From Epinephelus fuscoguttatus (lineage: Eukaryota; Chordata; Actinopteri; Perciformes; Serranidae): a DNA stretch of 64,000 nucleotides. Below the pieces are notes generated by a model, which was not told the DNA's origin, made no database searches, and saw only the letters and a list, made by a program, of their open reading frames with translations. The stretch spans positions 28,624,543 to 28,688,542 of the forward strand of contig NC_064754.1 of NCBI RefSeq assembly GCF_011397635.1, in the 5' to 3' direction. Shown here in pieces: positions 1-64,000 of the stretch. A program made the position numbers and the translations under genes. Numbering within the stretch: the first letter of the stretch is position 1; each line of letters opens with the position of its first letter.

Positions 1-640
1 TTCTTAAATGATAGAAAAAGGTTCCAGCTATTAATTTTTAATTGTATTTTTGGCTTCGGTCATATAAAACTCAATATGACATGTGACATGAGTTTTTAAC
101 CTTGTTAAAGGGAAACTTTGCCAACTTCCCAGCTCTGTGTCAGCGCAGAGCAGGCAGTGTGTGCAGATAAATGGTGTTAAAGTGCTCCTTGTACCAGCTC
201 CCAGATCTCCCCGCTTATCCATCAGCCAAAATCCACTGGATTATGTGGAACACGCCATGTCATCTGGCTGACATGCCTCATTTTTGCTCACAGCACAGGC
301 CTGGCACTGTGGGCACGTGGGGAAGACAAACCCCATTCATCTGCACACAGTGCACACACTGCAGTGACACAGAGCTGGTTGAAAATCAGCGAAGTATCAC
401 TTTAATATGTCCATATGGTGTTTTTTTTTTTTGTTTTTGTTTTTTTAATATGCATCATGAGTAAAGTAAGCAGTCAACGCCATGGCTGAGCAATTTCGCC
501 TTGGAAGTGCAGGGTACCATTAAAAGTCTCAAAATCACGGATTCAGACAGTCAGGGTTTTATGTGTCACATACGGTGAAACCAGAGGAGAGGCCAGAACA
601 AGAAGCTAACTTTCACCAGGAAAGTTTTGATGGACACTTT

Positions 641-644
<4 letters not shown>

Positions 645-672
<28 letters not shown>
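645..672. repeat. (TA)n microsatellite
   Basis: An alternating TA run of about 28 bp is followed by a short interrupted extension (TACACATATATATA) to about 684. Confidence 0.85.
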
Positions 673-680
<8 letters not shown>

Positions 681-1284
681 TATAATGTAAATATCTCAGG
701 AATCTTGGTTGTGTCTGAAGAGTTTCTCTCTTTTATTCAACACTTAAACAACATGTCAGTGTCACCTCAGATGGAACTGTAATAATATAATGATCTACAA
801 TCAGATTTCAGGGTGATCATACTGGCATAAAGATCTTTTTCCCTGATTTGGTGAGACAGAATTCGAGCTTTGTTGTACACTGTTACACACAGTATTTATT
901 GATGACATGCAGCAGAGCAGCACACAGTTGAACTGACAGACAATAGACAAGCATTCAAAGAAACATTCACACCGACCTTAAGTCATCTGACAAACTGAAT
1001 ATGCAGCCTGTTTTGAACTTCTGTAAATCTGTTGCTCTGGGCTCAAGTTATAAAGCTTCACCCTATAAAACAGCTGATCAGAGAACACTGTTCATATGAA
1101 CTTCACAGTGAGTAAGAAAGAGTTAACGGCAGTCTGAAAATTACAGCGGCTGAGAGAGATCAAGACACTGAAACTTAGAAAACACAAGCAGAGCTTTACC
1201 ACTTTGACAAAACAGACATCACATATATATGTTAATATGCTTAAAATATTTCCAGACAGGTTGCATTAGACTCAAGTGGTCATG

Positions 1285-1499
1285 TAACTTCCTGTTTGAG
1301 TGTTGGCATCGTGCACTGGGAGGAAGTAGGGGCAAACACAATCAACAAAGACAACCTGTTGAAGTTTTTCAACACTTCATCAGCAATTGTCATGTTCAAA
1401 ACATGCTTTGTGCGCAACAACACTTCCTGTTTCTTCACAGTAAGAGCCCACACTTCCTCCCAGTACATAATGACATGTAAACCTTCAAACAGGAAATTA
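1285..1499. repeat. Foldback (inverted) repeat
   Basis: The left arm (1285-1332) and right arm (1446-1499) are reverse complements with small gaps. Both arms share the blocks CTTCCTGTTTGA and ACTGGGAGGAAGT in mirrored order. The loop between them is about 113 bp. This looks like a small foldback or MITE relic. No target-site duplication was established. Confidence 0.6.
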
Positions 1500-2305
1500 T
1501 CTGGCGAACTGAATCTAATGATTAAACACTAAAAGGCACAGGTGAAGCCGGTGTCTTCACAGTGTGTTAAAACTAACATTATTTTTATACATCTTTATTG
1601 TGTAGTTGATGTAATTCATCAGGTTTTTCTGTCCTACACAAATTCATGCTGTGCTGAAGTCGCAGCTTGTCTTTCTTTGCTTGTTTCATGTACTTGTAGC
1701 ACATTTCTTTATGCTGCCACTGCCACATGCTGTCAGGTTGAGAAATTTCTTGATTTGCTTGAGCATAAAGTTAACACAGACAAGTCACAGTGTAATGGCT
1801 GTGGGGTAATGACACCATCTGCGTTTAGATTGGTTCCCTATAAACCTCAGCTTCGCTATGCAGTTCTGTCCCAGGAAAAGGAGGGCTCGAGCAAGCGCAG
1901 CAAATCGCCCACAGATACAAATCTATGAAGGTCTCTCACACATTTTCTACCTATTCTTAAAATAAATACAAAACAAAAGCACAGCATTTTACATCTTAAG
2001 GCTGTTTGGGAACTTTGAACATCACAAATGCACAACAGCAAATAAATAGCACTTTGCATACGTAGACACCAGCTACTTGTCAGCATACGCAGTAAACACA
2101 CTGTATTATCACACTGGGCTTTAACGACAGCAGCAGCGGCACAAACAGCAGAACAGTGAATACCTGAACAGGTACAATCAGGGATGTACCGAACCCACCC
2201 GAAATATTTTTATGTGAGAAATAAGAGTCTTACTCACCCTTTTAGAGTGAAATAAATCTTTCTGATATTATTTTGTCATTGTTGCATCACAGTTACTATT
2301 GGTGT

Positions 2306-2311
2306 TTTATT
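2306..2311 (-). promoter_or_regulatory. Candidate polyadenylation signal of the GGA2-like gene
   Basis: On the minus strand this hexamer reads AATAAA, about 170 nt downstream of the GGA2-like stop codon. The position is plausible. Other AT-rich hexamers occur nearby, so the assignment is tentative. Confidence 0.35.
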
Positions 2312-2481
2312 CATAAAACTTTTCTGAAAACACAGACTGGATATTTGTTGTGTTTGTTTACCATATGAGGATCGACTGCAGACTTGGTCGCAGTTTTTCT
2401 TCGCTTTGCTCGCTCAGCTTTCAGATTCTAGATTCCAGGTCCAGAGCTTTTTGTTTTTTAGTCCAAGTCTCTTAAGTTTTT

Positions 2482-5400
2482 TTAGTGGCCGATCAAAGAC
2501 GTCCAGTCAGGGAAGTTGTCGATCTCTCCGTTCTCATTCAGCTGTCGGTCCCCATGTGTCAGTGTCAACTTGAAGCGTAAACGCACGTTTCGCTGAGGGA
2601 AAGAAAGAAGGATGTCAGACGCACATTGTATCAGTAATTTATGCAAAGGTCAAAGTCCACTTACTTAGCAGTTAACGCTATTTTGTATTTTTGTATTTTG
2701 TATTTTAACATCCAATTCAGAACAAACTGTTAATCTGCATCTTTCATGTCATACATACTGTAAGAATATTCTCGACTACATAACATTACAGTTAAATTCT
2801 ATTAATTAATGTGTAAAGACCAGGAAGTAAAACACGTAAATATGCCGAAATATCCAACTTATAGCATCTTATTCAGGTTTTATATAAGGATGAGACCCAC
2901 ACTGTAGAAATATGTAATTACAAGTAAAAGATCTGAGTACTTCTTCCACCACTGACACTAAACTAGAGATGTACTGATACCACTTTTTCCTTCCCGATAC
3001 CGATTCCGATCCCTGAACCTTAGGTATCTGCTGATACCGAGTACCGATCTGATTCCAGCACGTAAAATAAAAATGCATGGGATATGAATTGTTTTATGTC
3101 TCAACTCCTAAAACTCTATGTAAAATATTAAGAAATAAATACATAATAGTAGAATGAATGCCATAAAACTTTTTTAAAATTATTATTATCCAGTGTTGAC
3201 ACAGATCAAGACACAGGTTAAAGTGCAGCCACACAATTTGGTAAAAAAAAAGACATTTTAAAGGCTACAGTAGAATGCTTTTTAAACTCCGCTCCGTTTC
3301 CATTTCATTTGCCTATGTAATGACGTGAGGCATTACGTGGTATCGGATTGGTCATAGGCTGTACTCGCCAATATCCGATACCGCATTTTAGGTAGTATCA
3401 GAGGCATTTCCGATACTGGTATCAGTATCAGTACAACTCTACACTAAATCAATGACAGTAAAACAACACTGCACCGCAATAATGCCAAACAAATAAACAA
3501 AAACACACTGAAGAACTTCAGCACTTAACTGAAATGTGACTGATGAATGTAAATCGACAAACTCACTTTCTGAGGGTTAGCCAACAGGATGACCTGGGAG
3601 ATGGCAGGTGGAGGCAGGAGAGGGTTGTAAGGAGGTAGGTGTGTCCCCGAGGCAGGCTGAAGTTTCACTGACATGGTCTGCAGGAGAGGTAATAAACTGA
3701 CTATTAACTAAATATTCAACTCATTAATGGAAAACAGGTCAGTCACACATCGACAGTGCAGCATGAGAATGAGTTAAATCTCTACCACTGTCTGGTAGAC
3801 ACGACACTCACTCACACTTTATTAAAACCCATGTATATTATTTCGACAAGAGATTCGGATAATGTGTTCGGAGTTTTTTACCTTTGGAACAGCAGCTTGA
3901 AACAGGAAGTCTTTCACACCAAGGGCAGACGTGTTAACTGTGGAGATGACGACCACAGCGACGCCTGGATGACCCGGCGGAGAATCTTTTGCAAAATGGA
4001 GGGAAACGTGGACGCCGCCCTGATCGTATAAAGTGATCGGCTCAAGGTTACCTTCCACAAATTAGACAACAACAGACATTAAGGCAGGATATCCAGTAGG
4101 TGATAGTAGTACAGTACTATGAAACAGAAAGTTAATGAGCTGTTTCTCCACATAAACATACTGGATTTGATGGTCTCCACTGGAACAAAGATGTTCTTCA
4201 GTAGTTGAGGGGGACACAAGCTCTCCTCTAGTTTAACTGGAGATCCCGACACATCACCGAGCTGTTTGTGTGCTTCGGACAGTGATCCTGACTCTGTGAA
4301 GCGCTGATTGTGAGGGAGCGACCTTATCAAAGAAAATCAGTAATTTTAGAAATAATAAGAGCAGTAAATGAAGCCAGAGAACATCTCCATACAGTCATAA
4401 TGCGCAATAAAATGTTTAAACAAAATCTGTTGAATATATTGCAAAAATGTCTTGTGTGTTCCCATAATGCAACAACACACTGAGCCTCGCTGATGATGGA
4501 TTTTTAAGGCTGAAAGCAAGACTTAAAAATAACTTCAGAATAAAACTATAACAAATACATGCTTTTTTTTTTTTACATAAGCCCACAACACAAACAAAAG
4601 TAAAATGATAAGGATACATATGTTTCCAGAGTTAAACAATAAACTTAAGATAGCAGTAAATCTTTAACAGTAAACCTTTTGAAAATGCAACAATTTTAAA
4701 TAAACATCAACAAAAAAACTAAACTAAACAAAAATGTGTCATAGACACAGAAAACAGCTGCCAATTTCATTACAGTTTACTGTGCTGCAATTTCTTTTTG
4801 CATATCCACCAATACACAACAGCAGGCTGATATTACGAGTGTGGCTCCGTCACAGACTGATTTTCTTTTAAATGTTCTTTGGGCAGTCCTTCTGTTTTCA
4901 AATTTATTTATCTTAACGATTTATTTCATGTTAAATAATGTATTTGTAAGCATTTACACCCAGAGTATGATCACTATCTATCACTATCTCCAAGCAGTTG
5001 TGGACCCAGACCCAGAGTGAGTCTGGGTGAGATGGAGGCAGCTATCTAGAAGACGTGAGGCTCTGTGATAACCTTATCTTCTGCCTTCTGCTTAGAAGTG
5101 GTGAATTTACAGCTCCCGGCAGCTTCATACGATACAGTTCCTGGCTTATATTTAGAATCTGCAAAAAACGATGCACATTTCTGATCTGTCCTTAGCATTG
5201 TTAGGGTGCATTACCTAGAGGGGTTAACTTGGCTTGTTTCTGTATAATGTGAACGTCTCTGTCACCCTGACCATCCTGCAAAACCCTGTTCAAAAAACTA
5301 GCTGGTCAACAAAGTGTTGCTTGGTAGTCTATATGAAGAAAAAGAACCAAATAGTCGAATCTTTATGTTGAAAATCCAAATCTGATTCAACTGACTAAGT

Positions 5401-8400
5401 TCAGAGTCAGTAACAGCCCTGTATGCCACATTCAAAGCACTGTTTACAGTGTTTTCTTTCTTTTCTCCATCCTTACCAGATGTTAGTCCCATTAGATGTA
5501 GTGCTGCTGCTCCCACATCCACGGGCTCTCAACACAAAGTCTCTCCCTCCATTCTGCTCAGCGTTCCTTGTCTGAAACTCTCCATTAAGCTAACAAGAGA
5601 ATAGTGTGTGTTAAACAATCTTCCAAATAAAATCACCTTTAAACCTTTATCTTTGACTTCATATCCAAGCCTCACCTGCAGCAGATCTTCATAATACGAC
5701 CTCGACGTCTCTTGAGTCTGTTTTGAGACCAGGTTATCAAACTCTGTAATCACAGGACAGAGCATCATTAGGAGTTCATCACTCTCACAGAGAGCAAACT
5801 AGAAAATAGGTACCAAAGAAGGCCTACCTAATTCATTTAAGTCCTGCTCAGCCACTGAGTGGAAGGTACTTTCCAGGAGAGAGGATTCAAAGAACAGTGG
5901 TGAATCGGCTTTTCTCTGTGTCTGTGGAGAGTCCAGTGCTGACAGGTCGATGAGGTGGTAGCTTTTAATCTCTCTGGGACTTTTTGGAGCTGGAGGAGCA
6001 AGTAAAAACAGGATCAAACGCAAGCAGAGCAGAGCAGAGCCAAACACAAGGTCAAGGTGTTTCCCACAGGGATGCTAAGGTGTACAAAATAAAGCCTACC
6101 GTTGTTTTGACCCTCCATTTCTTCCTCATTCCTGCTTCTCTCTCTTCTACCGTTACACTCTGTCTTCCCCACCCGGTCTTTGTACGTGTTTACTACAAAT
6201 GTAAGCTCATCGTTAGCTGCCAGGATCTGTGCCAGAGCTGCGTCGTCGTCCATCATGTCACTGGCCAGGCGGAACAAGCTGGGCCTCAGCCGATCACAGC
6301 GCTCGAACAGGGCCTGCAGCGGGAATGGATAAAATGTTGCATTATACCTCCACACAAAGACGTCCTCCTCCTCTGAGAAAATATCTGGAGGTTTGTTGGG
6401 ACCAAACATCACTTTCATGTTTTAAACTTTGAGCTCTGGTTTTGTGAACATATGTTGAAAAAGTGCTCATGATGCAGACAGCACCCACTAAACACAATCT
6501 CTCTCTATGTTTAGCAGTGATGTTCTCTTTATGAGAACGAGAACAGCTGCACTAAAAGGGAATCAAAGGGTTCATCCCAATATCCCTCCTCCATCCTCTA
6601 TCCTCGATCACTCGACCTAGAAACTGATTGACATCAGCCATCTTGAAGGACGACTCAATTCATTACTGGGCTTGGTGGAGTCGAGGAGAGAGGAGGCTTT
6701 CAGAGGAGAGGGAAGCAAGGATACACAAGTGCAGCCTTCGTATAAGTCTTTTACCGTCCAACCCCCCCCCCCCATACTCGAGTGAAGACAGATATGAGAT
6801 TAAACTCGAGTGTATCACTCCCAAGTTTTAGATTTTATTTGTTGTCTAATTCACCATCTAGTTAAAACTATAGTTAAAAAAGAGTTTTCTCTTCATAATT
6901 AGGTGGTATGTCTAAGAGTCACTCTGCAGTTACATCTCCACAACACTAGTGGGCGGCGGAGGTTTCTGTGAAGTGCTATAAAGTTTTGTTGATTCAAAAC
7001 ACACATTAAACATGGCTTAATAGAGACAATTTTGAAAACAAGTACATAAATCAGCTTCACTATAACTCGCAGCATTCACAGACAAACAGTCTTTATCTAG
7101 ACACATTTACCCCACAAATAGAACATGCTAACGTTATTAGCACAAGCCTATTGCACTTTACATTGTATAAATTAGCCTAACATTAGTTACTAGCGATCTT
7201 TCCCTCTTCTCATATAAAACCAGGGACAACAGCAACATTTAACAAAGGTAACACCACACAGTTTAGCTCCATTACAACTTCACCGACAAAACAACTGTCT
7301 TATACTAAACACGTTTTCCAAACAAATATAACATGCTAACGTTATTGGCACAAGCCTACTGTATTTTACATTGTATAAGTTAGCCTAGCAACTAGCGATT
7401 TTTCCGACAACAGCAACATTAAACAAAGGTAACAGCACACAGTTTGGCTCCACTACGACTCACCAGATTCACTGACAAAACAGCTGTCATACTGGATTCA
7501 GAGTCCAGATGCTAACCATTACACTATGAGACCTTCGCATTGACTGTAATGTTGTTTCTGGCATCATATCACTAAACATGAGGGCATATAACAACAGCAC
7601 TGATGGGGAGGTTATCAGGAGCACAGTGGAGGCTGCTGCTCCAGTACAAGGAACACTTTGGTTTGAAGTAGTGATGTGACGTTCTCGAACGAGCCGAGTC
7701 TTTGAACTGGCTCTTTAGAGTGAACGAGCCAGTTCCTAATTCACATTGTGTTGATGACCCCCCCTTGGTTAGAAACGAAAGGTAGGAAGCTAACCCACTA
7801 TCAGCACTTGCTTGTATTGGCAGGCTTGTTGTTTATAAAGGGCGTTGCTATGGCTACACCAAACTTTATACGTGCAGGGTCTATTCTGGGTCCACGTTAC
7901 AATATCCAGATCATGTGATGTGATAAATCAGCAATGCGATTCGTCGTTGAACCCACTAACACCCGCCCTCCACACACACACACACACAGAGCAATACCCC
8001 CCCCCCCCCCCAAAAAAAAACAAAAAACGAACAAACGAACTGCATCTTTGAACCGGCTCTCACAAGTGAAAGAGAAATCCCATCACTAGTTTGAAGTGAC
8101 ATAAACGCTCACTTTACTTCCCCACTATCGTCTTACAAGCTCTGCCTCCAGTGAAAAACAGCAACTGTCAGAAGTGGGATTCGAACCCACGCCTCCAGAG
8201 GAGACTGCGACCTGAACGCAGCGCCTTAGACCGCTCGGCCATCCTGACTGTCTACTCAATAATATTTCTATTAAAAATGATTTTACCCTAAGTGTGACCA
8301 GCAATATTCTATTGTTGAATAATCTAGATAAACTAGAATCACCTCACAGTTGTATGCCTTCACCAACCAGTAAAGATGCAGTTGCAGTTGAAATCCATGT

Positions 8401-8887
8401 GTGTACATAGAAAGACACCTACTGAAGGTCAAATCTAGGCTAAATTATGTGACACAGTGGAAGATTTTAAGACATTTAGATTAAATATAACAGCATTTAC
8501 TACATTTCAATGTAAAGCAGGTTCTAATTGCTACTTTTGACCTGCTGGTTATTGTCACAGAGAAGTTGGACGCTGAGAGAAACACATTAGCCAGTAGAGG
8601 GCGATAGAGCACCAACAATCACAGGACGTCCACAGGGATCCCAAAAACCATCTAGCTTTTAGTAGTCAGTCCTCGACAGCTGGTTGATTGTCTGTCTGTC
8701 TGTATCATGTCCAACGTACCTTCTCGTCATCACTCGGCTGTAGCGAGGTTCCAGTGATCGTGTGCTGGTCCAGCAGCTCTCTGAGCTGTTTGGTGCTGCT
8801 CTCCACCTCCTGCAGAGTAGATTCGCGCTTTGACAATTTCTCTGCCTTCTCTTGCTCCTGAAACACACACACACACGTACGCACGCA

Positions 8888-8937
<50 letters not shown>

Positions 8938-11900
8938 TAAAAAAAAAAATAATCTCAAGCTCATACGATTACAAATGCACACATGCAAAGATGACCATCC
9001 CCACCAGCAGCACTCCTCACCTCTTTGATGGTGCTTTTAATGAGCCTGTTGGCAGTCTCCAGGTCTTCAGGACGGGCGCTTTTCAATAGTCTGGCTAACA
9101 GCTGATGATACGGAAACACATTTTTAGCAGGATGAAAGTTAATGTTACATTAGCATGAATTAGATATGAAATACAAACACACACACACTCACCTTGGCCT
9201 TGTCCTCCTGGTCAAAAACAGAGTCTGTGGTTCTTTGTGCTGGAGGTGCCATTATGATTGTGTCTGGTAGTTTAGGGTCTTTCTTCACAATACCTGAAAG
9301 AACAAAATGAAGGGTGAGGTTGTTTTATTTTTGAGAGGAAATGATACTACGCATTACATTACAATAGCAGTACATTATACTTATATGATATCTGTAAATG
9401 TGAGTTATTAAAGTTTTACTCCGGCTACGTAGGACTTTTAAGAGTGTATGTTGCATTCAGACCTTGTTTCTTGAGCATTCTGTAGGCCTCCTGAATCTTG
9501 GGTTCCTCTTTAAGCCAAAGAGTCCAGCCGTAGAGGACCTCCGTCACTCTGTCTTTGACCTTCTGTGGAGTCCACGCGCCAAAGTACTGCTCAGAAAAGA
9601 TTAACCAGGTCAGTCACATCAGAGTCGTTCTTCAGAAAGCAACTTTTAGTCTATTATTCTTTTAGCTCTGAGGTTACAACAGATTTAAACAACTTCCTTG
9701 CTCTCATATCAGACTGTGCACTAGGTAAATTAAGTTCCGTTCTATTAAGTTTTTTTTGTAAAATTCAAATACTACCACACTTGATGTCACATTGATTCTA
9801 TTTACTTGGATAATTCTAGTTTTCTCTGTCAGATTCTTAGACGATATCGGCCCCTCTCCTGTTTTTAATTCATATTTATTGTAACTCTTTTAATAAAATC
9901 ATTAATCATATGTTTTTGATAGGCTTAACAGGTCTTGTAATTTGCTGCTGTAGCATAATCATCCATCTTTTGACATTTACAGCATGTTCCTATTGTTCGA
10001 TGTTTACCTGTTTGGTTCCATTATCTATCTATTATATTTGTATCAGTTGATTAAGCCCTGTATAGGTTTTTATATGACACACATCTATGTAGTTTATCTT
10101 AGAATATTTGTAAACGTACTATTGTTTAGTTTGATCGATAGCCTGCAGGATTTGTTTTGGTTCTTTAACAAATCATTTTGATTAAAATTGGTGTTTGGAG
10201 CTGTAGCTTTGCTATTGTGGTTGCTGCCTTGTTCATTTTCTTAACACCTGTTTTCTATATTGCTATTGGCTTTTAAAACAGTTCTCAAAACTGAAAACTG
10301 AATTAGGGCTGAGTGATATGGCCCATAAATAATGGTTGTATTGCAGTACACGATATATATTTTGATATTTTTAGAATCTCCTAAAATACTGTAAACTACT
10401 GAAATACTAAACTACTGAATAAACTACAGTTGCAATACAGCTACATAAGTAGCTACTGTTACATAATAAAGTTATAGTACTGTTGTAATAATTAATAAAG
10501 CCCTGTTATATTAAAGTTAAATAAAGTCCTGTTATCATAAAGTTAGAAAAAAGTATTGTTATAAAGTTAACTATAGTATTGTTGTAATGACATTATGATG
10601 GCAATGAAACAATGAAATGGGGTCGGTACATGCACCAGAACATTCTCAATGGATCCCTTTGTATTTCCCGTTGGAATGATTTGCAGTGTATGTGAATCAG
10701 CTGACAGGAAGCAAACATGGACTCCAGCTGTTGCCTAGCAGTGACATTACAGTGAGAGAGCCTAAAGGAAGCTAAGGACACCTGTCTCTCTCTGGTTACC
10801 TTTGGTGTTAGGAGTTTGATAAGCTCATTGAGAAAGCGAAACTTGGCGGCCTCTTTGTGAAACCTCTTCCCACAGTTGTTCATACATGCCTCGAGAACCT
10901 GGAAAGCACCAAGTCAGAATGAATCATCACCAACAGAAGCTTTTACAAGTGAAACTGAAAGAAAACAACAAAGTACCCTCCTCTTGCACAATAGAAAAGG
11001 GAGAGACAACAGATTTGTCACGGTGTGTTTTGCGGTTATGACCTTTAAATGTCACATGACATGAGTCACATGAACCTTGATGACCTTTGCTAAATTACAT
11101 TTTATAGTGAAAGACTGCAGCTCGTGCAGCGTGTGCTGTCACAGCAGATTCAAAAAACAGACTAAATCCCTCGTGTCACTGTCATGTCATGGCCATGTGA
11201 TGAAAGTTAGTCACAGATATTCTTCACAGGAGCGCCCTCTCCCAGGGTTAGAGCTGCCCCCTAATAATTGACCAAATGTTAGTCGACCAGAAAAGTCATT
11301 AGTCAGCAAGATTTCATTGGTCGCAGGGAAAAAAAGTGAACTCTATTAGGAACTGCGCCTTGTCAAAATGAATCAAAACCTATATAACTGGACCGTGTGG
11401 GAATTTGATTTGAAAGGACAGATACAGGAAGTGGTCATGCTCAGCAGTCAGACAGAAGTCACGTTAATTTACAGGACTCGTACCTGCGGTTATCACACAG
11501 GCTAGTCAATAACATGTCTGGCAGGAAATCCAAAGCGTGGGATCATTTTGAGAAGGTGAAGGATGAACCCAAGGTGATATGTAAACTCTGCAGGCAAACA
11601 TTTGCCTATCATTTGTTGACTACCAACATGACATATCATCTGAAACATGTCAGCAGCTACATGCCCATTAGCCACTTAGCACAATCATTACTGCTTTGCC
11701 GACAGCATCAATAACAGGCGGCTCGCTCAGTGTGTGACGTGCACTTGTAGATAAAATATAGTCCTATATTAATGAAGGTTCATTAGTACGGTTTTGTGTT
11801 TCTCTGTTCAATGTTACTGATATTATTCTTTCTCACACCTTGAACTCAAACCATTGTGTTGCCCCGCCCAAAGTATATCATTTAATAATTAAATTAATAT

Positions 11901-14900
11901 CATAAACATGCAGGCGACTAGTTGACTAATGGCCCTAAATGACAACTATTGGTCAACTAGGAAAATTCTTACACGAGGGCAGCCTTACCCAGGGTTAAAA
12001 CAAAGACATCTGTCTGTACCTGTAGAGTTAAAGTAAAACCCCAAATAAATTACATTAAATAAAAATCAGATGTACACTGTATGTCTACATACATACCAAA
12101 CTAGACAGAAAATACTTAATGAACAACAACTGACTAGTTAAAGGATAAAAACTACTTTTTAAATAAAAAGCATGCTTGTGGGAAATTCATAGATAAATAT
12201 TACTATCATACAACAAATAAAATCAGCTGTGTGTCATATTTAGAGATGAAGAACGTGATTGCTTACAGTGAGAGCCTGCAGAGCCTCTTTCTCCTGTGGT
12301 GACTGAATTTTATGGGCAAGAAGGCGAACAGCTACCTGTGGACTGAAAGCAGAAAATTACGATTTAAATCACATTAAAATGCCTGATTACACCGTGACCG
12401 TATAACATGTTGTGCCAACATTCAAAAGACGCACTGTTCACATAGCTTCCACCCATCGCCATGCTTGAGTAAAGCTGACAGACAAGGATAAAAACCTGAA
12501 AACTTTTACTTTTCAATCCGTGCTTGCTTTTAGTTTACATTCCACTACATTCAGGCGTTATAACACATTAGTTTAGAAAATAAGAAAAGGGTCAAAAGGG
12601 AAAAAGGTGCTGCAAAGTTCCTCCTTCCTCTTACAAGATGGTGTTACTGAGAAGGTAATCGCAACATGGATGTGAAGCAACTCTTTCACAAACACCACGA
12701 TTGCATTAAAGGAACTTCTGGAAGCAACTGACCTCGTCTGAAAACTTCAGCTCAGGTTCAAAGCCTAAAGAATGATTTGCAAAGCCATGCAGGACTGTGT
12801 GCAAGCACATCACTTAGGTTAAATTAATAAAAAGACAGTTTTCTGTTTACCCATCAGTCTCCTGATTGACGAGCTGGTAGAAGCCTTGAATGCAGTCCCA
12901 TCTGTCCTCCTGATTGTTTGGGTCTGTGGCTTGGTCTGGAACAATTACACCAGAAGAGAAGGTTAAAAATCAAAAGAATATGTTCATACTGTGCCACAGT
13001 TAAATAAAATACATGCAAAGAAATGATACAATTTAATACAGAGGTGAAAATGGAAGACAGACCTACACAGGGACAAGGAAACAATACCTATGTTGTATTA
13101 GGCATACTTGTAGGATGTGGAGAGTAATTACTGTACAATCAAATACTGTGTACTGTATGCAGTGCCTGAGACTTGATACCTTAGTTCTGAATGTGAAGTT
13201 GCACAAATTAAAGGCATTATTTATTAATATACCTCTGTTTTAGGTTGATGTATACTTTTTTAAAATTATATTTCAAATTATTTTTTGTATTTTTCTTTTT
13301 TTTTTTTTGCACTTCAGAAAACTCTCCTTTAAAAACCAAGAAGATTAAGATAATTTTATGCTTCTTGAACTTCAAAAACTGTTTTTTTCTCTTAAATACC
13401 CAGGATGTAATATGCCAGTGGCACTTTAAATGCACTTTTTGTTTGAGTGACGCCAGCAGCCAGTTTAGTTAGAAAAATCTAAGCTTGTGAAATGTTCATC
13501 AGAAGTCTGTTTTTTTTTCCTTCTTTTTTTTCAAGCTGCAGATGCATCTTTTTATCTGTTACAACCCTTTTAAAGTGCATGCTGCAGACAAATGATTTGC
13601 AATGAAAGCAAATAAAAGAGTTTCAAAAAAGGAAATCATGTTCTCTTTTATATATTACTAATACCCTTAAATAAAGCTAATAAATAAATTCAGTATTTCT
13701 TATCTGAGTACTCGATTAATCACCAGAATAAAAGGTAGAATACTTGATTACTAAAAGAATCAAAAGCTGCAGCACTAACTGTATGCAATTTTGTGTAATT
13801 GTTTATTCTTTAAAATGTGGAAAATGCCTCTCATAATTTCCAAGACCTTTTCAAATTGCTTGTTTTGTCTCACTATTTCCAAAGACTAAAATGTTTTGCT
13901 CTCTTACTTAATGACTTAAATGTTAATTAATTACTAATACTGTTATTGATTAAATGTTTATCGACTAATCGTCTTATCACCTCAGCTCTAACGAAGTATA
14001 CTTTCAGTGCCACTTTAAGATCCTAAAATTTAATCTTTTTTGGATACCTTTAGACTTTTCTCCACTACATTTATCTGCTGAATGGAGTTATACATTCACT
14101 GAAGATTCTAATGCTGCACTGATGATGATATAATCATTAAAGGCTGCTGTTTTGGAGTAATAATCGTGTATCTGTAATGGTGAGCCACCTTGAAAACAAG
14201 CATTTGACATTATCTGTAAAAATAAGGCAAACAGGATGATGTTTTTTTAATCCATGCAAGGAATATGAAAGTTAAGCTCATCTGAGAGAAACCTGCCAAA
14301 ATGTTGGATGATGTCAAACTGAAACTGAAAATAACAGTATTTAGAGTATAACAGAATAGTTGCACAGAAACAGTGGTTATGTCCTTGTTTTCTTTATGTT
14401 GGGGCTTATGTGCTTTGTTGTGTGCTTTTGTTCTTTGGTCTATGTTGTGTTTTATGTTGCACTTTTGTATTGTACATTCTTAATGTTTTAATTCATATGG
14501 TTATGTCACTGTTTTATTAATGGTGTTTATGTCTTGCTGTTTTTGCTTATGTGACTTGCTTTGTGCTTTGTGCTTTTGTCTATGGATATATGCTTGCTCT
14601 GAGCTTAGTTGCCCTTCTATGGACTTGCCATCATTTCTTTTCTTCTTGCCATCTTTTCTTACATAGACATATACCATTAGCCAGCCAAGGACTGCACGTC
14701 AAAAATTAGCCTGTATGGCTTAATCTGTCACATTTACGTGACTTAAGTGATCATGTTAATTAATGTGCACTGTCCCTTTCTACATAAAATAAACATAAAT
14801 ACATTTTTTTTTAAATGTAGGTACATTTTAAATGTTTATACTTGTTTATTTGCCTGTATATTTTAATTCGCAGGTCTTTGACTTGTCACTGTTGCTATTT

Positions 14901-15361
14901 TTACTTAAACAAATTATCTTAAAACTTCATCCAGCAACTGAGGAAACTATAAAAAAAAAAAAAAACCACTGCGCTGCGCGCGCACAGCACACAACAAACT
15001 GCTCGAGCGCTCCCCAAGCACGCGCACGAGCAAACCAACAACTTCCTGTTGCAACTTTGTGCAAAACACCAAAGTTATTTAATAAAAGGTATAATAAATC
15101 GACACATTCAGAATTTAAACGCAAATATAACGGGTTATTATGGTAATTAAGTCCAACTGACGGCACGAGGCGACCGTTAGTGTTACGTTAGCAAACAAAG
15201 CAGCGCCAGTTGGTGCACTAAATGTCATCATGAGGTAGGTAAGCTAGCGTTGTTAAAATAAGCAAACACAAGCAGCTACAGCAACAACATAACTCTTGTT
15301 TATTCCCTGTTTACTCACTGAGCCATGAGTCAAAAGTTGCCTGGCTGTCACCGGTCGCCAT
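2482..15361 (-). CDS. gga2: GGA2-like ADP-ribosylation factor-binding clathrin adaptor (16 exons)
   Basis: GGA proteins are monomeric adaptors that sort acidic-dileucine cargo, such as mannose-6-phosphate receptors, from the trans-Golgi network; they bind Arf-GTP and clathrin. Sixteen minus-strand exons join in phase into 612 residues, the usual GGA2 length: 15319-15361, 12851-12935, 12267-12342, 10800-10898, 9463-9586, 9193-9293, 9021-9101, 8720-8857, 6100-6313, 5828-5989, 5676-5743, 5477-5571, 4162-4322, 3882-4051, 3567-3677, 2482-2592. The VHS domain is about residues 1-142 (NCGKRFHKEAAKFRFLNELI). GAT is about 177-310 (LRPSLFRLASD, then DDDAALAQIL). The hinge has a clathrin-box-like LIDLS. 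GAE is about 460-612 (PPGHPGVAVVVIS, then RNVRLRFKLTL). The start is the ATG reading MATGDSQATFDSWL, followed by a GTGAGT donor. The GAT segment and the C-terminal NFPDW favour GGA2 over GGA1 or GGA3. All splice sites seen are GT/AG. The gene looks intact. Confidence 0.93.
2964..3441. mobile_element. Non-autonomous hAT-type MITE in the last GGA2 intron
   Basis: The ends are inverted repeats starting TAGAG(A/T)TGTACTGATAC. They are flanked by near-identical 8-bp direct repeats, CACTAAAC at 2956-2963 and CACTAAAT at 3442-3449, as hAT insertion produces. The interior (GATACCGATTCCGAT-like text) is AT-rich and has no coding content. Confidence 0.75.
4323..5476. other. GGA2 intron 12, no additional exon seen
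   Basis: This 1.15-kb intron lies between the hinge exon 5477-5571 and the exon 4162-4322 that opens the GAE region. The phases on both sides fit directly, so no cryptic exon is needed. I see AT-rich sequence and homopolymer runs only. Confidence 0.6.
7061..7491. repeat. Imperfect tandem duplication (about 2.2 units) in GGA2 intron 8
   Basis: Units starting near 7061, 7271 and 7450 share the blocks AACATGCTAACGTTATT, ACATTGTATAA, AACAAAGGTAACA and GACAAAACA in the same order. The periods are roughly 180-210 bp. The third unit stops at 7491, exactly where a half tRNA-Gln begins. Confidence 0.7.
7492..7533 (-). pseudogene. 5' half of a tRNA-Gln(CTG) (relic)
   Basis: On the minus strand the sequence begins GGTCTCATAGTGTAATGG and runs through the D arm to a complete anticodon arm, CTGGACTCTGAATCCAG, with anticodon CTG. 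It matches the 5' half of a eukaryotic tRNA-Gln. One base is missing between the D and anticodon arms. The variable, T and 3' acceptor segments are absent and replaced by the tandem repeat. It lacks a B box and cannot fold as a tRNA. Confidence 0.75.
7669..8088. mobile_element. Non-autonomous hAT MITE with perfect 8-bp TSD
   Basis: The element starts TAGTGATG and ends CATCACTA, and is flanked by identical GTTTGAAG copies at 7661-7668 and 8089-8096. Subterminal repeats of the GAACGAGCC / GAACCGGCTC type are visible at both ends. The interior holds CA and C/A homopolymer runs near 7970-8025. It has no coding capacity. Confidence 0.88.
8166..8248 (-). tRNA. tRNA-Leu (CAG)
   Basis: The 83-nt minus-strand sequence folds as a class II tRNA. 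The acceptor stem is GTCAGGA paired with TTCTGAC (one G-T pair). The A box is TGGCCGAGCGG. The anticodon arm is CTGCG-TTCAGGT-CGCAG with anticodon CAG, followed by a long variable arm. The T arm is GTGGGTTCGAATCCCAC and the discriminator base is A. No intron is present. It lies inside GGA2-like intron 8, on the same strand as the host gene. Internal A and B boxes would allow independent RNA polymerase III transcription. Confidence 0.96.
8862..8932. repeat. Compound (AC)n-(GCAC)n-(AC)n microsatellite
   Basis: The array lies immediately upstream, on the minus strand, of GGA2-like exon 8 (8720-8857). It occupies the position of the polypyrimidine tract as a (TG)n run. Confidence 0.9.
10302..10580. 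repeat. Fragment of a hAT-like repeat, AT-rich
   Basis: The text from 10302 starts TAGGGCTGAGTGATATGG, a typical end of non-autonomous hAT elements. It runs into AT-rich sequence with repeated AAAGTTA and CTGTTATA-like motifs. No partner end was identified, so it is reported as a fragment inside GGA2-like intron 4. Confidence 0.4.
11249..11987 (+). mobile_element. hAT element with BED zinc-finger remnant, 8-bp TSD
   Basis: Identical CCCAGGGT copies flank the element at 11241-11248 and 11988-11995. The ends are imperfect inverted repeats, TAGAGCTGCCCCC on the left and the reverse complement TAAGGCTGCCCTC on the right. Subterminal GTCGACC / GGTCAACTA repeats are present. The 739-bp element contains the N-terminal frame of a BED-type transposase, so it is an internally deleted hAT rather than a pure MITE. 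It lies in GGA2-like intron 3. Confidence 0.85.
11514..11714 (+). pseudogene. Truncated hAT transposase, BED zinc finger only
   Basis: The 66-residue frame starts MSGRKSKAWDHFEKV and carries the BED-finger pattern: W-x-H-F near the start, C-x-x-C in VICKLCRQ, and a later H-x-x-x-x-H-like stretch around YHLKHV. BED fingers bind DNA at the N terminus of hAT transposases. The catalytic RNase H-like domain and dimerisation domain are absent, and the frame stops soon after the finger. It is a transposon remnant, not a host gene. Confidence 0.8.
13660..13990. other. Repeat debris in GGA2-like intron 1
   Basis: The sequence contains hAT-like ends (CTGCAGCACTA near 13770 and CAGCTCTA near 13985) and clustered ATTAAT / GATTA motifs. 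Element boundaries are not clear. The rest of the 2.4-kb intron (12936-15318) is AT-rich with no frame of interest. Confidence 0.4.
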
Positions 15362-15769
15362 TGCCGTCCGTCTCCTGCAGGTCCGGAGGTGTTGAGCAGC
15401 CGACTTGTGTGCGTCTTTCTGGGGGAAGCGGAGGTGTCAAACTGCCGCCGCCTGTCTGTGGTGGCATGTGACTTTCACGTCCAGTCATACGGTTGTGGTA
15501 CATCCAACAGAAGACAGAAAGTCATGACACAGCACCAATTTATATTCTCACTGAACCTCCCATGTTTCTCTTTCTTTTTATATTCCCATTTTTGCCCTTC
15601 CCTGTTTGAGTCCTCCACTCTGTTTTTTGCCTCTCTGTGCCAGTCAGTTACTCAGTAATCTCTGCATGTCTTCAGTGTTTACACCAAGGCTGTCCAGGAG
15701 GGAGGCAAACTGTCCTACTAGTACTTATTTAAGGGGTCTTTGCTCCATTTAAGGGGGCAATAAACAGTA

Positions 15770-18078
15770 GGGGAGACTGGGGTCGGTTGTCACACTTTTT
15801 ACTCTTGTGTGAACTGCTCATCATCAAAACTTCTTTCAACAGCCATTCTTACATTAAATGAAACTTTATGCCTGATTTACACTACACAGCATTTTTGTCT
15901 GTTCCAACAGTCACTACAGCCCTTTTTACACTGCCACATTTTCGGCGAATGTTGGGACGTTTTGCAGGCAGGCTGCGAGAGTTTAGACACACAGAGCCAG
16001 ATTGGCGAGTTGATCCTAAGTGCCCAATTTTCCGCCATGTAGGGGTAGACATATTGGTGGAACCTTTTTGGTTTAAAAAGAACAAGGCGCTCTTCTGTCA
16101 TGGGTGGGGCTGTTGATGACTTGTGGGAGGAGCTGTTGATGATGCTGCATGTGCGACCCACTGGCGTCACACGCTGAGCTACACGTTTTGTTACTTGCTC
16201 ACGCACCCTATTGCCCCGAAAAAGGCACATTCTGTATAATTAAAAGTAGGCAGGCGGCATTTCGCTGCACTCCCAGATTTTGTTTTTTTTTACTGCCAAT
16301 GCTGAACGAAGACTGATTGAGCTTTCCTGTAAATTTGCACAATTCCTATTAAAAAGGGCTTCAGTCACATAACGCAATAGTGGAGTCATAAAATCGTGCT
16401 GTGACTTGGCTGACAGACATGACAGACTACACGATGGTCCACACCAATCACCCCTGGTCGTCTTGCACGACCTGTGTGATGTCATCGGGTTATTCCTGTC
16501 CTATTTTTATTATTATCACTATTATTTCAGTCACTGTGGCTGTTCATGTGCCAGCCGAAATGTTATTGTGGTAACGTAAAAATTGCATCTGTGTTACATT
16601 TGAAGTATTGCATGCAAACATGCAAGCTACTGAATCCTCCACAACAAGCTCCTGCAAATGTTTCACAATAAAAGCCTGTTTAGAAAATGAAGTGATTCTC
16701 TCAACCAAAGTTATATGGGGCTTTTAATTTGAAACACACACAGGAAGTGTTGAGTTGGAAATGACGGTGCAATGCATTAGCTTTATCAAGGCAAACGGGA
16801 CCAGATAAAAAGTAAAAATATAAAAATAAAGAGGGAATAATCAATAATGGCCTGTTTATAATGTAATGTTTCAAATGAAGCTAGTAGCCTCTGCAGTTGT
16901 GGTGAGTAAAAGCTCCGCCACTATTTTTTAATTTCCTTACTTACTATATTCTCCATTATTAAGAAATAATATTGTTTGCTAGCCTGATGCTAATGGCAGT
17001 ACTCACTGGGTTGACGAAGTGCCTCTGCTGTTTCACACCATAATTTTTTTTAAATCTTTGTGCTCCTATTGGTCAAAGTGACGGCTGTGATGGGAGCAAT
17101 CATGATTCGCAAAAGAAAACCAAACATGCTAGACTTTTTGTTGGGACATCATGAGGCATCCCAGATGGGGCACCGGTTGCCATCTGCAGTACTATGACAT
17201 ACTACACAAGATAAAATGATGGATTATCACGTATGATCGCGATCCAAGCCAACACTGTACGACATTGCGTCGGGCTATAAGCGGGCTGATATCGTGTAAC
17301 GTGTACCCGGCAATAGGTGTTCAGTAGGTGTTGTCTGTGTGCCCCAAACTGTCTATCTTTGGAAATTTTCCTGTAAATTGTAAACTAAGCAAGGCAGCTA
17401 AGAAAATGACACTCTACTGCTTACTACAAGCAAAACACACCATAGCCAGATTCTGGATATCCACTATAAGACAAAGTTCACAAACCTGGCTTACTGGACT
17501 GTCACACTGGAGAAAAACATACTTTTACAATTAAGGGTAAATATTTTACTTTTGAAAAGATATGGGGACAATTTTTGACATTTCTAGAGGGGGAGAAGGC
17601 TACAGAAGTCTATTCAATTTTCAGTTTTATTTATAAAGCCCAATATCACAAATCACAACATTAACCATGTGTTTTGTTCCCTAAACCCACCAAACTGTGT
17701 TTGTTGTTGATGGAAAAAAATGCATCAATTTGTGGTGTTTTACCGACGTAGTGCATTCATTTTGAAAGAGACTGTATGTAAATGTTAAATGAAAGACATG
17801 ACGTGGAAAGTCCATGACCAAACATCAATATGTGAAGAGGTCGGAGTGAGAATGTGTTGGTTTGCCATACTGACTGTCTCTCTGAACTGTCACACGAATG
17901 ACAACCAACCCCAACTGACCTCTTGACAAACATTTTGAGCTAGCTGCTGCATGGCTGTAGCTTGCTAGCTAAACATTGATCCAAATCTATTACCTTCGAC
18001 TTTTTGACAAGTGATGTCAGGCCAGCGCCCTCTAGTGTGGCTGTAACAAGCACTGTGACAACCAACCCCCATCTCCCC
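15770..18078. mobile_element. 2.3-kb TIR element with TA target duplication
   Basis: The left end GGGGAGACTGGGGTCGGTTG is matched by the inverted right end GGGGAGATGGGGGTTGGTTG. About 22 of the first 25 positions agree, continuing TCACA on both sides. TA dinucleotides flank both ends (15768-15769 and 18079-18080). The interior carries no transposase and appears composite: it contains a dispersed repeat also found near 39.3 kb, and other text near 15.87-17.3 kb. The TA duplication suggests a Tc1/mariner-type or related non-autonomous element. Confidence 0.7.
17679..17866. repeat. Dispersed repeat, copy 1
   Basis: The block begins CCTAAACCCACCAAACTG and includes GAAAGAGACTGTATGT and GTGAGAATGTGTTG. 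A second copy with the same order of blocks lies at 39319-39510. This copy is nested in the 15770-18078 element. Confidence 0.7.
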
Positions 18079-18647
18079 TAATGACCACTATAACATAATA
18101 TTGAAATGATGTTACAGCTGATAGACATACAGACATATTTTGTTTCTGTGTAGTCTATAAAAAGAGAGGGTGAGAACTCCCTTTTTTCATCAGGACTTAG
18201 CTGGCATAAGCTAGCTAAAAAAAATCAGGGACTAACAGAACAAGCCGCAGCTTAGGTCTGACTGTCTGGAGATCCTGATAAAGGTGATTAAAGTTAGGGC
18301 TGTAACTACAGATCATTTTCTACGATTAATGACACGTTGAAGACAAAAATTAGATTAGAGAATAAAATAAATATTGAAATAGTATGAATTTGTTCTCATA
18401 GAATTAAGACTTAATTCTGGTAATATTAGGACTTTTTTCTCAAAATTATGTCTTTATTCTCGTAAGATTATGACTTTATTCTTGAAATCAAGAATCTTTT
18501 TTTTAATAATTTCTTTTTATTTCAAATTTAAGCCACAGGATAATAACACAGAACTAGTCAGAACAATTTTCCCTTCCCTCCTTCGTGCCCCCCTTCACCT
18601 CTATCACAGACTTACCTTGTGTGTCAGGAATGTTAAATAAAAAAAAC

Positions 18648-18672
18648 TATATATATATATATATATATATAT
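18648..18672. repeat. (TA)n microsatellite
   Basis: A TA run just beyond the end of the kelch-like pseudogene's last exon. Confidence 0.8.
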
Positions 18673-19812
18673 TGTATACATTCTCCCAGCACTACGTTCC
18701 CTCTACCATCTAGTAGCTGGACAGGGTCTCAAAGATAACTGTGTTTGCAGAGTAGACACAGCACCCTTCTCACATAGAAAAAAAAATTCTGACACAAACT
18801 GAAAAAAGTTTGAAATCTCTGGAGTAACAACATTTTGATGCACAAAGAAATTTATTTCATTGTTTCTGAAGTCTAACGACTCAGCAGAGTCAGAACTCTC
18901 ATCTTCCAAATATAAACACGGCAGAAGGTCATGAGGGACAACATAGTCAGCCATGCTGAGCCCGGACACCACACAGCAGCTAACATCAGAGCAGGCAAAG
19001 TCCATGTCACAGGCCATATGCCACTCATCAGTTGTTCCGTCATAGCACTGGACATTATAGGAGTCAGAGTAGCCATTGTATCCCCCGACAACAAAGAGCA
19101 GTTCATCAAGCACTGCAATGCCGAATGCCCTCTTGCGAAGCAACATGGGCGACACTTCATGCCAGGTGTTGGTCTGGGGGTTGTATGCCTCAGCACTTGG
19201 CAGACAGGGGGACCCATCAAAGCCACCAACCTTTGGGAGAAAAAGTAAAATAAAGGGTCAAATGTTTGAAATGGAGATACAACCAGTCTGTTGACATCTT
19301 TGCAAGAAAGAACACCCGCCCTCAAAGTGTCTTTGAGTGTGTGAATCTAGCTACTGAGCAAATCTTTGAACAGTTTGTGTGTTATGAAAGCATCAGCAGA
19401 GATTCGTGTTACTGCGAAGACATGGTCCATATGCAATGACGCCAACTGCACTGCGCTGGCAGCTCATGAGGCTAAGCAGTGTCCACTGGTTGGTCTCTGG
19501 GCTGTAACATTCAGCTGTTTGCAGGAACTCGTTCCCATTGAAACCACTGCAAATGTTAATCTGGGGAGAACCAGAAGGCCTTTAGTGATTTAACACTTTC
19601 TTGGCTTCAACTGGTAATAAATAACACAGAAATATTTCTACACTGCCGCAAGATAATTAGTGGACTACTGCTGAGATCCAGCATCTAGTGAATCATCTAA
19701 CTGTCCAACAGACAAATAAACTGGGACGAAACATTAATCGTCCAGTCTTACCGTATTGCCTATGAATTGATAAGTGTTAACACTAAATGTTGATTCTAAA
19801 AATGAATGTTAC

Positions 19813-19818
<6 letters not shown>

Positions 19819-19858
<40 letters not shown>
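19819..19858. repeat. (AT)n microsatellite
   Basis: A 40-bp AT run inside an intron of the kelch-like pseudogene. Confidence 0.9.
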
Positions 19859-19860
<2 letters not shown>

Positions 19861-21020
19861 TTTTGTTGTTTTCAGATTGTTTGACTTTAAAATATCAATA
19901 TTTTCTGGCCTCAAAAATCCAAATTGGATTGGGGGTATTGGATCTATTGCTTGGGGATGGCCATCTTAAAGCCCCTGACACACCAAGTTGATGGTCGGCT
20001 GTTAGTCAGTGTCATGCTGTCAGGGAGGGTCTGTCTCTAGTTTGTGCAGTGTGTACCGCAACGATGGCACTAGTTGGCTGTTGTCTGCTTTTTTTGTCTG
20101 ATTCAGCATGTTGAATTGGCAACAAAGACCGTAGAGCCAGACAGTGAATGAAATCACTGTGATTGGCAGTTCAGCTCAGTGCATGACAAGAGAAACGGGA
20201 GTGACAAAGACAAACAAATGTCTAAAGTCTAGGGGATGCAAGATCAAAACAGACTTGTTATATCAGGTAAGATTATTTTTTTTAGCCATTGAGCTTTTCA
20301 GCTTGTACAGTAGCTGTTTGTGTTACTGTACGCTAGTGCATGGTAAATATCCTTTGTTCTTTCAACATCAGGTTGTGTTGCTAAGTGCTAACTGGCTAAC
20401 TACTGTCTTAAATCTATCCTGTAGGTCTTCCAGTTTTGCTTTTTGAATGATGAATACAGACTACTGCCGCTGGCTGGACGGTGTGGAAGTGCTATGGAGA
20501 GTTATTTCCTCTCATGCAGGCGCACAAAGTACAGTACATGCGAGTTGGCCGCTAGCTGTAATCTTTGGTGTGTGTTTAAGTGCAGCTTTTTTTTTACACC
20601 ATCCTCACACAAATGAACTACAGTATGTAATGCCACACACATCTCATAGCACCTCTAGGTACACAACATCGTAAACGCTTCAGATATCGGCTGCTGAGGA
20701 CCTTTTGTCTGACAGTACCCTCTGGCCAATTATTCCCCTCACTTCAAAGCAACTGCAAAAAGTCAAGAACTAATTTTTGATCTCGACTTTTATCTAATAG
20801 TTTGGCAATAAAGCACAGGTAGGCAGTTTAATTTTGGCATCATTGTGCAAAAACCCTCAATAAACTTTGAGTATATCAAATTCAGGTGGTCTTAAAGAAC
20901 ACAAGACGTCTACCCCTCTGCTTGGCTCTGTTTTCAGGCTTTACGAAATCTAGCTTGTGACATGCCATTTTCAGAGGGAGCAGCTGTCAGTCATGTCAAC
21001 CACTGCTCGTGAAACATATT

Positions 21021-21175
21021 TGAAACATATTTTAGTGTACTGTTTAGCTGTAAAATGAGAAAGTAAGTGACCCGCTACCATGTTTAAAGCAGTCGAACCA
21101 ACACAAAGCATGCACCCACAGGCATGAGCAAACTTTCTCATTTTACAGCTAAACAGTACACTAAAATATGTTTCA
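21021..21175. repeat. Foldback with perfect 43-bp arms
   Basis: The arms 21021-21063 and 21133-21175 are exact reverse complements (starting TGAAACATATTTTAGTG and ending the mirror). A 69-bp loop separates them. Related text recurs at 22568-22705, around 48.4 kb and around 53.7 kb, so this is part of a dispersed family. Confidence 0.9.
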
Positions 21176-22567
21176 AATTATTACAACAAACAAATTATAT
21201 TAATATTTGAGGTGAGAAATAGGCAATTCAGTCACAGAATCCTGTTTTATATTTGATCAACACTGCCTAGTTTGACCACAGTTTATGGAGTCACTGACAG
21301 CTGCGTTAGAGACTCCTCAGCTTTAACTGGTTGCTTTCATGACTCTTGCAAATGCTGTTAGGAATACTACGGAGCATGATTTTTTTTACATAGATTATCT
21401 GCCTCATGCACTGCTGTCAGGGTATAGTGACAGTTATAAAAATAAATAACTTTTTGTCATATTTGCGAAAAAAAAAAAGTTGCCTACTGTAGCTTGAAGC
21501 ATTATCGTCTTACAGGCTTTGAGTCTGTAAAATTGAGATATAAAATCAAATGTTAAAAAATGTTCCATTATATCATAATACTCTCTATCACTCCCAGCAT
21601 CTCTTTCACTTCACTCACTTTGTTGTGGAGTGTTGTGCAGCCGGCACAGTTCCTGTGCTTGTGCATGGGTGCATTAAGACTCCATTGGTTAGTCTCGGGC
21701 TTGTAGCACTCTGCAGTGTAAAGGTTTGTATGCTCATCACAACCTCCCATGGCATAGATACACCCATTCAGCACAGTGATACTCACACCAAAGCGGCGGT
21801 AGTACATGGCTGCCACCTCATGCCAGGTGTTTGAGCTCAGGCTAAACCTGCTTACACTGCTCAAAAGCCACCAACACAGTAGACATCCCCATTGAGGAAG
21901 ACAGTACCATGATAGCCACGCTCGTGATTGTTTGTAATGTACATCCAGTATTCAGCGCGGTTATCATAAGCCTCAATGCCAATGGTTACATCGCTGCTGC
22001 TCCAGCCTCCAATGGCCAACAGGACGGCATTAGGCAGGCGAGGACGGACGAGGGGGTTGCAGAAATGAGACAGAGAGGCCCTGTGTGTCCAGATGTAATC
22101 TATGGCATCATGCACTTTTCTGACCATGGTCTAACACTCAGTGTTGTTTTTCACCAGCTCATTGGGCATCACATTGATCTCCAGGTAGTCCAGACTCAAC
22201 AAGGCCAGTCGGACCTACATGGACAAACAGGGCAGAATTTCTTAATTAAGCAGCAGTTGGTAACTTTTATAAAAATAATATAAATATTTGATGAAACTGT
22301 CACTAAATCCACACAGTAGTACATGAGACAGATAGTCCGTGAAAAAATCCCATCCCCCCTCCTCCTGTTGCCTTTAATGGCATTTGCCAGAATCCACCAC
22401 GGCACACCAAAACAATCAATCGAAGCCAGTGAGTCTCTAACGCAGCTGTCAATCATGTCAATCACTGCTCCTGATCTGCAGTCAAACTGTCAAACTAGAC
22501 AGCGCTGATCGAATATGATTCAAGATTATGTTACTGCATTGCATATTTGTCAGCTCAAATGTTTACG

Positions 22568-22705
22568 GAAACATATTTCAGTGTACTGTTTAGCTGTAAA
22601 CAGTAGCCACCATGTTGGATACCGTTGACTGGGTCACCAAGCACCGCCCACCAGCCAGACCAACTTTTTCATTTTACAGCTAAACAGTACACTAAAATAT
22701 GTTTC
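22568..22705. repeat. Second copy of the foldback family
   Basis: The arms 22568-22600 and 22673-22705 are 33-bp reverse complements with one mismatch, and share sequence with the arms at 21021-21175. The repeat lies at the point where the kelch-like pseudogene loses homology. Confidence 0.85.
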
Positions 22706-23417
22706 TGAAAACATTTGAGGTCTACATTGAAATTAGATTAGACAGGACAGGAGTACAGCGATGTGTCTGTTTCGCTCTTCAGGTACATGGACGTACATGG
22801 GCGATCCAACGAAGGAAAACAACCTCCTCAAAGTGTTCAATGATGTAGCGGTAGGTCTTGCACTGCAGGTCAGAGCGGAAGCAGATGAAGGTGAACTGAA
22901 AGATGCCGATGCAGTTCTCTGGGCAGAGCCGCTCTCCCAGGAAGTTGCAGCAAGTTTGCACAATATCCAAAACGTTGAGCTGATCAGCTGCAAGCAGCAG
23001 CTCCTGCACACTGTCCTCCGTCACAGACAGACGGTCAGTGTATGCAAACTCAGTGATGAGCTGCATCATGTCAGGAGACAAGCCTTGTATGACAAAGACC
23101 TTTTGGTCTGGAGTTGCCCAGTGTTTGAAGAGAGCTCTGTGGGTCAGGTTAAAGACACAGCAGAGGATTGAAAATAAAGTGTATTCAGCTTTTTCCCCTC
23201 ATATTCACACTGGTAACAATTAAAACTTTTCAAAACAGCAGCAGGAGTGAAATATGACTGAGATAGAGGGTATTTCCCAGAGATTTAAACCACAGAACTA
23301 ATGAACCTAATGCTTTAGCACACCTCAGGCACAAACATTATAACAGTCTGGATACATTCAGGGTCTTGTTGCAACTTGGCTCAACCAATCACTTAAGTCA
23401 AAATAATGACTGAATCA

Positions 23418-24187
23418 CTGATTTCATTTAACCTTTATTTCAACAGGGAGGTCCATTGAGAGCGAGCTCTCTTTTTCAAGGACGCCCTGCATGCAATACA
23501 TAACACACACAATTACAAAATTACAAGGTACATAAACATGAGAGTACAGAATACAAAAAAAATACAGTCTTTACAACGTAAAAGTAAAGAAACTTAACAT
23601 AGGAGATACAGACAAGACTAAAAATAACAGGAGCAAGACTGAGCTCTAAGTAAAACCTCATCAAGTAGCACTTTGAAGGACTCGATGGAAACCAGATTAT
23701 CTAATTTAAGTGACTCCTGGAGTCTATTCCATCTGTCAGAGGCATAAAAACTGAAGGTGGTCTTTCCTAGTTCACATTTCATACGTGGGATGTGAAGTCT
23801 AAGCTGTGTCTGTGAACGTGTATTATAACCAGAAGTACAAAGTTTTAAAAGTGAGGTTAAATATAAGGGAAGCTTTCCACACAAGGCTTTATAAATGAAT
23901 AAAAGACAGTGCTGTTCTCTGCAAACTTCGAGAGAGGGCCAGCCCACTTTTTCATATAAAATGCCGTGATGGGTAAGATACCGATCCCCAGTGATAAAAC
24001 GTAAGGCACTGTGAAAAACTGCATTAAGAGGTTTCAATGTGGAAGCTGAGGCATGCATGTATATGACATCACCAAAATCAAAAACAGACATTATTGTGGA
24101 TTGTACGATGGTCTTCCTGCTGGGTGAGGTGAAACATGACTTATTTCTGTATAAAAAAACAATTCTTACTCTTAATTTCTTTGAAAG
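23418..24187 (-). mobile_element. 5'-truncated non-LTR retrotransposon, 3' end
   Basis: The minus-strand frame contains the C-terminal tail of a LINE reverse-transcriptase polyprotein. Recognisable blocks include FHSALRFITGDRYLTHHG, LLFIYKALCGKLP and TFSFYASDRWNRLQ. It is followed by a 3' UTR ending GAAATAAAGGTTAAATGAAA, the usual end of L2/Jockey-group fish LINEs. The reverse-transcriptase core is missing. It abuts an oppositely oriented LINE fragment at about 24188. Confidence 0.8.
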
Positions 24188-24945
24188 GTGAAAGGCTGAT
24201 GATGTGGTTCTGTTGGCTTCATCACACCCTGACCTCCAGCATGCTCTGGGGCAGTTTGCAGCCGAGTGTGAAGCCGTCAGGATGAGAGTCAGCACCTCCA
24301 AATCTGAGGCCATGGTTCTCTGCCGCAAAATGGTGGATTGCCCCCTCCAGGTTGGGAGAGACTTACTGCCTCAAGCGAGGGAATTCAAGTATCTCAGGGT
24401 CTTGTTCATGAGTAAGGGTAGAATGAAGCGTGAGATGGATCGGTGATTTGGTGCGGCTTCCAGAAGCAAAGCTTTCAATTTACTGGTCCATCTACGTCCC
24501 AACCCTCACCTATGGTCATAAACTCTGGGTAGTGACCAAAAGAATGAGATTGCGGACACAAGCGGCCGAAATGAGTTTCCTCAGTGGGGTGGCTGGGCTC
24601 AGCCTTAGAGGTAGGGTGAGGGGCTCGGACATCTGGAGGGAGCTCGGAGTAGAGCCGCTGCTCCTTCCTGTCGAAACGGTCAGCTGAGGTGGTTCAGGCA
24701 TCTGATCTGGATGCCTCCCGTTAGAGGTGTTCCGGGCACGTCCCACTGGTAGGAAGCCCCTGGGCAGACTCAGAACATGCTGGAGAGATTACATATCTCA
24801 TCTGGCTTGGGAAAGCCTCAGGGTCCCCCAGGAGGAGCTGGAAAGTGTTGCTGGGGAGAGGAACACCTGGGGTGCTTTGCTTGGCCTGCTGCCTTCACAA
24901 CTCAGCCCCAGATAAGCAGATGAAAATGGATGGATGGACTATTTA
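24188..24945 (+). mobile_element. 5'-truncated non-LTR retrotransposon (different family), 3' end
   Basis: Broken plus-strand frames give LINE reverse-transcriptase C-terminal text: FAAECEAVRMRVSTSKSEAM, then KLSIYWSIYVPTLTYGH and MSFLSGVAGLSLRGRVR, then WRDYISHLAWESL. The element ends with a GGATGGATGG-type tail. Several frameshifts and stops show it is dead. Its sequence differs from the adjacent minus-strand fragment, so these are two insertions rather than one inverted copy. Confidence 0.8.
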
Positions 24946-25013
24946 AAGTCGAGAACATCAAATTAATGTAAACAAGTTACAAGATGTGGAAATTACCTAT
25001 GTCCATAACATTT

Positions 25014-25016
<3 letters not shown>

Positions 25017-25069
<53 letters not shown>
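25017..25069. repeat. (GT)n microsatellite
   Basis: An uninterrupted GT run of about 53 bp. Confidence 0.95.
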
Positions 25070-25070
<1 letters not shown>

Positions 25071-27065
25071 AAAATGATTTAAGACTTTTCAAATACATCT
25101 GCTGCTACTTGGATTTTGTGAGTCCCTCTGTAAGTGTGACTGATATATCTGGTATTTGTGCCTTCTTGAAAAGGTTTTTCTGGTGAATACCCAACACATC
25201 TGTCTGTTGTAGTCCGTTAAAATGATTTGCAGGAGAAAGCACAACAACATTTGCATAAAAATACCGTGGTACTTCCCATCCTTGCTGCATGTGTCACCTG
25301 GTCCTGCAAATTCTAACAGTACTGATGAACACACACAGATCATATAGGAAAAATCTGTCTTTATCTCTTTTATGAAAATAGTTATAATAAGTATTGTTTA
25401 ACTGATTATCAGTGGGGTGCAGATCATGTTAAATGTGTCCCAGTTAGCTTTGGCAGAATCAGCAGGTGGTTGCACTGTCGACATACATGTCTTAAACAGC
25501 AGCTTGTCTTCATCATGTTCACATCAATCTATGATCAGACACGTTGTCCAGTCTTTAAATTGACTCTGAAAACAGCATAAGTTTCTGGAATCAATCGCTG
25601 ATTTCTGCAGGCCCCAACCACACCATCATCTCAGCTGCAATGGGCCCCTGCTGCATGTCAGAGGAGAACAGATGATAAGTAACCTCTGTAAAGAGCAATC
25701 TACTTCCTCTTTCCATATTCCCTCTCTGACTATCTGCAGAGTTACTGTGCTGAATGAGTCACTGTAGGATTTCTGAGGCTTTAGTCATTACTATCATTAT
25801 ACATGTGCTATTTTAGAACTTAGCTTAGTCATGCCACGGGCAGAAATAAAAAGGGAGACATGCAATTGTAACAGTCCTGCAAGGATGACTGAGTCGCTTT
25901 TGGTTATTACAGCAAAAACGATTTCATCTGCTGAGGTGGACTTTGACAAATACAATTGCAGAAATGAAAATTGCAAGTAAGCTGTAAAAAAAAAAAAGAA
26001 TGAGAGACACTATCAGTTCCTCTTGGAGTCAAAAATGATCTTAAAATATTACAGCACAGGTGGTGCTGTTGAGGTAGGCAAAACAAGAGCTAAGCAAAGA
26101 TAAGGCTCAGAAAAAACAGCATGTTGATCTTTGATTTGTTAACTCAGAGTGGAGTCTGCACACTGAAAGGCTGGATTTTTTTTGTAGTGCGACTTGACTT
26201 TGGATCCTTATACCTACTACGTTTTACCTTATTTTGTGTTACAATGAAGGATGTTCATATGACAGTTTTTTTTTTTTTTTTTTTTTTTTTTACAATGGCT
26301 GACATCCTTTTATCCAATCTGTAGTCACATTTTCAAAACTCAAAACACAATTAGCACAACGTCAGTCTGTTGTGGACCAAACCATTAACACAATTTATGT
26401 TTTTTTTCCCCACAGAATATGAAGTCAATTAACATTTTTTCATACAAGCTAAACCATTACCAAAATTATGGATCGTCCTTGTCTTATTTGCAAATGCTTT
26501 CACAAAGCCTGCCAGAAATAAAGACCTAATGTTTAAATCCTTGAATGTATTGACAAAAAAAAAACGACTTCTGCAATTATGCATTGCACTTCTGTAACAC
26601 TCACATTAAAAGGATCAAAATCTATGCAGATGCTATGCAGTAGAACCAGAAACCTTGTCTTTTTCATTCCATGCATTCTTTTTTGTTGTCACAACCTGGC
26701 AACTACATTACCCACAATGCAACTCAGCCACCAACAAGTTCATTTCAGAGGTCCCTGTTTGCTATGCTGGTAGCAGCTAATGTAGCCTTAAGATGCTAGC
26801 TTCAAGCAGAGAGGAGGAGGAGCAGGCCACACAGATCTCTCAAACTCACTTCTCTCTGATTACACAGCTCCAGATTGTTTTTTCATTTTCAAACTTGTAG
26901 TCTTCACCGAGCCAACACTGACTGAACTGACATCACAGTGACGTCAGTTTGTCAGAGTCTCACAGCTCCCTCTGGAGCCACAAAAACAAGAGGCACTGGA
27001 CCCCAGGCATCAGTAAGCAAAAGGCCCCACCATTTCTCCCACCTAGGAGCACACAGACACACATT

Positions 27066-27330
27066 TGGTTGTGGTTTTGTCTTTTTTTGGTTGGTCTTTT
27101 TTGCATCTCTTTGTAGCCATTAAGTATTTTTTTTCTGGTAATTTTGTGTGTCCTTGTGGTTGTTTGGTGTCTCTTTGTAGCCATCTTATGTCGCTTTGAG
27201 GTTATTTATGTCCCTTTGAGATAATTATGTGTCTTTTTGTGGTTGTTTTGCCCCTTTTTGTAGTAATTTTGTGTCTCTTTGCAGTTCTTCTGCACCTCTT
27301 TGAGATCAGTTTGAGTCTCCTCCTGGCTGC
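27066..27330. repeat. Degenerate minisatellite
   Basis: Many imperfect copies of a T/G-rich unit resembling TTTTGTGTCTCTTTGTAG recur at intervals of about 20-40 bp. Frames reading through it give repetitive low-complexity peptides and are not genes. Confidence 0.7.
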
Positions 27331-29220
27331 TACATGATAAAGTGAGTGATATTTTGCAGGTAAAGGCCACAGGCGCCACTGACACTTTGGGCCTCAGGCC
27401 TGTGCCTTGAAGGCCCATTGAGTAATACATCTGTGCACAACAAGCTTTATGCAACTTTTTTTTTCCACATATGCCTTCATAGTCCTTCACAAGACCTATA
27501 GAAAGACTCTGGTGTGTAAAAACGTTGGAGTTCCCCTTTAAATAAAAAAATATTTTCACAGATGTAGCTCAGCAGGGTTACACATCATATTTGCTTATTT
27601 TGAAGGAGGTTGGTCTGCAGAAAAAGCCTTCTGAGTGTTTGTGATCAGGAAATGTTGATGCATAATATCAGTCACACACCACAGAGGATGTGTGAGGAAT
27701 GACTCAACACACAAACAGAGCTGCTGGTGAAGCTCTGGGTCAAAGATAGTCTCAAGTTTCAAATTTACCACCTCTGCTAAACCAGTTTCAGGCAGTTGTG
27801 TTTGTGTAGTGTTCTTGTATTAATGTCAGTCATTAACATGAACATGATGTGTTCAGGTACCTGCAGACCACTGAGAACTAGGCGAGCCAGCTTTATCACT
27901 TCTCTGTACTTGGTGGCTTTAGCCTGCTTAGACAGTCTTGAGATCTTTACTAAGTCGATCCATTTTCAGCTTTTCACCTCGCTCAGGCATTAACCTGAAG
28001 TGCAAACACACAGAAATGTTCTTAATCCTGTTCAAACGCTGAACTTGTAAGTTATCATGTAACACGCAGTGGGAGAGTTATTAAAAAAGCTTCATACTTC
28101 AGCACTCATGAAGCAATGTGCTGTGCCTCTGCAATGAAGGCTGCCACCTGCTGGCTGGAGAAAGGAAGGACGCACCCACAGGTAAGCGTAAGCAGGGCAG
28201 GAGGTTATGTGGCCCTGTAGAGAGGAAGAAGATAGTTTCAGTATTAGTGGAGAGACAAGGGAGCGGCTTTGAGAAACAAGAGCAGAAGCCACAGACTGAA
28301 AGAAGAGACAACTCGTAAAAGCCTAAATAAATGGCTGTTGGGCTAAGAAATTCTTTAAAAGCTAAAGACAATATATGGCAAATTGATTGCCTTTTCTTGA
28401 CTGCAAATTATATCCACAAAGGAAAACTTTGTTTTATCAAAGAAGATACAGTTTGTTCTTCTCACTTCAATCTTTTTTCCTTGTGGCAAAATGTCACTAG
28501 TGGACTGGAAAAGCAATTATTTAATTTGTATTTGCTGTATTAATAATTTTTATAATAATAACAAAAATTGATACTTGGCATTTGTGTATCAGTACAATAT
28601 TGCCACTCAAAATACCCTATACTATGCTACTATCCTATGTTGATTTTTCCCCTCAACTCTCACAGTTAACACACTGATATCAATCAGTTTTGTGGTTTCA
28701 ACATACCAAAATATTTTTATTTATTAACTTGATCTAAAAATACTCCTATGTTCATTTTTGCTCTGAACTGAAAATAATCACACAGCACCATCAAGGGGAC
28801 AAAAAAAGAAGTTTCTCAGAAGTTGCACAGAAGCTCGTTGAAGGACATTGGGACTTAATTGTTGTCTTGTTTGAGAATATTGTGACTTTATTTATTTATT
28901 ATTGTTGACAATATTCATTTGTTTTAACATTTTTCAGCTCCTACTAATCTCAAATAGCTAGGAAAATTTTAAAATGCACACCAAAAAAAGTTCAGGTCTC
29001 AGGAGGCTGTAATGTAGGCGTTCCTGTCAGGACTCCAACCAGAAGGTGGCAGTAATGCGCCTAAAAGCTGCCAACTGCCATTAAACATCAGACGAAGAAG
29101 AAGCGGAGGCGGAAGAAGAAGCAGGCAAGCAACATACCCACTTCTGGTGTAGTCTGCGTCCGTGGGTTAAAGGTAAAACGTGTGGCGTTTTTACATTTTT
29201 AGGGACGTCTGGGGTGAATA

Positions 29221-32200
29221 ATGGCGAGGCGACTTGATAATATAATAAATACGCTTCAAGGATTGATTGACGAAAGTATTGTGCCTAAAAGCGAGGATGA
29301 GTCTGAGGACGAATTATCGGACAGCTGGAGCGTGGATGTTAGTGTAGAGGGAGAAGACTTCCCCGACAAGTAAGTATTTTGTGCTATTATTTGTTTTACT
29401 TTGTATTCTACATAAATAAGCTTCAGTTTGAATCATCAGTACACATTGTATTGATTACCTTTCCCCACATGTTTCCTGCAGTGAGGCTGCTGAGCCGTTG
29501 GGAGGATGGAGGTGGAGTGATATGAATGATCCAGACATCACACCCCGGCAGCCCACCTTCAGACCCGCCCGGCCACCAGGACCACAGTTCACAATTCCAG
29601 CCACCTGCACACCCTTGCAGCTCTTCCAACTCTTCTTCACTGATTCTGTTTTACAGACAATCGTTAATAACACCAATGAGTTTTGCTCCAGTCATGCATC
29701 CCCTTTCATACCGTGGACTGACCTGACACTGAAGGACATGTATTCATTCATGGCTTTGGTCGTCTACATGAGTGTGGTAAAATGCTCTGGATTTGCTGAC
29801 TACTGGCGAGTGGGGAAACTGTATGAATTACCATTTCCTAGACGGGTAATGACTGGTAAGAAGTTCCTCGCCATCAGCAGGTCCCTTCACCTCAGCAGCT
29901 TGGCACAGGATGCTGCTAATAAGGAAAAGAGAGGCACAGCAGCCTTTGATCGCCTTTGCAAAATAAAGCCATTATACGAGGAGATGAGGAGCGCCTGCAG
30001 AAGGAACTATCACCCTGCCCAGGAAGTTTCCATTTGTGAGAAAACGGTTGCCTCCAAAGCCCGCAATGGACTCAAGCAATATATGAAAAATAAGCCTACT
30101 CGCTGGGGACATAAACTCTTTGTTCTGACAGACTCATCCAGTGGTTACACATGGGACTTATTTATCTATGAGGGAAAGCTGAAGGGAACCAGCAGCAAGG
30201 GGCTTGGTTATGAGTCTGTGATGGAGCTAATCAACATACAGATGCTGGGCACCGGCTACAAGCTCTTTGTTGATAACTTTTACACAAGTCCCACACTTTT
30301 CCGTGACCTCCTCAAGAGGAACATCTGGGCGTGTGGAACCATCCGAGTGAACAGACCTGGCTTCCCCAAAACAAAGAATAACAGCCTAGATGCAAAATCT
30401 CCCCGCGGCAGCATCCGCTGGATCAGAAAGGACTCCTTGCTCTTTGTCCAGTGGCGAGACGCTGGGGACGTCTCCCTGTGTTCAACCCTCCACACGGCCC
30501 ATTCGAAGGACACAATGCCAAGAAGGGTCAAAGGTGCAGATGGGCAATGGACCTCAAAGGACATCCCAGTCCCACCAGTTGTGAAGGAGTATAACCAGTA
30601 CGTATATATCCAACAATATTTTATGCCCTTTGAAGTTCAACATTCAATACACTTAAATCTATCACATAATGATTGATCGAAAATTGTCATAAAGGTCCAC
30701 AGTGTAAGATTAAGGGTCATCTATTGGCAGAAATTTTGTATTGTATTCATAAATATGTTTTCATCAGTTTATAAACACCTAAAAACAAGAATTAATCATT
30801 TATATCTACACAGAGAGTGGACAGACCCCCAAGAAGTGCCCCGGGCTTTGGGGCCCATTGTTGTAGTGGCATAACAGTGGAATTACAGCTCCCAAGCCTG
30901 TCACATGATGACACTGGGCCCACAAAGACTTTTTCCTATAGACTTACATTAGGGAAAAGATACCTGTAAGTCAGTGGGTACATTTTTTGAGCATCACAAC
31001 CCCCCAAAATGACTTGTGTCACTATCATTTAATCCAGTGAATCTAATAATATTTGTAGGGTTTAGAAGAGCAGCTAGATTTACTCAGTTCATCCCCATTG
31101 AAGTTAGTGGAGCTCTAAACCGGAAGTAGCCGGCTCGTCAGTAGAAGTCTCAAGTGTGCCTGCTGTAGGGGCCCAATGATGTGCAAGTAGCGCCAATCAT
31201 CAGAGCAATTTAATAAGCTGCAGTTAATTGATTTTGGCTTCATGCACCTCTTTAGGAATGAACTGGGTCCCACCTCTGATGCTGTATCCAGGTCTCTCTA
31301 TACATCCATGGTGGACTGCATGGAAGAGTGGGTCCTCTTCCATGCAGTCCACCATGTTGCTCTACAGTAGCCCAGAACTGCAAAATCATGCTGCATTCCA
31401 TTTACCTATGATTTACCTATGCAGTCAGAGAAACCAAGATGTTGTTAGCAGCACCACTTTTAGCCAGGTTCGCTGTTGACAGCAAAGCGTTTTGTGATAT
31501 TTTGCACAACCAAACCTGTAGCAACATGTCCACCGATAGAAGCTGGACAGGACTGTGTGTATGAGACACAAACAACACAGACGTGTTGATAGTTGGAAAT
31601 GCCGACTTCCTGGAGCAAAAAGAGTGCACCATCAAACGCTGGCTGTACACAGGGCCATTCGCGTTTCCATGTTTTTGCATCTTCACATCAGCCATTTTCT
31701 GATGTGAAGTTTCAGCTCTGAAACATTAGTGCTAGATGCTACTAAATCCTACACACTGGACCTTTAAAACACAAACAGTTTCATAAATAAGTAAGAGAAG
31801 GTGTGCAATGCTGCATTTAAAAAGTAGTGACAGTCTATTTGGCCTTGTTTAAAATAGATGTTAAAGTAGGAATAAAAACATTTCTCTAAGTTCTTTTTTA
31901 ACCAGAGGTACTCTGAATGCTGCCTGATGGGAGTAGGTGAGAAGACTGGTGAAGAGGGAGTGAAGAGTCCTTAGTGATGACTGTCTTTCTTTTCACTGCA
32001 TGACTGTAAAGGTCTGAGAGTTGGGTTTGAGTGGTGCCGGTGATTTTGTTTTGAATGTAATGATCGGCGTTCTTGATTTATTTATGTTTTGTTACATTTT
32101 CCTTAGTGTTGTGTTTTTTTCCTGTCCCTTCAGGTTCATGGGTGGAGTGGACCCCTCTGACGGCCTGACAGGGAAAGTCCTCCACAAGACTCAAACGTGG

Positions 32201-32560
32201 TATAAGACGTTCTTTTATCAGTTCATGGACATCGCAGTTGTGAACGCCTTCCTCCTCCACAAAGACATAGCAAAAAGTAAAGGAGAGAAGCTTATCACTC
32301 AGAAGGCGTTCAGAGAGACCCTCGCAGAGCAGCTGGCCGAGGCGGGGTCTGTCTCGACAGCCAGACCCGTACCAACTCCCGCTCCATGGGCAGCACATCA
32401 CAGGCCAGTGCACATCAGTGGGCACAGCACCACTGGTCGCCTGAAGTGCAGGCAGTGCCATTTGAAGACACCGCTGAAGTGTCCCTCCTGTGATGTGCCT
32501 TTGTGCTTTGTTCCCGGTCGTGACTGCTATAATGACTGGCATGTTGCTAAAAACATGTAA
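29221..32560 (+). CDS. piggyBac transposase-derived protein (PGBD-like), 3 exons
   Basis: piggyBac transposases excise and insert DNA at TTAA using an RNase H-like DDD triad. Exons 29221-29369, 29482-30597 and 32134-32560 join in phase into an uninterrupted 563-codon frame starting MARRLDNIINTLQGLIDES. An acidic N-terminal stretch is followed by the transposase core (FADYWRVGKLYELPFPRR; KPTRWGHKLFVLTDSS; KLFVDNFYTS; FMGGVDPSDGLTG). A C-terminal cysteine-rich finger follows (CRQCHLKTPLKCPSCDVP, then further Cys and a DWH). The second and third catalytic Asp correspond to D314 and D428. The first, expected in an S-I-D-E motif, is Cys235 (SICEKT, codon at 30035). Donors GTAAGT and GTACGT and matching AG acceptors are present. 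I found no TIR pair around the gene. It is either a domesticated copy or a recently inactivated transposon. Confidence 0.88.
30691..31766. mobile_element. TIR element in intron 2 of the piggyBac-derived gene
   Basis: The left end AAAGGTCCACAGTGTAAGAT and the inverted right end AAAGGTCCAGTGTGTAGGAT match closely. The right flank is TTTAA and the left flank is ATAA, consistent with a TTAA target with one change. The interior has no coding capacity and includes a perfect hairpin at 31307-31356. The termini resemble those of the element at 62814-63396. Confidence 0.75.
31307..31356. repeat. Perfect 22-bp hairpin
   Basis: The arms 31307-31328 and 31335-31356 are exact reverse complements around a 6-nt loop (TGGGTC). 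The left arm starts CATGGTGGACTGCATGG. It lies inside the 30691-31766 element. Confidence 0.95.
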
Positions 32561-34202
32561 CAGGTGTGTGTATGTGCGTGTAAATAGTTAGCTTCATTAC
32601 ACCTTTTAATAAACTGTTTTTCTACCACATCACTTGACTTTTTCATATGCACTAGGTTTATTTTTAAGAAGGGGAAAAAGCACTATAGTGTGTTTATGCT
32701 CGGGTTACTCTGTATCAGCAACTGACAGTGAATGTGGATGTGGGATGTGATACCTCCAAGTGGCACCTTTGATTTGAGCCCAAGGTAGGCATTTAAGACT
32801 TGTAGCCTTTCTGTCCTAGGTATGTGACCACGGTTGTAAAATACTCATTTTCTGTGGTAATTTAAACTTTGATGAAGTAAGGCATGATATTAGGTTTTCC
32901 AGCTGGTAAGTCCCAGGTACAGGTGAAACGGCCTGCAGGTGGCTAACACAGCATGGAGAGGATGATCAATAATCCATTTGCAGAAAGAAACGAGGATCCA
33001 CAGAAGCAGGACAAGACAGCTTTCATTGTGCAAAAATGTAGTAGGCAGTCCCAATATCAAGCTTAAACACAATAAAGAGAGGACAAGATAACACCAACAA
33101 AAAGGCGTGCTGCCATCTTGGATGCCTGACATAATCAATTATGAACAATCAGTTAAGATTGTCTATGGAAACAACATCATAATTTGTGATTTGTTGGCTA
33201 AATTAGCAAATTAAATGCCAGAAAAATCAAGGTACTTCATCACAATGATGCATAACTTCCATAAAAATTCCTATTGGCATAAATCATTCTTACTTATTGA
33301 GGTTTAACATGCCCATAATAGTCTAATTCAACCAGAAATATTAAAATGAGGGCTATCTTGTAGAAAATTGTAGTGCTACTTACACACTTGTTTTACAGTG
33401 TTTTCAGGGTACAACTCATTCGCTGTTATGTCCTCGGAAAAAGAAATAATAAGAATTAATTTCCCTGCAGAGAATTTAACTTATACAGCCTGATGACTAA
33501 AGAACAAGAGCAACCAGGGTAGTACAAGATACGTGGAGATAAATCAAGGGGACAGATGGTTGTCTTTTTTTGAGTTTTTACTGAAGAGTAAAGCTAAGCA
33601 GGTGAAGTTTGGCAGTGAGTTGAAGATAAAGAGGAAACCTAAAGGAGCAGATGGACTGCTAGAGACGACCGGCGACTAAGGAGCAAAACTGTGGACAGGT
33701 GAACAGATTAAAGTGCCACAGACATGAGACTTACTCAAGGTTAGTAAAATGAAAGAACTTTATTTGACAGGAGGTGGCAGGAGACACCACTGTTAGTGAA
33801 ATGGCAGACGTACTGTAAGATGGTAGCATCATCACATTCAGTTTAAGGAGAAGAACTGCACACAGTGTTGTCCTTTTTGTCCATCTCTTTTATTTCAGCA
33901 GCCTTGTGTTGAATCCTCACATTCCCCATCAATCCATGATTTTAATAATTTTTCTGAGTTAGTTAAATAATATCACAATATTGCAAAATTGTAATCTGCT
34001 CTTCTGAAAAAAAGAGAGATTTTAACTGGATGCCCAAATGACTGCTTTAAGTAGTGTTACTTTTTTGTTTGGCTTCATCTGTAACACACCACTGGCACGT
34101 GGGTGCAACTTACAAAGAGGTTGTTCAATGTTCTTTCAAAAACAGCACGTCGTGTTTCATTCTCAAATAATTACTTAAAAACTTAAAGCTGTGAAGGAAT
34201 TC

Positions 34203-34874
34203 TTAAAGGAATACATCACCCGCAATATGATTATTTATAAATCAGGTACTGACCTTACCTTGCGTTGAATCTGTGGGGGAAAAAAAACTTCTCACATCTC
34301 CACAGGGAATGAAGAATTTTAAACAGCTAACATTCTTGATGAATTGGAGTAAAAAGGGGACCACGTTTAACCACAGTAAAACTAAATCAAAACATTTATT
34401 TACAAACTCTCACACAACTCCTGCAGTATAATCCAAGTGTCATTTATCCAGTTGCATGCTCAGTACTGTGTGTGTGTGTGTGTGTGTGTATGTTACAGGG
34501 GTAGATAGGGGGTGTTAGCGTCTAACTATCTTTGTCTTTTTAACCTGTTGTTGCTATATCCTTCAAACACAGATTGTAGACCCCTCTGTCTGCTTCTCTC
34601 TGGAATCACTCTTTCATTTTCCCAAAAATATGATAATATTTCCTCAGGGAGTGCAGTTAGTTACAGTGTGGGCTCCATGCTTACTGCGACAGCTTGTCGG
34701 ACCACCACAAAGGGGCTTAGCAAAAGGTCAGTCATTGAATCTCAACTAATAAGCTGTTGAAATGTTTGAAACACTATCCCAGGTAGACAATCCAAATAAA
34801 GTGTTAACAAAGTTTTCTTTACAAATTCAACATAACACTGGGTGAGTACTTTTGTGAGTGAATTATTCCTTTAA
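34203..34874. mobile_element. TTAA-flanked MITE
   Basis: The left end TTAAAGGAATACATCACCC and the inverted right end TTAAAGGAATAATTCACTC form imperfect terminal inverted repeats bounded by TTAA. There is no coding content beyond short chance frames. A TTAA duplication is typical of the piggyBac superfamily. Confidence 0.65.
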
Positions 34875-35181
34875 AGAGTTGTAATAAATCAGGCCTTTGA
34901 CTGAAGTATTGTGATTCTGTCATGATCTGTGAATAATACCAGTAACATAGTATCAGTAGCTGTGGTGGTTGTAAACTTGTGAACACTCCTTCCTGAAATT
35001 ATGAATAAACTTCAGTTTACGTTAACCACAGCATCCTTATACCAGCTTCCTGTTGCTGTTGTTCTGTTCACTTGTACCCTTCACTCTGAATGAATCATTT
35101 CCCGTCATAATGAGTTCTGCTTCTCCGATGCTTCGTGTGATTATCAAACCAGTTTAACTTGATCTGTGTGTGCATGCCATG

Positions 35182-35213
<32 letters not shown>

Positions 35214-36589
35214 ATGCACGTACACATGAATACCAGTTTTCAGAGCAGCTTGTCTTCAGACTGATGTTTACAGTCCACATTTTAACTTTGCTGTGACTTC
35301 TTTCTCATTGTTTGCTCATTATTTCTTTGTTTGAACATTCAAGCAAATTGACAGACAGCCCTGAAATAAATCATGGGACACACTGAGGAAATGTGTCAGC
35401 TTCAAAGCCAAGAAAGAGATCTGTTTTTTTTTTTTCATCTGTGGTGGGAGTGTTTATGGTCAACCTTTATTTTGGTGTGTACACTAGTGTCTGGGTTGGG
35501 TGTAATCACAGACAAGGGAAAAAGAGTGACATCAACAAGCTGGTTAAAATTCAAAATGAATGCATACTGTTGTGTTAATAATTCATCTGCACAGTTCGGG
35601 CTACTCTCTAAGTTAAACACTGCAAAATCAGTTGTGTCAGAGTCTAAATTTTCTCATTACACAAAGCTAGAAGCTTATATATCAAAAAAAAACTGCTGAA
35701 CATGGATCAGTTCTAACTTTATACTTTGTGTCTACTTGTTTTCATATGTTCACATACTGAAAAACTGAGTGTAAATGTACACACGCACACACACACACAC
35801 AAACACACACACATGAACAAACCAATAGCAGTACACGGTTGAATTAATAGAGCAAACCATGCCCGGCCCCCTTGTGCAGTGTGAAGCAGTCGACTATTAT
35901 TGCCTGTGTCGTCGTCACATGAGAACACACCCTTCAGCAGATTACTGGTGCACCTGTGTCTCAGGTGTCAGAAGACAGTGATAGTTAAACACCAGCTCTT
36001 CACAGCACCTGAAGGATCCTAACAAGATTTGGTAAGAGATTTGGCTTTGATTTCATGTCATCATGTCATTTTATTTCTGTGCCAAGTCAGTCACTGCAAT
36101 GGAAAAGATCCCATCATCCATCTTACCTCTTTGTGTAATGCATATACTTGTCATAGATGGATCTTTTTCTGTTGACTGATATTTACTCTTTTTAAGAGTA
36201 AATAGAAAGCTTTAAAGCCTGGCTAAACGTGTGGTGTATGCTGGCAGGTACCTGAAAGGAGATAAGGCTTAAAATCAGTATAGTAATCAGTTAATGTATC
36301 ATAATCTGGTCCTTTTTGTTGTGGGTGTGCACCTCTGGCAACGACATATCGTCCGGGGATTTGAGGAGTGGGAATAAGAAGTTCTGCCTCATTAAACTGG
36401 GTTAGGGTGTGCTCAAACCTGTATGAGTCACATTAAAAGGGGGCTTTCTAAATAACCTTTAAGAATAAGAAGAATAAATACATTACAGGAAATTGTGTAA
36501 CTGCAGTTGATGACATTAATTTGGTGTTCTCAGCGAGGATAAAACAGTAGAGAAAGAAGCATTCACACCTTTTAATAAAGTAGCAACAC

Positions 36590-37260
36590 CACAGTGTAGA
36601 GATACTCCTTAACCATTAAAAGGTCTGCTTTTAAAAATTATTAAAAGCAAAAAAGTACTAAAAGTATCAAACTGTATTGAAAGTAAAAGTCCTCTTTGCA
36701 GAATGCCTTCTTTAAAGTGTTAAGCTCCTCCTGGTTAGAATTCCTTACTGTATGTGTTCATTGTTTTTACCAGGAGTCGAATTATCGGCAGAGGTCTTGT
36801 CCTCTCCAAAACAAATGGACCATGTAATTTAAACCAGTAAAAACACTAAATAAAGCTGTTTAATGTTACAAATCAGTGTCTCTCTGACGCTGTTCAGCAT
36901 GTCACAGATGGGCCATTAGCCAAGCACCTGCTTAAGTGTGCTCACCTTTTATCTCTGATAAGATGTAGACACTCAGGAGGTTGTTACCTGGAGCCGAATT
37001 ATCTGAGAGGTCTCTCCAAATCAAACAAACCTGGTGATTTAAATCAGTGAAAACACTGAATAAAGCAGCTCCAAGTTTAAAAAAAGTGTTTTGCCAATGC
37101 TTTAGTCCCGAAGTAGCTTTAAACAGCTCATTATAAGGTAACTAAAACACAACAGTTCTTATTTTCAGGTCATTATACACACAAAAAAACATACTTAATA
37201 CATAATATATCCAATTTCTGCCGATATATCCGAATATATCGAACACACTGAACCTGTAAG
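36590..37260. repeat. Degenerate dispersed repeat with internal duplication
   Basis: Two similar blocks (around 36770-36890 and 36990-37080) share GAATTATC..GAGGTCT and GTGATTTAAA / AAAACACTGAATAAAGC text. The same blocks occur in the element at 62814-63396, so this is an older copy of that family. Confidence 0.6.
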
Positions 37261-39318
37261 TACAGTACTTGAGTAAGAGGTCTTTGTTATTTGGTTACAA
37301 TTTTAAGAATACAGTCAAATTGTGTCACCTGACTGTTTGCCATCTTTACATCAAGGATCACAATGGCAATAAGTCTGGGACATGTTTTGTGTTATATTCT
37401 TGATTTTATTTCAACTTAATCCAAAGTAAAAGTGAGAAAAATCCTGTGTAACAAATTATTTTAACATCTGTGTAAGGCTGCAGGCTGTATCAGTCCATCT
37501 CAGGTAAATTAACATTTATGATAACCTGTAATAACAAAGCATTTGTAATTTATAATTTAAAATGTAAAACATTTAAAATTTCAGTGATTTTAATGTGGAA
37601 ACAGTCAATCTGCATTTTATTTTGTAAAAATTTGTTCAGTCACTTGTCAATTTTTACATCTTCCTCCATTATAAGGATACAAAAAATTAAAAGGGAAATG
37701 ATTCTCTCATTTCCCTTTTAGAGACAGAGTATGTTTACATGTGGATATGGGTGAGGTCATTTAACCAGCCTTGTTGGACATGTTTAAATATTTTCACACC
37801 AGTTCTGTTAAGCTCCATCTTTGGCAATGGCAAGCTAGTCATAAACAATCCAAATAGTGTTTGTCTTTCACCTGTCAGAGTTACAAGAGAAGGGGGTGGA
37901 GGAAGAATAATCCTGAACAAACACTTAACATTTCACCAGCTCTTTCTCTGACACAAGGATGAATGTTTACGATATGAAGCTTTAACGGAAGAAATCAGTG
38001 GGTCAGAGTGTTGAAAGGGAACTCATGAGTGAATGAGTGTGTGTGTGTGTGTGTGTGTACTTGTATTAATGATGCTATGGAGCTCACACAGTCACATTGT
38101 GGGGACTCACTTCTCATTCGAAGGTGGGTCCCAAGTTAACCATTAAAATGCACTAATTAATATTTGTCTTCGTAAAACAGATGATTCCCGTCCTTGATTA
38201 TGATTGGTTGAGCCACATTCGAAGTCACTGTAAAATACTCCATAAGCACACAGCAGTGACCGCATAGCAACTGTAGCCTATCACTGCGCCAATTAACCGC
38301 TGTTTCAAAATGTACAATTTCGATTTACTGGCTGGACAAAGCGTGGGCAAGAGAAAATTGAATAGTTGAAAAAGTCAAGAAACAAAGCTGGTGCTTGTTA
38401 ACAGACTGTGACTAGACTGTGTAGTCTGTTTACTGTCATAGCAAAAAAAAACTTCACCAAGAAGGACGCGACAAAACACCCCACCACCAAGCGTTCGTAG
38501 AAGCAGACTTTCAGAAAATGAAGCACTCTTGGGCACTGTATCCAAGCACACCTGAGGGTCTTATCATTAAATTCTGGTTCTACATATAGCTGCATCTAAA
38601 ATCCAACTGAAGCCCAAATCATTCATCATCTGCAGGACCAGAACGGTCAGAAATATGCAATGGTTTTAGGCCCTCCGCCCTGCGTCATGTCTACCAGCGC
38701 CCCTTAGCTGTTCTTAAGTGAATGTAAACCATGGCCTCTCTTGGCTTATTGCTTAAATTATCAATGGATCCAAAAACTTTATGTAGGAGTCACTCGTGGC
38801 AAAATTATCACCTGACTCGCCAGTCCCCCTCAGTTCTATGGGGTCTTTGGAGCCCAGCACCAAACGGCAAACAGACAAAGTTAATGACTAGTTGGTGAAG
38901 ATAGCAAGGCATTAAGCAAGCTAATGAGAGGACAGAAACATGACTCCCAGTGAACATTTATGTAATCACATTCATTGTAACTTTTAACCATGGTTGACTC
39001 AGACACATCAGCCACAAAAGACAGCAGCCGGAGTGCTTTATTTCAGGCTATATGACCACTTAAGCAACAACATGGTAATATCAGTTTGTCACCCTTGTGC
39101 GGAGAGCTAAGCTAAACGGCCTCTCTCTGGTTGATCTCATCCGATCACGTCCTTTACCGTCAGCATGATATGCAGCCCCCAGTTGCCATTATAGTTTAAC
39201 GGCACCCAGCAGTGTCAAGGAGAAACACTTTCCAAGTGGGATGGGCGGAAGGTGTGGTGGATGGGTCCAATGGTGTTCGCGTCCCGTAAGATTCTAAAGC
39301 CAAACCTTGTACTTTTTT

Positions 39319-39510
39319 CCTAAACCCAACCATTTGTTGAAGGAAGAAAAAGTCAATTTGCATTGTTGTACCAACATAGTGCGTTTATTTTGAAAGAGAC
39401 TGTATGTTAATGGTAAATTTCCTGTAAAAATGGAAGTGTATCTTGAAAGAAGACAATGCATGTAACAGGCAGAACTTCACACGGTGTGACAAGGTCAAAG
39501 TGAGAATGTG
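39319..39510. repeat. Dispersed repeat, copy 2
   Basis: This matches the block order of 17679-17866 (CCTAAACCCAACC, GAAAGAGACTGTATGT, GTGAGAATGTGTTG) with many substitutions. Confidence 0.65.
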
Positions 39511-40456
39511 TTGTTTCAGTCCACAAGAAGCCACTAAGTCTTTTATTATAGCTTTGAATGTAAAGGTTGAGACTTGACTCCTGGTTAAGAGTAGGGTAAA
39601 CCCCTGGAAATGAGTGTGAGTCAATTCAATGGCATTATAAGTGACAAAATCAAGAGGGCATCATGATCGATAATCCACCTACACTTCATTGCTACATCAT
39701 GAAATATGTTCTTTACTTTACAACTAGAAACACCTTATTCTTGAGACATGATTTGTCTAAAAGCACTGCTGTCATACTGCATATATGTAGCTATTAGTAA
39801 TGAATATTTTAAGTATAAAAAAAAAAGATTTAAAAGGGTATATTCTTTGTTCTGGTAACATCTTACGCAATATATGTTGGGAGCAGTGTCATATGCTTGT
39901 TGTCTTTGTGTTGATTGTTTGAATATGGATAGGGTGTAACCTTTCAGCATTCTTTCCACTGATGTGCCAATTGTTTCTTCATCTTTGTACTGGTAAGTTA
40001 AAGGTCACTATCTGCTACTGACTGAAAATGATCTGACAGCCACTCCCTGTTTTCTTTCTGCCACCAAACACACAGGCTCCAAGCTTAATTTCACATAAAG
40101 GTGATGACAGTGACTGGACAACAATGGTCTGACAAAAAATGTGATATATTAAGCTTTGACAGGCCACAATTCCAAAGGAGTATACATGACATCAAATATT
40201 TCATACTGTACTTGCAGTTCTCATACCGAGATGATTGGTGACATACTGTTTTTGCCTGGGGTTTGAGTTTACCTTAAAGAAGGAGAACTGTGTGATTTCT
40301 AGTTTGGAATAAACATTCATAATCCAGACTTCTAATCCACCTGTTAGTCATTTAGTACTTGTTGGTGTCGCGACTGACTGTGTCACCTGCTCTCTCTGAT
40401 TCCCTCCCCAGCGAATTCAACACAAAGCCCTCTCATCCCATGAGAATCATCACATT

Positions 40457-43400
40457 ATGAGATCACGCGGTCTGTTCCTCCTGGTTTACCTACTGGGAAG
40501 CTGGTTTGGTAAGAGCTGCTTTTGTGTCTTTTATCTTATGTAGGCCTATAGTAAGTACCAGGATACAGTCAAAAGACAAATCCACCCTTAAGGGACAGTT
40601 CACCCCCAGATTAACTACTGTTAGTTCACCTAGCACCACTGAGCTAGCTAATGTTAAAGCTCAGCTGAGAAAGATACCATTTATGTTTAAATCCCATGCT
40701 GTCAGGAGCACGAGTCTTACGTCCATGAGTAGATGCATTCATCCTTACACACGGTGATATGGTTGGTGGCAGTAGTTTGGTAGAAAGAAAATAGTTCCTA
40801 TATTAAACTGCTCACAACAAGGTCTGTGGATCATCTTGAGTTACCTGGTCATGATTTCTGAAAAGACACATTGCTGTTGAGTATTTCAAATTTCTTTCTT
40901 GGCACTTTAAGCACCACAAGCTGAGGGCCATCTAGTTCCATTATATTGGAGAGAAGGCAGACATTTCTACGGCGATTATCTCCAACACTCGGCAACTCAC
41001 ACCAAAACAATCTAGATTGATAAATAGCACTACAGGTAAGAGGAAAATGTGTATTCTTTATTTGGGGATGAATTGTCCCTTTAAAGGACAGAGCCGGTAA
41101 TATTCTACATATCTAACAACAACAAATCAATGCTGCTAACAGGTGTATCCAAAACCTGATAAAGTATAATCCTCTGGGCCATGAAGCTCCATTATTGTCC
41201 AAAAACAATTAAAAACATATCAAGTAGCCACACTGTTTCACTGGATGACGTTTTCCTTCATTACATTATGATTTAGTGATCTCACACACAGCTTCCTGCT
41301 GTCTTATATACTCACCAAGCACCAAATGTGTATCAGTCCACATCTGAAAATAGTCATAAATAAATTCTTTATTTACTCATAAAGCATTATGTTTAAACCT
41401 CAGTGTCCAGCTGTATAAAGACATTATTTAGCCTCGTTAATAAAAGTATACAGTTGTGACCCTTAGATAGACAGGATATGGAAGTCAGAGAGTACTGAGA
41501 GACAGATTAATGCATTGTTGGTTTTGCTCTTTTGCCTGGATTTGGGGACAATAACAAAACTACACAATAGAGGTAGCTTCTTTCTTAAATGATTAACATT
41601 GTGTTATTCTAAAATGTTTGCATTGTCAGCAATTCCAGTAAAAAAAATCTAAATCAATAATGTCCGTCTCTCACTACTTCCCTACCCTGTCTGTAGCACT
41701 GAGCCCATTCGTTCCTACTAAACATATAAATGTTTTAAACTGGGTGGTAAATATAAAGTTTCATTTTAAAAAAAATGCTCAGTAGTTATTTCAAACAGCC
41801 AGAAACTACAGTTTTAGAACATGCCACTCAAACTTGAGTTAATTGTGCATGTTTTCAGTTGTGAATTTATACACATTTGGTGCCCTGGTGAATATTGATG
41901 GCAGCCAGTGACAGTGTGTGGGGGACTGACTCAGAGAAAGTAGACTCACAAGTCAGTCTTTAGACGCTTTGCTTATCAGAAGGCGGAGATCTCTGATTGT
42001 CTGGTGGCGAGACTACAGAGAAAGTAATAGTAAAGCACATTTATATGATTCTGGGGATGCACAATATTGATTTTTTTTTGCCAATATCCAATATGCCAAC
42101 TATATAACAACTCATCTGGCCTATTACTAATAGCGATATATATCCATAAAATATGGAAAATTATGCAACTTTCTTCCCAGAAACCTCTGTCTGAATATAC
42201 CTCTTTATCTGTATGTTTGAACCCCAGTTTATCTTTGATTTAATGTGTATTTTCATTTATTTACTTATGTAATACCCTGGTTTAAGACCGTCTATCTGTG
42301 TTCGCATTGTAGTAATATTATTTCATTGTCTGGTTTATAGGCATTTATAAAGAACGTTTCCCTTAAAATTTGAAATGCTTTAATGAAAATAGTAATTCAC
42401 GGCCTCTTATTTTCTATGGGTGTTTTGCTTTGTAATGGTTTAATAAATGTGTAAAACAGTAGAGTTCAAGTTGAATGGGTGGTAGTTTGCTTGTTGAGCT
42501 GTCAGCCAATCACAGGGGCGAAGAAGAAGAAATGGTCAGACCTGGCAACCCATGCTAGCTAGCAGATAGAAGGAAAAAGTACTAAATATTGAACAAGGAC
42601 TGACTGTAAGCACAGGAGCATACAGAGTTTGGGGCTTTTGTTCAGTGACTGTGAATGACCAAGTGTGTGTGCTGTTTTGACAAAGTGTGTGTCGGAAGAA
42701 CTGTGTGGACGGTTTAGCCCGTTAGCATCTAGCTAGCTACTTTAACGGCTCATACCTAGTGTGGATTTCAGCTTGCTAGCTAGCATTAGCTAGCTTAGCA
42801 AATGAGTTTACGTCGGTCGGCAGATCTAGAGAGCATAATGCTACATAACAAGAGGACAACACAGCACTGCGGGAGGCAACTTTGGACATGTTAGTATATT
42901 TCGCATCTCCATTTGGATTTAAAAACACACAAAAAACAGCGAAGGACCTCATTAGACAGCAACCTCTAAATTTACCTTGGTCATGACGGTGAGGTTTCCT
43001 AAGTAACGGCTCATTCCTTTGAGCTCCATAGTACTTACTACATAGGCTTTCACAGACTCTAACAGTAAAACATTTGTGGGCCCAGCTGTTTTAACGTTAT
43101 TGTTCAGTACATTTTATTCATAGCAGTCTCTTTCAGATATGTTGTTTTGTTACTTGTGCCTTATCATTTACCTGATGTTTAGTGCATGTTCACATTGTCA
43201 ATTTTAAAAAAATCGGTTTGTCATATCGGCAGAAATAAGAACGTTGGCCGATTCCGATATTTGATTTTAAGACTTATATTGATGACGATGTTATTGTGCA
43301 CCCCTATGTATTTCAGTATTTCAAGTCATCTTTCACCCATTTGTGATATTATCAGGCCATAAACTGATTGTTATCTGTGACTTTAAGCCTCATAAGCCCA

Positions 43401-46400
43401 GCTGCCACCAAGCAGTACATTACGGTTCAGTTCATTTTGGTAGCCTACGTTTTTTTCCGTTTCCATGGTGAAAAGTTGTGGATGGTAGCAATGGAACCCT
43501 TTCGTACCTCCTGATTGGGTACCTAGCACACAGATCTGGTATTAAGGAGGTGGAGCTGTGAACACTGCAGTCTGTTGATTGGTCAATAGCAGACTGTCAC
43601 TCTTGCTGGTTTTGAAACTCATGTAACCACTGTAGAGTTTCGTAGATTGTAACTATAAAATGAAAGAATGTTTTGCTGCCGTTTGCAGCAACTGGAGTCG
43701 AAGAAAAAATAACTTAATTCAGTGGGTCGACTGCCGGCGACTTTTAAGGTGGAACGTTAACTTGTTATGTTACTCAGTGCATGAGTTGACAACGTGAATC
43801 AATCAACACTCCTTGAATTTCACTGCGACATCTGCTATTAACATGCGTCTTGGGTGATCCGATCATAAATGTACAGCTCTGTCTGTCTGTTCACACCTGG
43901 CATTAGAATGCATCTCCACATTTGTCTATGGAAATTGGATTTCACTTCCTGACTCTATGGAAATACACATGTAGCTACATCATTTACATTTGCAAGGACC
44001 AAATGTGTTTGTTGTTAAGTTGTTCATAACCGGCAGGTTTGGTTCAGAGGCCATTATCAACCCTTTAAATGGTTGTTTGCATATAGACATTTGCGTATTC
44101 AGCTGAAGCTGTTGCAGTTTTAGGTTTCACTGTAACACCATTGGTTCAGGAACAAACACTATATAGGTAGGTATAGAAAAAGATATGGTATGTCAGTTAA
44201 AATGAGCATCTCTGGTTACAATGAGTCAGCCTCGACTTTTGGTGTCACAGGGGACATGAACCGCGCTCTCATGAAAATCCCATGTTTGTTTGTACTCAGC
44301 AGCACAGATAAAAATGGAATTTAACAGCTGAAAAATCTTTTGTGATTAATTTTGATGTCAGTGTCTCTGGATTAAAAAAACTCAGGCTTTCAATTTTGAT
44401 GCAATGCAGCCTTGTATTTGTTTTCTATATCACTACTCATGTAACTCAAATCTGTATTTAAAGTAGGCTAGCAATGGTTGAAGCTTAAAAACAATTATTA
44501 TCTCATGATAAATAATAAAATGTCTCATGATAAAAATGTCCTTGATGTGTCCAAAATCTAGCATAAGTCTTCCAAATTCTAGGGTCATCTCTAACAATGA
44601 ACTTTGTCTTCTTCCAACAGGGACATCAAATGCACAAAGGTAAGCTCAGGATGTTGAAATGTAAAAAGAGCAAAATGTTCTTTTCCATTTGTAAAGATTT
44701 CACTGTGCTCTAGTTGTAATGAACTATGTTGCGTCATCTCTTGTCTCTAAACTCTTGTCTCGTTTCTTCAGTCATGGAAACAACAGTGCAACCTGCACTT
44801 CAAGAGAAACATGTGGTCAGGTGAGTGAAGCTGTCACATGCTGTAATTGCATTTTTTCTAATCGTACACAAAAGAAAGAAAATTTAACCCAAAACCCAAA
44901 ACACAATCCCAAGTTCTGCATGTTTGTTTGTTTGTTTTTCAATTATGCTGATGAATTTGTATTTGAGATCACAATCAAACCCCCTTCAAAGCTGCAGGTA
45001 CAAACGTCATGATCTGATTTGATCTGTTATCTATTTATCTTTGAAGACAATTTTCTCAAATTGTTTTCGAGGCAACAATTGATAAGACAGTTTTGAAGAA
45101 GTTAAAAACATGTCAAGGGGGAATGAGTGTGAATATGGTTTGAAATATTGAAGTGGAAACATAACTAGCTTCCAAAAATGCTGACTCATTCCTGCACCAC
45201 TCTATAATGGAAAGATCTTCACCACAACAATAAAACATAGGCAGCAATTAGTAAAAATATATATATATATTTTTAAAAATGCATCTCATAAACTAGAATC
45301 AGACAACTTTGTAGCTTTTCCACTTGGCGTTTCCAAGTGGCAATATTGTTGCAGCTGTTGTCGCAAAGCAATTACCACAGTATCCACAGTTACTTTGGTT
45401 GTTCCACTGTCCACCATGTCCACTACTGAGGATAGTAAATGTAGGGAACTTGTATTGATACTGTTTGGCATCTGGGGGGATAGCTACCAATAGCTACTTG
45501 GAGAAAACAAAAGACTATCCTCTTCCTGTTTTGGTTATGCAGTAGTTGACACATTTCCCTGTGCCATAAATCAGGCTTTCATTTTCCCATGAGACTGTAC
45601 CCATTTGGAGACAAAATTGTGTTGTGAAAGTGAGGCTCAGTGGGAAACAATCTAAATAGTGTCATTACTTTATAGCCATTACATTGTGCAATTAACATTT
45701 ACCATAATTAAAGTTACAGTAAAAAAGTGTCTATTTCCACATTAAATCAGTTCCTCTTATAGTGTCCACAGAGCAGCTAGAGGTCATCATTTCACAGCAG
45801 AATATTTGAAGTTTAATTTATTGTTTTCTCCCCATTGTTCTCTTTACAGAAATAGTCGGCAGCAACTTTGAAATTGTCAGTCGTAGTTGAGGGAAATGCT
45901 GCTAAGTGTTTTCCTAACAGTGGTATAGACCGAATCACAGTGTTTGTTTACATGAAGTTTTGGGTAGAAAACCATGCAACATACATAAAATGAAAGGGCG
46001 CTGACTGCTGACAGCTGCTCAAGTGGTTAGTTTTTAGCCATCTAAAAAAAAGGGCCATCTATATATATATATATATATATATATCAGTTTAAGTCAGGGG
46101 TAGGCAACCTGTGGCTCTGGAGCCATATGCAGCTCTGTAGCCCTTTTCCAGTGGCTCTCAGTGGCTTTGACAAAAAATATAATATGAAAATGAATACCAG
46201 TTATTTATTTTTTCGCTTAAATTGTTATTGTTGTAGGCCTAAAGAAATTCTATAGAGGAGCCATTTTGTGGCAAAACATTTTTAAATGCTCTTTTAGAGC
46301 CATTTTTAATGTCCGTCTGCTCCACATTTTTAAAATTATTTTTGGTCAAAATTACTCTTCTGAAGGTTGCTGACCCCTGGTTTAAGTGTATGTTATTTAA

Positions 46401-49400
46401 AGAATATTTTTGCTGTTTCACCTTGCCATCAGACAGCCTTTCTGATGGGGAACTGAAGCCATTATCTCAAAGTCACCAAACTCCATTTACAAAAATAGTA
46501 ATTGTACTTGTTAGTACTCTATTGGTTAGTGTGTAAAGTGTAGCGGCGAAAATATCCCAAAGATAGCCCACACTAAAACTGATATTTATTTTTTTATTTT
46601 TCTTAGGTGACTAAAATACGTTTCATTGCAGCCCCAGTTCACAGCAGTATGTATCTAAGCTTTTGTGCCGGTAAATTTCAGCAAAGCAACACAGTACATA
46701 AAATTAGCACAGCAAAAACATCAGGTAGGTCAGATCACTGTGTTTAACTATATATCTTTAAACGTTACAGTCACAGCTGAAAATTACAGTAGAAGTAAAC
46801 AAGTTTGCAAGTTTCGCTTATCTCTGCAATTCAAATCTATTGCCTGACATCTATGTGGAAGTGACTGTTGTTCGTAACGCTGCATCATAGGGATTTGGTC
46901 TGTTAGACTGAATGATATGATGTGTGAAAAAACTTGAATAATCATGTTGAGAACATGTAAAATCCATTCAGAGAGGACCAGGAATGATATTTGGCCCCAG
47001 GACATATACCTTAAAGTTCCCATGACACCTTTTAAGTCACATTGTGCCTGTGACTTCACTGTCACTGTCTGAGAATTCTTTAAAACTGCCCAAATCACAT
47101 GCCAACAGGATCATTATCAGTTTTCACATTGTTTACAACCATCCAATTGAGCTCCTGAACGAAGTTTATCAAAACAATCTGGCATCGACTGCATGACAGA
47201 ACTACAAAACGGTAGACTCACCTGTGGTAAATACCATTACTAAGCAGTACAACGTGGCAATCAGAGGTGTAGTGCTAACGTTTCAAAATGTGTCTTCAGG
47301 CCAACATCCTGTACAGAAGGCTCTGTGAACCGGCAGTGCAGAGGAACAAAGAAACTTAACACTGAAATTGTATAAAGGTGTTTTTCACAGCAGATACTTG
47401 TACTTGTAAAAGCAGAAAAACCACAGGTGTATTTAATACCACTGATGATACCTCAGTTCCATGTAAGTCTAAATCATGCCAATGCCAACTACCGGAATGC
47501 AATGTGCCACACCAGACAAATAAAAGCTCCTGCTGGTGGGTGGCGGTCCCATTGCGGGGTGGTAACAAACGATCTCGAATTATAGTAAAATGGTAAGCTA
47601 AATAAGGACGTAGAAGCACTGCTGGGTCTTCGTAGTAGTCACATTCAGATGCTCTTTGGATTCTTCAGGTGTACTGTGTTTATTCCATCTTGTGAAGGGC
47701 CCATTACAAGATATTACAAAAACAATCCAAGGCACACTGCAGGGTTTGTGAAACAATTAAAATGCCTTTAATTTACATGGCAATATAGATTAAAAAGACC
47801 AACGCATTGCAACTCACAGGTCAGCTGAGTGAGAGGATGACTCTCTAATATGTGGTCCTTTTGTAGTGTAGTGTATAGTGTTGTTTATTTGCCTTTTGTT
47901 TGAGTGTCTTGTTTGAGTGTCCTTTGATTGAGTGTTTTGTTTGAGTGCCTGTTTCTGTGCGTATTCTTTTGTAAAGCGTCTTTGAGTATCTAGAAAAGCG
48001 CTATATAAAACCAATTTATTATTATTATCATTATTATTACTCTCCTCCAGTTTGCAAGCCTATTGGTCAAGAACAAAGAAGTGATATACCAATATTGGAG
48101 ACATTGACCATGATGAAGATGTGTCAGTCAGTGTCAGTGTTGGGTCAGTCACAACGTGTTGGTCTTTTTAATCTATATTGCCATGTAAAATAAAGGTATG
48201 TTAATTTTTGCACAAACCCTCCAGTGTGCCTTAGATTGTTCATGCAGTGAGCCCGTCACAAGATGGAATAAACATGTTTCTGAATAATAGTTGAGGCGAG
48301 AACTCGACAACACAGTAACAGAAGCACTGCGTAGTTTTACTGTTTGGTCTAAGTTTTTTCAGCCTGCGTTTTACAACACAGAAAACAGTACGTTTTAATT
48401 ATTGTACTACAGCAAAACAGTGCACTAAACTATGTTTCTGAAGACAATTCAGGTGAGAAAGAGGCAACACAGTTACAAAATCTTGGTTTATATTTAATCA
48501 GCACTCCCTAGCTTTAACGTTTGATCTGGGTTGGTCAGCGTTTGAGAGGGAGAGAGAGGGGCAGCTCTCTCTCTCAAATTAACTATACTATTTGTGTCCT
48601 TGGTGACGGGCAGTGCGAAAATACAGTGGTAGAATCTTGTTCGAGCAATAGCCCCTGAGCCAACCTAAATCCCTCAGATGACATGATTTTGAGCTTGGAG
48701 ATGAGCAGGGAGATCTGGGCACTGATAAGGTGGAGGGAAGTTTACCACAGTTCATTTACACATACTAGCCACACTGTTTTGATGAAAAGTTAGTTGAAAA
48801 TTGGCAAATTATCTCTTTAAAGCTTTAATAGTCCTAATAATGTCATTCCAGCAATTGTTGCAATGCAATGCAGCAAGTATCACCCAACTGTAGCCAAAAA
48901 AGCTTTGACAAACCCACTGTACACTTTGGGCCAATAAAATCAGCTTATATTAACTCCGTGTTTGGTGAGCTCTGATTTTTTTTTTTTTTTTTTTTGAAAG
49001 AAGCTTTCTAGTTGCCTCTACATTAGCTTTTCCTGATTGCTGAAGTTTTCCCTCTGTCCTTCATTCTCAGCAGCCAGATCCGACCTCTCACTTTCTCCAC
49101 TGTGTGGGACTGCCATTGAATGACACGGGGAGAGGCCACATGCGGAGGCTGAAAGAAATGCTTGAAGCGACGATGGATGTGTACACCTCCGTGGTAAGGC
49201 TAAAAGTTAACCACTGGATAAGAACTTTGCCCAGTAGACACACAAAGGAAGGAATGCTGTCACAAATACCAACCCGACCAGTTGATTTCGTAATGCTTAC
49301 TCAGATTTTCCAGACAATGGCAGATTAGCACCACGGTGACTTTTGTTAAGACTATCCCTTTTACTGAATGATTCGTGTCATGTGTGTTTGCATACTTGTA

Positions 49401-52400
49401 TTATTAGCAATGGCAGATCCTCCAGATCTCCTCTGTGTGGCGACAAGCTGATTCTAAGCATTTCAAATACAGTTACCCACATAACATCAATACATTTCAA
49501 CAGACTTTTTATACCTCTTTTATACCTCTTAATTATTTTTTTGTTTGTTTGTTTTTTTTACACCCCTCCACCACCTCAACCACAGAGGTCCAGCATGACA
49601 GGAGGGCCATTTCTTAGCATGCAGGGGGAGCTGGCATTTAACCCCGAAGCAGACCCCCTCCAGAATGAAGCCCTGGTCCAGATGTGGATGGAGGTCAGGA
49701 TAAACCCGCTGCTGAAATCTGTTACCAAACACTTCCTGACCTGCCTCAGCACCAAGACATTCAGCTGCCGCACCTACCAGACGATGTATGTCTGAATCTC
49801 AGTCTACACGTTTCTGTTACCATTGTCACAAAATCCTATCTCACCTTCTTATCTCTTCTTGCAGGGTGAGGGAGCTCAGCAACCATTATTCTGAGATGGA
49901 TCCCGTCAGACAAAAGTGGATCTACACATTCTTCATGTTCCCCTTTCTGTCAGGAGACAGAGTAGCTGGTAAAGCTTTTATTTGTTTGATTCAACTTTAC
50001 AATTAACTAGAATTGGTTTACAGTTGATAGCGCATGTAAATTTTTTTTAATAGCTACAGCAACACTTAGTATAAACAACAACTTTATTATGAGGCCCATG
50101 CATCACAATAAAGGCCACAAGCAGAGGTGTGGGCTTGGGTCACATGACATATGAATTATATGACTAAACTCAACTTGACAAAATCATAAAAGACTTGCAG
50201 CTTGACTTCAACTTTAAAACCAGTGACTTGTGACTTGAACTTGAGCCTTTTGACTTGAAAAAACTTGATACCTTCTCCCGAGCCCAATCCCTAAAAATTA
50301 ACTTATTCAAAACATTTGTGTGCATTCAATTAATTTCCCTACTTTTTCTGAATCAACTAACATCGACGCTAGTCGACACTTGAGTCCCCAGTCACTTTGT
50401 TTGAACCAGGAGAGCACCATAAGGAGCTAACGTTACGTTACTGAGTGCCAGTTAGAAAAAAATTATACCAAAGATAATTTTGTTCATGTACAAAAACTAT
50501 GTGGTGGTCAACTGAAACTAAATATATGCAAAACATGGGGATTGAAAATTACAGATGGAGATGCAACAACTCCCATCAAACTTGTTTTAACAAATAAGTC
50601 CAATATATTATTACTGGTTCAAATGCCATTACATTGAATGAAAAGCACCTTAGTTGGGACTCGATTGCAAAGACTTACTTTTGACTTGCAAAACAACGAT
50701 TTGCCATGGTAGATTAAAGTTCCCAGCAGCCTGTATGCAGCACAATATATGCAATATCTTTAACAGACACAGATTTTCATATTTGTCAATAGGCCTATAC
50801 AAGATTGCTGCTCTTGTCGAATTTGTGTACATACATTATGTGTTCACTCAGTGCGTGTAATCTCTGTATAGGTTGTGTGAACCCACAGGAGAGCAGTGAA
50901 GAGTGGTTGATGAGGAATTTTGGTGCCTTCAGGGTCATGGCCCGAATGAATGACTTTTCAGCACTCAACGTGGTCTTCAGTGGAGTGAGTTTCCATTGTT
51001 TTTTCTCCAAGATTTTTTTGATTTACAATAGTAGTCAACCCCACAGAGACAGAGTTTTTATGTAGCTCATGTGACACAGTGCAAGACTAAGTTTTCCACA
51101 CTCTTACCTCTATGTCTTAACCTCCTCCTCTCTCCTCCATTGTTTTTTCTCCCCCGTAGTTGGAGGTTCTTCACCTACTGACTCCAGAGCAGAAGGCCGA
51201 GTTGCTGCTATTGCCAGAGGTTGCAGGTTTAGACAACAGCACCCTAAGCCTGGTCTTTCACAGTTTGTTGACAGGGGGCCCTGGCCATCCCCCCACCATC
51301 AGCCCTGGAGGGGACTACAACTGGACAAGCCCTGGAGGGGGCTATAACTGGACGACCCCAGGAGGGGGCTACAACTTGACGACCCCTGGAAGGGGGCACC
51401 ACTTGACAACCCCTGGAGGGGGGCACCACTTGACGACCCCTGGTGGCGGCTACAACTTGACACCCCCTGGATACACGTCAACCTACCCTCCACATCCCAC
51501 ATTTGACCCATACGCACCACCGTCCCCACACAACAACTTAGGACAGGTACTGTAACATAGCATGGATCAAGTGTTTTAAAATTTAAATAACTGTGAATAA
51601 TTTGAAATTATTTATTTTATTCAAATCTTTGAGATTTTTTCAAACTTCATGGAGACATACAAAGCTTCCAAATATCATAGTCCAGGTGATATGTGCCAAA
51701 TTTGAGGTGAAATGTTCACTTTTCATTAAAGCATGAAACTTGGTACACTCTTACAGTTCGGGGACCTGAACATTTTCAGAAATGGAGCGATTGCAAAAAC
51801 GCCCCGTGGCAGAGATTTTACTTTCTGTCATAACAGAATTATTTGCACCATATCTACCAAAAATGACAACACAGACAAAGTGATGTCTACCCTTGTGTAC
51901 TGATGGTTAGGTATTACAATGATACCATTTACAAAATCATAAACCATTCAGGTGAAAAGTTAAGGGTAAATTTAGTGACATGAGAAGGAAATCATAGTAT
52001 CTGTGAACCAATTCTAGACTTGGCCTTCAAGGCTCTGTCAAGTGCAGTGTACCAAGGAGGACACTGTTGAGAAAAAGCAGTTGAGGAGCCATCAAATATG
52101 CCATCTCACACAGACGGGTTGGATGGACTCAAGTTCAGGAGATATAATGCAGAACACATAATTTGGTTATGGCAAAAGGTAAAATAGCTGCTACAAGGCA
52201 TATTTGCGATTGCTCCAATTCTGAAAGTGTTTAGGGCCCCAAAGTGTACAAGTGTACCAAGTTTCATGCTTTTATGAAAAAGTGAACATTATATTCACAT
52301 ATCACCTGGACTTTAAGGCATTTTTGGGATTGGATTTACATTGCCAGGTGGACACAAACATGCTGATGTTGCTGCGTATCTGCTGGATGTGTAAACAGGC

Positions 52401-52679
52401 AACTGTTTGCTAACAAATTCATCATATCAACTATACATGATGATAATTTGTCCGCGTTGTGTTCCCCAATGTGATCAAAAAATTGAATGAAGGCAGGTTT
52501 AAAGAAATATATAAGTAATAATAGTATTGATAATAGTTTAATAAGTAAAGATATAGATAGTAATTTGAATTATTTATATGTTTTTTTCAAACTTGCAGGT
52601 TGCGCATGGTTTTATGACGGCTTTCAGACCCCTTGGGAGATTGGTTCATGATTTTGTATCCTTCACACAAGAGGTACTA

Positions 52680-52744
<65 letters not shown>

Positions 52745-55700
52745 AACATAAATCAACATGCAGATGAATGTACACAGTACACCTGCAAAGTGAAATGACT
52801 CCTACCCTGCTTTGTTTCTTCAGAGGGACGTGTCAGAAATAAGAAGCACAACTCTCACTCAGTTCCTGCTCAACTGGACTCTGGCTGAACTGGCAGACAT
52901 GTATCGGCCACAAGAGCCACCTACAGTTCCACAGGAACCACAGTTTGACGTGACCAATGTGGATGATTGGTTCCAGCATGTTGTGATGCCAGTGTTGCAG
53001 AGGCTCCTGCCAGATGGCGAGTCTGTGCTGCCCCCAAACATCACAATGGCCTTCCACCATGTGTTGTAAGTCAAACTAAAATTTTGGATTAGTATTCTGC
53101 ATCCTTGAGTATTCATTTATTTTTTCACGTGTGTCAGTAAAGATAGAACTACATGGAAAACAAATGTATTCCATGTCTGAAATGCAGATTTAAAGGTGTT
53201 TCATAAAACTAGGCTGTCTATGCAGTAGAAAGATGCAAATACCTTTAAAAATTGGTGCTACATGAAGATAAACAGATAAAAAGAGGCTGTGGCATTTGCG
53301 TTTGTTTAAGAGGGAGAAAATCTACAACTACCAGAATGCACTGTGCCGCACTGGGCCAACAATTGCTCACTGGTTATTTCCACAGGAAGCAATGGGCGGT
53401 TCATTAATCTGATCTGAAGTTCCACGCTAAAATGACAGTGTTGTTCGAAAAAACAGAGCTTTCTATTTCCACATGAATTAACAAATGGTTAAATTAATCT
53501 CACATTCACTCCACAGTACACTCTGCTGCTCTGAGTGTGATGCTCTGAATAACCAAACGGTACAACATGACAACACTGAATTTACAAACAGTCCAGTTTG
53601 TGTCAGAGTGCACTCGGGCACTTGGGCTGAGTATTTTCAAATGCATTTAAAATGGCGGCTGACTGTGAACGAACGATCTGGAATTACAGTTAAAGGGTCA
53701 GCTAAAATATGTTTATGAAATAATTTCAGGCAGAAAAGAGGCAACACAGTAGCAGAATCTTGGTTCATATTTGATAAGCACTTCTTAGTTTTATCGTTTG
53801 ATCAGAGTTTGGCCAGTGTGTGTGTGATGGAGAGAGGCGGGTTTCTCTCTCAATCCACTTCAATACTCTAATGAAAAATTTGTAGTTTAAGTAATAGCCC
53901 TAGAGCCAGTGGAAATCTTGAACTGGATTTGAGCTGAGAGATGAGCAGGGTGATCTGGGTGCTGGTAAGATGGTGGGAGGTTTACCACAGTTCATTTACA
54001 CATACTACCCAAACTGTTGTGATACAAAGCTGGTTGAATATTGGAAAAGTATCTCTTTAAAGCTCCTATAATCTTAATAATCCTGTTCAAGTAATTATTG
54101 CAATGCAAGGCAGCAATTATCACCCAACTGTAGCTCTATCTTTCAGCCTCTTCTAGCACATTGTTTCAATTTTAGTCCTGCACCAGGGGGCAAAGCTCTT
54201 GGCTACACTCCCAGCCAAACACCAAACTGCACAAAGACAAAATCAGCGGCCAGCTGGTGAAGAGATGGGAGCATTTAGCAGCCAAAGACTGGTGGAGACC
54301 AAAATAGAGTTAAAAGGAAGTGAATATGTTGGATTTAGATTCAGGCGTCCATAAACATCTGTAAAGTAAGTTAAGTAAAATTTATTTCTATAGCGCTTTT
54401 CTCAGACAAAAGGTCGCATAGTGCTTCACTAGGGCATTATACAACAAGAAAGATAGGGTGACTAAGAGAGCCACTTTGGTAAAAGTGCACAACAAGTAAA
54501 CTATTTGCACACAGAAAAAAAATACACAACAACAACACATACAAAAAATAAATGGATAAATAATAAAATAAAATACAGTTCTGGTGAATACAAGTCACCA
54601 GGTGCATCCTTAGAAACCACAGAGTCAGCAGACTATAAAGGAACAGGCAAAGCATTCCAATATTTAGGTGCTACGGCCGCAAAGGTGCGATCACCACGAG
54701 TTTTAAGGCGATTGCAAGGGAGAGACAACAAATTTAGAGTATTAGATTGAAGAGAGCGAGCTGAAGAGTATGGCTAAAGCAGTTCACCAAATTAGCAAAT
54801 TAATGCTAATGTTGCTTCATGTCTTTTAGATGTGTAAAAAGACAAAATTGCTTGCTAACGTGCTTGCCGTAGTAACTTCATAAGAGACAGTGTGTCGATG
54901 TTGTGGATTAACTTGTTGTGAAGCTCCTCTGTCCACTAGTGGCTAAAAATCAACACCAGTTGACTCAATCCACCCTGATGTCAGTTGATAGGTGTCTGTG
55001 TTGTAAGATAATTTCTTCTGATGACTTGAATGTTTTGCCTTGTTTCTGTGCAGCTATCTGGACCATGGTATGGACAACGATGAAACCTCTATAATCCAGG
55101 ACGTCTGTAGCATCAGTCTTGACAGACGACCTTGTGGCGTGAGGCTTTAATTTCTTTTTTATGATTAATCAAGTTTGAATTTTCTAGAATTTGTATTTTA
55201 TCTAAAAGTGACATTTCCTTGTTCTTAAAAGTCTGCTTCAAAAGTCGTCTTAAAGAGCTTCTTGTCTACATTTTTTTTTTTCTTATTCTACCAGCTGACA
55301 GATGCAGTGGAAAATATGGCGAATGTTTTGCACTGTGCTGCTCAGAGCAACCTGGAAATGTCTGAGGAAACTATCATGAGATTGATTGGAGAGCTGACAG
55401 AACGTCTGCAGTTACTGATGAAAGAGTTGTCCACAGCTGTGAGTATATCAGCCTTAAAACTCACATTGTTTTCACTTCTATTAAAATGATATACAAGTCT
55501 TAGGTCATGATAGGAGCCTGTTTCAACTTGATGTTTACAGAGATTACTGATGTAAACAAACTTATAGAGCACCAGCAAAAATTAACACATGTTTATGGGC
55601 TGTGCCTGTATTACTGTAAATGAAGTGTGTAACAATTTGGAAATAATAGCAAATTTCAATCTTGTCTTTTCTGACTGTCTCTTTGGTGGTCGGTTTTTCT

Positions 55701-58700
55701 TTAGTTTTATTTATGTCACTGACTGTGCCTTTAAAATACTAACCTTTAGAATAACCTGCCAAATAAGCCTTTCAAAGCCAAATGTTACAAACCACCACAC
55801 ACAATGATTTTAGCATTCATAGATAATTATAGACTCACACAACCTCCACTGTAAAACTAATGTTTTATGAATTCCAGCTCCTACCTGGGAGACTCTCAGC
55901 TGTTACACATCTTTATTGTAGGGAAGACCGGGGTTGGTTGGCACACTTTTCACTCTCTGCTGTACTTCATTGGCATTATGTATGTTAGAATAGTCTAACC
56001 AGCAGCAAATGAAAGGATTATCTCAGCTATAGATTAATATGTTTTAATCTAAAAAAATGTTTTCTAGAATTAAGTGATTAGTGATTATGGTCATGTTGTG
56101 CATTTGTGCTAACCGGCCCCATCTTGTGGTTGGTTGACACATTGTTAAAAAGCTGTAGTTACAAAAAAATTAAGCAACCAATTGAAACAGTTTGAACACT
56201 TAATTCAACCATGTACCAAAAAACATGAACATTATCTGCCCATTTTTCAAACCAAACAACATTTTGTAATAAATTCATCAGTATGATTGTCCAATTACTT
56301 TTTCCATTTACCATGCAAAATAATAAAACAGTAAAGACATCGTCTCTCAAAATACAGCTACAGTTATAACGGTTAATGTTACAACCAGTTGATACCGACC
56401 AACCTAAAAATCAGTGTGCCAAGCAACCCCACTCACATTTAAGCCAACTTTGTGATGAAATCTTAAAAGCCAGCGACATCACTCATCACAGACTTTCAAA
56501 TCTATATCAAATTTAGCTGATTGCTACGTCCATTAAGTACAAGTAACACATTTCCAATATCTCTGTTTTACCCAGTTTACCCAGCCAACCAGCCCCAGTC
56601 TCCCCTAAACTTCTTAATGTATGTTTGTTGTAAAAATATAAATTAAAATTGGTGCTCTCTTTTCCTCCTGTAGAACTTCAGAGAGTTGATGTCCGACTTT
56701 CAGCAGATCTTTGGCGAGGCGGACTCTCCTTCTCTGACCCAGGAACACCTGGACGACCCGGAGTTCATTAGGCTCTGGTTTCACATCAAGCTGATGCCCC
56801 TCCTGTCCAACCCACCCACAGACATCCTGTCCTGCCTCAGCACCAAGAACTTCTCCTGCCCAGTTTTCCAAACCATGTGAGTTCTCAGGTGTGAGGAGAT
56901 GTTTTCTTCCTCCACACTGTATGGTGTATTACATTTAATTTCTGTCCCTTCTTTTTCCATATGTGCAGTGTGGCAGGACTCAGCAATTACACAAATATTC
57001 ATCATCCTAATAACATCTATGAGTCGTTCATCTATCCCTTCCTGCTGCATCACAACACCTCTGGTAAGTAGTGACTATCAGCCCTTCTCGTTTAAAGTAG
57101 TTGCCAGACATGGAAACATTTTTATCCTGCAACTAAATAAAAATCTTAGCTTGACATTTTGGCAAAAAATAGAAGGACAAAAGTCTTCACTTAATGCAAA
57201 AAAAAAAACCCCACTACAAATATGATAGAGGAGTCCTGTTTCTGCAGCGGTGGAGGAAGTACTCAAATCATTTATTAAGTAAAAGCAGTGGTACTAATAA
57301 TAGTAAACACTCTGTTAGAAATATGTCTTGCATTGAAAATGTTACATAAGTAAAATAAGTATTATCAGCTAAAATTACTTGAATCAAAAGCAAAAGCATT
57401 AAATGCTTGGAAATGGCTCCTTTGAATGAATCATTAATAATACTAGATTGTCAGTGATGTGCACTTTAATGTTTTAGTTGGTTGAGGTGAAGCCAATTTT
57501 AACTATTTTAATCAGTGTTTTCTGTACCTGTTAAAAACTGATCATATGTTTTGCATGTAAAGTTTTTATTTATAATGTTGTTACTTTAGCTGTCAAATAA
57601 AAATAGTGAAGTAAAAGTTTAAAGAAGCATGGCATTGAAATACAATGCAGAATGCCTCAGTGTTTCAGTATTTTACACATTATATTATTAATATTAAAAT
57701 ATCATCACTCATGATTCTCATTTATGTTGATGCAGAATTTAAAGGTTGAGTTGGTCAATTTGGAGTAAATTTTAGCTACCATGGGTTAGTTATTCTATAG
57801 CACTGGATCATAATTTATAAGATGACCACATGTTTTGCGTGTAAAATCTTTTGCAAAGTAAGTTGTGACCATAAGTATACAATGAATCATAATGTAGCAG
57901 AGTAAAAAGTTTATTTTTCCCCTTGAAATGCAGTAAAGTATAAAGTAATATCCAAAGGAAATACTCAAGCAAAGTACCTCACATTTGCACTCAAGTACAG
58001 TGCTTGAGTAAATGTACTTTCCACCAATTAATGAGTTTTGCTTTCTTTTTACCATGGATAAAAATAATGTCAAGACAAAGTGTTAATACGGGGAGTTACA
58101 TGATAAATATACGTTCATTGTTGCATGTATATTTCAGACCCACGGTGTATCTTCTCAGCCAATGATAGTGCAGAATGGCTGACAAAAAACTTTGGTGTCT
58201 TCTCGAGAGTTCCCTCCATCACTGACTTCTACAGGCTCAACCCAGACTTTTCTGGAGTAAGTCTGGACAACCTGACAAGCTAAAAAGCGTCATCTAAAAC
58301 TCACTTTCTGAAGATTTTACATTATTGTTTTTAATTTCTTCTCGTCTAATGTTTCCTGTCCAGCTGGAAGTTCTTCACCTCTTGTCTCCAAGGCAAATAG
58401 CAGAGATGCTGCTGTTGCCTCTTCCTACTCCACCTGAGAAAGACGTTGTTATCAACCAAATATTTGACTTCCTATTGGAGTCTCCTAGAGAGAGGGGACT
58501 TCTGGAAGTCCTGGGAGAACTGGCCTATCTCGCCCATGGGGTAAAAGCTTTGTAATGATTCGCAACTTTAACGCTTTTGTAAATAAAAGTAACTGTCTTG
58601 GAGGATTAAATGTAAAATATTCAATTTGCCAGGTCACCATAAACTGCAGTGTCTACAACCAGATGTGAGTATTTTTAGATGCTTTTAACAATTTACACCT

Positions 58701-61700
58701 AAGTTGGTAATTACTTTCATTTTTATGTGTCAAACGCAGGTCAAATTGCTGCATTGCATGATGCTAATTGTTGGAAATGACTCATTACTTGAGAGTTAGA
58801 TAAGTATGAAAGTGTAATGCCTTTACTTTGAGACAAAGAAATCTCATTTTTCTGAATTAACAGGACAATAATCTCATATATTCAGAAAAACAACAATTAA
58901 CAAGATCATGGTCTGTTTTTTCTATAAAAACTTATCTCGGGGTGCCCTGGTAGCTCACTGGGTAGAGTACATACCATTAAGGCTGAGTCCTTACCGCAGC
59001 AGCTCGGGTTTAAGTCTGGCTTTGGCCCTTCGCTCTCTTTCCCCTTTTAAATCTTTGTCTATCACAATCTCAGTGGCGCAAAAAAATGGCAAAAAAAGAT
59101 ACCTAAAACAAAAACCCTTATCTAATAATTATGAGATTATATTCTTGTTAATTTCGAAAAACAGAATTGACTGCTTTATGCTTCCAGAGATAAGATAGGA
59201 TAAAATATGACCTTATCCTGAGGGAAATTGTTTTGTTTATATATATTTTTTTCATTTGTGTGTCAGTTCTGAAAGATTCTACAGAGCCCTACCAAATCTG
59301 CCATTAGACCTGGAACCAGTCATCTGGCATATTTTTAATGAACTGACATACTTTACACCAGAAGGTCAGTCTCTTTCTCACACATACAGGATGACCATAA
59401 ACACAAAGTCACAAATACCTCCTGTATACCTTCTGCCCAGTTGCCAAGATAAGGCCTTGTTTTTAATTTTTAGATTGTATTTTATGTTTTACAAGTGTCA
59501 TCAGGTGCACACTATAACCGACTGCCTATTTTTATATTTTAATTCGGACAGAGTGTGTGCCGAAGAACTTAACGGTAAGATTTCTTTAAATTGAACTAAT
59601 TTATTTGTACTTATATTGCAAATTAATCTATTTTAACTGTATTTTGTTTAAATTTTTCTGATGGTTTATTTTATCTGTCATTCACAGTGCCCAGTAACCC
59701 AGTACAATGGTAAGAGCTCTTTGACGTTGTAAAGTCTCATTTTAAGTGCTTTTAGAGCTAAAATCATTTGAAATGTTTGTCCTCTTCTGTTTGACAGCTA
59801 CCAACATCTGCAGAGGAGTTAACAGGTGACCCATTTGTTCTGATTTGTATCCAGAATTACAAATAACAGTTTGATTAGTCTCTCTGCTGACGTGTATTTG
59901 CCTTTTTACATGTATTCACAGCTCTGACCTGCACTCCATCTTGAACTCATCAATGGAAGTCCCCTGCAGCTTTCCCTTGGAGACATATGCATGTGCACAG
60001 GTGACTAATTTAAATGAGTCAAAGTCAGATAAGAAACACAAGGGTTTATTTCTTGTTGTAGCCCTTAGATGACACACAAGCTAAATTACTATATGACAAC
60101 TTTCTGTCTCACACATACAGCCGGAGAACTTCACAGCCAATCAGCTGGTGTCTCTTCTGCAGTGCCATCTGCCTGGAGGCAGTAGGCACTCCAAAAGGTT
60201 GTGGAAGATGCTCCTGACAAAGCTATCCTTTGTCTTAGACCCAGCTCTGGACATTTTAGCAAACATGGTCAGTGACCCTTTTCAACTCTCTAATGAACAT
60301 CCTTAAAGCTATAGTGCGTAACTTCTGTTGCCTCCCAGCGGAAAATGCGTTATTACAGCTAATAAGCCGGTGGCACTTCCATGTACACAGAGTAACACTC
60401 GCCAGTCGCCACACACCGTACACAGAGTAACACTTGCCTTGCCTGTCTCGGCCGCTTCTCCGCCATGTTGCTTTTTCTTTCTACCTGCGCTCTACCTCTT
60501 GCTATGACACTCTCCGCTCTTCCTCCCCCTCCCTTCTTGTTGTGAGGAAGCATTTCCTGTGCGCCAGCGCGGGAATGTCGCCGGTCGACACGCAAACTAA
60601 AAATGATATATACTATAAAATACCACGAGATGTTAGAGGAGCCGATCGGCTTAATCAGCATTGTGTCATCTCCTGTAGTAGTGGCTTGGGTGAAAAGGAC
60701 TTTTACGGGCCTGTAGAAGTTACGCACTACAGCTTTAACTTCTTTTCAAGATTGTCAATGGCAGTAACTAATGTACCGGTCCAGAAAGCACGACGCAGTT
60801 TAAAGGATATTAAGTAAGGGTAATTAATAGAATGTATTCCTAACACTGCTGCCTACCATGCGTCTTAGTTTTAACTGGATTTAGGAGCATGAAATCACTT
60901 GACATCCAGTCTTTCACAGAGAACAAGAAGGCCTCTAATGATTTGGGAATGATCATCTGCCTTTACAGGCACATACAGCTGAATGTCATCAGCATAGTAG
61001 TGAAATATTAATCCAATGACTTGTGTAATTTGGTAAAATATAAACATGAAGTTAGAAAAGCAGAGGACCAAGAACAGAGCCCTGAGGTACTCTTCATTTC
61101 ACATCAGAAAATATTGATCTTGTATTATTAAGGAAACATGGGTATACAGTGATCATCTATAATGATATGATCAATTGATCTTTCCCACAGTCCTTTGTTA
61201 TTCCATCTGGGTCTGTGGTTTTGGATGTGATTGGAGAGATCAGAGTGTCAGTATGGACTGAGGAGCAGTTGATGAATAGCAGTGTCATAAGAGAGTGGTT
61301 CTCCGGCCGTCTGAGTGGTCTCCTTCCGTCTGCATCACCAGTTTTTCTGCGCTGTCTGAGCAGCAGGAACCTCAGCTGTTATGCATACCAGCAAATGTAA
61401 GTGTTTTGAACTTGCATTATTGATCCTCTTACGACAATCGTGTTATTGTTACGTGTTTCACACTTCATGTTTATATCTGCTTTGCTCCTTTTGGCTTAAG
61501 ATGTAAATAGTCATCGTAGAGCCTACGAGTTAGGTTATGGCTTCTCCTCTGATGTCACTGTCAGAGCAAAGTGTATTTATTTTTGCCTCATTGACGATAA
61601 GGAACAGAGTAGTGTTTCTGTTTTTCATCCACCACAATTTTATTGTCTTTTAGTGTCTGATGAGAGTTACAGCCTCACAATTTTACACCAATTAATCAAT

Positions 61701-63972
61701 GGAATATTTCTCATTCTGTCCTTGATTTTATTACCAGACTTCGGGAATTTTTCCCCCTCTTTGATTATGAGGCCAACTATCTTCAAAAGTATGAGGTCCT
61801 CAGAAATTTCGTCCTCCGTTTCCTGTCACAGCCACACTCAGGTACTCTCTGCACAATCTGAATATCTTTAAAACATTAATATGAAAAAATATGTTGGCAT
61901 TTACTGATATCTCTTTATGCTCCTGACTCGGTCCAGGTCCAGGCTGTGTGTCTTTCTCCAACAACAGCGCAGAGTGGCTCATGAAGAATCTGGGTCCATT
62001 TTCACAGTTTCTGTCCCTCCAAGAAGTGCTTCAGCTCAACCCCAACTTTAACCCTGTAAGATTCAGTTACTGCTGACATCAGTTATGTAATTTTTTCTCA
62101 GCAGAGGTAAACATTTTTTTTTGTTCCCTTCCCACCTTGCAGCTAGAGGTCCTACAACTTCTGACTCCAGAGCAGACTGCAGAGCTGCTCGTATTGAATT
62201 ATCCTAACTCTCCAGAGAAAGACGTCATAATAGATATGATCTTTGATCACCTGACTAACTCTCCTGATGAGATGAACCTTCAGTACTTCCTACTTGCCCT
62301 CTGGGCAATCCACAACCAGGTACAAAGATGAGCTCTCTTTATTCAGATTGACACTTTGCACTGCTTGTTGAAGGTAATAATCTTTGTTTGTTGTATGTTG
62401 TATCTGAAGGGAAACCTTTCCTGCTCATCATACAAAACACTGTGAGTTCATATATATATATTTATGTTTTTTTTAAAGTGATTATTCATAAATAATGCTA
62501 TGAAACATAAGATAATGATGTTAATCCCACATGCTGCTGTTCTAGGATTACCAGAATGGATTTGATTATGCCTACAGTTTCTCTTCAAACAGCATCAATC
62601 ATTGCATACACTAAGATGGAGTTATCCAAATACATACCACCAGGTGAGAAGCACAGTCCATAGAATATTGTTAACATCTAGAATATAACAATAATATAAG
62701 ACTTTTACCTTGAGTAGCTTTAAATTGGAAACCATCACTGAGATTTGATTTTGTGGCTGCACCATTTAATCAAATGGACATATTCTCATCTTAGGCATTC
62801 AAGATGGTAATGATTTAAAGGAGCAGTGTGTAAGATTTAGGGGGATTTTGTGGCTGCTAGCAGTGAGGATTGCTGATTACAACCAGCTGGAAAATGCCGG
62901 AACTTAAATTAGGAGACGAATTATCAACAGGAGTCTCCTCCTTTTCAAAACAGACAATGTGATTAAAACATTTAATAAAGCAGTTTCACGTTACAAATCA
63001 GTGTTTCTCCTACCCTGTTCTGCACATCACAAACAAGCAGCTTGTCCAGTACCTGCTGATGTGTGCTCGCTTATATTCTCTAATAACTTAAGAGGAGCAA
63101 TATTATTCGCAGAGGTCTCTTCCTCATCAAAACGTTGGACCCGGTGATTTTAACTGGTAAAAACACTGAATAAGGCAGTTTCACGTTAAAAATGAGTGCC
63201 TTTCCGTACTCTCGTGATAGAGGAGCTGATAGTGGCCAATGTAAAAATGCATATGGCTGTATCTAAATGGCTCATTCTAAGGTAATGAAAACACGATTTT
63301 TATTTTGAGGTGATTATACGCTAAAGAAAACTTTTTATCATATTATATTCCACCTCTGCCAATATATTCCCCTTAGTCCTACACACTGTACTTTTAAATA
63401 CCCTTTAATATCTCGTGGCTATATAGTCATAGTAACAGTTAAAAATCTATCTATACAGTTCAGCCATTAAAGTCTTCATCAGTGCCCTTAAAGCCTGATG
63501 AGAGCCTTATTAGCTGAAACATCTAGGCATATTTTTAACTGCTGTTTCTACTTAACAACCATGAGATATTTAAGCCTTTTTAAATAATTACCCTCTTGAG
63601 TGCCTCAGATTTCTGCAAAAAAAAAAAGTTTATTAATAAAAACACCAGTGGAAAAACATGTCTGCTGAGAATAAAATGAAGTTAACAGCTGATTCCTGTG
63701 GATTCCTCACATATAGAGAGGAGCAAGACTTAAATGGAGAGTATGGTATTGTAGCAGTGACTGAGTGATAAATAAAGGAGACAGCAATTCCTTAAAGCAG
63801 CTATAATCTGTATTTTTTGTATCCAAGTTATTTTTATCTTACCGGAACATGTTGTTGTTATAATCAGGATGTAAACTTATTGTTGAAATGAGCATTTTAA
63901 TCATTTCTAAGCTATACCATGAACTCATATGCATTTAATTTTGTTTTAGGTTGCATCATATACAGCGGAGAG
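40457..63972 (+). CDS. Large secreted modular repeat protein, 3' end beyond window (30 exons traced)
   Basis: Not recognised with confidence. Exons join in phase to 1125 codons: 40457-40508, 44621-44639, 44772-44820, 49071-49193, 49586-49785, 49865-49968, 50872-50984, 51160-51546, 52599-52673, 52824-53065, 55054-55138, 55295-55438, 56674-56876, 56969-57063, 58138-58256, 58364-58540, 58633-58664, 59267-59364, 59552-59574, 59688-59709, 59798-59825, 59922-60000, 60121-60267, 61191-61396, 61738-61841, 61937-62055, 62143-62319, 62410-62441, 62546-62643, 63950-63972. The start encodes a signal peptide (MRSRGLFLLVYLLGSWFG). Repeated modules carry CLSTKTFSC-type cysteine pairs, an AEWL-KN-G-F block and LEVLHLLTPEQKAELLLLP-type helices, with many N-x-S/T sites. 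Exon lengths recur between modules. No transmembrane segment is seen in the visible part. A distant likeness to mesothelin/stereocilin-type helical repeat proteins is possible but unproven. An AG acceptor just before the start exon implies an upstream untranslated exon. Confidence 0.85.
40588..41084. mobile_element. TTAA-flanked MITE
   Basis: The left end TTAAGGGACAGTTCACCCCC and the inverted right end TTAAAGGGACAATTCATCCC are close inverted repeats. TTAA lies at both borders (40588-40591 and 41081-41084). The interior is non-coding. Confidence 0.75.
42053..43305. mobile_element. Non-autonomous hAT-like element
   Basis: The left end GGGGATGCACAATATTGAT and the inverted right end AGGGGTGCACAATAACATC are imperfect inverted repeats. 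Subterminal ATATCGGC / GCCAATATCC motifs are typical of such elements. No clean 8-bp target duplication was found, and no transposase is present. Confidence 0.55.
46095..46379. mobile_element. hAT MITE with perfect 8-bp TSD
   Basis: The left end CAGGGGTAGGCAACCT and the inverted right end CAGGGGTCAGCAACCT match closely. Identical GTTTAAGT copies flank it (46087-46094 and 46380-46387). It is 285 bp long with no coding capacity. Confidence 0.92.
47678..48273. mobile_element. Long foldback element with a LINE/SINE-type tail in its loop
   Basis: The arms 47678-47818 and 48147-48273 are imperfect reverse complements of about 130 bp; shared text includes CATGGCAATATAGATTAAAA. The loop contains GTAAAGCGTCTTTGAGTATC, then GCGCTATATAAAACCAATTT and an ATT-repeat tail, the usual 3' end of a fish retroposon. 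A retroposon therefore sits between the arms. Confidence 0.75.
49586..51546 (+). repeat. Protein module A (exons 5-8)
   Basis: Exons of 200, 104, 113 and 387 nt encode CLSTKTFSCRTYQTM, then SEEWLMRNFGAFRVM, then LEVLHLLTPEQKAELLLLP. These correspond in order to modules B and C. The fourth exon has the same start as the 177-nt exons of the other modules but is extended by a coding minisatellite. Confidence 0.8.
51301..51462 (+). repeat. Coding 27-bp minisatellite, six units
   Basis: Six in-frame 27-bp units encode a nine-residue repeat of the form T-P-G-G-G-Y-N-L-T, with variants S-P-G-G-D-Y-N-W-T and T-P-G-R-G-H-H-L-T, at about residues 268-321. Four units keep N-W-T or N-L-T, potential N-glycosylation sites. 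The unit length is a multiple of three, so copy-number change would keep frame. Confidence 0.95.
52679..52741. repeat. (CT)n(CA)n microsatellite
   Basis: The compound repeat begins 6 nt after the end of the 52599-52673 exon, directly following the GTACTAT donor. Confidence 0.95.
53180..54120. repeat. Dispersed repeat family copy in intron 10
   Basis: Text such as GAGGCAACACAGTAGCAGAATC, followed by CTTGGTTCATATTTGATAAG and ending near TATCTCTTTAAAGC, matches copies near 48.4-48.8 kb and 21.2 kb in the same order. No coding content. Confidence 0.6.
55921..56605. mobile_element. Second TA-flanked TIR element (same family as 15770-18078)
   Basis: The left end GGGAAGACCGGGGTTGGTTG and the inverted right end GGGGAGACTGGGGCTGGTTG match, with TA on both flanks. 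It is 685 bp long, shorter than the copy at 15770-18078. It lies in the intron before exon 56674-56876 of the modular gene. Confidence 0.75.
56674..59574 (+). repeat. Protein module B (exons 13-19)
   Basis: Exon lengths 203, 95, 119, 177, 32, 98 and 23 nt encode the CLSTKNFSC pair, SAEWLTKNFGVFSRV, LEVLHLLSPRQIAEMLLLP, a short NCSVYN exon and a helical exon. Module C repeats 119-177-32-98-23 exactly. Confidence 0.88.
58939..59100 (+). mobile_element. tRNA-derived SINE
   Basis: The head shows a tRNA-like A box (TAGCTCACTGGGTAGAG) and B box (GGGTTTAAGTC), followed by CTGGCTTTGGCCC and an A-rich tail with CAAAAAAATGGC. It is a teleost tRNA-related SINE on the plus strand, in the intron between exons 58633-58664 and 59267-59364. 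Confidence 0.8.
60303..60738. mobile_element. TTAA-flanked MITE
   Basis: The left end TTAAAGCTATAGTGCGTAAC and the inverted right end TTAAAGCTGTAGTGCGTAAC differ at one position. TTAA lies at both borders. Chance frames on both strands cross it and are not genes. It sits in the intron after exon 60121-60267. Confidence 0.88.
61191..63972 (+). repeat. Protein module C (exons 24-30)
   Basis: Exon lengths 206, 104, 119, 177, 32, 98 and 23 nt encode CLSSRNLSCYAYQQ, SAEWLMKNLGPFSQF, LEVLQLLTPEQTAELLVL, an NLSCSSY exon and ITRMDLIMPTVSLQTAS. It follows module B closely. The next module exons lie beyond the window. Confidence 0.88.
62814..63396. mobile_element. TTAA-type TIR element
   Basis: The left end TTTAAAGGAGCAGTGTGTAAG and the inverted right end TTTAAAAGTACAGTGTGTAGG are inverted repeats bounded by TTTAAA. 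The interior contains two similar blocks, shared with the degenerate copy at 36590-37260. Its termini resemble those at 30691-31766. It lies in the last visible intron of the modular gene. Confidence 0.75.
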
Positions 63973-64000
63973 GTAACTGAATTTGATTTCTGTATATTGT

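Follow-up and report, generated by a model that had tools for sequence, protein, structure and literature searches.

In the human mesothelin precursor, furin cleavage separates an N-terminal factor from a domain that is GPI-anchored, and mesothelin binds MUC16; mesothelin, stereocilin and otoancorin have together been proposed to be superhelical binders of glycoproteins (excerpts of PMC2628672). In solved structures the mesothelin domain combines ARM with HEAT repeats and contains two disulfides (excerpt of PMC10035497). Mesothelin is targeted in tumours, but what it normally does is unclear (excerpts of PMC2628672 and PMC10035497). Elsewhere, putative relatives of the gene described here are mentioned in passing: in work on gill health, an uncharacterized salmon gene mapped to human MSLNL differed between groups by a mean log2 change of -3.1 (excerpt of PMC7316992), salmon mslna is one of the genes that were higher in skin when the lice on it were adults than when they were at the chalimus stage (excerpt of PMC12339338) and a proteomics survey of catshark semen lists a mesothelin-like protein (excerpt of PMC11083954). 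Among the matches listed from the open-access literature, no paper described a modular or tandemly amplified fish mesothelin. Within that scope, what seems to be new is the modular N-terminal build of the gene described here together with a fresh array at a sister locus. If fish mesothelins bear six or more added modules, and if a sister locus has recently been amplifying them, then a comparison of module number, tissue and ligand between fishes would make the role of mesothelin testable.

The window is the whole 64,000-nucleotide stretch that was analysed (C3:28624543-28688542), and the genome searched along with it spans 1.047 Gb in 26 contigs. The earlier note, made from the window's letters, had described 30 exons joining in phase with a signal peptide, encoding a secreted protein that it left unassigned. 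The joining held throughout, as the 30 exons at 40457..63972 on the plus strand, to which all exon coordinates below refer, give one continuous frame free of internal stops and every intron is GT-AG. The N-terminus (MRSRGLFLLVYLLGSWFGTSNA) resembles a signal peptide, as judged by eye from its hydrophobic character and from a hydropathy of 1.92 across residues 5-17. Placed by the in-frame chain are exon 1, which holds the start codon and the signal-peptide-like N-terminus (40457..40508), exon 2 (44621..44639), exon 3 (44772..44820) and exon 4 (49071..49193), and likewise exon 9 (52599..52673), exon 10 (52824..53065), exon 11 (55054..55138) and exon 12 (55295..55438). Splice sites were picked with the reading frame in mind, so on its own the frame says little for the shortest exons. 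The short exons (for example 2, 17, 19-21, 28 and 30-32) were based on frame, splice sites and mostly also on a length match between repeated units, and the repeat pattern of exon lengths supports the chain independently of the frame.

The window cuts the gene at exon 30 (63950..63972, 23 nt), which is supported by the extended chain and a length match, and exons 31-65 lie within the next 21 kb. Past the window end the frame continues through 35 further exons before it meets a stop (extended window coordinate 84881). The full chain has 65 exons over about 44 kb, of which exons 1-30 fall within the window, and encodes 2,763 residues with a hydrophobic tail at its end. The 49 kb that follow the window contain more module matches.

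The extended chain changed the standing of the protein as unassigned, for the same exons terminate in a Mesothelin domain. Pfam Mesothelin (PF06060) matched residues about 2005-2586 at E 1.9e-63 (215.1 bits against a cut-off of 25.8), and human mesothelin in the PDB (8fsl, 7ued) matched residues 2319-2586 at E 1.6e-28. Because the C-terminus of the chain matches both, the gene was assigned to the mesothelin family, to which it almost certainly belongs. The earlier note had named a mesothelin- or stereocilin-type match as the result that would assign the protein; such a match was found for the chain beyond the window and not for the modules, which had no Pfam or PDB match.

Along residues 2319-2586 the alignment with human mesothelin includes the Cys of 'LCSL' and a later 'TC', and the two proteins further share basic sites before the domain and a hydrophobic C-terminal tail after it. 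The basic sites are RTKR (2249-2252) and RKKSKR (2284-2289), shortly N-terminal of the human-mesothelin-aligned stretch, so that furin-type sites precede the mesothelin domain as a pattern in the sequence only. Unlike human mesothelin, the window gene places about 2,000 residues with six module cores before the Mesothelin match and carries a long Thr/Ser stalk, with 53 Thr and 29 Ser among the 153 residues of 2588-2740. The human precursor cannot hold a six-core region because it is only 69 kDa (excerpt of PMC2628672). A C-terminal hydrophobic tail abuts the stop (hydropathy 2.28 over 16 residues) and is GPI-like by eye and hydropathy, which qualifies the description of the protein as secreted. 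No clear internal membrane span was seen, the top 19-residue hydropathy being 1.74. The protein contains 54 Cys and 55 N-glycosylation sequons, 45 of which fall within residues 23-1780. The resulting domain order is a signal-peptide-like start, modules, a Stereocilin-like stretch, basic sites, the mesothelin part, the stalk and the hydrophobic tail.

The Stereocilin-like stretch raises the reading that the gene corresponds to stereocilin or otoancorin and serves inner-ear gel attachment, rather than being a mesothelin of general epithelium. Pfam Stereocilin (PF21058) did match above its cut-off in two stretches (E 5.3e-8, 32.8 bits against 26.6), and GPI anchoring is common to the superfamily to which mesothelin, stereocilin and otoancorin all belong (excerpt of PMC2628672). 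However, the shared stretch, residues 1852-1922, is the best of the two and spans just profile positions 328-396 of 397, the Stereocilin model had no match in either of two pieces spanning residues 1 to about 1797, and the best and longest match of the gene is to the Mesothelin model, which scores far above it. The putative salmon relatives, mslna and the MSLNL-mapped gene, are also among the genes that change in skin and gill (excerpts of PMC12339338 and PMC7316992). We regard a stereocilin or otoancorin identity as quite improbable and retain the mesothelin assignment.

Ahead of the mesothelin part, the chain is made of repeated exon blocks. The earlier note had described two consecutive modules sharing the exon lengths 119-177-32-98-23 nt, and this series was found at exons 15-19 and a second time at exons 26-30. 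The alignment of the two units also showed the motifs given in the note for the two modules. The duplication stands but its five-exon extent does not, as the unit lengths reveal a block of 11 exons. Unit 2 consists of exons 13-23, with lengths of 203-95-119-177-32-98-23-22-28-79-147 nt (341 codons), and unit 3 of exons 24-34, with lengths of 206-104-119-177-32-98-23-22-28-85-147 nt (347 codons). Eight of the 11 exon lengths are equal and the other three differ by 3, 9 and 6 nt, all multiples of 3. As a control, exon order was shuffled 20,000 times and each order was scored by the largest number of identical lengths that any run of 11 exons showed at a single offset. The gene's own order scored 9, the top shuffle scored 5 and none reached 8 or more. 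At the protein level units 2 and 3 are 39% identical over 348 columns.

Unit 2 opens with exon 13 (56674..56876), which is also the first exon of core 2 and is supported by the unit and core alignments, and continues with the core-aligned exons 14 (56969..57063), 15 (119 nt, 58138..58256) and 16 (177 nt, 58364..58540), the last of these closing core 2 and the latter two also matching in length. Length matches further support exons 17 (32 nt, 58633..58664), 18 (98 nt, 59267..59364), 19 (23 nt, 59552..59574), 20 (22 nt, 59688..59709) and 21 (28 nt, 59798..59825), while exon 22 (79 nt, 59922..60000) was placed by chain and length comparison and exon 23 (147 nt, 60121..60267), the last of the unit, by unit alignment and length match. 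Unit 3 and core 3 both begin with exon 24 (61191..61396; unit and core alignments), and are followed in the window by the core-aligned exons 25 (61738..61841), 26 (119 nt, 61937..62055) and 27 (177 nt, 62143..62319), with exon 27 ending core 3 and exons 26 and 27 matching in length, and then by the length-matched exons 28 (32 nt, 62410..62441) and 29 (98 nt, 62546..62643).

Within these blocks a four-exon core was found six times, at exons 5-8, 13-16, 24-27, 35-38, 39-42 and 43-46. The intron phases are 2, 1 and 0, in that order, in all six cores. Core intron 1 occupies one shared alignment column in 6/6 cores; the column of intron 2 is common to cores 2-4 and that of intron 3 to cores 1-4, the others being shifted by 2-11 columns. 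A profile built from cores 2-4 recovered core 1 (E 4.8e-45), core 5 (1.6e-5) and core 6 (1.5e-14), and its top score against 200 composition-shuffled proteins was 2.4 bits. Seven columns are invariant across the six cores: a W, two Cys, an F, a Q and two L. Core 1 is the altered earlier module that had been noticed from the window, as both the core alignment and the profile match place it at exons 5-8. Its exons are exon 5 (49586..49785; chain, core alignment and core profile), exon 6 (49865..49968) and exon 7 (50872..50984), both by chain and core alignment, and exon 8 (51160..51546; chain and repeat scan), which is lengthened by a coding minisatellite on the plus strand at 51303..51471 (27 bp x 6.3 copies, GGGYNLTTP-type repeats). 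Several of the repeat copies include an N-glycosylation sequon, as read from the translation.

The proposal that a Cys-containing module had been duplicated serially as exon blocks is thus well supported by the lengths, shuffles, alignments and profile, as is the construction of the front part of the gene through the copying of exon blocks. The module copies of the window gene are old and diverged, unlike those of the sister locus on contig C14. A tree of ten cores (six from the window gene and four from C14) had none of its seven inner branches well supported, so the tree gives no age order for the units of the window gene relative to the split from C14.

The modules themselves matched nothing in Pfam, and a profile of the six cores, a weak test, found no PDB match at E <= 10, so that the modules appear to constitute a protein family without a match in either database. 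When only the part of the chain inside the window was searched, one Pfam match, to a transposase dimerisation model (E 0.1), and three PDB matches (E 0.19-1.9) came up, all of which were judged to be chance. An AlphaFold model for the exon family 24/13/5 had a low mean pLDDT of 58.2 with over half of the residues helical, and one for the family 27/16 had a mean pLDDT of 77.6 with three helices, two single-exon models that lend weak support to the module having been called helical. Foldseek with the 59-residue exon model, a weak test, gave none at E <= 0.001 among 12 matches listed. By homology the C-terminal domain should fold as an ARM/HEAT superhelix like that of human mesothelin, and the modules may either extend this solenoid or form separate domains.

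Comparison of the modules with the mesothelin region of the same protein, again a weak test, gave an hhalign probability of 0.2. This lack of detectable similarity would suit two adjoining genes, one encoding the modules as a secreted protein (exon 1 up to about exon 46) and the other encoding the mesothelin (from about exon 47 to exon 65). Against such a division, exons 46 and 47 join in frame and free of stops, and the C14 locus keeps modules followed by a mesothelin part in the same order and on the same strand. A pair of genes is therefore very improbable, and exons 1-65 very probably form a single gene. Taken together, membership of the mesothelin family, a single gene and a history of exon-block duplication make up a reading that we consider probable.

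The second mesothelin locus lies on C14 of the same genome, at about 34138429-34222125. Searching the entire genome for one module gave at least 38 matches at E <= 10, on C3 and C14 only, and Pfam Mesothelin gave at least six, of which C3 has two and C14 has four, with three exceeding the cut-off; both searches were read exon by exon, making these counts lower bounds. When the Mesothelin model was run against 14 control genomes one matched, Caulobacter vibrioides, under the cut-off. On C14 the retained tblastn matches are all on the plus strand and show modules ahead of a tandem array, within it and beyond it, with the mesothelin part coming last. The paralogue thus shares with the window gene the order of modules and then mesothelin part, and unlike it carries a 3.75-3.78 kb unit in 13 full near-identical copies. 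This array (C14:34143187-34195375) consists of 13 full module-bearing units spaced 3.75-3.78 kb apart, with partial units at its ends, and each unit has two clear cores and one weak one, as read from the list of core-profile matches. Measured against the reference unit, identity is 98.2-98.8% for the 12 other full units and 93.3% for the 3' partial, with a mean of 0.49% substitutions between units over 78 pairs. This suggests that the C14 module block was amplified very recently.

Five exons were checked for frame in the array as assembled, and no full unit among the 13 keeps the frame in all of them. Only 1/14 copies has an exon-34-like exon that is 147 nt long, in frame and open, and the majority consensus of that exon meets a stop. 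Expected-frame lengths were found in 9/14 copies for core A exon 3, 8/14 for core A exon 4 and 6/13 for core B exon 4, and core A exon 1 kept the frame in 8/14 copies (seven at full length and one shorter by 3). These lesions would fit an array that is a decaying pseudogene stretch, leaving the window gene as the sole working modular mesothelin. However, the majority consensus is open in the other four checked exons, and the type of change between units is better explained by an unpolished long-read consensus. Compared with their majority, the units show 129 substituted cells along with 206 indel events, of which 144 involve a single base. Indels per homopolymer copy climb from 0.0007 for runs of length 1 to 0.106 for those of length 5; length 6 gave 0.026 from three runs, and one 9-base run alone accounted for 16 events. 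Such a rise with homopolymer length, alongside the low substitution rate, fits long-read consensus error in a repeat beyond the reach of short-read polishing. Decay is accordingly rather unlikely in our estimate, and we lean towards an array that is coding and carries assembly errors.

Past the array, identity between C3 and C14 at codon positions 1, 2 and 3 was 0.606, 0.706 and 0.414 over 908 codons in 17 stretches, a count that took in only the plus-strand stretches past the array. The divergence at third positions is the pattern of protein-coding selection. One of the 17 matched stretches in this single-copy part contains a stop; it has 144 columns against 98 query residues and probably reads through an intron.

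Between the two basic sites of the window gene, exon 58 (extended coordinates 77357-77486, past the window) encodes a 37-residue stretch, 2253-2289, with a net charge of +17. This ties the protein maximum for windows of 37 residues, which is reached by six windows starting at 2248-2253. The C14 counterpart (C14:34215759-34215879) has 34 residues with a net charge of +13 between STKR and RVRR, and the top 18-residue helical moment of the protein begins at 2247 and overlaps the polycationic stretch. From these features one could propose that the main product of the precursor is a furin-released polycationic host-defence peptide, 2253-2289, with the modules and mesothelin domain as its carriers. 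The helical moment of the peptide's own first 18 residues is matched or exceeded in 85 of 2,745 windows, however, and a basic linker ahead of a furin site may just be a cleavage region. We consider a peptide-centred precursor extremely improbable; the stretch itself could be a released peptide or a mere cleavage linker.

The product of the window gene is most likely a GPI-anchored surface protein of epithelia in which the modules extend a mesothelin-type binding domain. The predicted GPI anchor would place it on the outer face of epithelial cells, furin would cut before the mesothelin domain as it does for human mesothelin, and the mesothelin solenoid would bind glycoproteins. The modules, bearing predicted N-glycosylation, would add length or extra binding surface. 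Their number has grown as whole exon blocks were duplicated. We give an adhesion or mucus-binding role about an even chance. A further joint proposal is speculative and we give it little credence: that fish mesothelins are mucin-sized surface proteins, that module count sets their reach or avidity, that this count is still changing, with the C14 gene fresh from a 13-fold tandem amplification so that its copy number may vary between individuals, and that a furin-excisable polycationic peptide in the precursors lets one locus provide a defence peptide as well as the epithelial coat.

Several neighbouring features were also recorded. On the minus strand of the window are the exons of a GGA-type gene with VHS and GAT domains (6014-10913), for which the best PDB match was GGA3, and a kelch-like gene with BTB and kelch exons (18703-23198). 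Just downstream of the mesothelin gene is a LITAF-like zinc ribbon exon on the minus strand (extended coordinates 85994-86095). In a synteny comparison, none of six queries (two GGA, two kelch, one BTB and one LITAF piece) matched at E <= 0.01 in 130 kb of C14. Further repeated DNA lies just past the sister gene, at C14:34222000-34239000, to which spacings near 1,525 and 1,725 bp in the whole-stretch scan were attributed, and a transposase-like ORF near C14:34230817 is presumably Tc1-like. Within the window, an ORF at 29432-30676 encodes a transposase that belongs to the DDE_Tnp_1_7 family (E 5.3e-65) and that we take to be piggyBac-type.
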